Below are positions 1-64,000 of a stretch of 64,000 bases of DNA, one piece after another. The translations under genes and the position numbers were made by a program. Source of the DNA: Xylogone sp. PMI_703 (lineage: Eukaryota; Ascomycota; Leotiomycetes); assembly GCA_021399445.1 (NCBI GenBank), contig JAJTUQ010000008.1:558001-622000 (forward strand), written 5' to 3'. Positions within the stretch are counted from its first letter, which is position 1, and every line of letters begins with the position of its first letter. Under the pieces are notes generated by a model. That model was not told the DNA's origin, did no database searches, and saw only the letters and a program-made list of their open reading frames with translations.

Positions 1-1041
1 GGCTCATCGTGATCGAGGATACTGGCTGCGAGCGACTAAGCTTAGCTCAGAAGATAACATTAAGGAGAAACGGTGAGTGATGGATTGACAATCACTGACG
101 AGAATTGCATGATCGCGGGAGCTTGGAGATGAACGAGGACTGGAGAGTGCGATGTGGAGAGCCGAGAAACAGCACGACTTATTATTGCAGGTCCGCTTTT
201 CTGGCCCGTGCACGTATAAAGGGGGTGCTAGGTTGCTCTGCTCGTAATCTGGCCTGTACACAATTACAGTACACTGCGACAATACCGTAAAGTTACCATG
301 ACTTTGGGATTTAGTCTGCAAAATCTACAGCAATTGTATTTAAATCTCCCAAAGAGAACTTAAACCCACACTTCGCAATCGAAAGGTATTTCTTAAGTGT
401 CTCCAACCACTCAGTCTAATAATTTATTGTTGCGACTGCTGCACTAGCTGTCTCAATTGCTACGTCTCGGCATCACGTGGTAAAAAAAAAGTCATCAGCC
501 ACAGTATTCTACTGAACAGCCACAGGCTTGAGGGTTTTACAGTAATTAAGTTATATGGGTCAACATACTTTACCACCTTGGAATGACAAAATTACAAGGT
601 TCGATCGCATGGATAATTGCTTCGCTAAGGAGCTACTTGAAAATACAGACCCAGATGAAGCATTTAATCCGACGCCGTGGCACAATATCCACTTTCATAA
701 ATCAGACTTCTCTGTTGGTCGTTTTGTTAGCCCTCTTCCTATATAGGTTCATCCGTGATCCCCCTCCGTTGCACAAGGTTGAATTAAATTAGATAGGCAA
801 TAAGGTTTTTTCGATTAAATGAATGTCTGCTAGGTTACGTAAATTTAGTTTACAAGAGCTCCCCTTCCTACAAATTAATGCAGCCTTTTCGCTTCTAAGT
901 TATGGAAAAAGAGTGGACTTCACAACGTTCCCCTTACATTTTCATTGCCACCATAACGGCAAAATATCCCACTGATGTAATCGACCAGCATATTTTAGTT
1001 CAATCTGATACCCTCCAGAGTGTGAACAAATTGCAGTATCA
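1..1041. other. no gene recognised
   Basis: Only short frames occur here, none with family resemblance or splice-linked continuation. The composition looks like ordinary AT-rich intergenic DNA. I see no terminal repeats or tandem arrays. Confidence 0.4.
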
Positions 1042-1640
1042 CTATATGACCCTGTTTTTGTCTTCATTTTCCAACCCGTTCCCATACATAGCGGCACATG
1101 TGGATATTATTTCGACAAGTCCACTCTTATAATACCTATAAAACAATCGGTCGGGCTCCGTGGTGAATATAGATCGATGTAGCGTGTTGTAAATACAACT
1201 GTGGACGTTTAAATTTATGTTTGGATCAGTAAGGTTGAATTCGTATTTTCCCTCGCTATATGAGTGAGGTCGAAGAGACTCTTTGAACCGTTGCCAGCCA
1301 ATCTTGCTAAACTCCAGTTTTTTCTCGTTCAATATAATTATTACTAATTTCGGAGTGCTGCCTTTAGGTCGAATTGAAAAGGGAGTTTTTTTATGATATT
1401 CATCTATAATGTCTGGTAAGTCGATTCCGAGTACAATAAACTTCAGTCCAGATGTGCTGCATTCGTCGAGAACCTTGGTATCCTGAAACAAGATATTCCA
1501 TATAGATTCATACCCGCAATCTTCACCAAAGGCAATCCTAGAAAAAGCTATCTCAAAGGGAAGTATTATAGAGAAAGAAGAGGTTGGGTAACTGAAATAG
1601 CATCGTAGGTAATGCTATTTTAAAGGACCCAAATCCTAGT
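1042..1640 (-). CDS. hypothetical protein, 5'-incomplete exon
   Basis: A frame of about 196 codons stays open from near 1640 down to a TAA at 1042. There is no convincing ATG at its upstream end; a stop (TAG) lies just before it in a context (AAAATAG) that would also serve as a 3' splice site, so this is probably the last exon of a spliced gene or a truncated gene. The product has hydrophobic stretches near its start (LPFEIAFSRIAFGED) and a mixed charged C-terminal half. I recognise no domain. The upstream exon is not identifiable, so the gene may be a fragment. Confidence 0.35.
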
Positions 1641-2182
1641 TAGCAGCGCCGAAAATAGCCTTTTTGTTACAGTACCTGATTAAGGATAGCAGAGATACAT
1701 CCCGTCTAGCAGCGCCAAGCTGTTTTAGGCTGTTATAGTATCGCAGTCTACTATCTCCTTTACGGATTTGTTAACCACCAGAGCCATTAGTGGTTGGATC
1801 CCGTGTGAAAAGTGTGGAAAATGGAATCCAAGCCGGAAGAGAATATGTGTATCGTCACTTGTGCGTGTGTGGAGACCCTCTCCCGAATTGTGCGCCTTGG
1901 GCGTGGAGCCAAGTGGCTGCGAATTGGCTTGACACCAATCGAATGCATAACTTAACTTATTACTGTGTAGTTCCGCCCAACACACCGAGAATCAAGAAGC
2001 GTGCGGACTCAAATCAGGACTGTGCCTCGGTTCCACGGCTAGGCAGCCAGTGGCACACAGTTGTGGGGTGTGGGGGCAGCGAGCCAAACATTTAGCGGCT
2101 AACGGTAGGTTCGCTGAGCAATTCTATTCTAGACTTTCTTCCGTTCGACACAGTCTGAAATCTTGGACGAGTCCTCACCAGA

Positions 2183-2782
2183 ATGCGGGGTGGTATCCAG
2201 ACCAGAGATCGACACACGCAGCCGCCGGTACAACCACAACGACTGCCAGTTTCTCAGCTACCGCCCGATAGATCTTGTCAGCAAACCAATTATACATTCT
2301 CTCAACAGAATAACTCTGACTTGGAGAAGTTACTATGCAACGTAAATGAACGCTTTGATGCCTTAGAGCATTCGTAAGTATCTATCTGTTTTGAAACTGA
2401 AAACTGGAACTAAGAAACACTAGATTAGAACAACTACGACTGTAAGCGGCCGCATTTGTTGGCTAAAACTAATATCTAACAATTGTCTAGGATGGTCGCA
2501 GAACACCTGGGAAGGATTGACGGTACCATGAAGAGATTCGAGGTTATGGGTAAAGGAGTCCTAGACCTGGCGCTGCAGGGGCCGCAGACCGAACAACTTA
2601 GCCACGCATCCCAAGATCAGAACCCGGACAAATCATACTATGAAGAGACGGGTATTGACCAAGCTTCAACTTCGATTGCTCCTCAGTTGAACTCTTCTCA
2701 GACTCTATATCCCTCACAGTCTTCCCAGGAGCAATATCTCGATTATGATATAATGGGGCTTTTGGGAAATAATATCACCTAG
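2183..2782 (+). CDS. small Q-rich coiled-coil protein with an 18-nt microexon
   Basis: Three exons fit together. Exon 1 ends at 2373. Intron 1 is 2374-2423 (GTAAGT...ACACTAG). A microexon of 18 nt spans 2424-2441. Intron 2 is 2442-2490 (GTAAGC, CTAAC branch point, TCTAG). Exon 3 is 2491-2782 with a TAG stop. Reading through the microexon keeps the frame and completes a heptad-like helix running from NERFDALEH into MVAEHLGRIDGTMKRF. The N-terminal part is rich in Gln and Pro; the C-terminal part is polar with an acidic end. The start is uncertain: the frame opens at 2159 and the ATG at 2183 is the first usable one. The architecture matches the gene at 54335-54963 (Q-rich start, coiled coil, microexon, acidic tail). 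Function unknown. Confidence 0.55.
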
Positions 2783-3226
2783 ATCCATGGAGGATGTGGT
2801 CCATCAGACTCTTTGTAGATACCCCAGAATGCTAGCCAGTCCCTTTCTGCAACGGCTACCTTTTTAGCTACCTTAGAGAGACTCGTTTTGATAGTGATGA
2901 TAGCTCGTCCTCCATCGAGGCCTGGGGCGCGTACAGGTTCTGCTTCTTGATCGGGACCCACTCGCACCTGATGACCTTGGGCGCGGTTACGATCGACCTC
3001 CCGGGCTGGATCACCCTTCTGATCGTGAACTGCCTCTCGTTCGGATTCACCTCCATGTTCATGGTGCTGTTGATGCTCATCTTCATCTAGGTCGGCAACT
3101 TGTTCTTCCTTTTCGACCTCGTTCGCGTGGAGAACTACGACGATGATCGTGATCACGACTTGCGCTACCGGTGAGGCTGCATCCACTTGTCCATCCTCTG
3201 CCTGTAGATGTCGTAGCTGATGTTCC

Positions 3227-3571
3227 GAACTGCAACGATTGGTTAAAGATCTTGAAACGCCAACAAAGTATGAGCGGGCGTTTCGATTGGCAACTGTGGT
3301 ATATTTCGGCCTCAAAATACATGATAAGCAATCTGACCGGGACCTGTAGGACATCCTCCCGATATACCAACTACCTAGAAGTTAAAGAGATGAGCAGCCC
3401 CTTCGACAGGTTCGTAAATCATTTTTGGGAGACATTGCGCGCCTTCACGAGGCGAAGGACAAATACGAGAACCTACCGATTGCGAAGTATTTGGATGATC
3501 GGTATGCGGGAAATTGGTGTGTCGAAGTACAGCAGGAACGGGATCTAGCTGTACTTTCATCCGCTAATTGA
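3227..3571 (+). pseudogene. decayed coding fragment of unknown family
   Basis: One frame from 3227 to the TGA at 3569-3571 reads as natural protein (helical, charged, with segments such as RLVKDLETPTKYERAF and LPIAKYLDDRYAGNW) but is interrupted by TAG at 3347-3349 and TAA at 3383-3385. Both stops lie within otherwise smooth coding-like sequence and could derive from CAG, CAA or TGG by C-to-T or G-to-A change. The GC-rich stretch upstream (2800-3200) may be more of the same gene but I could not assemble a frame. No domain recognised. Confidence 0.45.
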
Positions 3572-3684
3572 CCTGCTGGAGGTTGACCTGGAAATAAGGA
3601 AGCGGTCACCCGTAATCAGTAGGCAGTCATGTTAACATCTTTCGCTCAGGTATCACAGACCGTTTCCTCAACATTTGGTATGCT

Positions 3685-4633
3685 TTAAGACCACAACTTA
3701 TTGTATAATATCTGCATCCATGAATATTCTTGGAAAAATGGGTCCAGAATCTTTAATATCCAAATGGGCCAGTCATCGTTCCATCGGCCACACGAAAACA
3801 TGGCATTCGTAAACTCCCAGTAGCTAGGATACCAGCCTGCGAATTCCCAGTCGATCACCACCAATGAATATCTATCCCCAGCCACCTATTTGGCATCACT
3901 ATTCACGACTAGTTTTTTTAATCATAATGTTCTTTCGTTGAAAGTCGCCGTGAGTGAAGACAGGCTGATGATTCCTCAAGACAACAGGGAAGGCATGACG
4001 ATAGAATTCTGCCTTCTGAATCGGTAGATTGTTATAGATATATTTTTGGATCATGGCATTGTTTAGTTCGTCCTCAGACTTGAAAAGCCCATTGATTGAA
4101 CCTGATGGTGCTTCGTTGCCCATCCAAAAAACTGGATCCTCCAAGCCACGCTCTCCCAAGCTTCCATAATATCCTAAAGAGGGAATACTCCGTAGTTCAT
4201 CACAGAAATGCTTCAATTGGATACACACTTTCTCTTTCTGGCTTGTACTCATCGAACCCCAACGGGAAATAAGTGCATCTCCCTCGATATTCTCCATCAC
4301 GATATAATTGGCTCCATTCTGGTTGTCGGAATATATTGCATAGACCTGAGGAACTGGGATTTTCGTACAGCGACCGACGAAAAGCATGTTTTCACCCTCA
4401 AGGAGTTTAACACTAGTACCATACTTGACAACAAAGTGACAGCCAATCCGGACAATTCTGCGACCAGCATATTCGGAGAGCACATCCCCTGAGTTTGCAA
4501 TGGCTTCCCTTGTCGGGAGAGCACTAGGAAGGCATTCGGGAGGTGCAAAGTAAGGAAACTGCATTCTGGCTGTAGAATGAATTAAGTAGAAGAAAAGTGA
4601 AGATGGAGGGTATACTAATTTAATTCCAGGCAT
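3685..4633 (-). pseudogene. aminoglycoside phosphotransferase-like (APH) kinase-fold protein, broken
   Basis: The main frame (4633-3899) contains the nucleotide-binding and catalytic features of the fungal APH/choline kinase-like family: a VMENIEGDAL hinge segment and the catalytic loop THGDFQRKNIMI (catalytic Asp, Asn). It then hits a TAG at 3899. The expected metal-binding segment VVIDWEFAGWYPSYWE follows in another frame (3885-3685). No GT-AG pair of plausible length bridges the two, so a nonsense mutation plus a small indel has broken the gene; a sequencing error remains possible. The likely start is the second ATG (about 24 codons in), before QFPYFAPPECLP. Such proteins are predicted small-molecule kinases of unknown substrate. 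Confidence 0.7.
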
Positions 4634-5207
4634 ACTTTAACGAGGTTGTAAGCGAGTTACATTGTAATTCCGGACATCCTCTTCCTTAACACCGCCTCAT
4701 CGTCCTTCAGCGCCTCGACCTAACCACAACCACTTATTTGAAACCGAGCATAATGGTGAATAAGGCTACGAAATGCAAAGTTGGTGTACCACTCTCACCT
4801 GGTCCAGCATCACGAGCCTCGGATCACGGAGCAGTCGATTTGGCGAATATCTAAAATTAAATCCTCACGCGCGAGGGCCCATGTAGGGACCTATTTCCGG
4901 GACACGATTTCCCGCGGCCCGGCTCAACCTCACAGAAGATCGACTTGTCAACCATAGTCGACACGGCCACGAATTAAAAGCCAAATAAAGGAGTTATGTT
5001 TTAGGATGGTGATTAGCGAGGGTGCTGTCGGTGAGTCGAAAAATCTAATGGCACGGGTCGTATCGAAGATTTCTACTTCTTGCATCGTCCCATCACCTCC
5101 TATTTTCTACAACTTTTCTGTTAACCCATATTCCGAGTCTTCCGGCCTATTACTGGTGGCTTCTCGTGCAAGTTTGGGAGCGCCAGATCACCATACATAA
5201 TGGAGCA
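4634..5207. other. no gene recognised
   Basis: Short frames only (for example 5006-5200 on the plus strand), with no domain, splice continuity or repeat structure that I can support. Confidence 0.35.
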
Positions 5208-5410
5208 TCTCGACCAGTCACTTGAGAGGTGAACTGAGTGTTCGAGCACACGAGGCCGTGAGTCAGGTGAAAGGGAAACCGGCTTGTGATCCTGAAATTA
5301 ACGACCTGATCCGCTCTTCTGAAATTCCTATGCTTAAAAGCTTAGCTCGAGCACTTTCTTGGAAATTCTGTCCCATCTGTAGGCAAGCATTCTCGCCGCC
5401 AGATCTTTGA
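5205..5410 (+). CDS. short open frame with a CxxC pair, doubtful
   Basis: A frame open from just after a TAA near 5203 to TGA at 5408-5410 encodes about 67 residues ending in WKFCPICRQAFSPPDL. There is no ATG at the start, so it would have to be a 3' exon or relic. The CPIC pair resembles half of a zinc-binding site but nothing else supports a domain. It may well be chance. Confidence 0.2.
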
Positions 5411-5639
5411 GCCTCGAGATATTGACCGTCAACACTTTCTTCATTGTGCTGAAGTTTTGATATTACTCTTAAAGTACAAATTCTCGCCTAGAACTCTTTA
5501 TGACTCATATCAATGAAATATGCCATAATTTTATGGAGGCTTAATAAATAATAATATTTCCTCGATCACAGCGGAGAAGATACCTAAACATCTAGTACAG
5601 CACAACAATTCTAAATAGTCCTCAAAGCAGCACAGCACA

Positions 5640-6786
5640 CTAATTCATGAGATGACTATCCGCAGAAGCTCCGTGTCCGTAAATGTGCTGCCTACTAAGA
5701 GCTTCGTTGATGTATCTCATAACATTAGGATGTTTAGTCCATTGAAGTTTGAATATTTTTTGCCAGACGTAGCTAGCATAAGGGTGGGCAATAGTCTGTG
5801 GGATGTGATGGCAGAGCTCTTCAATCATGATGATTTTGAAGTTTTCGGGGCCCAACTCAAAAGCCTTCTGAATTACGTAACAACCAAAAGCGTGTGTGGA
5901 CAGGAACACGGTGTTACCTATAATTGTCTCCATGATCTTGATAATCTGTTCCAGAGTTCCCTGCTGAAAACAATGCTGAACCAAGAAATTGCCAAAACGG
6001 TTTGTCATGAGTGGGAAAGCTCGAGTTATGATGGCGTTAACAATATCGAATTTCTCGTCCGCGGTTCCGACCACAAGCATATTCTGAAGAAAAATAGATG
6101 CTTGCTTATTGCTACTACCAACAACTTCCTGAACGATATTCTTCCACTTGTGTGTATCTGTGCGATTACCGAGGCTGCAATGATTGAATGGTCTGTTGAC
6201 AGATGAATATGCACATGCATCAGCCAAAATTAACTAGCTCATCGTTAGAGAAAGATCTCAGATACTTCGCCAGTGCTTGGCATTAAACACCTACATTAGT
6301 GGTGTAAGGAGAACAGGTCCATTGTGGCCACGGATGAGAAAAACTACCACGGGCCACATTCATAGTCATATTGAATATAGGGTCTTCTGAGATCCTCAAA
6401 TTTCCCTGCCCATATGCAGCAGCAGCCGCACCAAAGCTGCCAATATAGCCTCCGGCATTGTTGCGAGACCTTGTGATCTGGTGAGCTAAGTGGTTTGGAG
6501 CAAGGGCATAGTGATTGCAAAATAGACCATTAGGGCGTCGATCTCCGAAAGGAGTGATCGGGAGGCAAGCTTGCGCTTTATGGTTCCTACGGATGTCCCA
6601 ATCCACTGCACTGTTGTTAGTTGATTTTGGCTCACCGATCCATAATCCGAGTGCGTTGGGATGACACGGAGAGGGCACACTACTACCAATTAAGTAGCCA
6701 TCTTCGTGTGCAGTCCACGTATCTAGAGTTGGCTGAGTATATATAGCTAAATTAGCAAAGGGATAGTCCGTGAAAACCTCCTGTTA
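5640..6786 (-). pseudogene. truncated Pumilio/PUF RNA-binding protein
   Basis: The downstream block (6233-5640) holds PUM repeats: KWKNIVQEVV, then ASIFLQNMLVVGT, NRFGNFLVQHCF and HAFGCYVIQKAFE, the typical repeat cores that contact RNA bases. The upstream block (about 6786-6295) is the low-complexity region that precedes the PUM domain in filamentous fungal homologues (PFGDRRPNGLFCNHYAL, HPWPQWTCSPYTTN). An intron 6294-6234 (GTAGGT...GCTAG) joins the two in frame. The upstream block starts at a splice-acceptor-like CTAACAG near 6786, and more distant 5' sequence is degenerate with a TAG. Relative to a normal eight-repeat PUM domain, the first repeats and the last repeats are missing (the protein stops at 5640). 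It is therefore a 5'- and 3'-truncated copy, probably non-functional. The genome should hold an intact parent gene elsewhere. Confidence 0.8.
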
Positions 6787-6799
6787 GTGGTCAATATTA

Positions 6800-8622
6800 G
6801 TTTGGGCCTCCGAGATATCACTAGGGATATAACTATGAACAAACCTTTGAAGCTTGTTTTCCAACCCTAGAGCATGGCGGTCCGGCCATCCTTCGTGAAG
6901 CCAGCACGGTAATTGATGCTTAAAACATAACCAAAACTACCAGGCTAAAATACTACACAATAAATGCCTTTGAATGCCGTATTGTCAAAAAGAAACGTTG
7001 TAATTTGGTAAGGTGATACGAGTCCCGCGTCTTTATATCTCGCTGATAGCTTGCATTAAATTGGCCTTGTTATATGTATAGGACGGCGCCTAAACTTTAA
7101 GAGTGACTCTCTTGGTTTGCTTAGCCCCGTTCTATGATCCTCCAATAATGGTTTCCAGTTTTTGATTCTAGTGCCTCGTCTATTAATTGCCCATTAATTA
7201 CTGGTACTACCCAACCATGCAGAAACTCTGAAACACGATTTGTTTTAGTTGCGATTGCACCTTTCGAGCAAGAGGCAGGCTGTATTTACAATTAGAGTCA
7301 TAAACCCGACCCTGGGGCTTGCTTTGAAATACTGTATAGTACTATAAAACTGCACCAACATAAGGGTCCAAGTTCTTGGGGTGGCAGCCTTTTACCGAGA
7401 AAAAATATCACGATTTTTAGGCAACATTATGCCAGAGTAAAAACTTGAGCTGGCTACTTTCTCTGGCTACCTTGGACATTTTCAGACCGGATCTAAATTT
7501 ATTTTAGTTAATCCAATATTTCGTTTCCGTTTTCACCCACGTTAATTAACCTCTGTAGGGATGCTTACTGTGTGTAGCATTTGAAGGTTTCTAATCAATC
7601 AATTCAGCAAAAACTCAAAGGGTCAGAGACGTAGCCAATAGTCTTGTCTACAGATAGTCATTTGATGTTACGTATGGTTACACATTTATATTACCATTCA
7701 TACACAGGTATCTATCCAATCAATCACTATTTGATGCATTCTATCGAGACACTACATGCAACCATCAAGGTTTTGGATCCCTGACTCACTTTAACAAGTC
7801 ATGTTATTTATTAATGCCCGGCGGGTAACCCGATAGGGCAGCCATTCCATTGAACAGCACCCAATATAAGGGCTGATCGACTGGGGAACAAGAACAATAT
7901 CATCACTATCTCTCTATGACCCGTGACTACGGAGTAGCTAAGAGATAGTAGAGAAGATGGGAAGGATCGGTGCCTAATTCAACATGATTTTACCAGGGCC
8001 CAGTCTAGGGCTATTTGTTTACATCGCACGAGTGCCTTGGACGCGTTTTATTGCGTTGTTGTACTACTAGTAGTAACCCACTTGCAACATCGCCCGGAAA
8101 TTTAACCAGCAGGGATACTTAAGATTGGAAAGATTTTCCACGGGATGGTATGCTTGAGCAACATTATTCACGGTTCTATCTAAACTGGACGTAATAAATG
8201 CACCTAGCAGAAATGATGCATCCATTAAAAAATGCTTGTTAACTAAATCCCCATAATTCCGCTATTTCCGGAGGGGCATTCTATAGTTAATTAAGTTGAT
8301 TTAGTTAGTGAGTAACCATTTACTTGCTATGCTAGTAGAATAACTATGTAGATCCGTGGTTGGCCCTGATAAATTAGTTTCCTTCCCTCCAGTCACAACT
8401 TCCATTCAAACTGGTTTGCTCGAGTGGATAGTTTCATTCAGGTTGCTAAATATGAATCTAATAAGTTTTGCTGTAAAGCAGATGAAAATACTAGAGTGGC
8501 AATGATTATGACACCAAAACTGTATTGTAAAAAACGAACCGTTGTACACGAGGAGGTTTCTTGGTAGATGAGATGGTCATTTTTGTTCAAAGTTTTATGA
8601 GATTAAGGAAACTGGTTGTAGA
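6800..8622. other. gene-free region with LINE 3' end debris
   Basis: No open frame of note. A segment at 7807-7843 is the reverse complement of the presumed LINE 3' untranslated sequence at 11910-11943 (shared core GGGTTACCC and TTAATAAAT), so at least part of this region is decayed non-LTR retrotransposon in minus orientation. The remainder is AT-rich and unrecognised. Confidence 0.45.
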
Positions 8623-8624
8623 TA

Positions 8625-8700
8625 CAGTAAAAGGCGAATTGGGTGTCGCGGATTTTTTTAGTTAATTATTTTAACGGGATCCATTTTTAGACACCCTGTG
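8625..8700 (+). repeat. left terminal inverted repeat of element 1
   Basis: Seventy-six bases identical in reverse complement to 11243-11318. Starts with CAGTAAAAGG directly after a TA dinucleotide. Confidence 0.9.
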
Positions 8701-9217
8701 ACTGTGCGCCCGTTGCCTGGTTGTACTCTGAAGGTACCACGGCAATAAAGTACTGTAGCAAAATTTGTCATAGCTAATGTGTCATCATAGAACCAGGCCA
8801 ATTCCTGCTCTATAATTATTCCTGCTGGTCACCACTGCTGAATCGACACAAACAATTAACCAATGTTTTACTGGATACCTTATATCTTACTAGAACAGTA
8901 GAGTAGGTTGTTCATATTAAAGGCATTTTAATGGATGAGAGTAAAGAAGAAGGCAACATCCGCATGATCATTCTCGTGATATGTTAACACAGTATTACTC
9001 CACACGTGCCTTCTAGCTCGTAATGATGTCGGAATGGCACAACATTCAAGCCTTATAATGCGGGCAACAAGATACATTGCCTACCAAAAGTTATAGGACC
9101 AAATTAAAAACATTGAGTCCGGGATAAGAAGCTGATTTTGCATCTTATATAAGTCATAAGTGAACTGAATTCAAAGATTGGACTCAACTGCCTAATTGTA
9201 TTCTCGCTGCCTAAAGT

Positions 9218-11164
9218 CTATATGTTGTTTATATCGCCATCACGTCGAATAATAATCGACTGTGTTGTTGCTATCTCTGGAATATCCAAATAATAGAGTG
9301 CTAATCGATGTCTGTCGCCGAGTCTCTGGCCGATGCGATTTCTTATATGCTTTCCAAGTTCATTGCATCCAGGCTGTTCACTCATAACCTGGGACATCAC
9401 ATACCTATCTCCACGATATATGTGCAAGAGTCGTAAAGCGACCCTTATAAATGAGCCGCCTGAAGGATAACCTAGATAGCATTCAAGACGCGCGCGGCTT
9501 TTTTTAAAATTAATATTAAATTCACTTTGAGATGTATAATCCTCAGATATTTTTCTTTGGAATGATCCCTTGTCTGATAAACTCTCTTCGGATAGGATCT
9601 CTTTGGATGAATCGGTTTTAGTTGAGTCCTCCTTGAGAGATCTTCCTGATGTGCTACTCTCCTTAGGTGCTTCCGTCGCCTTGATTAAATCTGCTTCATT
9701 TGCATTGCTTTCTCTAAAATTGCTCCCTTGCAGTGTTCCTTCAAAATGGATTTTATATGTAGATCGATTCTTTTTACGTGTTGTCTTTGCATTGCTCCTG
9801 TCCCTCCTGTGCCAGTGAAATAGAGGGAGTGTAATATGCAGGGCTTTCTGTGTTATCTCAAATCCTTCGTCAAAGCCTAGCTTCTCCAACTCTCCTGCAG
9901 GACTATAAAGTCTTATATCATGACTCCTTATAGGCAATAACCAAGAAAAGTGCTCTGGGGATGGCGCAAGCAACTGGTTTTCATACAGTTGGTGTTCAAT
10001 GTCGTCCATAAATTCCCATGCAAAGATTGAGTCGTCGTTAGAATATCTGATGATTTCCTCCTGGAGCCGGAGGAAAGCTTTGTTGCCTTCACCATAGAGG
10101 AGAGGCATGTTCACTCCAAACAGTCCTAACAGAGAATATGCCCGATCTTCAACACGGGTTGTTTGCCTGTTGGCTGCCCAGGACATCTTCGTAGCGATAG
10201 AATACCTACGTAGTCTCTTCTTTATCTCCATATATCTGCCATAGTAAGAAACAAAAAGCACCCTGCCAAATATTGATCTGTCTATACCAGTGATATTGGG
10301 CAGAAAGTCTGTGAACGCCAGCTCATCGCGTTCCCCTAAAATTGTCCAGTCTTCATCGAAGAACTTAATTTTAGAAGGGGCGATCAACTCTTGCAGTGTC
10401 CAGCCTCGGCTTAGCCATCGACAACGACTGATTTGAGCTTTAGTGCACTGGTCGAGAGGATCGAGAAAGAGAAACTCGAAAATGCCACGGTTCTCCTTGA
10501 ACCTGTGTGGGCAAAGTCTACAATCCTCGAGAAACACGTAGCAAGTACTGGACATTGCATACCATTGGAACATGCTGTTTAGCGCCTCAGCCAACTCAGT
10601 GCTACTGGACTTGTCAATGCAACAAGTGTCGATCCAAACATAGTCGTACCCATCACGGCACGCCTGTAAGCAAACGCTCCAGATCTTCTTCCAGCCAGCC
10701 TTGATATGTGATTCTTGCTGTCTGATGATAGTCTGGTTTCTGCATCGGCAGCTCTCGCAAACTCCACGTGGGGTACGGTCTTCTTCGTTTCGTTGGAACC
10801 AGTTGAACCTTACCTTTGGGTCACGTCGCGAATTCGAATAGCCACGAGTAGCCCGCTGCTCTTTAGTGAGACAGTCGATTTCGTGATTGGGTCCTAGCGC
10901 AATATCCTCGAACAGAACTTCTTCCTGTCCCCATGTATGTGAGAGAATCGCAAAACAAGGCTTCCCCACTTCGGTATCATCAATGAGCCGAGAAACACCT
11001 TCGTGGATCAGGGCTCGTGCGTCTAGTAATCTCATAGCCTCTTTTGAGTTTTGCAAGAACCTGCTACCGTTTGCGGTAACTGCGAAGCGTTGAAGCTTTT
11101 CAACGGGCTTTCGTCGCTGGCAGGAAGAATGACAGGCCAAAATTGGCTTCGTAGCCACTACCAT
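9218..11164 (-). CDS. HET-domain heterokaryon incompatibility protein, cargo of element 1
   Basis: An uninterrupted frame of 648 codons. HET-domain blocks are all present: FAILSHTWGQEEV (residues 71-83), YVWIDTCCIDK (175-185), RGWTLQELIAPS (253-264), and KMSWAANRQTT with RAYSLLGLFGVNMPLLYGEG (326-360). Between the first two blocks is an insertion of about 60 residues with three closely spaced Cys (CESCRC) that is longer than in usual HET domains. The C-terminal part has a Ser/Lys/Glu-rich linker (about 490-560). HET proteins trigger cell death or growth arrest after fusion of incompatible hyphae. Two starts are possible: the ATG at 11164, which lies only about 155 bp from the element's right end, or residue 44 (MRLLDAR, 11035), which matches the usual HET start. 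No intron is needed. The intact frame inside intact TIRs suggests recent movement or selection. Confidence 0.88.
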   Translation of the reverse strand: MVVATKPILACHSSCQRRKPVEKLQRFAVTANGSRFLQNSKEAMRLLDARALIHEGVSRLIDDTEVGKPCFAILSHTWGQEEVLFEDIALGPNHEIDCLTKEQRATRGYSNSRRDPKVRFNWFQRNEEDRTPRGVCESCRCRNQTIIRQQESHIKAGWKKIWSVCLQACRDGYDYVWIDTCCIDKSSSTELAEALNSMFQWYAMSSTCYVFLEDCRLCPHRFKENRGIFEFLFLDPLDQCTKAQISRCRWLSRGWTLQELIAPSKIKFFDEDWTILGERDELAFTDFLPNITGIDRSIFGRVLFVSYYGRYMEIKKRLRRYSIATKMSWAANRQTTRVEDRAYSLLGLFGVNMPLLYGEGNKAFLRLQEEIIRYSNDDSIFAWEFMDDIEHQLYENQLLAPSPEHFSWLLPIRSHDIRLYSPAGELEKLGFDEGFEITQKALHITLPLFHWHRRDRSNAKTTRKKNRSTYKIHFEGTLQGSNFRESNANEADLIKATEAPKESSTSGRSLKEDSTKTDSSKEILSEESLSDKGSFQRKISEDYTSQSEFNINFKKSRARLECYLGYPSGGSFIRVALRLLHIYRGDRYVMSQVMSEQPGCNELGKHIRNRIGQRLGDRHRLALYYLDIPEIATTQSIIIRRDGDINNI

Positions 11165-11242
11165 GGCAACGCATTAGCCTTGACGAATTTAGCTACGGTA
11201 GCCGTGGTACCTTTAGAGTACAACCGGCGACGGGCACACAGC

Positions 11243-11318
11243 CACAGGGTGTCTAAAAATGGATCCCGTTAAAATAATTAACTAAAAAAATCCGCGACAC
11301 CCAATTCGCCTTTTACTG
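11243..11318 (-). repeat. right terminal inverted repeat of element 1
   Basis: Reverse complement of 8625-8700 without a mismatch over 76 bases. Followed by TA at 11319-11320. Confidence 0.9.
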
Positions 11319-11320
11319 TA

Positions 11321-11650
11321 TAACTCGCGCAGCTCCGAACAGGCATGGCAAGGCTGAATGCATACCTCCATCAGATTAAAGCATCACCGTCAGACCAGTG
11401 TGATTGCGGACAAGCCAGAGAAACAGTAGAACATTATCTTTTCCGATGCAGCAAATGGACATCACACCGGGTGGAAATGCTCCAATGTACTGATGTTCAC
11501 AGAGGCAACATTTCCTTTTATCTTGGAGGGAAGTCAGCAGCGGATGGAGCAAATTGGACCCCGAATATGAAAGCAGTACGAGCAACAATACGATTTGCAA
11601 TGTCAACAGGCCGGCTGGATGCAGATCGCCAGCCAGGAGAAGCATCTTAA
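11321..11650 (+). pseudogene. 3' fragment of a LINE ORF2 (C-terminal CCHC region)
   Basis: Encodes the very end of a non-LTR retrotransposon polyprotein: LAQLRTG, then CDCGQARETVEHYLFRC and a tail ending in a TAA. It aligns with the C-terminus of the longer LINE at 13248-15377 (TLAQLRTG, CACGQAKETIEHFLFRC) but is clearly a diverged family member. The 5' side is cut off by the right end of element 1, and matching upstream LINE coding sequence is not visible on the left flank of that element. Confidence 0.75.
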
Positions 11651-12845
11651 ATTTATTATTTCTTAAGTAGCTAATACCATACTAACCACCTCGTGCAATA
11701 GATAGGAGGCAGCTTCAGCTGCTGAGGATAGGATGCTGAACACTTGGAGAAGGGCCTTCAAGTTAGCCTACTAAAATTAATAACCCACGAGAATCCGTAG
11801 AGCAAGAAAGTATAAAAGAGATAAGACAGAAGTTACAAGCGGCTGATATATGGGCTGAAGGAGGCAAGAATTCACTTTAAGAAATGTACTTGTAGATTAG
11901 CAATAGTGGCCCTATTGGGTTACCCCACCGGGCGTTAATAAATTGTGTGTGTGTGTGTATAACCACACCGCCACTGACCACGATCCTTGATCGCTTAATT
12001 GGAGGAGCGACGACATGATAATAATTTTCGGAATTAATAGGTCAGGGGTGTTCGGGGGAGCTATACAATACATTGAAATGAAAATAAATAGAAATTTTAA
12101 CGCATTCACAGATTTAAAGTCACTTGAACTTGAAGTACCTACGATTTGTCTCGCTACAGGGTGCGTCTCGCTACGCAGGGACAGACGTTATGCCGTTTAT
12201 AGAAATAATTTAAGCCGAATTATTATTGATCAGGATGTTCCAGACACTTACAGTATTCATTTCGTGAGTTTATCTATTTCCTAATACTTGATTTCAGCAA
12301 AATCTACGAATATTAACATATCTCACTTTTGCTTATGTTGAGGTTTGGCAATGGGCTCATCCAAAAGCGCAGGGATTGCTTGATTGCTCAAAGAGTATGC
12401 AGCTACAAATGGCTCTAGATATACAGAACACCAGTAGTTGCCTAGAGTAAGTCCTAGATATAAGTCCTAATATCGGTTACAGAAGAGCCCTGTGTAGTGG
12501 TATAATTGTATCCTCCGAATATTGCAACAGCTTAAGTTTAATTCACTAATTTAATTAAAAAATTGTGTTAGAATAGTACATTACAGGTAATGTACAGTTT
12601 TCGTCAGTATTCTGCCCTAACGCGTGGCACGACATAATTCACGTCAGAGTACAATTCCGTATTTGCTATCTACTGCCGGCTTTATGCTGTCTGACTATGA
12701 AAGGATATTCTGTTTGTTGTACGATACGCCGAAGGTAACGCGTGTTAGGCTTTTGTGCGTGGATGAGCGTGGGATATGTATTAGTGCCTGAGGTATTAAG
12801 CCATTGGACTCGGTACGCCTACGTGCATTCCAGATTCAGCTAGTT
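11651..12845. other. LINE 3' untranslated-like sequence and gene-free DNA
   Basis: The part to about 11960 follows the LINE fragment and includes the GGGTTACCCC segment that recurs inverted near 7.8 kb, then a (GT)n run. From 12000 to 12845 only short frames occur (for example 12015-12284), none recognisable. A near-perfect hairpin lies at 12576-12595 (two 9-base arms, GTACATTAC and its complement, 2-base loop). Confidence 0.4.
11944..11959. repeat. (GT)n microsatellite
   Basis: Eight consecutive TG/GT units directly after the TTAATAAAT segment of the LINE 3' region. It may be the retrotransposon's simple-sequence tail. Confidence 0.8.
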
Positions 12846-13021
12846 CCATAATGGTGACAGATCCATAATGGTGACAGATCCATAATGGTGACAGATCCAT
12901 AATGGTGACAGATCCATAATGGTGACAGATCCATAATGGTGACAGATCCATAATGGTGACTAGCGCTCCGTAATGGTGACTAGTGCTCGTAATGATGACT
13001 AGCGCTGTTAATGGTGACTAG
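12846..13021. repeat. minisatellite, 17-bp unit then degenerate 19-20-bp units
   Basis: Six full copies and the start of a seventh of CCATAATGGTGACAGAT from 12846, without a mismatch, followed by about four variant units sharing TAATGGTGACTAG. The array ends about 200 bp before the recognisable start of the LINE. The shared core AATGGTGAC is kept through the change of unit length. Confidence 0.9.
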
Positions 13022-13189
13022 ACATCTACGGATAGTGAAAATTGCGAGATGACAGTATGATATACGAGGAATACGGTAGGCACACTCGGCGCCTTACGGA
13101 GTATGCATCTCATCGCTGCACTAACTGTTCTGATTCAGAGGCTGTCCTCGGTACGGAGGCAGATTTTATCCGGCACCGCAGAGGCAATC

Positions 13190-15545
13190 GCGTAGGACTA
13201 CGGGCGTACACAGTAATTACTAATCGTACGCAACAGAGCACTGGGGATTGCTACCCACAAATCACTTTGGGGCCAGAAAGCAACGGTCTACTGAACAAGC
13301 GCTAGTATTATTACAAGAACATATATACGACGCGTGGAGGAGGAAGAAAGTGCTGAGTCTGATCAGCTTTGACGTGAAAGGAGCCTACAACGGGGTGTAC
13401 AAGGAAAGACTACTGCAAAGGCTCAAGACACGCGGAATACCACAATACATAGTCAACTGGATTGATGCTTTTTGCTCCAATAGAACAGCAACCATAATGG
13501 TCAACGGCACAGTGTCGGAAACGCAAGAATTACCACAGGCTGGGTTACCGCAAGGGTCACCATTATCCCCAATCCTCTTCCTGTTCTTCAATGCCGACTT
13601 AGTACAGCATAAACTGAGCTCTAAAGGAGGATCTATAGCGTTTGTAGACGACTACTCGGCATGGGTAGTAGGAGAGTCGGCAGAAGCGAACAGACCTGGA
13701 ATCGAGGGGATAATCCAGAAGGCTATACGGTGGGAGAAGTGTAGCGGAGCTACATTCGAGCCAGACAAGACAACTTTGATTCACTTTACCAGGAATAAGG
13801 CAAAGACCAGCACACAACCATACAACATAAAAGGAGCGGAAATCGAGCCCAAGGAAAGTGCCAAATTGCTGGGAGTGATACTGGACACGGAGCTCCGATT
13901 CGAAGAACATATCTCCAGAGCGGCAACCAAAGGCTTGAAAGCAGCTATGGCACTAAGGAGGCTACAAGCCATATCAACACCAACCGCAAGGAAACTATTT
14001 ATCGCAACTGTGACGCCCGCAATCGACTATGCGTCAGTGGTGTGGATGCACAGGTGTACTGGCAAAGAAGCAGCTATGTTGAACAGACCGCAAAAAGTAG
14101 GAGCCCAAGCAATTATTGGTGTATTCCGTACAGTAGCTACAGCAGTAGCCGAAGCAGAAGCCAGTCTACACACTATAGAAGACCGACACGTAAGGAAAGC
14201 AACAGTATTCTGGGTACAAACACGAACACTACCGCAAACTCATCCGCTAGCTAGAATATCTGCCAAGGAGTGTGCCAGGTTTACATCTCCACTGCAAAAG
14301 ATAGCTAAAACCTGCCAGAAGATACCAGTAGACAGGATGGAAATTATCCAACCGTACATCATTGCTCCCTGGGAGACCCGAATAAAGGTTATCACAGACC
14401 CAGATGAAGTGGATAAAGAGATCAAATACAGACATGGAGTACTAATAGCAGTAAAGGCATCAGCCAGGAAAGAACTAGTAGGCATAGGAAGCATAACTAG
14501 CTATACTAACCAGTATATCTCGATCAGAGACCCAGTAATTAGATCAACTACGTTAGGAGCAAGAGCAGAGCAAAACCCGTACACGGCAGAGTTGATAGCA
14601 GCTGCCAGGGCGGCGCAGGAGATCGACCTCAGCCATGCAACTAAAAGTGTAACAATCTTCACCAGTAATCTGGCAGTAACCCAAGTAATACAACGACCAC
14701 GGCAACAATCAGGCCAGAGTAGCATTAACCAAATCTACGAAGTCACAAGGAGGCTAGAAGGGATGAAAGTGAAGGTTAAGGTGGTGTGGGTCCCGAAGGA
14801 GAAGGAATTCAACTTGACAGAGGAAGCAAGGGGACAAGCTTGGGAGGCTACAATAGATGGAAAGAAACCAAAAACCGACACATACCAAGCTAAATCAACC
14901 ACGACAAATAAAGCCCTCAGGGCAAGGAAGGCCAGAGACATACCCAAAGAAGTAGGAGAGTACTCGAGAAGATTAGACAAGGCACTACCGGGAAAGCATA
15001 CCCGAACGCTGTACGACAAGCTCAACAAGGGACAAGCAAGAACTCTGGCACAGCTACGTACAGGGAAGAACAGGCTGAACAGTCACCTATTCAGGATTAA
15101 GGCAACGGACACAGAGATATGCGCATGCGGGCAAGCGAAAGAAACAATAGAGCATTTCTTATTTAGGTGTATACAGTGGGAATCACAGAGGCGACCAATG
15201 ATGCAAAAGGCAGGAGAGAAAGCCGGGAATTTGACATACCACTTAGGTGGGAAGGCGGAAGGCGAGAAGAATTGGAGCCCCGATATAGCAATGGTGAATG
15301 CAACGATCGAATATGCGATAGCCACAAGGCGTCTGAACTACGAACCAAAAGCTGGAAGCACACAGGAGGAAACGTAGCCAAAATTAACACCACAACCCCG
15401 ACAACATACCTTACGACCCGTACGGATAGGCCTTCGATTCAACCACCGAAAATAGGACGTTGTACGACTGGAGAAAGGCCTCCAAGCACACCTATCAACA
15501 CACAAAATGTGCGGGAAACCGACGAATTAGAATATATATAGACTG
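13190..15545 (+). mobile_element. 5'-truncated non-LTR retrotransposon (Tad/I-like LINE)
   Basis: The element contains reverse transcriptase and RNase H-like domains but no apurinic endonuclease and no ORF1, so it is 5' truncated, the usual outcome of incomplete target-primed reverse transcription. Coding similarity can be traced a little upstream of the long frame: around 13215-13250 short LINE-like segments (AIANR-like, then ATEHWGLLPT) occur in shifted frames. The 3' limit is uncertain; an AT repeat (ATATATA) near 15535 may be close to the tail. Confidence 0.75.
13248..15377 (+). CDS. LINE ORF2 fragment: reverse transcriptase and degenerate RNase H
   Basis: A 709-residue open frame. The RT motifs are in order: SFDVKGAYNGV with the first catalytic Asp (residue 42), GLPQGSPLSPIL (99-110) and FVDD (132-135, the YxDD equivalent), so the polymerase core looks intact. 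An RNase H-like region follows (about 440-550) but looks inactive: the usual Asp in the second motif is replaced (FTSNLAV) and the final GNExAD-type motif is not recognisable. A CCHC-like cluster CACGQAKETIEHFLFRC lies near the end. The first codon is internal to the ancestral protein, so the ATG is probably not a real start. The long frame without stops suggests a fairly young or selected insertion. Confidence 0.85.
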   Translation: MLPTNHFGARKQRSTEQALVLLQEHIYDAWRRKKVLSLISFDVKGAYNGVYKERLLQRLKTRGIPQYIVNWIDAFCSNRTATIMVNGTVSETQELPQAGLPQGSPLSPILFLFFNADLVQHKLSSKGGSIAFVDDYSAWVVGESAEANRPGIEGIIQKAIRWEKCSGATFEPDKTTLIHFTRNKAKTSTQPYNIKGAEIEPKESAKLLGVILDTELRFEEHISRAATKGLKAAMALRRLQAISTPTARKLFIATVTPAIDYASVVWMHRCTGKEAAMLNRPQKVGAQAIIGVFRTVATAVAEAEASLHTIEDRHVRKATVFWVQTRTLPQTHPLARISAKECARFTSPLQKIAKTCQKIPVDRMEIIQPYIIAPWETRIKVITDPDEVDKEIKYRHGVLIAVKASARKELVGIGSITSYTNQYISIRDPVIRSTTLGARAEQNPYTAELIAAARAAQEIDLSHATKSVTIFTSNLAVTQVIQRPRQQSGQSSINQIYEVTRRLEGMKVKVKVVWVPKEKEFNLTEEARGQAWEATIDGKKPKTDTYQAKSTTTNKALRARKARDIPKEVGEYSRRLDKALPGKHTRTLYDKLNKGQARTLAQLRTGKNRLNSHLFRIKATDTEICACGQAKETIEHFLFRCIQWESQRRPMMQKAGEKAGNLTYHLGGKAEGEKNWSPDIAMVNATIEYAIATRRLNYEPKAGSTQEET

Positions 15546-15712
15546 GTAACTAATAACGAGACACGAGAACGCATAGTATGGGCTAGTGCGAGGGAGGAGT
15601 TATTTGTATGGAATTGTATTAGATAGAAACGTAGTACTAGTGCCCTTTTAGGCTTAGCCGGGCGGAATAGAACATCATCATCAGTAATTACTACGGAGTA
15701 AAAGTTGGCCTG

Positions 15713-15770
15713 AGCTAAGAGGCACTCATAACTTAGCTAAAGGTACTCATAACTTAGCTAAAGGCACTCA
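15713..15770. repeat. short tandem repeat, 21-bp unit
   Basis: About 2.5 copies of GGCACTCATAACTTAGCTAAA, just before the left end of element 2 at 15830. Confidence 0.8.
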
Positions 15771-16387
15771 ACGGCGTCACTGCCTCAACATAAGCCTTAC
15801 ACTACAGCTTTGTTTGACATTTTATTATACAGTAAAAGGCGAAATGGGTGTCGCTTTTTTTTAGTTAACTTTTTTCAGTGTTGTTTATACCTAGAGAGAC
15901 TTGTGGCTGTGCACCAATGCCCCAGTTGTACTCCAAAGGTACCGCTGCTAATTTGTCATCACAGAGCCGAATCTGGACTAACTTATTCTTAGGCTTAAGT
16001 TACAAATACACAGCCTGATGATTTCACTGAAGTGTACGGTACAAATATGTGCGAACTCGATTTCCAGTTAGCCAAACGCTTAAAGAGCAGTTTAAGCGCA
16101 ACGGATAAGCCAAAACAGATGAGGATTAATTAAGTATAATCCCTACATGGTACGAGTACCCGATTACGGTCGGAGATAATTACAGAAGCTTACAAAAGCT
16201 TCTAGAGTTCTTCTGCACTCAGTTATACAAAATACTAAAACCATTTTAGCCACGTATATAAGCAACACACTCCCTTGAACTCTCTCTATTAAATTATTAA
16301 AGTAATTTATTAATGTTAGAGAGATGAAACAAGACTAATTGAACATCCAAGGACGTTACAGCTTGAACAAAATCGACATTCTGCTCT

Positions 16388-19351
16388 TCAAGCATCTGTC
16401 ACGTCCTCAGCCCGTGGAAAAGTCTTTGTAAAAAAGACCCGCAAAACCTGAAGCCGATCTTCAATCCTACTACACCATTTCGAGGAAGGTCCTTGGACCG
16501 TTCTATATCCAGAAAATGCTCGACTGTACATTGCCTTTGCCATGTCTTTCCGATCGGTTAGCAAGAAGAGGTCACCAAAGGCAACCATGGTGTTCAACGC
16601 CGGTATATAAGATGACACAAGTTCAGGGCTCAGAGCGTCCTCATAGCCTTGCAACGCCTGGTTGTACATCTTCTCTGCCTCCACCAGCTTGCCTTGATTG
16701 ACGTAAAGCATGCCTAAGTTGTTGACTATTCCATGTGTTAATATGTGGTTTGTCCCAAGTGTCTTCTCACTGCCTTGCAATGCCCGAATGCACATCTTCT
16801 CTGCCTCCACCAGCTTGCCTCGGTTAGTATAAAGCGAGCCTAGGTTATTGACTATATCAAGTATCGATGTGTGGTCTGGTCCAAGTGCTTCCTCCTTGCC
16901 TTGCAATGCCCGAATGTACATCTTCTCTGCCTCCGCCAGCTTGCCTTGGTTAGCGTATAGATTGCCTAGGTTATTGACCGTATCAAGTGTTGATATATGA
17001 TCTAGTCCAAGTGCTTCCTCCTTGCCTTGCAGTGCTCGAATGTACATCTTCTCTGCCTCCGCCAGTTTGCCTTGGTTAGCGTAAAGATTGCCTAGGTTAT
17101 TGACCGTATTAAGTGTTGATATGTGGTCTAGTCCAAGTGCCTCCTCTTTTCCTTGCAGTGCCCGAATGTACATCTTCTCTGCCTCCGAAAGCTTGCCTTG
17201 GTGAATATAGAGAGTGCCTAGATTGTGTAGCGCCCATTCCATTCCCTCAATATCCAGCTTGCTGTCTACGATCAAATGCTCACATCGTGCAACATGTTGG
17301 AGAAGCCGCTGCTGCAAGAGCCACCACTTATCCACATCTGTGCTAGGAACCTCTGACGCCACGCAAGTCAGGGCTAGCCTTGCCAGGCTCCTGTCCCACT
17401 CCCCGTTCAGCACAAATATCGTCCATGAGTGCACACAACTGTGCATACCATACCCTTCAGACCTAGATGGCTGTTGCAGAGAAGCTTCTTTGTGAACTAG
17501 CCCGTACTCGCATAGTAGTCGAATTGCCTCGTTGAAGCTCAATTCGTCCTCAGTAAGCTTTCGTATCAACTCGTTATCCGCAGAGCATCCATGTTGAATG
17601 AGTTCAAACCATACATCTTGCCTATCAAAATATGCCCACAGCTTGAGCAATTGAGCTGACGTTGCATTCTGTTGTTGGATCCGGTCGAAGGTGATCTGCC
17701 ATGTTGTGTATAGTGATCGATCCTCATATGAATTCAACAATGGACTCGTTGTCTGGAGTTTCAGCCATGACTTCTCATATAGCCGAAGATACTCCGAGAA
17801 GCTCGTTGTCATATGCTCTAGATATGCCCCAGCGGTAGCTAGAGCAAGAGGAAGGCCATCTAGCTTCGCGACGAGCGCTTTTGCATCAGGATCTATCTTG
17901 TTAGTGTTACTGGATTTTACATAACCCCAAAGCGACATACTGTTTTCAATGTCCTTCCGCCTAGATGTATTTGAGAGGATTTTGAGCCCTTCTTCAATAC
18001 TCAGTAACTTCTGAATATGGAGACGTTGACCTAGTGTGACATTCGCTGATCGCGTTGTGATAATGATTGAGCCATGGTCAGCTCCTGATATGTATGGACG
18101 AATATCCACTGCCAAACGGTCGGAATTGTTGGGACTTTTCGGATTATCATAATTATCATATATCATCAGCCAGTGTGTATTCTTTGGGAGATTGAGCCAA
18201 GCTTTGACCGACTTGACCACTTGATCAAGATTTCCTTCCAAGTTCACACCGACAAGCATGCTAGTCGAAGGATGATGCTCTAGGACTTTCTGGGCAATGT
18301 CCATAAAGCTTAACCGAAGAGAATCTTCATCATTCGCATTCAGCCAGAATATTGCCGTGTATTTCTCTAAGTGTTGTCTAACGTATTCGATTGCCAACTG
18401 AGTCTTTCCAATCCCTCCAAGCCCGTGAAGGATGACTGCCGCTCGGGTCCTATGCCCATAAAGCAGCCGGTGCATCTCCGTGAGTTCCGATTGTCTTGCA
18501 ACAAACTGAGCAGCTTCGGGTAAGGTTGAAAGGTCGAGCCCGACAGTAAATTGTTCGAAATCAGTGCCTACGCTGTTCAGTTCTCTGATTCTGTCAGCGT
18601 ATAGATGAGAGCTGCATACCTTTGTAGGATTTATGAATTTCTTCCTGAAGCCGCCGAGATGCCCTTTCTCCTCCCTCTCCGTAGATTAACGGCATAGAAA
18701 TGTCGAAAATACCAAGTAAGCAGTAGAATTTGTCTTCTTCAAGAGTAGTGTTTCGATTTTCTGCCCATGACATCCGCTCGTTGATACTGAAATTCGACAA
18801 TGCATCTCCTCTGAGAGCATTTGTGGCGATGCCGGTAATCTCGTAAATCATAGGCTCCAATGTTAACTTATTTCCAAATCGCTTGCCTTCCAAGCTAAAA
18901 AAGTCAACTAGCGTTGGAGTGCAATCAGTTCTTGAAGCGTCCAGCCCCGAGTAAACCATCGACTGTTCTTGAAGGCCGTTGTCCATGCGGGGTTTGATTG
19001 ATCACGCTGTCCATCTATCGAGACATCTGAGAGATAAACATAGCACCGCGCCGCGTTCTGGTACCAACGAAACATAGAGTTGATGGCCTCTGAAAGTTCC
19101 ACCGCATTTCTCTTATCTATGCAACAGGTATCTACCCAGATATATCGAAGGCCATCAGCGCCGGCTTGTTTTGCGCAGAACTCTATCTTCTTCCAGCCAG
19201 CTTTATTCCTGCCGGTGCCAGCCTCTACATCTTGAAAGCTAACCTCTTCTTTGCTCCAAGTATGGGAAAGGATCGCGTAGGCGGGGACATCTCTGCCGAT
19301 GAACTCGCGAAGGACGAGGTCGCCGTCGGGTTTGTGCTCCAAGAGACGCAT
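16388..19351 (-). pseudogene. NLR: HET-NB-ARC-TPR protein with one frameshift, cargo of element 2
   Basis: Exon 1 (19351-18620) encodes a HET domain starting MRLLEHKPDG, with AYAILSHTWSKEEV, YIWVDTCCIDK, RGWTLQELIA, MSWAENRNTT and MPLIYGEGG. Near 18915 the frame changes: after QELIA a two-base gain (or one-base loss) leads to a stop, and the rest of the HET domain continues in the next frame. Intron 18619-18568 (GTATGC...CGTAG, 52 nt) keeps the frame into exon 2 (18567-16388). Exon 2 carries the NB-ARC P-loop LHGLGGIGKTQLA, Walker B LMIYDNYD, IIITTRS and DGLPLALATAGAYLEH, then five 42-residue kinesin-light-chain-type TPRs (core NQGKLAEAEKMYIRALQG) and a degenerate sixth. Such proteins are fungal NLR-like receptors that trigger incompatibility or cell death. 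Apart from the frameshift everything looks functional, so a sequencing error or very recent inactivation is plausible. Confidence 0.85.
16640..17230 (-). repeat. internal 126-bp TPR-coding tandem repeat
   Basis: Five successive 126-bp units encode the 42-residue TPRs of the NLR. The middle units are over about 90 percent identical at the nucleotide level by eye, which indicates recent internal duplication or gene conversion, as known for the high-identity repeat class of fungal NLRs. Confidence 0.75.
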
Positions 19352-20281
19352 CGTGAGGCATCAGGAGCGCGCCAGACAGGTTTTCGGACAGAGAATATTC
19401 GAGGAGCTAGTTAAATGTATCGGTGTCAAATCTCAGTTTCATCATCAACGGAAAGATGTGGTAATTACGAAGAGAGCATTGGAAGTAGAGGAGGGATGCA
19501 AGGCTGAGTCGTGGGCGCAGGCTGTTGGCGATCCATCAACTTGGATCGCGAAGACAGAACACCAAAAAGCCCTCCACCACCGCCCTTTCTGCCAGGCCAG
19601 CGCGTGTTCTAGGTATTGGAAGGAAGGTCTTGCATCTTGACCTGGTTGGCTCTGTCAACGTGAAGTTACTGCGGTGATGGTGATGGAAGGGGGACGAGTG
19701 AGAGCCAGTTCTACGCCACAATGGCCCTGAGCTAGCACGATGAAACCAGCACGTGATCACCCAGGCCTTATGTTAAAGTACGCCCCTGTCCTGACCCTCT
19801 CTTTGCATGGAGAAACTCCCGTAATACATGTCGCTGAGGATAGAGTGTCTTTAAAGCCTGAAGTCATATTCTTTCAAGATGGAGCTTTCGTACTCTGGTT
19901 TCGAAATTCGCAAACTGATCGATGGTCGTGATGGAGCGGAGGGAAACAGCTAAATGACTTTCGATGCCGTGAACGTAACGATCGATAGCATGCATAACCA
20001 AACCTATAGTAACTTTCCTGCTATAGATATTTACGAAGAATTACCGCAGGTAGGGCCTTCCAAGCTATTATGAGAGTGGATATCATGCATACAAAGCAAC
20101 TATTAGGCAAGAATTGGCTCGCTCTATGATGACAAACTAGGCCTGACAAGTTGGGCTTCGATGGCCGTGCTACCTTTGGAGTACATCCAGCCGAGAGCGC
20201 AAAGCCACAGGTGTCTAAAATGGAGCCCGCTTAAAAAAGTTAACTAAGGAACCCGCGACATCCAATTCGCCTTTTACTGTA

Positions 20282-22998
20282 ATCACTCTAGTTTTATGTA
20301 TACTATTATAGTCTCATATTTTGTGCTCCCTGAAACAATTGCTGCCAGCTTCATCTCCGAGCCAGTTCTGGTGCTCACGCCGGGATGGCGGTACTGTCGC
20401 CGCTTTTGGCCCGACCTTTTTGATGCGTTAATACAGTAGAATAAGGCTGCCCGCATAGACGTCCCCTAAAGCTGACCCACATTTTCGCGGGAGCCAACTA
20501 TGGAAAGCTTACGGCACTCTACGTGAATCATTAGCAAAGAATTTTCTGCTATATTTTAGGCTGGCATGAGGCAAGTCTTGCATCCTGCTGGTGATTGGAT
20601 GACAGTCTTTCTCTAGACCATGGTCAATGGCTGGGCTCTTTAGGTCGTGGCTTAAGCTGTGCGTTCGAGACACTTCAAATATAGTATTTCAACTCGATGG
20701 GATGGTTGCCTTCCAAATGCAGGCCAGACGCGGTGCCTGGACTCCACGTGTTTCTGTTTATTGCGTGAGACACGTTCTAAGGCATAACGTTAGATATTCT
20801 CTTTGGGCAGCAAGGGTTTCCGAGTCACTCCAATTGACCGACAATTCAGGGTAAACGCGACTTTTCACCGCTCAGGACGACCATTAGTCACCGTAGTTAG
20901 GTAGCCGTCAAGTTGAGTACGCTACTTCACCTATTGCATAACGTGCATAGCATAGTTTTGTTAGGAGCCTCATCGATAGAACCCAAAATATTATACTTCT
21001 ATTATCATTAATATAGAACTAGCAAGGGAAAGCCAATACGTGAGTTTTTGTTCATACTGAGTAATGGTGTGAAAAGTAATACTCAATATGAATAAGTTCA
21101 TTGCGCCGCCCGCTCCCCTGCTAGTGTTGTATGAATACTTCACCATCAAAGTTATCGTCATTCAGGCCGATATAATCCAACGTGAAGTTTGTTCCTTTGA
21201 CCGTCCTTCAAAGTAAATCACGCTCCTCTGGCCAAGCACATGAAGCTGTCCCTGTGTAAAATAAAAGAAATAGTTATCCCTTTATGTTTACCAATGCATA
21301 TGTATCCACTTAGTTTCAATGAATTACCGGTGTCAAGGATTATGGCGCAGTGGTTAGGCTGGAGTGCATATAAATTGTATGGTGTGGTGACTGTATGAAC
21401 TGCTAGTTACTACATGGATTGCTGTTCAGCCACTCTCAAAATGAGCGAACCGAAAGTGATATGTCTAGAAAATATCCAGGCTGAACTGGTGGTTCAATTC
21501 GAGCTTAACTTTGGCACGTCTCACGCCGCCCGGCTGGTATCTGGACTGCGGACGTGTTGGTTAAAAAGCCGCTGATGAGATGCAGCCCTCTGCGCAATTG
21601 ATACCACAACGATCACGGGATATGACATATCTAGCGAACATAATGCAACTCTGCACAGACCGGTTTTGACCGTATAAGGTAAAAACCCTAGCTAGTTCAA
21701 AGATGTAAACCGTGAGACTCTACGGTATTGAAGTGGAGGTCAGGTGAACTGCTTTAGATGATGTTGTAGGGCATTTATAGTTGGGCAATCAATCACCAGA
21801 TAACGATAAAATGAAAGACGTCTGGCTCGCAAAGTTTTAGGATTTGAAGCTGGCATATCAAGCATCGTTAGCAAACGCGGAAGAGGAGGGGGGGGGCGGG
21901 GGGCGCAACCGAAATGTAAAATAAACTCTGCACGATAAAGCTTCAGCTTTAGTCTACGACGGAACTTTATAATTTGCAAGATCTCTTTGGATTTCTCTTT
22001 GGATTTGGGCTTTTCTTATTTGCTTGGGTTGAAATAACCTCATCTATGTTGAGCCTTGAATTTGATATATCTTATTTTTTAAACGTTGAATTTTACCCTG
22101 GAGTTTTTCACCCGGGCATTTGGATCAGCCTAGTATTACCAGTTAACTCCGTGATGTACGTAACGTAACATACGTGGGCCAACATTCTTGTGGTGATATT
22201 ACCAATAAATCTCGAAAAACCTAGGATACCGTACAAAACAGCTAACATCAAGTGACCGAAGAATACGCGATGGGTGAGGAGACATGCAGCACAAAGGACA
22301 CCAACCATCGAGACTTGATTCTAAACTAGGAGGCTGGGTACAGATTACCCAAAACACGCATTTCAAACGTGTGGGCTGGCCTAGTCTCTTCATGTTTCGG
22401 TGGCGGTTTCGACATGGTTTCCTTAAATCCAATCAATCCAATCCGAAAGATCACCAGAGGGGCTTAAACACCCCTATCCGGTTGTTTTGTTTTGGTTGAG
22501 GAAATCATATACGTATTGTGCACCTTGAGACGCTAGGTGAATATACCTAACCATGTAACGGAGGCCTGGTGACATCGAGAGTTGAAATTCACGTCGTGGC
22601 TAGTGCGTTAGAATGAGCACCGTTAGGATACAGAAGTACATTATCGGTATGCGATACATGAATTCAGGGGAATGAAGATTAGGTTACACCGTCCTGCCTA
22701 GTAGTTAAACGTTTCAGCATAGGGCATAGCCATCAGAAGTTGAAATTGTACGCAGTAAACTAAATGCGAAACATCTAACTAGCGGTGTACTGTAATAACG
22801 GCGACACTTTCTTGGCTGATTAACTCTTTTTGATGTAGCTACTGTCCCCGTTTTCGACAACACTACTGTATGGATTCTCAATCCTTAGCGGACTTGCAGG
22901 TAGCCTTAATGTGCTTATTGCTCATCTGAAACCTTTTCCTAGAACAACACGCAACTTCTTAGAATTTTCCTTGCTACAACTGCATTTTAGGCGGCAAT
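20282..22998. other. gene-free region; possible tRNA-like SINE head
   Basis: Short frames only (for example near 22.2-22.5 kb) without recognisable domains. At 21340-21360 lies ATGGCGCAGTGGTTAGGC, which fits an RNA polymerase III A box. The same segment recurs on the minus strand near 59785. A B-box-like GGTTCAATTCGAG is present at about 21491 but too far away for a tRNA. A G-rich tract is at 21888-21903. Confidence 0.35.
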
Positions 22999-23697
22999 AT
23001 GCTGGCTGAAGATTCATTGCTAGAAGCCGTGAGAAAGAACGATCAAAACTTGATCAAACTAATTCTCGGCAACAATGCCAATATCAACATCCAAGACAAG
23101 AATGGTGTCACCCCGTTAAGGCTAGCAGTACAGCTAGAGGACGAGAGTACAGTCAAGCTATTACTTGAGCATCACGCTAATATCAATTTCAAAGACAAAG
23201 AAAATCGATTAGAGGACGACAGGCCTCTGTCAGAAGAGACTGAGTCATTTTCAGAAAACGAAGAGTCTCTCGAAGACGATAGCCTTTGGTTGGGAGACGA
23301 CGAGCCTCTTTTTGAAGCAATAAGGAAGGGAAATAAAGGTTTGGTCAATCTGCTACTGGATTATCACGCCAACATTAACTCCGTATCGATGTGCTCCACA
23401 CCGTTGGCGCGAGCAGTAGAAAAACAAGATGAGGGCATGGTGGAACTGCTTCTCAACCGTGGTGCAGACCCCGATCCAGAAGACGACGAATATGACATGC
23501 CCCTATTGGAAGCTGTGAGACTAAAAAACCATAACTTGGTTGAACTATTACGCAAACGCCGTGCCAAAATATTTCTCCAAGACGAGTTTGGCTTCTCGCC
23601 ATTCTGGTGGGCATATCATGACAACGACAAGAGTATGCTAAAGCTACTACTTGGCACAACCAATGATTTTGGTAGTTGGTATGGTTCCTCCACCTAA
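22999..23697 (+). CDS. ankyrin-repeat protein
   Basis: A single-exon frame of 232 codons. Ankyrin helices recur: SLLEAVRKNDQNLIKLIL, then NGVTPLRLAVQ with STVKLLLEHHANIN, PLFEAIRKGNKGLVNLLL, TPLARAVEKQDEGMVELLL and PLLEAVRLKNHNLVELL. That is about six repeats, interrupted by an acidic Ser/Glu/Asp linker (residues about 74-100). Ankyrin stacks mediate protein-protein contacts; no catalytic or NLR domain is attached, so this may be a free-standing ankyrin protein or the tail of a former NLR. No intron needed. The ATG at 22999 follows a gene-free stretch. Confidence 0.75.
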   Translation: MLAEDSLLEAVRKNDQNLIKLILGNNANINIQDKNGVTPLRLAVQLEDESTVKLLLEHHANINFKDKENRLEDDRPLSEETESFSENEESLEDDSLWLGDDEPLFEAIRKGNKGLVNLLLDYHANINSVSMCSTPLARAVEKQDEGMVELLLNRGADPDPEDDEYDMPLLEAVRLKNHNLVELLRKRRAKIFLQDEFGFSPFWWAYHDNDKSMLKLLLGTTNDFGSWYGSST

Positions 23698-24156
23698 AGT
23701 TTCTTTCAATGGTTAACATCGACTAGTCCGCAACATTCTAATTGCATTACAGTAGATCTTCGCGAAGAAGGCTCTTGTCATGTAACCAAAAGTCCTGAGA
23801 AAGTTTTCTTTTTAGCCTCCCATGCCTTGTAACAGGCAAGGAATATCCGTTTAGATTTGGCAGTAACTGGTTAGTTTTAAGAGCCTGTAATTAGAAAAAG
23901 GAATTCTATCAGATGATCAGAACGCAGATAGTTGTTTCCGAATATTATCTTATATATATGAATGGGGGTCCTAATAATCTTGACGGCAAGACGGCACTGG
24001 GTTTTAATGGCTCTATACAGGAGGCCGGATCTTGCTCATTTTGAACTGAGCCTCCAAATTACTATGGGGCAGAGACTCAATCAATTGTAGATACAGATGC
24101 TACACTACTACAGTGGGGTAAGCCCATAATATAGGGGTAAATGTGAAACTCTAATA
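23698..24156. other. no gene recognised
   Basis: AT-rich intergenic DNA between the ankyrin gene and the pogo-type transposon end. No supported frame. Confidence 0.35.
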
Positions 24157-24391
24157 ACGTAAATCCCGGTTCAAGCGAACACCCGGTTCAAACGAACACT
24201 CCCCACCAAATCATCAATTTTATCAACCACCTTGAATTCAAACAATTATTACTCAACCAAAACACGCTCCAATGCCAAAAATTCCACATGCACAACAAGA
24301 AGGAAGGATTCTTCTTGCCATTGCTAGTGATGCTCTCATGGAGTTTATTGTTGAATTATACGCCTACTTACGGCCACTTTTGTTATTTTAA
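24157..24391 (+). mobile_element. truncated pogo/Fot-type transposon, 5' end only
   Basis: Preceded by TA, the sequence starts ACGTAAATCCCGG and contains two copies of an 18-bp motif (CCCGGTTCAARCGAACAC), a subterminal pattern typical of fungal pogo/Fot elements. At 24272 an ATG opens a 39-codon frame, MPKIPHAQQEGRILLAIAS, resembling the N-terminal helix-turn-helix start of Fot-type transposases, before it becomes nonsense and stops at 24391. The rest of the element is missing. Confidence 0.6.
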
Positions 24392-25153
24392 TAATCACCT
24401 AAACCACCGAGATATCCAAATATATATAGGCCTCTTGTTATAGTCCTACATGCAATTCAATGGTTCTGAATACACTGTATACATTCCCGTATTTCCTTAA
24501 CGGTATTTTGGTGTTTTCCGCGGCAAATGGCAACTGGCCTGTCTGAGGCCCTTTTGGCAGCGGAAAAGTTCAAATAGATCCTTCCAAATTGCCAGCAATT
24601 CAGAAGACCCCTCTTCTGCAGCTTGGAGCACGTCTCCGTCGGCTAGCATCCGCTGAGTCCTTGACGGACGCCCTCTGTTATTTCTTCCTCGGAATGTGGT
24701 GCTCGGCGGCTGAGTGTCCTTATAGTTGAGTGTTAGTTCCAGACTGAGTGTCTTACAGTCAGGTGCAAAATTGGTTTCCCAATGCGAACTTTATGTTTTT
24801 GTTTTAGTCCTATAACCTTTGGAGCGCCAATACTATTGTAGTTAGACCGTTACCTGCCACCAGATAACCGAACCCTTTTCCCTGTAGCGCACATGTCTAG
24901 AAATATATTGTTGCCCGAGTAATAAGGCTCTAAAGTTATGCAACGATTAGCATTATCCGACATCGGTACAAACTAGGAGGCACAATATTCTTCTATCAAT
25001 GTGGATGTTACCCTTTTTTATTAATAATTCTTGTTTATTAAAATGCCTTTAATACGAACAATAGCCTATTTACTATTCTAGTAATACATAAGCTACACGG
25101 TAAAATACTAGTTACTTATTTGTGTGGATTCAACAATGTTGATTACTGAATGG
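24392..25153. other. no gene recognised
   Basis: AT-rich sequence without supported frames, terminal repeats or tandem arrays. Confidence 0.35.
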
Positions 25154-25918
25154 TCATACTCCTACTTCTGCCAAATTTATAAGTACAGAACTTCCATCTT
25201 GCTCCCATTTCTTTAAAGTATTCCGCGAGGAAACTGTATCAGGATGATTTTCACCCAGCTTTTGTTGCTGTAACTGGAAGCATTTTTTCATTAGTTTTAA
25301 GGCCTCACAATTGCGACTTTGAGACTTCCAAGTAAACGCCAGATTGGCCATGCTGGTCAGCGTGGACGGATGCTCTTGTCCCAGTACTCTCTTTCTCGTC
25401 TCCATCACTTGCACCTCCAGCTTTTCTGCCTCATTCCATCGTCCTTGATCCCTATATACCGAACCTGCCATTTGCATACTACTCAAAGTATCCTTATGCT
25501 TTTGGCCAAATAGTTTTTTCCGTATTTCCATTGATTGTACTGCCAATTTCTCAGCATCAGCTAAGCTCCCTTTTCTCCATGCATACCAAGCTGCTTTATA
25601 TTGCAGAGAAGCCCAGTCTTCCAAGACATCTAAAGACTCTGGCTGCTGTTCTGCTGCTAATTTTGCATGCGGGAAGAGCATCTGGGACTGTGCCTAATTC
25701 TCATATTCGCCTGTTGGAAATTCCGCACATAAAATCCGGATAAATTGTTGTCTCCATTTTCCTAGCTGGCCATTAGCTTTAAGCCACGTTCTCATTGCCA
25801 ATTGTACAAGAGCATGCATTTCGAAACTTGTGTTATCTGCATTGATGGAGAATTGGGGTCCGAGAATCCGCATTTTCTGCCAACGCTTTTGCGAAATGGA
25901 TGCAGGTAGCAGTTTCAT
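25154..25918 (-). pseudogene. C-terminal remnant of an NB-ARC-TPR (NLR) gene
   Basis: The upstream frame (25918-25694) holds the end of an NB-ARC/winged-helix region, FEMHALVQLAMRTWL, a hallmark of fungal NB-ARC-TPR proteins. It stops at a TAG (25694-25696) that sits in the same frame as the downstream TPR block (25681-25154), so a single nonsense codon interrupts one gene; TGG to TAG is the simplest explanation. The TPR block has kinesin-light-chain-type repeats (GRWNEAEKLEVQVMETRK, LGQEHPSTLTSMANLA, LGENHPDTVSS). The P-loop and effector domain are absent, and upstream of 25918 the sequence is unrelated. It differs from the NLR of element 2 and has no family TIRs nearby. Confidence 0.75.
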
Positions 25919-27225
25919 TTATAAAAAGCTACTGGCCGTAGGTCAGTAGCCCAAAATACTACAGATACGTATAAAGCTTGAATCAATATATGAGGATAGA
26001 GCCGAAATTAACTTGACACATGACCTTAAGGGGTGCGAAGTACCCCCTCCTTTGAGCGTAGCGAAAAGCGAGCGAAGCTTGTTCTCAACTAACTTATTAT
26101 GCCCAGAATTCCACCAAACAAGCTGCACTTCAAATTCTCAATATGTTCGATAACTGGTGTATACACTTGATCGATGGTATTAATAGTGTTGTCAAAACGA
26201 GATTGCCTAGCGGCTCGGTCAGATGCTCCACTTCATTTTGGATTCCATTTTCGGCCCCTTCCTATTAGGGACTAGTGCAGCAAAGCTCAGCCTTCACGAC
26301 CATCCGATGCCAACGTTACTAAGGCTGTTTAGGCAATTTCGCACTGCCCATTAAAAGAGACACCTGAAACGTCAGACGAAGGTAGTGGTGACCAATTAGC
26401 AGGCATATGCATAGGAGAGAGTAGAACAAATGGATGGTTGCTGCTATGACAACCGAGAAATCCGGAAAGACACTAACATGGTCCGCATTTCTGCCTTAAC
26501 TTGACACTTAAGATTCGTCGATAGAAAAGGTTATAGTACAGAGAAGGTGTCCACTATGCAGAACAGCGCCAGTAGTTGAAACCGTAAGCAAAATTGGGAG
26601 TGCCGAAACGAGCATGTCTATAGACTTGAGAAAAGTCTGCCAGTTAATCTAGCCCTATGAATTGATTGAGTCATACACATTCCTATACACTAGTGGCTTA
26701 GCGGCGATGCAGTTAAGCCCAACCTCATGGCCGTAGGATCTTTCTTCACGGATAATGTGGTTATCGGCTGTGTACTCGCCCGGCGAGCTGCACAACCTGG
26801 CCAGACGACCAACCTTACACCTGCCAAATACCACGCAGATGGCCAACCTAGCTATTTTCGGAAGATTATCTGATCAGGATCACCAGGAGATACATCGGCT
26901 CATATCAACCTCCCCCTTCCCCTTAATGACGCTGTTTGTATACAAATTCCCCCGAGCAGAAATCTTTTAGTATTTTACGGGGTTTTGCTCTAACTGAATA
27001 TGTAAATAGATCAGGTACTAGTGCGATATACTTTCATCTAGGGCTACTCGATAGGTAGGCTGCTTAATTATTTAGGGAAGAGCACCGGAGCCCTACTCTC
27101 TTTCCCTTTGGACACCGCGCATAACCTCTCGATCGATCCCCAGTCTCCTTAAACCAAGTGATCCGTTTTCCCAATTCCAGCTGTCACTGTGCATAGCAAA
27201 CCTTTGTGTACTTCAAGAACTCTCT
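25919..27225. other. no gene recognised
   Basis: Only short frames. Two stretches (about 26012 and 26499) contain AACTTGACAC, which also occurs in the MULE terminal repeat at 48.8 kb, but the match is too short to claim a relic. Confidence 0.35.
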
Positions 27226-27984
27226 TCAACCTCTTAACCCCCTCAATATTGAATTTAGCACCCATTCAGATTCGCCATCCTCCATATGTTTCCTGAACTC
27301 TTGATTCTTTAAGCGTTCCAGATTTCCCCGCAATATATTTTGTAGTTTAGTCCTGAATAACCGAGACCCCGGTTGTTTGTCGGTGTTTATACCTCTATCC
27401 ACCGAAGCAAATTTAAGCTCTGGTATTTTTGAGCCGGGAGGGAGGTGTCGGATGTATTCCTGCATATCCTCTCGCACTTCTTCCTCTTCTTCACTAAGAG
27501 GGTCTGGAAATCGAGGTAGTAATTTTACATTACCGGGTATCAGGTTCCCAATATCCTCCTCGGTAGAGTCCAATATTAAGGTAATTTCGTACAAGCTAGT
27601 GAACAAACCAGCGAATATATTTTCCCCGTTCTGGCTCCCGAGCCCTTCAAGTTCCGCAGAAGTCCAATGTTGAAAAGCATAGCAATCCAATGCTAGATAG
27701 CGAATACAACCCCATTTAAGCTCAGCAAGCGGGCCACAATATGGAAGATAGATCACATCCAAAACTGGACAGAACCATATAAAGGGATCAATTTTGACAT
27801 AATATCGTGAACTCCAATTTCGGGATTCTTGGCAAAGATGAAATGTAATAGGAGTTATAGCCCCAGTACACCAACCTATCTTGTTCTCATCCCCCATGGT
27901 GCTACTATGTCGAAGTTCGATAACACGCGGAAAATGTGTTAACTCCCATATCTTACGACGGATTTCGACTGGCAAAGAGAACAT
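27226..27984 (-). CDS. 2EXR-domain protein
   Basis: A 252-codon single-exon frame. The N-terminus has the 2EXR signature, LPVEIRRKIWELTHFPRVIE, with later segments ITFHLCQESRNWSSRYY and IRYLALDCYAF typical of this large family of fungal proteins of unknown function. The C-terminal half contains an acidic run (LSEEEEEVRED) and a basic end. The usual leader (LFPKLPxEIR) is slightly shortened to FSLPVEIR after the Met, which still allows this start. 2EXR genes are abundant in accessory regions of filamentous ascomycetes. Confidence 0.8.
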   Translation of the reverse strand: MFSLPVEIRRKIWELTHFPRVIELRHSSTMGDENKIGWCTGAITPITFHLCQESRNWSSRYYVKIDPFIWFCPVLDVIYLPYCGPLAELKWGCIRYLALDCYAFQHWTSAELEGLGSQNGENIFAGLFTSLYEITLILDSTEEDIGNLIPGNVKLLPRFPDPLSEEEEEVREDMQEYIRHLPPGSKIPELKFASVDRGINTDKQPGSRLFRTKLQNILRGNLERLKNQEFRKHMEDGESEWVLNSILRGLRG

Positions 27985-28903
27985 TTCACAAGTGACTTTA
28001 ACTTTCTAATTGGTCGCTAAAAGAATGTAAGTAAAAGCCCCCCACAGTCTCACGCGAGGATGAACACCAAAGCACAATGTAATAAAAATTAAAATTAGAC
28101 GTTTTGACATACAGCAGAATCACCTCTTAAGTAAAACGTTCTTAACGCTTCAAATTTTGAAAAGATATACTATAAAGTCAATAGCTTTCTCGGGCGACTG
28201 TCCATAACAAAGAGTTCTAACTATACTCGTACGTTCAGTGGCTGCACCTCTTTTTATACTTAACTGTCTGTTGCACAGATAGCTTTTATCGCAGCCCTAT
28301 TTCTTCTCTGTCGTACAGTACAAGCGGTGAAGCGGGGAATCGGATATTTTGGAGTCAATTGCGGGAATGAGCGCAAGATTGTGCAGTCCACACCAATCAT
28401 CGATCGCATGTTTGACCGGTGCGAGGAGACTGCTCCGGTGGCGCCTTGTTTCGCTGGCTGCGGAGCACCCAGCGTGATGAGTGCTATCGGAAACCCTTTA
28501 CGCTGGTTGCTCTCTAGGCCAGCACCACAAAGTATCGCCGATGAGTATTTCAGTATTGATGAAGACGAAGACGAACTATCAACCAGTCTACCCCTTCATA
28601 ACTTTCTATTGTCTAACAAAAGTTTAAATCTAACTCGATGCTGTATCACAGCCTACGAGTTCCAGAATCGAGACTGATGAGTGGAACGCATGGTTTAAAA
28701 TAACGGTGCTGCTAGTGTGATTTGCCTGACTAGTTCCAGAATCAATTGATTCGTTCTTGTACTTATTTATGTCCACCGTGGTAACGTGGGATATATCACA
28801 TCCTTGCAAGTATCAAATGCTTGGTTCGAGTGATTCATACATTTTTGTCAACAAGCTTGATTTGAGGCGTTATCTGGCGTCATGCCCACATCAGGGATCC
28901 GCT
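27985..28903. other. no confident gene
   Basis: A plus-strand frame at 28327-28677 (116 codons, GTG first codon, contains CFAGCGAPSVMSAIG and an acidic DEDEDEL run) could be a relic but has no ATG-supported start or known domain. The remainder is AT-rich. Confidence 0.25.
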
Positions 28904-29032
28904 GTATCAAACATGGCGCTGCCCGGTAATACTGGCAAGGGAGCCCCCGCAGACTAGAGGCTGTCCGCAGGTGTTGAAACGAGACAAGCACCACTCCAAG
29001 CTTTGCGGACCCAGTTATTTCCACTGAGTATG
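28904..29032 (-). repeat. dispersed repeat copy A, inverted relative to 62763-62917
   Basis: In reverse complement this segment begins CATACTCAGTGG and ends near the shared block GGGCAGCGCCATGTTTGATA. It aligns with 62763-62917 on the plus strand with scattered substitutions and lacks a stretch of roughly 25 bases. The family is unidentified; it could be part of an LTR or a MITE. Confidence 0.8.
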
Positions 29033-29696
29033 TACATCACTGCCTCAGTACCACTCCCTATATCCCTATATGACAGGTTAATCAGTTTCAATTTCCGTGA
29101 CTCACTACTGTGGGATGCCTTACGTCTCCATTTCTGCCTAAGCGGCTACAAGAGTTACCGCTCCCAATCTCACAAATTTCACGCTCAGCTAGTCATGGTA
29201 ACCCCCAATCTTCTAGACACAAGCCAGAGATCTAGTCTGCCGTGCGTCTTTCCTTACGTCCAGTCCCAGCCAGCACATAATAACTCAAATGAATGGTCCC
29301 AGCCTCCAAGCAGCCAGCCTCAGAAGACTGATGAGCTGTTGTTCTAAAATGTAACCGTTAGCACAATATTAGTCAACCTAGCACCATTTACATGTTAGAG
29401 GACCTGTTTGTAACAAATAGAGAGTATCGGTCTTGAGGATTGATTGGCATTGTCGAACTGGGGTACAATGTACTGCTTACAGCATCAGGGCGTCCGGATG
29501 CGGCATCTCTACCTCGTAGTCCCAGGGGAACGTTGATAGACGTGTTTGGATCATGAATCACCCTGGGTCGATGTATGCCCGAGAACCAGAAACGATGCTC
29601 ACATTGCTCTTCTTTTTGGCTGGGGCCATGTTCCTCACACCTGGGACTGCGTTAGTCTACAACATTTCTTCTCCTGGACGATAGGGGTTGAGTATC
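29033..29696. other. no gene recognised
   Basis: A plus-strand frame at 29003-29347 overlaps the dispersed repeat and shows no domain. The rest holds only short frames. Confidence 0.3.
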
Positions 29697-31533
29697 CTAC
29701 GCTGCGTGAAGCCCGTGGGCCAGATCTGCCGGTGGTGCTGCAATTGTCACCGACACCCGACTGGCTTCCTCGCTATCCTTATCACTATTCGTACTGCTAA
29801 TACCACTATCGCTGCTGATACTATTGTCCTTGTTGCTAGTACCACTATCGCTGCTGATAATGCTGTCTTCCTCACCACTAGTAGCGCTGTTCTCACTGCT
29901 ACTACCATCATCGCAATCCTCATCCTCTCCAGACTGCACTATCGATTGCGGTGGAGGGATTTCAACATCAATATGATGTTCCTCTAAATCCACAACATCC
30001 CTGACAAAGATCCTGGAACGGTTACCACGAACATCAACCGTGGGCATCTTTCTAAGTGGACGCGGGACAGAGTCTTCAGTGTGCCTTGATATTGTGGTTT
30101 CTGTTCTGGGTCCGATGGAAAAAAGTCCGCTTCGACGTGCACGGCATACGAGGATCCTCGAACCAACTATAAGAACTTGACATGCACAGATGGGATCATG
30201 ACATCCCGGACTGTCCCAGATGCCGTTGAGTACCGGGTCTGAATGAGTGTCGTGCTGCATCGACCTATGAAGCTCGAGGGTTTTGAAAGATCCATTCTTA
30301 AATACTGCGAGCAGAGCATGATCGTTCACGGACCAGATGTCAAATACTTTGATGTCAGGGCAAACAGCTTGCGTTGCTATTGAATTGCCAGACTCGAATA
30401 TTTTTTTCGTAAGATGTCATGATAGCTAATCGCCTATTGAATTGCCAGACTCGAATATTTTTTCGTAAGATGTCATAATAGCTAACCGCCGTTCAGACGG
30501 TGGATCTCCAGCCTGGTTTCCGCTGGGCAGGAACCGTACTTTGGTTACAATGCCCGGTGTTGATGCGTGAAGGATGTAAGCCAGCGTGCTCAAGCGCCAC
30601 ACCTTTACCTCTCCATTAGCACAGCCGGCCGCGATCAAATCCTCCTCTGTGTCAATATCCATAGCTGTAATAGCACCCATGCCATCCAGCAGAGTTGCGT
30701 GAGAAGTGTATGTATCGAGATCCCACCAGTTTAAGGCGCCATCATCGGTAGCGAAGACAAGAAAGTTGTGTATCTGGTAATGACACTCCTCTTGGCGGCA
30801 CAAGGGATTAGACGTGGGTCGACAAGGAACAAGACAAGGCTTGAAGACGGAATGAAAGCCATGGATGATTTTCATCAACCGTAAATTGTCAATGCCAATC
30901 TTCCATATCATCACCGATCCATCATATCCGAGACTAATAAGCCGATCACCCTCATTGGCATCTGGAATAACATGAAGATACTCCACACCAGACGCATGGG
31001 TGGCCCACATCTCGGAACCTAACTGGTCGAGGCTCGAAACAAAGATGTCGCCGGTTGAGGATCCGAAGAAGAACAACCCTTGCTGCTTTGAGAATGCCAT
31101 GTCCATTATCTGGTCACCGATGAGAGTTGTCACAACATCATTAAGGTCCCAAACAAGTTTGCCATTATTGTTGGTAATATGGAGATCCAAGTTGATGCCT
31201 TGGAGCTCTTTGTATGTCTTATTGCATCTAGTCAGATTAGCAGTCAACCAAGAACCATTATGACGAGATTCTAATTTAATGTTCTTAGCAGTCTTGGTGA
31301 AACCGTTGGTATTACGACTAAACCAGCCTATTTCCGAACTAAGTAAATGACAAATTCAAATCTACAAGCCAAGTGAAGCAAAAGCTCTTACCATCATCAT
31401 TGCCAATTACTCTATCTAGGTTCAGGCTTGCGTCGAGCCACTCTCCTTTCCTCGTCTGAGCCATAGCATAGAGAATCGTGCAATCTCCTTCCACACTCAC
31501 TCGAATGTTTCTGGTAGTCCGAGAGAAATACAT
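29697..31533 (-). pseudogene. CVNH-WD40 fusion protein, disrupted by a 57-bp duplication
   Basis: Exon 1 starts at the ATG at 31533 (MYFSRTTRNIRV), the normal start of a cyanovirin-N homology (CVNH) domain. Intron 31391-31328 (GTAAGA...AAATAG, 64 nt) joins GNDDG to WFSRNTNGFTKTAKNI, completing a CVNH domain of about 100 residues (SLNLDRVIGNDDG and NNNGKLVWDL being the paired repeats). CVNH modules bind mannose-rich glycans. WD40-type repeats follow (LISLGYDGSVMIWKI, LVFATDDGALNWWDL, LIAAGCANGEVKVWRL). At 30377-30490 a 57-bp segment is tandemly duplicated and the first frame stops at 30426. Downstream an open frame with the same kind of sequence (IKVFDIWSVNDHALLAVF) continues to 29697, ending in a Ser/Asp/Glu-rich tail. 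Without the duplication the parts could form one protein of about 550-600 residues. Confidence 0.75.
30377..30490. repeat. 57-bp tandem duplication inside the CVNH-WD40 gene
   Basis: Copy A 30377-30433 and copy B 30434-30490 differ by three or four changes, including seven versus six T in a homopolymer. The unit length is a multiple of three but the homopolymer difference and a stop at the junction break the coding frame. Confidence 0.92.
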
Positions 31534-31591
31534 TCTAATTTGAATGGTAGTTAGATAATGACAGATGAGGAAAATCAATAAGGGGATAATT

Positions 31592-32702
31592 CAGTACCAT
31601 CAGGGGAGAAAGCACGAGTTTATATGGATTTTCTCTTCCTTCCATTGTGGATCCAGTCTAATATTAAACATCAACCCAAATATTTTTGCTTAATATACCT
31701 ACCAACACGCTGCTTATCTGATCAAGCGTTATCGTTGGCTGAATTAGATCTCTTCAGCCGTATGGATACTAGCCTGACCAGTCAGTATCAGCCACGAAGC
31801 ACAGCCGATGGAGCCAGCACGACCAGCTGAGTCCCACTTCCCTCTGGTTAAATCATAAATTGGAGTACCATCATGGGCTCGGAATGAATGTTCTGGGAAA
31901 TAAGAGGAAAAGTATCTATAAGTGGATACACGTTGCAGTTAGGAACAAAGGAAGTGAAGAGTTGTAAGGTGAATGGCAGTGTATGAGGGAGGGCGTCTAG
32001 ATAGAGAATTTGGTATCAGAGTAATTGAAGACTAATCTTGATCAAATTTTATGTTAAAAGTCTTTACTGAAACTTCTTATTCGAATCCTTTTTTGTCTTA
32101 ATTAAAATATATTTAGCTATTGTCTTTACAATTTTTTCTTAATCGTATATTTGCTGTTTCCCTGAGTAGCTGTATAACAATAATAGTCATAAAGTAGAAA
32201 ACTCGTCTAACATCTTCAGAAAACATTAGCCTTTACTTCGAAAGAATTGCCCGTAAAGAAAAAATAATAATCATTGAGCGCTGTTTTGAGCTTATTATGC
32301 CTTGATCAATATCCGATGACACGTAGCCGTCATATGGATTTGATGCTCCTGTACCGATGTGGCTGGTGGCGCTGATCTACAATTAATCAATCAACAAATG
32401 GCTACGGAGACGTTAACCAATAGAGGGATATAGAAAAACATCAACATAACACTCATTTGATTTGTTGCTACAGCTCCTCCCTCCTGTTTGAAGGTGGGTG
32501 GGCCAGTACTGTTGTACACTACCCCCCCTGGTTAAATGTTAAAAGTGGCAAATTTGATACCTGGCGCATGTAACCATACCCATGGACACCGCTTTCCTAA
32601 TACAGTAGCATTACTTGTAAGGTCCTCAGCATCGATTTGGGCTGAATTTGTATGGGAATTCTTAGATTTGAAAGCTATAGGATAATTGTACTAATGTTGA
32701 TT
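31592..32702. other. gene-free, possible 5' region of the CVNH-WD40 gene
   Basis: Minus-strand sequence just upstream of the CVNH start contains an intron-like stretch (GT near 31588, CTAAC and TTAG near 31534), which may be a 5' untranslated intron. Further on no frame is supported. Confidence 0.3.
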
Positions 32703-33000
32703 CTAATACTTTGTTGGACCCCCTTGTGCATTGATTACAGCTTGACATCTTCTTCCGCAACTGTTATATAGATTTTGAATGTATGAATCTGGAATTGCAT
32801 CCCAGGCCTCCTGAATAATCTTTCTCAACTCCTCCAGAGGTATATTTTTGGGATTGTAATGAGCCTCCATAAATGTAATGCCAGGATGCTCCCTTGCGAA
32901 TTCCTCCACTTTTGGAAGAATATAAGTGTTGTACTTTTCGGAATTGATATTGCCCCATACACAAGAAGATCTTGCCCATACTCCCCATTACCTCTCCCCT
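32703..33000 (-). pseudogene. internally deleted Tc1-like transposase remnant
   Basis: The frame ending at 32703 reads EEFAREHPGITFMEAHYN, KNIPLEELRKIIQEAWDAIP and RRCQAVINAQGGPTKY, the C-terminus of a fungal Tc1-type DDE transposase. The segment that should carry the second Asp and the DDE Asp/Glu is missing: the deletion joins HPGITFME directly to HYNPKN. Further upstream, GAISIPKSTTLIF is in a shifted frame. A non-functional deletion derivative. Confidence 0.75.
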
Positions 33001-33049
33001 TCTGAAGCGTCAAGATCTTCAAGATTACGAACGAATATTCCATCATCAC

Positions 33050-33375
33050 TCACTCCCGCACTCCTTCAACAAACAACACCCCATTTTCCTTGGATCGACT
33101 TGATACCCTCGCCCAGTTTACGTGATAACATGATTCGCGCGGGCTCGAAGCTGAATGTTCGTGAGTTCTGCGCAGACATGCTGGGAACGATGTTTAGCAC
33201 AGCCGGGGTCGGCGTATCAAGCGGGTTACTTGTCTGGGGTGATTCATGGCTGATTCAATCATGGGAAATGACGGAAGGGTTCGTGAGGAATTGGGGTTGG
33301 TTAGTTGAGGGATGTGCCGAGCTCATGAGTGCCACGAATCGATGGAGAAGGGAAAGGGGGGGAGAATGGAACTAG
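33050..33375 (+). pseudogene. C-terminal fragment of a DUF3425 (bZIP-associated) protein
   Basis: The frame ending in TAG at 33373 contains FPWIDLIPSPSLRDNMIRAG, FCADMLGTM, LLVWGDSWLIQSWEMTEGFV and NWGWLVEGCAELMSATNRWR, the conserved end of fungal DUF3425 proteins, which usually follow an N-terminal bZIP. The bZIP part is absent; the 5' boundary abuts the Tc1 remnant on the opposite strand at about 33.0-33.05 kb, so transposon insertion or rearrangement cut the gene. Confidence 0.75.
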
Positions 33376-33987
33376 TAGTGTATTCATCAGTTAAATAACG
33401 TGTTTAGGTCCTCGCCACAATGCACAATGCTACTCACCTGTTAGAGTACAACGTATGAGGCAGGTGGTTGCGCATGGACGACCACCAATAGCGCATAATC
33501 TGGAATATGGTAGAAATGCTTAGAACCAAGCTTTCGAGGATAAATATAGCGAAGTGTTCCATATTTCGCATCGTTTAGAAGATTAGAGACATTGCGACCG
33601 TAACTGCAAGAGTTAAGTTCATGAATGCTTGGGTTCATGAACTTATCACTATGGTAGCTGCCAATAGAATCATTTATGCTCACGCACATACCGAAGCTAA
33701 CGGTTAATTCCGACTTTACTGTACGTACTGTAGTACGTAGTACCTCGGTGTTATTGGTTGACCAAAGGGCGCCACCAACAGCACACAGACATGCAACAAA
33801 AGTTTCCGGCTTATGCAAATAGTTACAGTAGAGTTACTGTATGACTAAATCGCAAGTGAATTAAATATCTGAAGGTATCAGGAACTGACTGGCTCCCTTA
33901 CTCAAATGGCTGGTTTATACGGAGTAATAATAAACCTCTACTATGTTAAGACCCCGGACCTTGCCTTCTTCGACCGCCTTTTCTTAC
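33376..33987. other. no gene recognised
   Basis: A minus-strand frame (33441-33818) has no domain or coding character that convinces me. A self-complementary stretch of TACGTA/GTAC motifs lies near 33718-33740. Confidence 0.35.
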
Positions 33988-35343
33988 TCAACGTTGCAAG
34001 GTTTCTTCACGCTTCCTTTTCAACTTCTTGAAGTAATGCCGCTTGATCTCACGTTCACTCCGATGAAGCATAACCTCATGAATCTCTGCCCACGTGTGTC
34101 CTTCCTCCTTCAACTGGACCACCATCATATCTTCTTCTACTGTCCATGGGATCTCCTCTATCTGCCATTCCGACGTCGTGGGATGAACGTTGAGCGGTCC
34201 CACAGGCCAGTTAATATCTGTAAACTATTCTTCTGGCACAGATGGTATACGCGTGTTGGAGCTCATGTCCAAGGGATTGATTGGCTTCCGAGGTCGACCT
34301 CGCCGAGGTTTGGTTTGCTATGTCGGGCCACTTGATCTCCTACTTGGTTAAGCGCGTACGTACTGCACCCTGAGTCCTGCTTGGGAACTGGCTGAAGATC
34401 CAGTCCCAAGACTTGCCTTTGCCGACCACTGTGCATGCCTTCCCACATTCGATGTTTGCTGCTCGCTATCATTCGAGTCTCCACCACTGCAGACATCGCG
34501 ATCGTTGTCACGGTTTGTCTTATGGGCAGCCGCTGTAGTCGTCTTACCCTGCGGAACCTGGGATGTAGTATATCGGCCAAGCACTCTTGTAGTATGTGCT
34601 AAGTGGTCGCTATTAAAGGTAACGCCAAGCGGATTAATTGGTAGATCGAGAGGCCCCGAGATATCTGGCAGCCAGAATTCAAGGTCGAACGCGGTTTCAC
34701 ATCCAACCATCGTGCATTTAAGAACCCCTTGAACAAACCGTTCCTGATATTTAGCAACTAGGCCCGGTTCTCTAACCGCAGACAAGCTCCGAGAAGTTCG
34801 TAAGACCGACTGGTAGCTATTATCAAGAGCAGTTGAAGGACATCTGCTCTCAGTCTCGACTTGCATGTCGTCCAACTGAGGTCTGACCGCCGAAGACGTT
34901 GCCAGGGTACGAGGTTGTCCGATGCGAGGCTCTACAGAATGCCCAAGGTAGATGGCTGGTGCCGTGGAGGTCTCTAAGCGTGGCTTTCGTCGCTTCGCAG
35001 GTCGTGGATCCTCGTCGTCGGTTACATCGCAAGAGTTATGACCGTGCTTCCCGTGTGCAGAATGCTGGCTGTCGCTGCTGGTCTCATCATCTGGGTCTTG
35101 GTGCTTTCGCTTTTTCTCGCGCTTCTGCAGCTCGGGCCCATCTCCCGGTGCTGGTCTTAGTGGTGCAGAGAGACAAGATGGACTTCGAGAGGTTCGCAAA
35201 TTATTGCGCTTGCCGCTAATTAAGGTTGCAGAATGTGTAAGATCGATCTTGGACTTCGCCTCGCTTAGATGATCGGAAGAAGAGGCTGTTATGCTTCGTT
35301 GGTCACCTGCTTCTCGAAATTTCCAAGATAGAAAGGGACTCAT
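33988..35343 (-). pseudogene. nuclear protein with AT-hook and Myb/SANT-like domain, one nonsense codon
   Basis: Exon 1 (35343 to about 34369) encodes a basic, Ser-rich protein with nuclear-localisation-like clusters (KREKKRKHQ, RPAKRRKPR) and a possible CxxxxC...HxxH element (CTMVGC, SDHLAHT). A short intron ending at 34318 (ATAG; 5' site GTGCAG at 34368 or GTACGC at 34359, both in frame) leads to exon 2 with an AT-hook (KPRRGRPRKP) and then, after an in-frame TAG at 34225-34227, a Myb/SANT-like domain (IPWTVEEDMMVVQLKEEG, HRSEREIKRHYFKKLKRK). CAG to TAG would explain the stop. A further unrecognised intron cannot be excluded. The combination suggests a DNA-binding or chromatin role. Confidence 0.65.
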
Positions 35344-35870
35344 AACGACTAGTTACCTAGGAGCTGGGCCAGAAAGGCAGGGCTGAACGAGTATCTCAAT
35401 CTCTCTTCGGGAATCCAGGAGGATGTTCTTACTTATACGACGTCGACGTCGAATGCAGAGACTGTTATCGAGGCTTGGAACATAGCCCATGAGATCCTTG
35501 GGGATGAAAGTGAGACGTTTCGAAGGCTCCAATCAGTGTTGAATAAAATCACAGAGGCACGTGAGTTTTCTATCGCTTTTTGCTGCTGTAATTATGGCTA
35601 TCTTTAACAATTTTTAGCGTGTATGATGGATGGAAAGATAATATCCAGCGACTCTGCTTCCCGGATTCTACTCCATTGTTGATACAATCTGCTTACTGTC
35701 TGGCGAGAAAGCAGCGATTAAACTTCTCATATTTGCACAGGTGGTGGGGGACATCTGCATGGTCGGGGGCGAGCTATTTTCTAAAGATGATGATGGGAGT
35801 CTCATATAATTTATGGCCTCACTCAGACTGTTCCTCTGTCCAATCCCACTCCCTTAAGTAACACTCTATT
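35344..35870 (+). pseudogene. two exon-like fragments, unknown
   Basis: Plus-strand sequence from about 35370 to 35560 is open and protein-like (GLNEYLNLSSGIQEDVL, AWNIAHEILGDESETFRRL). It is followed by GTGAGT (35562) and TTTTAG (about 35617), an intron-like gap. The next piece reaches a stop within about 25 codons. No start codon or domain is visible, so this is probably a relic. Confidence 0.3.
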
Positions 35871-36139
35871 GTGCTCGGGTAAGTGCTTCCATCTAGTCCA
35901 TTCGGTAATACTACAGCAAGAGGCGTCCCGTCTTTGTGCTTTCCGAGTTGCCACTAGCCTCATTTTGTAGCACTACCTTTGGTAAGATAATATTACTCTT
36001 TTTATCATGGCGAGTGCAATATATATAGGGGTTTCCACCATAGAAAAAAGCATATAGTGCAACGCTTTTTACCCCTCAAGAAGGTCTGTCTTCAATTCTA
36101 TAAACTCCTCAACCATCAATCTATCCTCGCATCCCAACA

Positions 36140-36835
36140 ATGGATCAGATTTTGGCACAACTTATGCCATTTCTTTTTATACGATACCGGCAACCGCTTT
36201 TCAACATCTTGACAGCAGTTACGCTTATTGCATTCACAGCGGGATGGAACTCCTTCCGGGTTTTACAAGAATTAACTCTTGTATATATTCATTTTCTCCG
36301 GCTTCTTGGAGATTTTTCTGACAAATACGAATCCGATAAAACTCGGCAAGGATTCCGTAGAGTTTATGTGGCGTTGCGACATGCGTTTACACTACTCTGG
36401 AATCGTTATCGTTATTGTTATACTGGAGATTCTACAATAATACCAGGTTATACTTCTGTAATATGGGGTATATACTGTTTATGTTGTTTTTACTTCGCAC
36501 ACGAATGGAAGGCATGGACCTTATGTCTGACTAGAGTTGCGCTTATACTATATTTAGGCACATCAACATCAACTGAGGTTTCTGCGGTCATTGTGCTATG
36601 TTGGCAATCACAATATCTCATGGCTCTACAAACGGCTTCGTTATTTTATATGAACGTAATACTTATTATTTCGTTTTGTTCTTACATAACAGATGTTTGG
36701 AGCGAGAAGAGGTCAAATAACGATGAAAATGACCATGTTGATGACGACGGGGATGAATATATGGATGACGAGAATAGCGACGAGGATGACTACGAGGATA
36801 GCGATGACGATGAATATTACAATGATGACTGTTAG
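36140..36835 (+). CDS. multi-spanning membrane protein with acidic tail, tandem paralogue 1
   Basis: A 231-codon single-exon frame beginning MDQILAQLMPFLFIRYRQP. Several hydrophobic segments are visible (about residues 20-36, 105-120, 128-145, 165-187), consistent with four or more membrane helices, with conserved stretches GFRRVYVALR and IWGIYCLCCFYFA. The C-terminal 40 residues are almost entirely Asp/Glu/Tyr/Asn. The paralogue at 39142 shares the start MDQ, IRY, GFHRVYV, IWGIYCLYCFYFA and VLCWQSQ but lacks the acidic tail. The region before both genes is also duplicated, including GTAGCACT, a TTACTC(T)TTTTAT block and ATATATATAGGGGTT about 100 bp before the ATG, so the promoter was copied with the gene. 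Family unknown. Confidence 0.7.
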   Translation: MDQILAQLMPFLFIRYRQPLFNILTAVTLIAFTAGWNSFRVLQELTLVYIHFLRLLGDFSDKYESDKTRQGFRRVYVALRHAFTLLWNRYRYCYTGDSTIIPGYTSVIWGIYCLCCFYFAHEWKAWTLCLTRVALILYLGTSTSTEVSAVIVLCWQSQYLMALQTASLFYMNVILIISFCSYITDVWSEKRSNNDENDHVDDDGDEYMDDENSDEDDYEDSDDDEYYNDDC

Positions 36836-37560
36836 GGTTCAGGTGCAAAGGGGGCGTTACGCCCACCAGGGGGGAATGCAGCCCCAGCGAAGGAACCAGG
36901 AAGGCCAAATTTGTTTGTGTAACATTCTTGCTAGGGATTATAACAAAGGCTAAAGATACAGTAAAGGGCTGAAGAATCACTTATGATTGTTACTATGAAA
37001 TTTAACCTGCTAAAGATTAATTAAGCTGAGCATAAGGCTCCTATGTACTGCAAAACTATTAACTTATATAGCGAGTGTAGGCTCTCTTAATGAGGAAGAT
37101 TTTGAATCCGAGGAAATGAATAAGCAGGTTTTATTTTATAGTCAAGTGGGTGGTAAAAATATTTTGTACATTACTACTACTCCCTTACGATCTATACAGG
37201 TATTCGGTGTGATTACAGAAACACCGTTTGGAGCAGCGATTACGGCTTTACGTAAGGTTTCCGGAAAATAATTTGCACCCTCGGGGGTCTTGGGTGCTTT
37301 TGTGGGCACAGGTTGTCAGGATGACTTTGTATATTAGTAATAAACAATAAATTCCTAATGCCTAAGGCCTAAATATACTTCCGAAGGTCAACGTGGCAAA
37401 TCTTTGGCATCAACCTTGCGGAGGAGTCACAACCTCGCAGGAATTATCATATAATATGATATAATATAATATAACAGGCATAAAAATCGCATACAAGTAT
37501 CGAAAATTAAAGGAAATGAATGAAAATAACAGCAGCAAGATATATGTAGAGTTCGCGCTA
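36836..37560. other. no gene recognised
   Basis: AT-rich spacer. A TACAGTAAAG at 36958 resembles the family TIR start for only nine bases and then diverges. Confidence 0.35.
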
Positions 37561-38343
37561 TCATGCTTTCTCCTCTGCTGAAACATATTCCGTGTCTACT
37601 ATATTCTCTTCCGGCTCCAATGTTGGGTACCAGGTAACTGAGCGGCATAGTTTACCCTCAACATAAGCCACCTTATTCCCAAGCTTACGAATATTCCAGT
37701 ACTCTCCATCTTTGGGCTTCTGCATTGGGATATTCTTGGCCTCGATTATCCACCTTACCGGTACATATGTCCGACTCCATTTAATCGGTCGGTGTATCAC
37801 CTCGTAATGGTAATCGTTTCATCCCCAATTTCGTCAATATACCAATCCATTCCGCTGGGCACCCATACCATCGGTTTCTGATAACGCTGAGGTTTTGTAG
37901 ATGAACTGGACTCACATGCGGTAGAGACGCCGGAGTCTTCTTGAAAAGGAGAATTCTGACGTATCGTGGTTATGTTAATCGGTACACTTACGAGTTTTGA
38001 CCGTTTTGAACACTCCTCTGTCGGCTTCTCGGGAAAGCTGTGGTCGTTATTCCCTTTACCGTTCTCCATAATCGTGCCAAGCTCAAGAGATAACGTCTCT
38101 CTTCTGCGTGTAGGATCGGGTGAGATAGATCTTTTTCCTTTTCATAACCTGGTTATTGTTGAAGCCAAGTGTGCTGCTAGATTCCTCAATGGTCTTTACA
38201 TGAAGGCTGTGTCCAGTACTGGGATCGCCAGCTCCGCTCTCTGGCATACGACCTAAGGCTCCTTTAAATAAAGAAGACAATGGAGGAAGCTCCTCTTCAG
38301 GACTATTCTCTTTCTCTACTGAGTCTGCTGCACAGGATTAGAT
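37561..38343 (-). pseudogene. frameshifted gene of unknown family
   Basis: Three minus-strand frames follow each other: about 38340-38083 (ENSPEEELPPLSSLFKG, GRMPESGAGDPSTGHS), 38069-37797 (MVWVPSGMDWYIDEIGDE) and 37800-37561 (HYEVIHRPIKWSRTYVPVRW, EYWNIRKLGNKVAYVEGK). Overlaps of a few bases at the junctions, without usable splice sites, point to small indels in one ancestral gene of at least 240 codons. The C-terminal part is rich in aromatic residues and looks folded; the N-terminal part is polar. I do not recognise the family. It lies between the two membrane protein paralogues, so the tandem duplication could include or flank it. Confidence 0.5.
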
Positions 38344-39141
38344 ATCGATGCTAAACCTAAACCTAAACGCACTACATACCTTGATTTCCTGTTTGCCTGT
38401 TTGCAAATAGGGCCATGTCAGCTAACCCTAGAAGCATGGTACTAGCGGCAGACATGTTTGGAGCTATGAAGTAACACTTTAGAGACTTTGGGGCAAAATG
38501 GTGGTCACGTTAAAAACGTTTCAAAGATATTGTACCACAATGTTCGACTTTGGATTTGAATTAAAAAGAGCAGAAGAAGAGGTGAGGGATGGTTTCTTAT
38601 AGACATGTTGCAATCCTCCTCTCAGCCACGCTGAGATGCCTGCATCCGCTATCCCTTTTGCCACTTGCCGCCTTCTACCCCTCTTTCATGGAATGTGATA
38701 AAACAGCTGCAGGGCTTCTGAATGTAGCCAATATTTGATTCAGCTAAGCAGGAACGATTTCAGTAATACAAAGGTCTACGGCCCTGTAAAGCTGTAAGCT
38801 GGTGGGAAAAGCTGGGTCGGCGTGTAGGGCGGTATCTAGTCATTCCTTCTAGTTATCCCCTTACGTACGTGAGGTACCTCGGTTGTACTGTACCACTCCT
38901 TTAAGTAGCACTCCATTTTGCACGTCCCAGAGGCGTTTCGCTTTAGCAACCTTACGAGTTACCGTAAACCCTGCTCTGTAGCACTCCCTTTGGTAGTATT
39001 TTATTACTCCTTTTTATAGTGTGCTATTGTGCTATCCCAGCTACTCAACAGAATATATATAGGGGTTCACATCTTACACCTCGGAAGGCCTGTCCCTACA
39101 CCACTCAACTCCTTCAACTATCATTGTATCCTATCCCAACG
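38344..39141. other. spacer and duplicated promoter region of paralogue 2
   Basis: From about 38890 the sequence resembles the region before paralogue 1 (about 35848 onward: CACTCCTTTAAGTAGCACTC here against CACTCCCTTAAGTAACACTC there). Before that no frame is supported. Confidence 0.5.
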
Positions 39142-39795
39142 ATGGATCAGAAAACGAGACAACTCCAACGAGCTTTAACTCCACTTACACAACTCTTTAT
39201 ACGATACCCGAAATCGTTTTCCTACAACTCGGGAGGCGTTATACTCATTACTTTGGCAATAGGATGGCACTTCTCTCCGCTTTTTAGGATTTTGCATCAA
39301 TTAAGCCTCGTATTTCTTCATTCTATATATACTCTCATGTTCCTCAGAAATCTATCTGACGCATACCGAGACAATAAATCTCTGCAAGGATTCCATAGAG
39401 TCTACGTAGTGTCGCAACGTGTTTTTAAACAGTCTCGGGTTCGTTATACCTGGAGTTCCTGTCATTGTCCTACAATAACTCCGAGTTGTGCTTCTAAAAT
39501 ATGGGGCATATATTGTCTATATTGTTTCTATTTCGCAGGTGGATGGAAGACTTCATCCTTGGGTCTCACTACAACCGCACTTGTAGTATATTTAGGCACA
39601 GCAGCATCATCCGAAGTTCCCCAAGTCCTCGTGCTATGTTGGCAATCGCAGCACCTTATGCCTCTAGAAACAGCTCAGCCGGTCTACTTGTCCGCATTCC
39701 TTATTGTATCGTTCGCTTTTTATATGGTATACGTTTGGGGTCCACGTGCAAAAATGACTGATGAAACCTCTGTCAAAACGTCGGTTATATGCTAA
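39142..39795 (+). CDS. multi-spanning membrane protein, tandem paralogue 2
   Basis: A 217-codon frame beginning MDQKTRQLQRALTPLTQLF. Hydrophobic segments match those of paralogue 1 (IWGIYCLYCFYFAGGW, LVVYLGTAASSEVPQVLVL, a final helix near AFLIVSFAFYMVYV). The C-terminus is short (VKTSVIC), without the acidic tail of paralogue 1. An upstream in-frame extension exists but the MDQ start is shared by both genes and preceded by the same CCCAAC(A/G)ATGGATCAG context, which decides the start. The two ATGs are 3.0 kb apart in direct orientation. Confidence 0.7.
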   Translation: MDQKTRQLQRALTPLTQLFIRYPKSFSYNSGGVILITLAIGWHFSPLFRILHQLSLVFLHSIYTLMFLRNLSDAYRDNKSLQGFHRVYVVSQRVFKQSRVRYTWSSCHCPTITPSCASKIWGIYCLYCFYFAGGWKTSSLGLTTTALVVYLGTAASSEVPQVLVLCWQSQHLMPLETAQPVYLSAFLIVSFAFYMVYVWGPRAKMTDETSVKTSVIC

Positions 39796-40542
39796 TGCCA
39801 CCTGATATGGGCCATTTCAAAGACTTACAAGCGTCGCCAAAACTGAAAACTACAAGAGTTCATAAAAGTCCGCACTGCAAAGGTAGAAATGTTGGCGAGT
39901 ACTTTGTGGATAACTACTCTCTCTAGATTAGTGAAATTCATTTGACGATCTCATTCTGCTCCGCATTCCTCTCCAAGCTTATAAGTAACTAGACATGTTG
40001 TATAAGTCTCTATCGTGGAGGTTTCCAGAAACAAGCTGCTGAGAGAAATAACAGTGTCTTCTCCTAATCTTTCAAGCTAAGCACAACTTAGGGTTGATCT
40101 CACACATACTGCAACCTCGGTGAGTGGCGAACAGTATAACATCTTAGAAGCTTCTCAAAGCCCCTCTGTTAGGAACAGGGCAACTACGGTCTTGGATCCA
40201 GTGCAATCCAGGATGTGAAATCGAAACTACACTTGAGAATAATTTCAAATTTATCTCTCAGCAGCGTTGCAGATGGGGGAGAAGCAATTGGAGAAGCAGT
40301 TACACAAGTCTAACTACAGGACTCTGGACGTAAATTAGCATTTTGCCTTGCAATATAACGATTTATCTAGTTTATATGCGCTATATCTTACCATGTTTAT
40401 TAATTTTGCCATCGCTGATCTTTTGCTCTTTCCGTTTTGGTCTTATTTACAGGGAAAGATATTACGGGGAGCCATCCACAATCCAAGAGAAGTAAGCAAG
40501 TATGCCTATTAGGTGAAGCGGTGGATTGATTGTGAGGCAGGC
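39796..40542. other. no gene recognised
   Basis: AT-rich intergenic DNA between paralogue 2 and the ligase module. No supported frame. Confidence 0.35.
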
Positions 40543-41039
40543 TTAATGCGCATCGGTCTCAGCTGAACAAGCGCTGTAGCGAGTCAGAAACGCAGGTAGT
40601 GCTCCAAAACTGCATGTGGAGGTTGAAGACACGTGGTATCTCAAACTATAATCATTCCTAGCTGCCTTTCTTGCCGGCCCCCAGAAGTCACAGCCTGTAA
40701 GAATGTGGTAGAAATCACCAATAGGGGTAAACGAACCTAGTAAGATGTTTCCCCGCTGTCTGCCTTGCACTATAAACAGTGAAAGAACCGTCTCGCTGCT
40801 AAGGGTAAGCGTGAGTGCACTCTTCGCGTGGCTAAGGGAAGATTGCCTTCCAGACGAGGGTAGCAGCCACATACGTTCTGGCCAGTAGCCCAACGGTACC
40901 AAAGCGAGGTGCGGATCAGACGGGCAAGACAGAGTGTCGTGGACAGATTGCCGCCTGCCCCTGCTCCGTGAAGGTATTCCATAAATATCCCTATACCCCT
41001 AGCAGTTTCCCTTCCATATGTAAAGGGGTCTCTGAACAA
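40543..41039 (-). pseudogene. unknown gene divergent from the DNA ligase (module partner X)
   Basis: Two overlapping minus-strand frames (41039-40770 and 40902-40543) probably represent one decayed gene. Segments include GIFMEYLHGAGAGGN and ARKAARNDYSLRYHVSS. It is divergent from the ligase at 41058, with only about 20-150 bp between them. A homologous copy with the same divergent arrangement is found at 60090-60408, where SKAAKNDYHLRFRVSL corresponds. The repeated pairing suggests that the two genes travel as a unit. No domain recognised. Confidence 0.5.
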
Positions 41040-41057
41040 CTACATATTCTTATAAAT

Positions 41058-42540
41058 ATGCCCTTTCCATTCAGCTCGCTATGCGAACTTCTCAATAAAC
41101 TTGACGAGAACCGCACCAAGTCATTGATTGCAAGCAAGATCTCCGGTTGCCTAGTTTAGCAAGCATAAGGGAATCATCCCACGACAAGGTTCGGAAGCAG
41201 TTGCATTCTTGTCGTGTCTCTTCCCCGAACGCCGACCAGATAGGGTCTTCGGCCTAAGAGTAGGACAGCTTGAAAGAATTATACAACGAGCACAATGTCT
41301 TGGATCATCCCGGATGATGGATTTGAAAAGGTGGAAGACCGGTGACAGTTTAGACTTCGCATCATGCGTGGAACAGGTGATGTCTATAACAGACTGCGAG
41401 TCAAAGCACAGCCCAGACGTGACCTTAGAAGAGCTTGATGATGTCCTTGATCAGATTGCGGCCACGTCAGCGTTCTCATCAGCCAATTTGAGAGGAAAGG
41501 TCAAGGAGAAACATGGTCAACCAATCTGCACAGATGATTTGCTTTCGAGGGTATTCCGGGCGTTGAAGAGCTCGGAAGCAAAGTGGATGGTTCGTATGTT
41601 ATCGAAGAATTACAGCCCAGTTTGCGTTCCTGAACTGTTGGCAATGCGCCAATTTCACTTCCTTTTGCCTAGTCTCCTAACCTTTCAAAATTCGTTCGAA
41701 GCCGCCGTGAAGCTCCTAGATGAACCGACAATCGGCTCCATACCATTCCAAGTGGCAAGTGATGCGGAAGGTGCACTGACAGAGATTGCAAATAATGAGC
41801 TCAGACCTCAGGTTGGGGTGATGATTGGGCGACCGATCTATGAAAAGGCAAGAAGCATCAACCATTGTTGTCAATTGGCGGGTCAAAGGCAAATGAGTGT
41901 TGAACGGAAATATGACGGCGAATACTGTCAAATCCACATCGATCTGAACAAGGCCAATCATATCCAAATTTTCTCCAAGAGCGGGAAGGACTCTACCAGC
42001 GACCGCAGAGGGCTCCATCCTGCACTGCGAGATTGCCTAGCGCTTAATAAAGCGGGTAGTAAGATCAAGAAGCAGTGTATCCTAGAGGGAGAATTGCTTG
42101 TATGGAATGATGACGACGAGAAAATTGAACCCTTCTACAAAATTCGTCGGCATGTGAAGCGATCTGGAAACTTTATCGGAACTGCTCTCGACTTACCCGC
42201 CGGTCCAGGTGAGCATCTTATGATCATGTTTTACGATATTCTGCTACTTGATGACACTCCATGCATCAGAGAGAACCATGAGAAACGGCGTGGACTACTC
42301 GAATCTTTAGTTCATTGCATTCCCGGCCGGGTCAACATCGGAACTCGTGATATAATTGACTTCTCATCTTCGGATGCACCAAAGTATCACTTATCCAGTG
42401 TTGCTGTAACTGCTGCTCAAACTTCTGACAGGAAAGAATTTTTAGATTCTCCATGCGGAACATGTCCGCAAGGGCATAGACTTGAGGATGTCGAAGTAAT
42501 TCTAAATCGTCACCTACATCCTCTTAGCCAGATTTCATTA
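41058..42540 (+). pseudogene. ATP-dependent DNA ligase family protein, frameshifted and 3'-truncated
   Basis: The start is at 41058 (MPFPFSSLCELLNKLDENRT), as shown by the paralogous N-terminus at 60070. At about 41150 a small deletion shifts the frame; the remainder (FSKHKGIIPRQGSEAVAFL onward) is open from about 41154. It contains a ligase N-terminal helical domain and the adenylation domain: motif I VERKYDGEYC (the Lys that accepts AMP), ILEGELLVW and MIMFYDILLLDD. Similarity fades after PGRVNIGT (about 42340), and the OB-fold and any BRCT domains are missing. The frame runs on to 42660, but its last part (from about 42545) is antisense to a BTB gene fragment, so a rearrangement joined two gene relics. 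Ligases of this type are related to eukaryotic DNA ligase IV-like enzymes. Confidence 0.75.
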
Positions 42541-42544
42541 AGGA

Positions 42545-43111
42545 AGACGAACATAGACCTTCGGAACCCAGAACCTCAGAGGCTTCATCAGCATAATCCT
42601 CTGTGTACATGTACTGAAACACTCGCCAAAGAGCATGAGGGCTATCCTTTTCAAAAGTAAACTCTTTTGTTTTCCCCTCTTTAAAATCACTTGTCAACGC
42701 ATCCTCAAAGTACGGACTAGATATACCCAAAACAAGCTGGTGTGCTGGGAATGGAATTTTCGACTCTCCGAGGTACACAGTCACATCGGAGTACTTGCTA
42801 TTATGAAATAAACTACAATGCCAGTTAGTTTACCGTTCAGCTTCGACAGTTAACTTGCCACACCTGTCAAATGCTCTTTTATGGGATGGCTGGACGTTTG
42901 ACGGCATCGTTTCTGGATCTGGTGGCTCTAGGGGAGAAATAGTGCAGGATAGAGGCTGTGTGGTGCTTACGACTGCTCTGTGAATTAACCACTGGGAGTA
43001 TCGCGCCTCTTGGAGAGCTTGCTCTTGTCGATTCCTTTTTCGGTCCCGTGCTGATTGCTGTTGACGTCGCCGTAGTTCAGCTTGACTTGGGCTCGAATTG
43101 TTTTTGCCCAT
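42545..43111 (-). pseudogene. BTB/POZ protein, truncated, with an in-frame stop
   Basis: The frame starts at the ATG at 43111 (MGKNNSSPSQAELRRRQQQ) with a basic, Gln/Arg-rich N-terminus. A TAA at 42830-42832 interrupts it, and in the same frame the BTB core follows: KYSDVTVYLGESKIPFPAH, LVLGISSPYFEDALTSDFKE and ALWRVFQYMYTEDYADEA. The protein is cut after LGSEG, where homologues continue, at the junction with the ligase relic. Removing a 21-nt GT...AG stretch around the TAA would keep the frame, but that is too short for a normal fungal intron, so CAA to TAA is preferred. BTB domains mediate dimerisation and cullin-3 ligase assembly. Confidence 0.7.
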
Positions 43112-43530
43112 TTATTGAAATGTGGCTCTGGTGAGTTGATGCGTTTTGACAAGCTTGGATGAACAGGCTGCAAGGCAACGTCGCTTTGCGGGCTGGCCGA
43201 TATCGTCACTATTTGACTACTACTGCCTAGATCCTCAGGCCACAGTGTATTTTTCATGTGACCTGCTGACTGCGGGGAAAACTTCGCTTATCTGGTGGCT
43301 GAAAACTAACTAACTATAATGGTGCTAGTGTTCAATAAAGTTACAGGACAAACCTAAAATCATTGTTTGCAATGGGACGTTGATTTTGCATCCTACTGTA
43401 TAGTTAAATTAGTACATTAAGTTAGAACTAATTTTCTCTGTTACGGTAGATGTTGGCTCTGGAATGAAGCCGATTTCGATTCCTGGTGGTTCACAAGAGT
43501 TTTTCTACCCTATCGTCTAGATATTGGAGG
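43112..43530. other. no confident gene
   Basis: A minus-strand frame 43257-42985 overlaps the BTB gene start in another frame and could be its upstream exon. Otherwise AT-rich spacer. Confidence 0.3.
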
Positions 43531-44502
43531 TCAATGTAAACTACGCCAATATGACATTGGATCACTAATTTCCCACTCGAAACCCAACTCCCCACTTTGT
43601 CTTTCCCAGATATCCTCAAGTATCAGTTCTTCCAAACGGAAATTATGGTAGATATAATGGATGAATTTCTTAAATGACAGCTCTTGGAACATTATATTTT
43701 GCAACTTCAATTTCCTTAGGGAAGATTTGAAGGGATGTAAAATTCCCTGTAGCTCATTTGCGGAAGTAGTAAGCCCACCGAATGTTATTATTTCCAGGGT
43801 AGTAGTAGTAATAGCATCCATGATTTTCCGAATCTGGCCCTGAGAAAGTTGCCTACCAGTTTCGTTCATTAGAGAGATCTCCTTGAGTTTAGTTGTAACG
43901 TATAGAAGCTTTTGAAGGAGTTCACTGGTTTTATCCTGAGCCTCGAATAACACTTCTATTGAATGGACTTGGTCCAGAAATATAGTGCCATATTTACAGA
44001 TTGAAGGACAATCACTCAGTCGTATATTTTGTAACCGGATTTTCAAATTGAGTCCGGTATGGTCTCTCAGAGTTGTACAGATTGCTCGAGCCACTATCTT
44101 GTTACAAGGATTGTTGCCATTTGTGTCCGGTTCATACTTATCCCTACCACAGCAAATAGTAATGGTATCTAACTTGCTGGACACCTTGAATGCATTCATC
44201 AGAATGAAGACTAATCGTTCTTCTAGTTTCTCGGAATCAATATCCTTGGTGTTGTCTATCCGAATGACAATAGCTTTAAGAAATCTGCACGGCTGATTTT
44301 GTATAAATGCGGTAGCTTGATCTAAGCTTTCGTTGGTCAGTGTAAGCGGTAGTATACGAAAATGCTCTGGATTAAATTTAATCGTCCCATCGTTAGTGTC
44401 GAGAGAGCCCGATAAGAATTCACAAGCCTCCTCAATGGATAATTGTTTAAGGATTCTGCACGCAGCTTCATGTGATAAAACAAGGGTATCGGAAAGCATC
44501 AT
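43531..44502 (-). CDS. leucine-rich-repeat-like protein of unknown function
   Basis: An open single-exon frame of 323 codons from the ATG at 44502. Regularly spaced Leu/Ile patterns run through the second half (SIEVLFEA, LKEISLMNETGRQLS, LEIITFGGLTTSANELQGIL, SLRKLKLQNIMFQELSFKKF, RLEELILEDIWER), as in F-box-associated or RNase-inhibitor-like LRR proteins. The N-terminus (RILKQLSIEEACEFLSGSL) is helical but not a clear F-box. No signal peptide or membrane helix. The ORF is intact in a neighbourhood of broken genes. Confidence 0.6.
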   Translation of the reverse strand: MMLSDTLVLSHEAACRILKQLSIEEACEFLSGSLDTNDGTIKFNPEHFRILPLTLTNESLDQATAFIQNQPCRFLKAIVIRIDNTKDIDSEKLEERLVFILMNAFKVSSKLDTITICCGRDKYEPDTNGNNPCNKIVARAICTTLRDHTGLNLKIRLQNIRLSDCPSICKYGTIFLDQVHSIEVLFEAQDKTSELLQKLLYVTTKLKEISLMNETGRQLSQGQIRKIMDAITTTTLEIITFGGLTTSANELQGILHPFKSSLRKLKLQNIMFQELSFKKFIHYIYHNFRLEELILEDIWERQSGELGFEWEISDPMSYWRSLH

Positions 44503-44875
44503 AAAGGAATAAACAAAAAAAGATTATTGCGGGTAAGAAGGAAAAGGGTAATTCTAAAGTCAAGATAGCACAAACTTATATAACGTGCCAGATCTTCAGG
44601 CTGCCAGAACTGGCTCCCATATCCCTAGCCTCTTAAGAAGCTGATCTTTCTGCGCACCAAAATTAACGTTCATCCAAAAATGCTGCACCTACGTTGAGGC
44701 TGCTATTTTTCGTGAGAAAATTGGAGATACATATATACATAAAGCAGACACTGAAATATGTTATAACGCCTTTGGGAAAGCCCGACTTGGCTTGACGCTT
44801 TTTGTTATCGTATCATTCCTTGAAGAATCTACTCTTTTAAACTTATTTTACAAAACGCGTTATAATATAACCTTA
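44503..44875. other. divergent promoter region
   Basis: Sequence between the divergent LRR-like gene and the calpain-like gene. TATA-like stretches (ATATATACATAAAG near 44730) are present. No other gene seen. Confidence 0.35.
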
Positions 44876-45673
44876 ATGCTTCATCTAATTTTGTTCTTTG
44901 CGGCCATATGGTCCGCAATAGTGTACTCACTACCCGAGCCTGAGAATGCTCTAATAGCAACGGAAGAAATGAACCCTGATATAAAAAATATACCTCTCTA
45001 TGGAGTCGACGGACAGCCTCACGAGTTTGACGTACACCAACTGCTAACTCCAGACTGCTGGCTAGAAGCAACTCTAGCTGCCATTGTGCGGGTCGATCCT
45101 AGCAGAATAACTCAAATACTGCACGATAATGGTGATGGTACAGTTACTGTATCTCTCTATGATCCTCTTACACTCATTGCTATTACCCCTCCACCACAAG
45201 TTAAAAAAAAGAGTTTTGAACAGACCATACAAGATAAGGATTCGCAGACAATCTGGGTCCAGGTTATCCAAGATGCCCTCAGTCCATTTGTAAATGGGAC
45301 GGTTTTTAATGGCAAAGGACAAAATCCGGTACTCGCTTTGTCGGCAATTTATGGGCAACCAGCTATCGATTCGATATGCGACCAGTTATCAAACCTCGCT
45401 GAGAAGGCAACGGCTTATCCGATAATTCTGAGCACACAGGACAACATTAAAGGACCTCTCGTAGAAGATCACGCTTACACAGTTGAGAATATTGTTCAAG
45501 TTGACGGAAGTGCCGGTGTTACCATGAGGAACCCATGGGGAATGGTGAACGAGGATGCATGGGGAATCGAAACATCTAAAGGAGTAAAAAATCGCGGACA
45601 CGGTGAATTTGATATAGCAAATGAGAAAGTACTAGTCCAGTGTGCGGGCATTGAGCATTTGCAAAACATGTAA
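44876..45673 (+). CDS. secreted calpain-like cysteine protease
   Basis: From the ATG at 44876 the product has 265 residues with a signal-peptide-like N-terminus (MLHLILFFAAIWSAIVYS, cleavage probably near residue 18-22). The catalytic residues of the calpain (C2) fold are all present in order: Cys61 in LLTPDCWLEATLAAI, His199 in EDHAYTVENIVQVDG and Asn219 in VTMRNPWGMVNEDAWG. The spacing His to Asn (20) is close to that of calpains. The protein is shorter than PalB or conventional calpains and consists of little more than the protease core. The frame extends 28 codons upstream (44792), but the downstream Met gives the better signal peptide. A secreted calpain-like enzyme could act on host, competitor or cell-wall proteins, or as an effector; that is inference. 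Confidence 0.75.
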   Translation: MLHLILFFAAIWSAIVYSLPEPENALIATEEMNPDIKNIPLYGVDGQPHEFDVHQLLTPDCWLEATLAAIVRVDPSRITQILHDNGDGTVTVSLYDPLTLIAITPPPQVKKKSFEQTIQDKDSQTIWVQVIQDALSPFVNGTVFNGKGQNPVLALSAIYGQPAIDSICDQLSNLAEKATAYPIILSTQDNIKGPLVEDHAYTVENIVQVDGSAGVTMRNPWGMVNEDAWGIETSKGVKNRGHGEFDIANEKVLVQCAGIEHLQNM

Positions 45674-46034
45674 ATGTATGGACAAACCTAGAAATAATCT
45701 GAGAGTTGGTGTTGGACAATGGTTCCGGTAGCTTATAATACAAAAGATGTAAGGAATGAATTGAGTTTATAATTGTCCATCTTAATGTGTAACTACAGTA
45801 CAATACAATTTATAGTGGAGATTTTATCAGCAATCACTTGCGGAAATCGCAGTCTCTTCATGACGTATGCGGTCTTGGGGGGTTATCACGTAAACTTATA
45901 TTTACAACGGTTTTAAATAATAACTAGCCTTATGGTCGTCGTTGTCTTCCTTTTCTTGTTCATGTATTCAACCGCATTATTGTCACGGGTTGATCCCGCT
46001 AGAAGCGTAGAGGCCTATAGCTTTAAGATGCTCG
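45674..46034. other. no gene recognised
   Basis: Spacer between the calpain-like gene and the hAT relic. No supported frame. Confidence 0.35.
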
Positions 46035-46292
46035 TCCGTTAAGGAGCGTTTATTAAATTTTATGTTAAATGAGTTAAAATTTCCAGTTTTAACTATATTA
46101 GCTAGAAATTATTTACAAATCCCAGCTACTTCAGCTTCTAGTGAACGTTATTTTTCACAAGGAGCTTTAAATATAACTAAATTAAGAAATAGACTTAATA
46201 AGTCTACTTTTAATTTAATTATGTGTTTAAAAAGCTGGGGAATATATACTAATATACGTATTAATGAAGGAGATTTAGAAGAGAGTGAGTAA
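46035..46292 (+). pseudogene. hAT transposase C-terminal dimerisation domain relic
   Basis: Encodes FPVLTILARNYLQIPATSAS, SERYFSQGALNITKLRNRLN and LIMCLKSW, the conserved hAT C-terminal dimerisation region, ending at 46292 with TAA. The codons are extremely AT-rich (TTA, AAT, ATA dominate), unlike neighbouring genes, consistent with RIP-type decay or a different origin. No zinc finger or catalytic part is nearby. Confidence 0.8.
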
Positions 46293-46990
46293 TTATGCAA
46301 CCATACGTAAATATTGGATAAGTGGATCATGAATAACACCTCTCCACCGTACTAAATCCTCCAAATATTGGAGATTCTCCAAATCCCCACACTGAATGGG
46401 CATTCACTTCTTAGTCCTATGTTTCGATTACTACTATAAATTGTACTGTAGCAAGAACTTAGGATAATCAATTCAATTCCACTTTTCCAACTTCCTGTAG
46501 TCCAGGTCTTTGCCCTGACAAGATTTTTATGGCGATTTCATCGACTTTTACTGAATCACATAATCGTATTTTTGGAACAAAATGATATGGGCGGGGGATT
46601 CCATACAGACGACTAAATAGTAACTATTAATAAAGTACCATCTCTTGTACGCCTCTTTCACAACTCAGGATCAACATTAATTGAACAATTTATTAGACAT
46701 TCGAAACTGCTGTCTCGGGTGTGATCCTCTTCAGACAAGCTAGATTGTTTACTCTATTTCACAAACTCAATCATCTTGGGGGCCCTCCGAAGCCGCACGG
46801 TTGGATCCAGAAGTATTTACCTTCTACCTTGTTTGGTTTCCCATAGAAGCATTTCCTACTAGAAGTTCGCGTAGATGTTCGTGTCTGAACTTCGCCACTA
46901 CTTCCCATAGAGCTTATGTCATTCGGTGAAGAGCTTGCTGATAGCAATGATCATGTTACACGTCTAAGTAAGGGCTCTAGCGTTGAGACA
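46293..46990. other. no gene recognised
   Basis: AT-rich spacer before the solo terminal repeat. No supported frame. Confidence 0.35.
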
Positions 46991-47027
46991 GAGACTGGGG
47001 TCGGAATGGCGCACACTAGATAACTGC

Positions 47028-47098
47028 AGGACGTCTAAAATGGATCTCGTTAAAGCAATTAACTAAAAAAAAAGCGACATCCATTTCGCTCTTTACTG
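47028..47098 (-). repeat. solo end of the HET-carrying TIR element family
   Basis: Reads, in reverse complement from 47098, CAGTAAAGAGCGAAATGGAT, followed by the same layout as elements 1 and 2 (T-rich stretch, AGTTAATT, a TCCATTTTAGACGTCC block). TA follows at 47099-47100. No matching opposite end was found within the window, so this is a truncated copy. Confidence 0.75.
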
Positions 47099-47232
47099 TA
47101 GTAGTACGAGGCCGCCTGCTGGAGGCGCAGCCGTCATAAGTTCGGCTGAAGTTTAGTCGTTAGAGTATAAAAGTGACTCCATCTCGAGATCCAACCCCTT
47201 AGTCTTTCGCTCTCAACAATATTGGAAATACC

Positions 47233-48333
47233 TTGAAAGTGGTCGACACTGCCAAGCTCCCGACCCCTTCCTCAATCTTGCTATCTTCCAATTTCAATTT
47301 GATACAGACCCTTCTTCATAACCCGACTAATTTCGGTTTCAAAGAATGGGACAATACTGGAAGGTTATCTCTCCGGATCAAAAAGAGCAATTGGGAACTT
47401 CACTTTGTGGCAAACTAGGCGAGATACTACCGGGCGGATATGCCGGTCGACATTTGCAACAGCGACTGATGGTACCGCTATATAAGCAGTAAGTCTAGCC
47501 CACAAGACAAAAAGCTATCATTAACTATGATATAGAAGAGAGCTTGTAAGCGGACGGTCCAGATTTATCACAAACATTAATATCTAAACGAACTTCGGGC
47601 TCCGACACCGACTCAAAGAGACGAAGATACTACGGCAATCGAAGAGAACCTTACAACGGTGTTTGAAGAAATCTACTACCGATCATGGTACAAAACCAGT
47701 ATTTGTTTGGGAGACTATTTTAACAAAGATGATATCCCAGACCTCATACGAGTATTGTTTGACCACTTTCTTGGGACTTGGGCCAACCGAAGTATCATCT
47801 GTGTTGGAGATTACTCTGACAAACTACCCCCAGGATACCAGTACTCGTCAGACACCCTTTATAAATCACAATACAGAGAAACGTTATCATTGACAGATTT
47901 TGCTGAAGCCTTCCTCGAGAATTTCAAACCTCACCCAAGCAAGGCGCAATCCTTTCAAGAGGAATACTCCCGGCTTTTCGAAGAATTCTTCCCGTCGAAC
48001 CAACGACACATCTTACTAAACTTGACTAGTCGGGAATATGTAATCAGTGAAGAACTCTGGGGGAAAGAACTGAAAAAAGGCTATGGCTATGAAAGGCCGG
48101 GCCTTGGAGATGCGGCAATGACTGGCATTTGTTGGTCTCAGGATCCATCCACTTCAATGCGATCTAATTGCGTAAACACAGAAGGCAAATGGGCTGGCCA
48201 TCGGTTTATTATCATCTCAGAGCCGGTGTTTGATGAGATAATGGGCCGAGAAGACTGGAAAGATGTTAGTCAGAATATTTATAAAGTGCTGGACAACATT
48301 TGGGAAAGTGAGGAAATACCAGTGTCGTTTTAG
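47233..48333 (+). CDS. hypothetical protein, probably spliced
   Basis: Two coding-like blocks on the plus strand. Block 1 (47233-47418) reads LPTPSSILLSSNFNLIQTLL and DNTGRLSLRIKKSNWELHF. Block 2 is open from about 47590 to the TAG at 48331 and contains TTVFEEIYYRSWYKTS, DIPDLIRVLFDHFLGTWAN, FLENFKPHPSKAQSFQEEY and GHRFIIISEPVFDEIMGRED. The link between them is unclear: an intron GTAAGT...GATATAG (47488-47533) fits part of the gap, but stops remain, so either further introns exist or the gene is broken. The ending is intact and well formed. No known domain recognised. Confidence 0.5.
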
Positions 48334-48792
48334 TGGTCCATAAGAATGCTTGACCTTCCTTAACAGAATCTGAACTGTAAAGATTGCGTAGCCTTCACTG
48401 AATATTCTTCGTAGAAGCCTCTCGAATAATTGAATAAGGGACGAATGCACTAAAGCAAAAATTTCATCAAATTAAAGGGCAGTCTCAAAACTGAGAATAA
48501 AAGTTCAAAAAAAAAAAAAAACTATGGATAAACTTATCCAGCCATTCCAAATTGCCTCGAAACAGCCATAGTAGAGAAGATTCTAGAGCCCAAGTGGCAA
48601 TTATGAACTATTATAAAGGAACATCTTCTCCTTAACCCTCTATAGCATAGAGATAAAAAAATTATTTGAAAGATATTGATATTGAGGAAGATGTAAGATC
48701 AAAGATCAAGTTCCTGTTGCAACTAAATTCGCCTGACAGTAGAATTCAAGGTCACATGTCAGAATTATAACACTTTGAAGGACATATATCAA
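48334..48792. other. no gene recognised
   Basis: AT-rich sequence with a run of about 14 A near 48508, next to the left end of the MULE. No supported frame. Confidence 0.35.
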
Positions 48793-48873
48793 GGGGGGAC
48801 TTAAATCCACTTGGGCGCGTTCTTAAATCAACTTGACACAGACCACTTCAACGCGTGTATGGCCGACACCGGA
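48793..48873 (+). repeat. left 81-bp TIR of the MULE
   Basis: Identical in reverse complement to 51537-51617; sequence diverges immediately afterwards. Confidence 0.95.
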
Positions 48874-49006
48874 GCGTATTCTCGCACAACCTCGCCTCGC
48901 GATCGCATACAAATTATTACTGTACAAAGAGACTCGGCCATGCAACCAGTTATCCCTAGAATAATTTGCACAAGAATATGTATTTCCTAATATGGCAATA
49001 GTGAAG

Positions 49007-51205
49007 TTATTTTGAGACCACTATATATTCTTGAGTCTTTTGAGACTCAACTTCAGCCGAGACTACTATGTAATCTTGGGTCTTTTGAGACTCAACTTCG
49101 GCGTTATCTTCCTCGTCCCACCCTTCCAGATCCATCATTGTCTTGTCAGCTAATACAGCTGTATCTTCAATAGAATCTGTATGGTAAATCGATGAAATAC
49201 CTCGTTGGTAGGCTCTTTCTCGCATAGTCCCAGGCTCGTATGAATCAACCCCAAGATCTTTGATTCGCTGTAGGCCTACCTTGCTAGCTATACGGCCAGA
49301 CCTGTGATTACTCAAGGGAGAGGTTGCTCTTGAAGCTGAAGATTGTAGAGCTGGTGGAGCTGAACTAGAGGGTAGTTCAAAGGCAGAGGGTAACCGTTTA
49401 GTACCAGATAATGTATTGGTATCTGGCTTCTGGCCTCTATTGAAAGCTCCTCAGGGCCTACCTTTGCCTTTCACAACCTGTGGATTGAGAATAGGCTCTC
49501 GAATGTTTAATGGCAAAGAGATACTTTCATTTGGCCTAGTATAGTACCAGTGAACATGTATATCCTCAGGAAGAATCACACCACCATCTCTTTGCCTTCT
49601 CCATATCGTGTGATAGCATGGTAATCCCAGAGAGCGTTTAATCGTACAATTACACTCCGATAAAACAATAGACTGATCTTTAGGAAGCTTCGCCTGTTCA
49701 GCTACTATCTTCTTGAGCGCATAATCATAAACGTTACCTTTGACTGCAGCTAAAAGAGGGGTATTTAAGCTGTGTTTTTGACGAAGTTGCTCTTGGGATT
49801 TAGCTGTATTAATGCCATCATGCTGACCTTTCCAGAAGTATGCTAGGCGATCGAATACATCTTTCAGATCTCCGTTTCCTCGTTGCAAATACGCCTTTAG
49901 AGTGCTATGACAACCTTCAATAGTTGATGTAACAAGTACTCCAAAATGTAACTGTTGATCAACCCAATATCGAACTAACTTTTCCTTCCATGGGACCAAC
50001 CAAGTGTTTTCCGCATATTGAACCGCTCCATCAGGGAAAGCACGAAATTGAGTGAGATTCGATGTATAGGCTTCAAAAGTAGGAGAATCTAAAAGAGTCC
50101 CCCATGCTTGAAGGAACTCTCGGAATTGAGGGTGCCGTTGCATAATCCCATCCTCCATAACTGGCCCTGGAAAGAACTTCTTGGTTCTGGCCAAGATGTT
50201 GGTATTTACATGCCACCGGCAAAGGAAATGGCTGGATTCCGGGAAGAATGTATCGATACTATTCATCAAGGCCAGTTCTCTATCAGTTACAATAGAAATT
50301 GGCTCTGGAATATAGTACTTTTGCATCAACTCTCGTACCCGTGCCAAAGCCCAATTATAAGCATCTTCTTTCTCATTCGAGAGGAATGCTAACCCAACTT
50401 GAACAACTTTATTTCCACCAGTTATAGCACAGATATTGAGTAGTGGCATGTGGAATCGATTAGTTTTATATGTACAATCCATCAATATGACGTCAGGGTG
50501 CTGTTGATATAAAGTAATCGCATCTGGATGGACATAGAAGAGATGAACTAGCTGTTTGGCGGAATCAAGCAAGTATGACGGATTATAGCCCTTTTGCTGT
50601 AAATGCTCCCTAATCTGTTAGTAAATAGCTAAAGTGGAACATGATTAAACATACAATAACCATTGAATTGGTGTCCAGCCATCTAATTCTTCATTCTTTG
50701 CGCTTTGAGTGATATTTGTGATATCATTCCCAGTTAACAAAACCTCAGGGTGCTCCATACGGAAAAAACTAAGGATTTGAGCGTTGCGGATTCCAGCTTT
50801 AGCCTTGGATAAAATCAGAGCACGTAGATAAGGGTCCAGTGCACCATTTCTGTGTGCTGGATGGGCTACAGCCGATGTAGAGGCATTATGGTTATGAATA
50901 GCTTCAATAACCTGGACCCTCCAATTATCACCTTCCCTTTTTGCTGCCACTTTCATCTTACAACCACACTTTTTAGTAGAACCATTGCGTTGTTTAGAAG
51001 GATGAACATCAGGCCTTTTGCCTTTTGACTGGTATAAACCGCCTCGATCGCAAATATACACAACTCTATTCCGTTGTTTATCCCGAGCAGTAAAAGCATA
51101 GCCATTTTCACGGGCAAACACCTGAATTGCTGTGTATAACGATGGTAGATCAGGGTAATATGCTTCTGGTGGAGCAGGACCACATGGAGAAGTAATAGTT
51201 GCCAT
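49007..51205 (-). pseudogene. MULE transposase with FAR1 and SWIM domains, one late nonsense codon
   Basis: Exon 1 starts at the ATG at 51205 (MATITSPCGPAPPEA) and encodes a FAR1-type DNA-binding region (FARENGYAFTARDKQRNR, KKCGCKMKVAAKREG, AIHNHN). Intron 50654-50610 (GTATGT, CTAAC, ATTAG; 45 nt) keeps the frame. Exon 2 carries the MULE catalytic core (VILMDCTYKTNRFHMPLL, SIVTDRELALMNSI, HFLCRWHVNTNI) and a SWIM zinc finger (CNCTIKRSLGLPCYH). The frame stops at TGA 49451-49453 but continues, in the same frame, to TAA at 49007 with a low-complexity tail containing AEVESQKTQ(D/E)YIVVS twice. CGA to TGA is the simplest change. Because the stop lies after all catalytic parts, activity may not be lost. 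The first 33 codons of the longer frame upstream of 51205 are probably not used. Confidence 0.88.
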
Positions 51206-51536
51206 TGGATGGAGGGTTATGGTCAGCAAAAAGTGGTGGAAAATGGTGGTGCCGGCTGAAAAGTATAATGATTCAAGGAAACACAAGAATAGATTCAAGA
51301 TCATTGAATTGGTTATATATTGTGAGAGCTACAGCGAGTCTATATATACTACATAACGTGGCTATATAACTATAGCAATACCGGTGGCTATTGCTCACCG
51401 CAAAGTTGAGTGATCTCCACTGTATTAAATGCGGTGTATAACGGCGGTCATAAGCATTATGTGCTTATGGACCCGGCAGTCGGCTGGTACTTAAGATTAC
51501 TAACAAATTGTATGAGGGAAAGAGTCACGTCGGACA

Positions 51537-51617
51537 TCCGGTGTCGGCCATACACGCGTTGAAGTGGTCTGTGTCAAGTTGATTTAAGAACGCGCCCAAG
51601 TGGATTTAAGTCCCCCC
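51537..51617 (-). repeat. right 81-bp TIR of the MULE
   Basis: Reverse complement of 48793-48873 with no mismatch, followed by the 8-bp target duplication TATATCAA. Confidence 0.95.
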
Positions 51618-51625
51618 TATATCAA

Positions 51626-52437
51626 ATACCCTAATGCTTCAAACCAACTCCTGTCCCTGAATACTGCTTTCAGCATGGATCATATGGTAATTGTAGTGTA
51701 AAGTGCTGGTATCACTTCTCTTTTGGCTATCCATGGACGACCAAAATGCTCGGCACAGTCGTACAATCCACAGATCTCTCCACCATGAGCTCGATCCATA
51801 CATCTGAGGGTCATCATCGCGACTCTCACCAGTCCCTAGAGATACCTTCAGCGTAGATCTTTTAGCCGAAGGATCGTCACGTAAAAGAGCTTTGATTTCC
51901 AAGGGTCATGAAACATGCAATTGCCCACAACCAATATTCCACCAATAACCCACCCCTCAGCTCTCCCCTCCTGTGCAACTTGTCCAATCCTCGCCCACCA
52001 AGTCTTCCTCCTTGCCCGCCGCTCGTGACCATCTACGCAGAACTCAACTAATACCAGAGCCGCTAAAACTGCTCACTTTCGAATGAAGAATTTAGAGGAT
52101 CCTCAAGCGGAACTACGTTTGAGATGGTGTTAGAAGATGGTATCATGAATTCCGAAGACTGTATGCTGAGCAGATCCTTATTCATCGTATCATTTGGGCT
52201 TCCATCATTCCAAGCCTCTCCAGCAGTGTGCATCTTACTGTATAAAAGTTAAAAGTAAATAATACTGAGTATTTAATATTAAATACAAAAGCGTCCAAAA
52301 CATTTTAATCAAGACTTTTACAATTTGATCAATGCCGTCAGTTTGCTACGGGCTCCTCGCTTCGCAAGGTGTCGGAAAACCGTGGATAATTAACCTTAAT
52401 ATGGCGTCTACTCTCATGTTTCTTGAAACAATATGCG
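51626..52437. other. no gene recognised
   Basis: The sequence continues after the MULE insertion site; a minus-strand frame (51639-51902) shows no domain. No other support. Confidence 0.35.
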
Positions 52438-53758
52438 TTATTCGAGAGGTGTACCACACTTCGGGCAAATAATTGGTTCGGACCAGGTTTTTATGCCGTC
52501 AGAATCCTTTCGCAAATCTGTTATTTCAAACTCTGGCCGCTTCTTATCCTCTTTAATGATGGCTTTGAAAAAGTATTCACAATCCTTCTTCTCAGACAGC
52601 TTTTTTGGACTTTTCCTTTTTGTAACCTCCTTACCCACAATTGACACCATGTTTCTAGTATCCGGTTTGCTTCGAACATCGTCGAAATACGCTGAAACTA
52701 CCGATGCAGATTCAGCTGGTTGTAGCGTAGTTTTGGATTTGGTAATTTCTTCTAAGTTTTTGTGTGTTTTCTTGAGAACATAGTCAATCAAACATTCTGG
52801 ATGAAACCATATCTTGCACTTCTTATTATCGCAGACGAACATAATGGAGTCTGGGTTATAGTGACCATTGCAAATGCAATGCGTTTTAATTTGCTGAGAA
52901 CAGAAGTTAGCAACATAAGTCTTCGTTTAGAGGTTTAACCTACTGAGAGTTGTTTAGTCTTCCTATTAAGAGTCTGACGCCAATAGAGTCCCGATGGCCG
53001 GTGTTCCTCATCGCTTTCTTCGAGCCAATGGTTAACTTCGGCCTTGCCTTCGATGGACAAAACATCAAGAACATCCATATAGTTTGACGCGATAAGCTCA
53101 TTATTACCATGATATGTCGCCATCTTTGGATCGGGTAGACTGGCTTGTTTTAGCTCCTTATGCGGGAGCTGATGCTTCCAGAACATCCAAGCAACCTAAA
53201 GATTAGTATGTGTAGCGGAATTCCAAAAGCTGCATGCTCACAAGCGCATAAACGTGTTGCGGGTCTTTCGCCTTAATCTGCAGCATTCTAGCGACCCAAG
53301 GGGATTCATGCTCATGCTCCTCTTCATGCTCGGGAGAAGCTCCTTCTCCCTTCACATACACGAAATCTTTTTTTGTATAAAGCTTTCCTCGCACTACCAC
53401 ATCATATTAGCACATGCAAACAGTATATTTTAACTAATGAGATGTCGCGTTAACTCTACCTACTAATGAAGTTTGCATATGTCTTCATGGATGCCCATGC
53501 CTGTATTGGTACAACCGTGAAGAATTGATCTAAGTCACCTTCATTGCCCTTCGTTACGAAGGGTGAGACCTGGAGCTCTGCATGGTTAATCAGCTGTTGT
53601 TTCTCCTTTGATAGCTTCCGGTTGCTGCTTTTTGCAGGATATTCAATTGTGAAGTAAACTTCTTCAACATCTGATGCATTAGTTGTAGAGCGCGTCCGTC
53701 GTTTCGCGGAAGTCTCACAATCGAGACCCGTGTTTTGGAGGGTATGCTTAGGTGCCAT
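52438..53758 (-). CDS. BAH-PHD chromatin protein
   Basis: Four exons fit without conflict: 53758-53464, 53393-53242, 53195-52944 and 52893-52438, giving 384 residues. Introns are 53463-53394 (GTAGGT...GGTAG), 53241-53196 (GTGAGC, ACTAATC, TTTAG) and 52943-52894 (GTAGGT, GCTAAC, TCTCAG). The BAH domain runs across exons 2 and 3 (KKDFVYVKGEG, WVARMLQIKA, HVYALVAWMFWKHQLP, YHGNNELIASNYMDVLDVLS, GLYWRQTLN). A PHD finger follows in exon 4 (HCICNGHYNPDS, MFVCDNKKCKIWFHPECLI), then a Lys-rich region (KEVTKRKSPKKLSEKKD) and a C-terminal CPKCG. BAH-PHD proteins read histone marks and act in transcriptional repression in fungi. All exons are intact, which makes it one of the best preserved genes here. 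A basic N-terminal cluster (KRRTRS) may direct it to the nucleus. Confidence 0.88.
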
Positions 53759-54334
53759 ATTTCGATGACGTCAAAACAGAGATGAGGAAGTGTGAATTCT
53801 GGTAGGATTAGGTGAATAGCATATATACTGAATATCTAGTCCAAAATGAAGTCCATTCTAATACTGTTTATGGGCCATTTAAGGACTAAACATTCATTAC
53901 CCCTCTTTCAAAACAATCGTTAGGGTGAATGTGTAGAGCCAGTAGGGCACACATAGCCGTACGGAATTTCATCTCCAACAAGTTAACACACCCACACTGG
54001 GCACGACTGGTAGCGCGACAATAGAAGGAATCCCTCTGGGTAGGCATTGCTGTACTATACTAGACCATAATCCGTCTTGCTAAGCCATTTTTCCCCACAG
54101 GCGCTACATTATTAAATTCTACTAATAAACCGTATTGCTTTCTCTGAGCTGTTTCCGGCTAGTGTCTCTGACTGCCCTAAAATCAACAGCCGAAAATGCG
54201 CCAGTTATTGCTCTCAACGAAAAGGGCCACCACGCTTTGCGATACTTAAAATTTCGTATAAAATTCCGGACACAATAGCCAACTTTCTTCCACTATGGTT
54301 ATAGAGACGAGGAAACATATCTGCCGACCTCGTT
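53759..54334. other. divergent promoter region
   Basis: Spacer between the BAH-PHD gene (minus) and the microexon gene (plus). No other gene is seen. Confidence 0.4.
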
Positions 54335-54963
54335 ATGGCTAGCTCTCTACAGCTGGATCCTGAGCTAATATTAGCCATAGCACGAGCCTACAAAGAGCTA
54401 GATAGCGGGCACAGTCAACAGAAAGTGACTAACTTAAGCGAACAGCCTCAGCGTCCCTCTCAACATTCACAACAGAATTCAATGCATCACCAATTTCACA
54501 ATATCACCCAGCCTACAAACTCGAGAATTCGAGCTCAAACTCTACACCAAGGGTTCGAAACAGTCCTGGTGAAATTAGATCAAGTCCTCGTCCGGTAAGA
54601 CAGATGTGGTAGCTCACTAAATCATTTCTAATGCCACTCCAGTCAAAAGGAAATAGATGAAAGCCAAGAAGCATCATCAAGGTATTTTGACTTTCCAGCT
54701 CTACAAGCTACCTAACATCTACCTACAGAAAGACAACGGCAGAAATACAAGCTGTTAAAGACATCATCAACAAATTGGTCTGGTTGCTCGAAGCACTCAC
54801 AAATTCCACCAAGCCTAGCTCGATTCAGCAAAATATTCAAGCGCCAGTTCCCATGTCTCATCCACATGTATCAAATTCCTCTCCTCCATTTGTGTCTTCG
54901 AATGGAAATGAATACATGGAAGAATTTAGCGATTACAATTTAACAAGTACGAAGCAATTATAA
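54335..54963 (+). CDS. small Q-rich coiled-coil protein with a 39-nt microexon
   Basis: Exon 1 is 54335-54594. Intron 1 is 54595-54642 (GTAAGA...CTCCAG). The microexon is 54643-54681 (39 nt). Intron 2 is 54682-54728 (GTATTT, CTAAC, CTACAG). Exon 3 is 54729-54963. The frame is kept throughout and gives about 178 residues. The N-terminus (LDPELILAIARAYKELDS) is helical, followed by a Gln/His/Ser-rich stretch, then a coiled coil that crosses both junctions (TVLVKLDQVLVR, TTAEIQAVKDIINKLVWLLE) and a Pro/Ser-rich, acidic end (EYMEEFSDYNL). The layout repeats that of the gene at 2183-2782. Function unknown; the shared architecture suggests a small gene family. Confidence 0.65.
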
Positions 54964-57067
54964 CCCTACCTGAAATGCTAATACCAAGATGAGCAACCAG
55001 ACCTACTATCGTCCAATTTAGCCGATGGGTGAACAATGAGTAGAACATATGTTACAGCTATGGAGCGTGATCAAAGTAGGTCGATAGTACCGAGAAAAAG
55101 ATCTTTGGGAAATTTCTTTTGAATTCTACATGGGGAGGAGTTCTTCGGTGTTTAATACAGACTGTGCTCATAATTTAGTTATTTAGCCACCCCGAATCGA
55201 TTTGTCACAAGATTTTACAATTTGTCATGTCCTTCCCTTTAGGTTCATCTCATTCTACGAACGCCTCAAAGGCGCTCCACAAGACGCACAAGTTATTTTG
55301 TGTTTCTGGTCTATATTTATATCCGGGATCGGAAAAATTAGTATTAGAGATAGCAGTTGCACAACCATACGAAACTATTTCTCTACCGGTGCTCATTGAT
55401 ATAGCCCGTTGGAGGGCCATTTATGCAAACGCTTTTAGTAACAACTGATATGACTTGATTTTCAAATACATCTTGACTCACCCTCCATGCTATCTTCTAC
55501 GCCGCCTGCGCCACCAGTGCCGCACATTTGTACGGCCCACATAATGACAATAATGACACGTCTCGACAATTTGGATTTGGATTATTACACGATCATTTGA
55601 AATCCAAGATGGAATATCTTTGACCAATCATGTGCTACCAGTAAAGGTGAAAGGCCAGCTAGCAAGGAGACCTAGAAAGAGTTTCCGAAGCTGCGAGGGG
55701 TAAGTTAACGGAAACCTTGCGTAAAGAGAAGTACTGTAACTGTATAATTCCTCCCCGACTAAGCTCTATTGCCGTGGGTAGGCGGTCTTTTCTGGGGTCT
55801 GCCATGTGGGTAAATCCACAGTTTGAAATATGTGAACAAAAGTATGACTACCGTGCGGAGGTCGCAGGTGGTATGACTTCATTCTATTAACTTATGGGGA
55901 ACACGATTACGTCACTTACAATTATTTGTTGGCGCAAAAAAGGGGTTGTCAACAAAGACTAGAGGCGAAGTATTATGTTGTACCTATTGAACTCGTTCCT
56001 GAGTTTACGGGCTCTACGCGTCGCATACCGTTTACGGTTACCGAGTTCTCCGCCCGGTATAGTGCTACGACGTTGCCAAAGGTGGCTGGCCGGATGCAAG
56101 ACGAGAGATATGATCCAGAAATGAACGAGGATCCAGAAATGAACGAGATAGATTCACGAGCTTTTTGACCACTTTCCCTCCGCGCCCACTTACTGGATAT
56201 GATGTTCCGGACGGGTTAATGGATGGCGTGGGCCATTTTTGGCTTATTATCTGATCGCTAAAAAATATTTCGCCCAGCACAAAACGCCATTTCTTTGTCA
56301 CTAAATTTGTCCTAAAAGCTTATCCCCTCGGGCACCATTCGCTTAGGCATCAATTTGTATGGCAAGGATACAGCCAATCATAACCTTCAATTTTTTACTC
56401 CAAATTATATGAATTTATTTAACAATTAGTTACGTACTAATTCTCTTAAGATATTAATCAAAATAAGGCCTATTTTAGAGTGTTTTCTTTGAAATTTAAA
56501 CTACTTTCGCTCAAGATATTTTAATGTTCTTTTTTATGCCTAAGGCCACCACGCTAAAAGCGGCTCCCATCCCAAAAACAACGCTAAAGTGGTTCATGAT
56601 AGTTTCTAGGGTCCGATATGCCGATCCATTTGAAATGAATTGAGTTACTGTACCCTCTTACAGTAATAAGTTACTTCTACTATCTTATCATTTTCCCTAA
56701 GTCAAATGGCTTGTCTTAATCCCATGTACTTATCTTGCGTGACAAAATAAGGCTCACGAGACTCTCCGAAAGTCTTGGCGTAAGACCCCATTGCCCCTCC
56801 ATATAGCTTGCATTAAGTGGGAGCACTTCGAGTGAGGAAAGTAGCTGAACCGTTCTCTATCAGCATTCTCCACATAATCCCTTAATTCTCCTACTTCGTT
56901 CTCCTAATCAATGACAACAGCGGGACTAGCCTCAGTTTTGCGAACTGCATACCGCACCACATCCTCCTTCTACTTTTCTTGTAGGTTATTCTACACAACC
57001 CTTCTAACACCTTTCAAGGATCAGCACTTTGGAGTAGGCTTAGCATATGACCATATTGTTATCCTCG
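54964..57067. other. no confident gene; two small open frames
   Basis: Frames at 55227-55448 (plus, 73 codons, AVAQPYETISLPVLIDIARW) and 55905-56168 (plus, TGSTRRIPFTVTEFSARYS, ending with an 18-bp direct repeat coding DPEMNE twice) may be gene relics, but no domain, start or splice support is visible. The stretch 56300-56900 is AT-rich. Confidence 0.3.
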
Positions 57068-59420
57068 TTATACAAGTTCGGTTAGATCCTTAAGGTGTTC
57101 TGTGTCTTTGATTTTGCTGCGATTTGAATAAATCACAACCTGGGGGATTGTTTTCGCCTCATTGGGATGCGTCTGATTCGGTGACTTTTTAGAAGATGTG
57201 TCATCGCAAAGGTTTACTTTCATTCTCTTTCTACTGATCCAGTAGCTACCGTGCTGGCTTGATTCTACAAAAGCATAGTCGGAATCGCTCTCTGACTCAC
57301 TGGCTCCACTCTCGTTCTGAAGAAGTGATATAGCAGTACTTCGGAGTGTTGGTGAATAAGAATACAACTCTCTAGATGATGTAACGCGGGTCTTTTTCGG
57401 TCTCCCTCTCTTCCGCTTTATCCCAGCGCTTCGAGCACTAGGAGTTGAGGATAGGGTTGACTTGTTGCTGTTATTATTTGATGTCCTGTTTTGCGAAACA
57501 GCCTTATCCTTAGGACCGGGAGTGCGTATTCCTCTAGAACATACGATGGAGAATTTCCTCGGCCTTCCCCTCTTCCTCTTTCCTTTGGTCTTGCGGTTCA
57601 GAAAATAGCTATTATTGCGCAAAGGTGATGATTTTTGTGGTACCGTATCCACCGATTCTACCCCCGTTTCATCGTTGGGATTCTCTACTTTAGATGAGAA
57701 TTGCTTTCTAGTTGAATTTCGTAGAGGCTTCTTGCTCTGTATCTGTAACCTTTGTGGAGTCTCGGGAATAGCAAGTTCACTATAATCGCTGTCGGTTCCC
57801 TCTTGAGATTGATCCTCGAAAGCCAGCGCTGTAGGGCCAGATAATGATGCTGAGGATGAGGCTGAGGAAGTCGGAGTCCTCCGGCTCTCTCCTTGAAGCC
57901 CATCATCTTGTGTCATGGGCAGAGATTCGATACAAAATCCGCGGGCGCTTGTTTTGCTTCTTCGGCTTTGCTGTTCTTTGCACGATCCGTCGGCGGAAAA
58001 CGAATTTGTGCATAAAACTCCTGCTGTGTCTATGTTCTCGTTGATAAATTCGAACCGTGATTGATTGCCTGAAGTGCCCCCGCGAACGCTCACCGTATTA
58101 TTATCTCTGTCTGCGCTTTTATGGCTCTTAAATGGAGTGAATTTAATGAGGTCAGTGCAATGACATAGCGAAGCTCTTGCACGGAATTGGAGAACCAAAC
58201 ACACCGTTTGTCGGGACAGCAACACGTCATGGTATCATTTTCTGATATCATCGCCTCTAAATCATCGAAGTGATTATTGATATGCGCCTTCCAGCTCTGA
58301 GCATACAGTCGCAAGTGTTTTGCGGAACGTGATAGGGTTTAACTGAATCGGTAGTGAATCGACGTCGTCTAGGTGGCTTTGGCAGTGGCTACTCCACGCA
58401 TCAGCGCTTGTTACCCACTGATCACATTGGAAACACAGTTCTGCGAAGCCATATTTGCTGGTAAGTGACTCGGTGAGACATCGCAATATGTGGCTCCATC
58501 TTTTGTCGACTTCGATTCTGTCATGCGCCTGTTAGCCGACTGATTATTCTGAGCATGCATATTAGCCTCTAGGGCTGCCAGGGTACGAACCTATCCATTT
58601 CCTGGCCACATACAGGGCAGCATCCATTTTCAGGATGCGAACTTGGGCGGTAGGCCACCTCGACTTTTTCCGTACATAGTGCTATCATATCGCGCAGTGC
58701 GCGGCGGCCATCCTCGCTGCGGAGAGTCACGTTGAGAAAGAGTGAGGATGCTAACCTATCGCGTAAGGGATCTAGGTAACGGGTGCGGTTAAAGAAGGTT
58801 GGTTTAGATGCGATGTTATGTTTGGAATCTTCCAGCTCCTTGTCAGACTGGATCCTCTGCCACTTAGTCAGCTCCTCAGACATCAATTGACGCCTCTTAG
58901 AAATTAGTTCCGCTCGACGCATTTGAGTCAGTTGTATTTCGCTTTCTATTGTGAGATCCTTAACTTTTTCGCCTAGGCTCTTGAGCTCTTCGCTGAGTGC
59001 CATGAAGTTGCTGGCAACGACTGGATCAAAGAAGGATGCCACTGAAGTGACATGGCCCGGAAGGATTCTATCAACTCAGTATCCCGTTGGCTTTTCCAAT
59101 AGCTTGCCATGCCATCGAGCGGAAGACGTCGCGGTCATTTTGCCCAGCGAATATCATCCTGGCGCTCTCTCCGTAGCCATCATCTGTGAAGTTTCAGCAC
59201 TGAATGCTTAATTGATTATCCCAGAAATCTAACCTTCTACCCGAACCTGGCTTCTAATGTCGTTATGTTTGTCTCGTATCCAGCTCTCTCCGTGAACAAA
59301 AGCGCAATAGTGATATTCCCCACAGAGTCACCAACAACTCCCAGTTCGATGTCAAGATCGCAAAAACTGTAAACTTGAAAATGTTGATCATGCTCATTTC
59401 CACTTTACCAAGTCGCCCAG
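57068..59420 (-). pseudogene. DUF3435 tyrosine recombinase (Starship captain-like), heavily frameshifted
   Basis: Successive minus-strand blocks in different frames match the DUF3435/FluG-domain family in the right order: ARMIFAGQNDRDVFRS and LDGMASYWKSQRDTELIESF (about 59180-59060), then RRALRDMIALCTEKVEVAYR and CCPVCGQEM (58700-58600), AELCFQCDQWVTSADAW with HCQSHLDD (58486-58350), LYAQSWKAHINNHFDD and CCCPDKRCVWFSNSVQELR (58300-58150). The last open frame runs to 57068 as a long basic tail with two AT-hooks (KRKRGRPRKF, KRKRGRPKK). A block near 59420-59270 (YSFCDLDIELGVVGDSVGN) could be more N-terminal sequence but I am less sure. At least four frameshifts or stops separate the blocks and the catalytic core with the R-H-R-Y residues is not recognisable. 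In Starships this recombinase is the captain that mobilises the element. Confidence 0.75.
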
Positions 59421-59779
59421 GTACCAATAGCGTTAGGGTGTCAAGATCACCCCAAAATCTTTTTCACGTATTGTTGCATCAAGACAGAAGCAGCTGACAG
59501 CGGACCTCCTTAACGAGGAACCCCCAACGTCTTCAAATTTGGATTATGGACTCTCAAAATCTCGGTGCTGATATCACTTGGCCTATGTCTATCCAGGTAG
59601 TTTGTTCTCGAAGAAAAGAATACGGCGCAAGCATGGATAGGACAGATAACTAAGTGATATCCAACTGCTGTATAATAGTATCGAACTAAGAAACATGAGC
59701 AGATATAATCATCGATTATAACAATCAATAGAGTACGAGTCCCATAGTAATTGCGTGCGTGCTTGCCCAACCACTGCGC

Positions 59780-60070
59780 CATAACCCCTGACATCCAGGA
59801 TAATTTAAAATATTATATTTATTGTATAATTCTTTCAAATTGTATTATTCTTAGGCCGAAAACCTTATTTAGTTTGTACTCGGGAAAGAAATATAATAAA
59901 AATGTAATTACTTCCCGGCTTTGTTGTAAAATGATTCCTTTATGCTTATTAAACCAGGCAATTACTGTTTTGGCGTTAAGGTCAGAGAGCTTGCTTGCGC
60001 TTAATAACTTAATGCAATTTTCGTCAAGTTTATTGAGAAGTTCGTATAGCAAGCTGAATAGAAAGTGCAT
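59780..60070 (-). pseudogene. RIP-degraded DNA ligase N-terminus (second copy)
   Basis: Starts MHFLFSLLYELLNKLDENC at 60070 and parallels the ligase start at 41058 (LLNKLDEN, SKHKGII or NKHKGII, FGLR, ERIIQ). It stops at 59819, but nucleotide similarity continues to about 59780. This copy retains a segment of about ten codons (LNAKTVIAW region) that is deleted in the 41-kb copy, and helps to place the frameshift there. Most differences are C to T or G to A in this copy. Homology ends where the tRNA-like ATGGCGCAGTGGTT segment begins. Confidence 0.8.
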
Positions 60071-60089
60071 GTGGATAAGAATGTGTGGT

Positions 60090-60408
60090 TATTAACGCTT
60101 AGGAGTATGCAGATATTTACGATACAGACAGGAATACTTTCATGGAGCAAGGTGCAAGTGGCAATAACTTCTAGGGAGTGGTGGCAAGCAAGGCAGCTAA
60201 GAATGATTATCATTTGAGATTCCGAGTATCTTTGGAGGGCTACTTAGCTGAGACGGATGTGTATCAAATCTACCTTGCGATCAATCCGCCGCCTCACCTA
60301 AGACGCACACTTGCCCACTTCTCTAGACAGTCTATAATCATAGACAGCTCCACTGTTGCGCCGTTTTCAAGCATTTGGAGAGCTATAGGCGTTTTTAAAC
60401 TCTTTTAG
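60090..60408 (+). pseudogene. second copy of module partner X, internally deleted
   Basis: Divergent from the ligase relic as at 41 kb. The segments GCAGCTAAGAATGATTATC and GCTGAGAC(G/C)GATG match the 40.5-kb copy in order, but an internal stretch is missing. The frame 60178-60408 continues past the end of the other copy (NPPPHLRRTLAHFSRQSI). Confidence 0.55.
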
Positions 60409-60740
60409 TAATAATTGGTTTTAAAAGGGCTTTAGTTAATATTAGTTGATTCAACCGTGGAATCAAATTTCTGTAACCTTCTACAATCAGTTATAAAATC
60501 ATACTCTTTCGACCTTTTTGGGTACTCCCTGTTCGTTATTGAAAGTATGTTAGAGAACAGCGAATCTGGTGATAAAACTGATAAATCCTCAGATACTAGT
60601 ACTGTAATACAGATACATGCTCATATAGTAATCGGGTCAAATTCGGTTCTCTTTCAAGAGAGTTATAATATTATCATGTAATGGAGATTAAATTCCTAGC
60701 TATTAGAAGTGCCTCGCGACTGTGGAACATTGGATGTTCA
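60409..60740. other. no confident gene
   Basis: A plus-strand frame at 60457-60681 (74 codons) has an ATG but no recognised domain. Confidence 0.3.
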
Positions 60741-61499
60741 TTACTCATACCGAGCGCCATTTTCAAGCAATAATTCGATCAAAGCCTCATTCTCCCCTTC
60801 TATAGCTGACAATAGTGCTGTCTGACCCTTTGGATCTATGTAGTTGACGTCAGCACCATGCTCGAGTAGTATTTCCACAACTTCTGTGTTCTGGTTTTCT
60901 ACAGCGACCAGCAGCGGTGTCTGGCCCTCTGGATCTATGTAGTTGACGTCAGCACCATGCTCGAGTAGTATTTCCACAACTTCTGTGTTCTGGTTTTCTA
61001 CAGCGACCAGCAGCGGTGTCTGGCCCTCTGGATCTATGTAGTTGACGTCAGCACCATGCTCGAGTAGTATTTCCACAACTTCTGTGTTCTGGTTTTCTAC
61101 AGCGACCAGCAGCGGTGTCTGGCCACTTCCATCTTCGTGATGGATAGAAGCACCATTCTTGACCAGGAATTCGACCAAGCTCTCGCCTCCACCGTCTTCC
61201 ATTTCCGTTGCCAAGAATAGTGCTGTCTGACCATTCTCATTTTCGGTATCGATCTCGGCACCACGCTCAAGCAGCAGTTTTACCGCCTTTTTATTACCAA
61301 TTTCAGCAGCAGCCAACAACGATGGTATAACCTTAACTTGTTCACAATGGTGCCTGGCATTGGTGCTGTCTTGGAGCAGTGGTTTAGTGGGAGTCGGTTC
61401 CCCATGAGGAGTAACTAGAGATCCCATCCAACCATAGATAATTCTAGCATATAAGGTAAGATTCACAAGTATAGATTGATATGTGAAAAGTGAGGCCAT
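60741..61499 (-). CDS. ankyrin-repeat protein with identical internal repeats
   Basis: A 252-codon single-exon frame. The N-terminal 25 residues are hydrophobic (SILVNLTLYARIIYGW) and could be a signal anchor; an alternative start is Met25. Seven or so ankyrin repeats follow: LLAAAEIGNKKAVKLLLERG, TALFLATEMEDGGGESLVEF, then three copies of a 33-residue unit (GQTPLLVAVENQNTEVVEIL, LEHGADVNYIDPE) and a final diverged repeat. The three units are encoded by 99-bp repeats (register at 60832, 60931, 61030) with almost no differences. Such stacks are protein-binding; no effector domain is attached. It is intact. Confidence 0.8.
   Translation of the reverse strand: MASLFTYQSILVNLTLYARIIYGWMGSLVTPHGEPTPTKPLLQDSTNARHHCEQVKVIPSLLAAAEIGNKKAVKLLLERGAEIDTENENGQTALFLATEMEDGGGESLVEFLVKNGASIHHEDGSGQTPLLVAVENQNTEVVEILLEHGADVNYIDPEGQTPLLVAVENQNTEVVEILLEHGADVNYIDPEGQTPLLVAVENQNTEVVEILLEHGADVNYIDPKGQTALLSAIEGENEALIELLLENGARYE
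60813..61110 (-). repeat. 99-bp tandem repeat coding identical ankyrin units
   Basis: Three successive units spaced exactly 99 bp apart, identical by eye except at the outer edges. Indicates very recent expansion. Confidence 0.92.
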
Positions 61500-62762
61500 A
61501 AGTCCTAAATTGCAGAATACTTCTCTTCGCAGCGAAGGGCATTGCTATATATTAAATACTGCCTGTAACGTTCCGCAGCTCGAATTACCGAATCCAACGA
61601 CTAAAGAGAAGGGGCTGTGTAGCTCAGCCGAGCCTGCCGATAATTGATGTCTGTTTCAAGATGGCTCATTCTAGTCCAATCATCTAGCGATTGAAGAATA
61701 TGTCAGTGATATACAAGTTTGCTCCCATCGAATGGTTACGAGCAAGCTTCCGGACACCGAGATGGATGAATTTGAGAAGTATATTTACCTAACAATAGCG
61801 TTCTAGTCCAATAGATCAACAGCGGTGATGGGAGAACTGAAATCAGACTTGATTGTTTATAATACAAGCAGAATCCATGAAACCGGCGATTCTTTGAGCC
61901 GGCGTGGAGAAGAAACACATTTGTGCTGCAACCACTGTAGCATCCAATACTATAAGTTAGTGGCTCAAAAACTGAAGCACTAACCAGGGTGATATTACCG
62001 GTTTACAGCTGGGTATATTGACGGTTCGGAAACGAGGCACCAATGATACTTGTATAATCTTGCTAACCTGTCCCTAGATAATCTGAAATTGCATCTGCGT
62101 AAAGGACTCAATAACCATCTTTAAGATTTCCCTTCTTTAATTTGATGCCTAGAAAGGTACGTCAAGCAATCACCATTACTTAGACTGGTTGATAGCTAAC
62201 TATGCTGATGCAGAATGAACAATAGAAGAGTAGCCAACGGGGCCGACTTCAAACCACCTAAGATCAGCGAAGATTCAAGCTTTAGAGATGGCGGCACCGA
62301 TACTTATCGTACTGGCACCTATAACACCGACATGGCCAATATGCGGCTCCAGATCGGAGAGCTGTCTCATAAGTCCAATATGAAGCCCGAGAGGGTTCGA
62401 AAGGAGTCAGGTAATGAGGAGTTGACCAATGAGAGAAATTCTGGTAGTCAGAGAGAGTCAGATACATAATGAGAAGATGTAAAGCGGCCAGATTTACATG
62501 TCTAGGTTGGCTTTGTCCTTGCGTATAATAAAGAGATTCGGTAGCTACATAGGAAAAAAGGCGTGCGCCTTAAGAGCCTTATCTGCCCCGTTTGCACTTG
62601 TACCGTTTATGTGAAAAGCGAAGTAGAACAAGCTGCTACCCTAAAAAATAGCCGCTACATATAGCATCCTCTCATGATGGTACGTAGTAATAGGTGACTA
62701 AAGAGAATTTCTTTCGTCTAATTTGAGTACTGTATTCGGTCCTGGGTCTTGTGATCGTCTGT
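61500..62762. other. no confident gene
   Basis: A plus-strand frame at 62215-62469 (84 codons, polar, MNNRRVANGADFKPPKIS) has an ATG but no domain. The rest is AT-rich. Confidence 0.3.
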
Positions 62763-62917
62763 CATACTCAGTGGGCATAACTGGGCACGCAAAGCCCAGA
62801 GTGGTGCTTGTTTCGTTTCAGTATTACCTGCGGACAGTCTCTGGTCTGCCGGAGCCACCATCTGTTGCCTCTGACTATTCGCCTGCCAGTATTACCGGGC
62901 AGCGCCATGTTTGATAC
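62763..62917 (+). repeat. dispersed repeat copy B
   Basis: Begins CATACTCAGTGG and ends in GGGCAGCGCCATGTTTGATA, matching the reverse complement of 28904-29032 with an additional internal stretch of roughly 25 bases. Confidence 0.8.
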
Positions 62918-63317
62918 CGTAATAGCAGACCAATAATCAAACCCAGTATGAATCAAGAGCAAGGATCTCAAGCTGGGCCCTGGCCGATTGAGGGCCACGT
63001 TCCTATGCCTGTTTATTTGTTTGTTTACGCTGAAGCATCATTTGCCTCACCGTACCGTCAAATATCCAGCCTCCCACAAAATTATGAGAAGAGATAAATT
63101 TGAGAATTCCTGCCGAGATATCAAGGATGAGCTAGAATTCTGTGGCAGTTCTCAGGACGTGAGTTCATACAGTAATTATTTTAGAGCATGCTCTAACGAT
63201 TCAAACCATAGTCTCAATCCGATTCTTCCAAATTGATAGCTGGTATGGTTATCATTTTCGCACACTACATTTAGAAACACGGAGTTGGTATATATCCTGG
63301 AAATTCTGGATTTCGGT
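62918..63317. other. no confident gene
   Basis: A frame at 62988-63236 lacks recognisable features. It may contain the promoter of the next gene. Confidence 0.3.
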
Positions 63318-63743
63318 ATGGCAGGAGTCTCGGGAAATCATGCTACTTCAGTAGCGGACGAAACAAAGGATACATTGTGCGATGTTCGAACTGTTATCCC
63401 AGACTTGCACTCCAGCATCGACAGTATCAATTCGTCGCGAACACCTGGGAGCGGATGCTGCCACTGCACATGCGACCTCGTGACTCCAGAGCCGAGAGAG
63501 CTAATACGCCTTGCTAGGTCTTATGGAGAGAGCTACGCCAATATCCAACGGCAACTAGAGTCTCTAAAGGCAAATTTTGAAAAAGTAGATAAGATAGTGG
63601 AGATGCTCTCTCACAAGTCTGAGGAAGAGCAAAATAGAAAACTACAGAAAAACGGCAATCATACCAACATGTTCGCCCTACTTGTGGTGTTTGCTTGCAG
63701 TTATGTCTTAATTATCCTAAACTTCATAACCCGAGATATCTAG
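63318..63743 (+). CDS. small coiled-coil, tail-anchored membrane protein
   Basis: From the ATG at 63318 the product has 141 residues. The middle is an amphipathic coiled coil (ESYANIQRQLESLKANFEKV, DKIVEMLSHKSEEEQNRKLQ). The C-terminus has one hydrophobic segment (MFALLVVFACSYVLIILNF) followed by a short ITRDI end, typical of tail-anchored proteins. A Cys-rich patch (GCCHCTCDL) precedes the coil. The frame is open 11 codons further upstream but without ATG. Family unknown. Confidence 0.55.
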   Translation: MAGVSGNHATSVADETKDTLCDVRTVIPDLHSSIDSINSSRTPGSGCCHCTCDLVTPEPRELIRLARSYGESYANIQRQLESLKANFEKVDKIVEMLSHKSEEEQNRKLQKNGNHTNMFALLVVFACSYVLIILNFITRDI

Positions 63744-64000
63744 CAAAACAAGAACATTGTTGCTGAATAAATAATGTGTTGGTTCATAACACTACTACAT
63801 TATATATTTTGCCATAGGTAGAATGGCAAATGCAGAACACGAGCTCTCACGGCAGATGAGAAGAAGGCAACCATAATTAGAAATAATTCCATATCTTAGG
63901 GCCAATAACACCTAGGTTTACTTCTCCTCTACTGGTAATATCACCTCCCTCACAGACGAATCGTACGTGACCCATGAAGACCCGTCCCAATCGGCGTGAT
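63744..64000. other. no gene recognised
   Basis: Sequence after the last gene to the window edge. Nothing supported. Confidence 0.35.

Follow-up and report, generated by a model that had tools for sequence, protein, structure and literature searches.

Xylogone sp. PMI_703 very probably harbours a DD34E Tc1/mariner cut-and-paste family whose cargo consists of host-type HET or NLR genes; HET/NLR genes control fungal non-self recognition. We analysed a window of 64,000 nucleotides (JAJTUQ010000008.1, forward-strand 558,001 to 622,000; coordinates without a contig prefix count from window position 1), and the pattern search covered 50.1 Mb of the genome of this one strain (GCA_021399445.1). Five complete copies (E1 to E5, 2.7-6.6 kb) were found genome-wide, each with a HET-domain gene as its single cargo gene, the architectures being HET (E1), HET-ankyrin (E3), HET-WD40 (E5), and HET-NB-ARC-TPR (E2, E4). 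A host-type gene between transposon ends, as in transduplicating elements, is thus present in 5/5 complete copies, and no cargo of any non-HET/NLR kind was recognised within them.

The family has both the TA target site duplication and the terminal inverted repeats of Tc1/mariner elements; the repeats begin with CAGT, each with a flanking TA. A 27-base end pattern (≤3 mismatches) matched 17 sites in 50.1 Mb and the reversed pattern matched 0, so the homologous ends exceed chance. The backbone is made up of two ends of ~150-200 bp, the gene for a Tc1-like transposase, and one further gene, ORF2, in convergent orientation.

E1 and E2 in the window

Two complete copies lie in the window, separated by a spacer, and a short end fragment lies further along:

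8625..11318 (no strand): E1, 2694 bp, non-autonomous; TA at 8623-8624 and 11319-11320
8625..8782 (+): E1 left terminal inverted repeat
11169..11318 (-): E1 right terminal inverted repeat
9218..11173 (-): E1 cargo, 651-aa frame (stop to stop); HET domain PF06985, E = 4.9e-9
11321..15827 (no strand): spacer separating E1 from E2
13224..15377 (+): LINE-type reverse transcriptase/RNase H frame within the spacer, assigned by eye
15830..20279 (no strand): E2, 4450 bp, non-autonomous; TA at 15828-15829 and 20280-20281
15830..15978 (+): E2 left terminal inverted repeat
20131..20279 (-): E2 right terminal inverted repeat
16388-19360 (-): E2 cargo HET-NB-ARC-TPR gene, whole
18594..19360 (-): HET part of the E2 cargo, two frames; PF06985, E = 2.1e-15 for 18908-19360
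16388..18685 (-): NB-ARC-TPR part of the E2 cargo, 765-aa frame
47027..47098 (-): short end fragment, part of a larger repeat with further copies at C24:746823 and C24:1024511

The initial annotation had described the ends at 8625, 11318, 15830, and 20279 as homologous, CAGT-starting, and TA-flanked, all of which we confirmed, and its assignment of a single HET-type gene to each element also held (a HET frame in E1, a HET-NB-ARC-TPR gene in E2). The arms of E1 match at 97% over 96 nt, with homology reaching ~158 bp (88.6%); those of E2 match at 93% over 27 nt, with weaker homology further inward. GenBank model P0241 (949 aa) of the E2 cargo contains HET, NB-ARC, and TPR domains.

Transposase, ORF2, and cargo of E3, E4, and E5

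The search for a copy with the same ends and a DDE transposase, which the initial annotation had proposed, yielded E4:

C24:929791-936431: E4, complete copy

E4 carries a 348-aa Tc1-like DD34E transposase (DDE_3, PF13358, E = 1.6e-27), ORF2 of unassigned function, and a HET-NB-ARC-TPR gene. In an alignment of 16, 34 residues separate D254 from E289 of the transposase, which is the DD34E spacing, and the transposase also gives a profile match to Sleeping Beauty (E = 1.3e-4). The transposase frame is intact in E4 and interrupted by stops in E5, and a search of E1, E2, and E3 found no transposase. The earlier statement that there is none is therefore right for E1 and E2 but wrong for the family, and of the proposed non-autonomous Tc1/mariner-like family dispersing incompatibility genes, the Tc1/mariner-like character and the incompatibility-type cargo (5/5 complete copies) stand, while a purely non-autonomous nature does not. 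Judging from the sequence, a transposase like that of E4 could move E4 itself and also, acting in trans, E1, E2, and E3, which are smaller. E4 is, however, hard to call autonomous with working cargo, since its ORF2 stops short of most aligned homologs and its HET-NLR is spread over several frames (GenBank model in five pieces). The HET genes of E1 and E3 lie in open frames.

E4 and E5 each have one HET gene placed between the left end and ORF2. Their backbones are 82% alike; their HET genes differ and are oppositely oriented relative to the backbone, so that a common cargo orientation relative to the ends, as had been noted for E1 and E2, fails as a family rule. The E5 protein has HET at 27-115 and WD40-type matches from ~260 onward, with no NACHT among the 25 of its 51 domain matches listed. 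In other fungi, transposase and ORF2 occur on common contigs, with loci in Colletotrichum sojae and Paramyrothecium foliicola among them, and a 4077-bp Colletotrichum contig with both leaves scant room for cargo, which counts against a cargo rule. A related two-gene Tc1-like element (L026) is cargo-free.

Empty sites and mobility

Empty TA sites, also suggested in the initial annotation, were found through paralogy within this genome. The empty target of E4 sits in the same window as E1 and E2:

56528..56827 (-): E4 empty target site, matched at 100% over 300 bp by the two E4 flanks joined at one TA (56678-56679)

The 1-kb flanks of E4 match the empty site at 99.8% and 96.4% (no mismatch, one gap). 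The insertion of E3 interrupts a WD40-repeat gene, with a 252-aa frame open across the joined flanks. Furthermore, the 11.65-kb block formed by E1, spacer, and E2 is absent in its entirety from three paralogues of the site (L174, L175, L176), all on the contig of the window. Such empty sites with a single TA support mobility of the family. Solo end fragments do occur (e.g., L012, L015), as would be expected if ends had inserted independently on either side of resident HET genes and the units had never been mobile as wholes; this is very improbable, because for E4, E3, and the E1-spacer-E2 block the empty sites place the unit as a whole at a single TA, and ends or transposase are absent around 5/5 related genes outside elements (6.5-7.5 kb examined), and it is refuted for E4.

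How the E1-spacer-E2 block arose is less clear-cut. The three parts may have moved together as a composite unit through the outer ends. It is also quite possible, although we consider it somewhat the less probable course, that the block grew stepwise, a first element having inserted at this TA and later insertions having followed beside or inside it with no composite transposition. TA is found on both sides of E1 and of E2 individually, the spacer contains LINE-like sequence, and close to the junction the window flank is shorter than the paralogues by ~70 bp and by 4 bp, which indicates that the locus has rearranged; these observations fit stepwise growth, which would nevertheless require insertions exactly at the boundary TA and has to accommodate the absence of the entire block from the paralogues.

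HET/NLR cargo and chance

Since their HET genes were the reason for picking E1 and E2, a fair test is confined to E3, E4, and E5 (3/3 with HET/NLR), for which the chance probability is P = 1.1e-4. Because E4 has the cargo lineage of E2, we also took E3 and E5 alone (P = 1.9e-3). The values for five elements (P = 8.4e-8) and four (P = 2.3e-6) ignore the selection of E1 and E2 by cargo. Tallying cargo between or at the ends, as had been proposed, gave a split outcome: HET in 5/5 complete copies, and a HET/NLR gene at the end in 6/12 one-ended or decayed loci (P between 1e-6 and 1.4e-4 for inward distances of 4 or 9 kb), the decayed copies also carrying NACHT-type NLRs. At the other 6/12 (L012, L015, L016, L017, L018, L020), three of which are one repeat, no HET/NLR gene was found inward, so only complete copies follow the cargo rule without exception. 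L024, one of two end-less transposase remnants, has no HET/NLR in the frames inspected.

We infer that HET/NLR cargo may be selectively captured or retained. Capture could instead be blind to gene identity, any neighbouring gene being taken and HET/NLR genes being seen since they are numerous and lie in transposon-rich regions. The genome indeed holds at least 150 HET matches (261 candidates) and at least 124 NPHP3_N matches (152 candidates), the complete copies other than E1 and E2 contribute only two new cargo lineages (E3, E5), and a fungal DNA transposon, a hAT element, is reported to have captured a histone H3 gene (PMC6710886). The joint probability for E3, E4, and E5, the frequency of HET/NLR at decayed loci, and the lack of recognised cargo of other kinds in complete copies nevertheless make blind capture unlikely.

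Origin of the cargo

A single clade of the six element HET domains was rejected (p-AU = 2.7e-22), also without the long-branched E1 (p-AU = 1.7e-5), so cargo probably entered the elements on more than one occasion. E1, E3, and E5 form sister groupings with host genes at moderate support (93/90, 99/76, and 93/87, respectively); fully supported branches of the HET tree force just 2 label changes. The HET-NB-ARC-TPR genes of E2, E4, and L014 belong to a single lineage, which is what a single HET acquisition followed by gene conversion and C-terminal domain swapping among copies and host paralogues would predict, and redistribution of repeats is reported for the Podospora HNWD family (PMC1805685). 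Given the rejected one-clade tree and the opposite orientation of the E4 and E5 cargo, we consider a single acquisition distinctly improbable. HET and NB-ARC exons of E2, E4, and L014 have dN/dS of 0.14-0.22, although values below 1 may stem from selection before capture. Two GenBank models have a short, intron-like break between HET and NB-ARC; cargo may have been captured as genomic DNA out of the large HET/NLR repertoire of the genome.

Comparison with known systems

The family shares TA target duplication, CAGT-starting inverted ends, and a DDE_3/DD34E transposase with DD34E Tc1-like elements, but these usually measure 1.3-2.4 kb and contain a single gene (PMC4188875), whereas here elements reach 6.6 kb and add ORF2 and a HET/NLR cargo gene. 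Fungal hAT transduplication likewise places a host-type gene between DNA transposon ends; the reported case concerns one gene, histone H3, captured as a transcript or retrocopy (PMC6710886), in contrast to several different HET/NLR genes, an intron-like HET/NB-ARC break, and a Tc1-like backbone. Starships are reported to carry vegetative incompatibility genes and NLRs, a similar type of cargo, but reach ~700 kb, contain many genes, and encode a tyrosine recombinase (PMC12134995); our elements are small (2.7-6.6 kb), with a DDE transposase and one cargo gene, and a Pfam scan of ten longer frames from E1, E3, E4, and E5 listed no tyrosine recombinase. Podospora HNWD genes (het-d/het-e) also fuse a HET domain to further receptor-type domains; the text consulted presents none of them as carried by a transposon, but a transposon relic lies next to one NWD pseudogene (PMC1805685, PMC12222747). 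HET, NACHT, and WD40 are not united in one protein in E5 (among its 25 listed matches), the HET-NB-ARC-TPR gene of E4, the HET-ankyrin gene of E3, or the HET gene of E1. The literature listings searched contained no published description of such a family.

Implications for fungal allorecognition

Allorecognition genes of fungi vary greatly, and many occur in certain strains but not in others. A compact transposon that moves single HET or NLR genes and leaves precise empty sites would offer a simple mechanism for this pattern, and a possible route for such genes to appear, vanish, and spread between strains. The short end sequences can serve as queries for surveying other fungal genomes. The finding also raises the question of why such cargo is kept. 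By analogy, one might speculate, doubtful as we hold it, that HET/NLR is the element's own standing cargo slot, with death-receptor genes repeatedly recruited as favouring the element. If so, the benefit could be, for example, incompatibility between hyphae with and without the element or, alternatively, protection against rival mobile elements, comparable to that from defence genes on bacterial transposons.

Ends and copies of the family

The ends at 8625, 11318, 15830 and 20279 of the window are mutually homologous, start with CAGT and each lie between TA dinucleotides, and their comparison confirmed the homologous CAGT ends and TA duplications claimed for elements E1 and E2 in the initial annotation. 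The arms of E1 match over 96 nt at 97%. Those of E2 match over 27 nt at 93% and are less alike further inward. Copies were sought in the genome (50.1 Mb, 25 contigs; the window is C24:558001-622000) with four end queries and two patterns. Three end queries returned 18, 13 and 10 genome-wide matches and the fourth returned 6. A 27-base end pattern (≤3 mismatches) occurred at 17 sites against 0 for the reversed control, and an 18-base pattern (2 mismatches) at 22 sites against 6 in the control, three 2-mismatch matches of the latter (on C1, C19 and C20) lying outside the tabulated loci and being left uncounted. Five inward-facing end pairs with TA on both sides were found, i.e., complete copies.

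Complete copies and their cargo
E1, window 8625-11318: HET, one open frame
E2, window 15830-20279: HET-NB-ARC-TPR
E3, C22:3542590-3547433: HET-ankyrin, 655-aa frame
E4, C24:929791-936431: HET-NB-ARC-TPR, plus transposase and ORF2
E5, C24:953857-959241: HET-WD40, 431-aa frame

Contig C24 makes up 2.6% of the genome but holds four of the five complete elements (P = 2e-6, with the contig chosen along with the window; two of the other three elements lie on C24). With its length of 1.3 Mb, C24 is possibly an accessory chromosome or one rich in repeats.

Frequency of HET/NLR cargo

The single HET-type gene reported for each of E1 and E2 was borne out, and a HET-domain gene is present in all five complete copies. 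Because E1 and E2 were selected for their HET genes, only E3, E4 and E5 provide a fair test of cargo. With a pool of 476 HET/NLR candidates (261 + 63 + 152, overlaps between sets kept in, every search being a lower bound and NB-ARC genes falling outside the searches), the chance of HET/NLR cargo is 1.1e-4 for E3, E4 and E5 and 1.9e-3 for E3 and E5; with 800 genes assumed, the values are 4.8e-4 and 5.1e-3, respectively. A HET/NLR gene also lies inward of the end in 6 of 12 one-ended or end-fragment loci (P = 1e-6 with 4 kb inward to 1.4e-4 with 9 kb), or in 5 of 11 without L014, which belongs to the lineage of E2 (P = 1.6e-5 to 8.9e-4).

One-ended and decayed loci with a HET/NLR gene inward of the end
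L013: HET
L014: HET-NB-ARC-TPR
L019: SesA-NACHT
L021: HET
L022: NACHT
L025: NACHT-ankyrin

The association between these ends and HET/NLR genes thus held for every complete copy and failed for half of the 12 one-ended or end-fragment loci: L012, L015, L016, L017, L018 and L020 had no HET/NLR gene inward by longest frames, Pfam (for some) and tblastn with family proteins. L016-L018 are three copies whose end sits inside a larger repeat. One end-less transposase remnant (L023) adjoins a HET gene, and another (L024) had no HET/NLR gene in the frames inspected. Among the L018 frames, those at window 41155-42660 and 44645-45673 matched Pfam domains of ATP-dependent DNA ligase (PF01068 and PF04675) and of calpain-type protease (PF00648).

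Backbone, transposase and ORF2

Positions 3960-6641 of E4 are homologous to 2667-5385 of E5 (82%), covering ORF2, transposase and right end, and the left parts carry different HET genes in opposite orientation; the same orientation relative to the ends, claimed from E1 and E2, therefore does not extend to E4 and E5. The HET-NB-ARC-TPR gene is common to E2, E4 and L014 (about 82-86% over 2.9-3.1 kb). Relative to E4, C:G to T:A changes are in strong excess in the E5 backbone and show no preference for CpA, which sets them apart from classic RIP.

A candidate for the autonomous copy that the initial annotation proposed to search for is E4, which has the same ends and a 348-aa DDE_3 transposase frame (E = 1.6e-27). 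In an alignment of 16 relatives its second catalytic D is D254 and the last acid is E289, with 34 residues between, and a search of solved structures with its profile recovers Sleeping Beauty (E = 1.3e-4). The E5 transposase copy is 82% identical and has six stops. ORF2 of E4, convergent with the transposase, is 373 aa long, has no Pfam domain, and matches F5884DRAFT_809026 of Xylogone sp. PMI_703 (94% over 89%); remnants occur in E5 and L014, with two weak matches on C10. The protein search gave 125 matches at E = 1e-5, including its own GenBank model, and the best 120 of the 125 are from Pezizomycotina and metagenomes. Among the 120 matches listed for each of the two proteins, transposase and ORF2 share one 4077-bp contig in Colletotrichum sojae (CSOJ01_15943/15944) and one contig in Paramyrothecium foliicola (HJFPF1_13485/13484); a second P. 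foliicola pair (13577 and 13603, contig of 155,628 bp) and five further pairs, which agree only in contig size and source type, were also among them. The C. sojae contig leaves scant space for cargo, so cargo-free relatives may well exist.

In a second Tc1-like family of this genome (L026:2558-5663 and L027:4180-7285; 3106 bp each, 125-bp ends) the transposase is distantly related to that of E4 (30-32% identical). The second frame of L026 is 481 aa long, and L027 has none of at least 200 aa; both are too small to hold an E4-sized cargo gene and carry no cargo.

Insertion and empty sites

Empty TA sites, which the initial annotation proposed to look for in other strains, were found as paralogous sites of the same genome. 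The flanks of E4, joined with a single TA, match window 56827-56528 at 100% over 300 bp, and E4 therefore inserted as a single 6.6-kb unit including its cargo. The 1-kb flanks are 99.8% and 96.4% identical to the window copy (the latter with no mismatch and one gap), and window 55716-57677, i.e., about 2 kb, is common with the surroundings of E4 on C24. This repeat extends into a frame (57068-58234) that looks AT-hook-like by eye. E3 sits within a WD40-repeat gene, where joining the flanks opens a 252-aa frame over the junction; the gene has a frame change upstream, where a 309-aa frame gave no match to a Pfam domain. For E5, a paralogue spans the junction by just 17 bp, a weak match.

In the paralogous sites L174, L175 and L176, of which L174 and L175 are nearly identical, the E1 left flank is directly joined to the E2 right flank, so that 11.65 kb, from the E1 left end to the E2 right end, is missing as a block; the window flank of the block has about 70 bp + 4 bp fewer than the paralogues. 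The simplest reading is that E1, spacer and E2 would be a composite insertion via the outer ends; that the block grew stepwise we consider plausible, if short of an even chance. A 5-bp difference in L176 (C24:983100-983600) yields TACTGTA beside the E1/E2 target TA, which we take to resemble an excision footprint of Tc1-type elements. Within the spacer, a 17-bp unit is repeated in tandem about seven times (window 12842-12977). Elsewhere, at window 49451-51328, frames resemble by eye a transposase of the MULE type whose DNA-binding part is FAR1-like.

Origin and state of the cargo genes

A tree was built from 62 HET domains, with L165 and L167 (under 150 residues) dropped. The HETs of E1, E3 and E5 each neighbor a non-element gene of their own (support 93/90, 99/76 and 93/87), and those of E2, E4 and L014 group with Oidiodendron and Scytalidium genes (93/93). 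Fully supported branches force two changes, and the best tree needs four. A single clade for the six element HETs was rejected (p-AU = 2.7e-22; 1.7e-5 after removing the long-branched E1). Five non-element relatives, three of them tree neighbors, had no ends, transposase or ORF2 within stretches of 6.5-7.5 kb, which ends further out would escape (one 14-bp match, E = 0.066). L130, L131, L132, L133, L141 and L155 (on C19, C25, C24, C4, C4 and C10), six related HET genes spread over five contigs, form a group that is amplified in this genome; the flanks of two amplified HET genes (L171 and L173) had no ends of the E1-E5 family.

Among E2, E4 and L014, dN/dS is 0.14-0.22 for the HET and NB-ARC exons, and therefore purifying selection acted in the past, in the element or before capture. 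The GenBank models of E4 and L014 have a 40-50-bp break separating HET from NB-ARC, the pattern expected if both share an intron and the gene was captured as genomic DNA. Because ORF2 of E4 stops before most aligned homologs do, and because the E4 HET-NLR lies in several frames (five-piece gene model) and the E2 HET part in two, we infer only that E4 could be active at present and that element-borne cargo could be functional.

Placement among known elements

Tc1-mariner elements are usually 1.3-2.4 kb long with a single gene (PMC4188875), hAT elements captured histone H3 in several fungi (PMC6710886), and NLR or incompatibility genes are among Starship cargo (PMC12134995). HET/NLR genes as Tc1 cargo are not described in excerpts of PMC1805685, PMC12222747, PMC9262711 and PMC12258605, nor did a description appear among the literature records listed. 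We assign the backbone to Tc1/mariner; the elements as a whole we regard as a new variant, namely a family of Tc1-like transposons in which HET/NLR cargo recurs.
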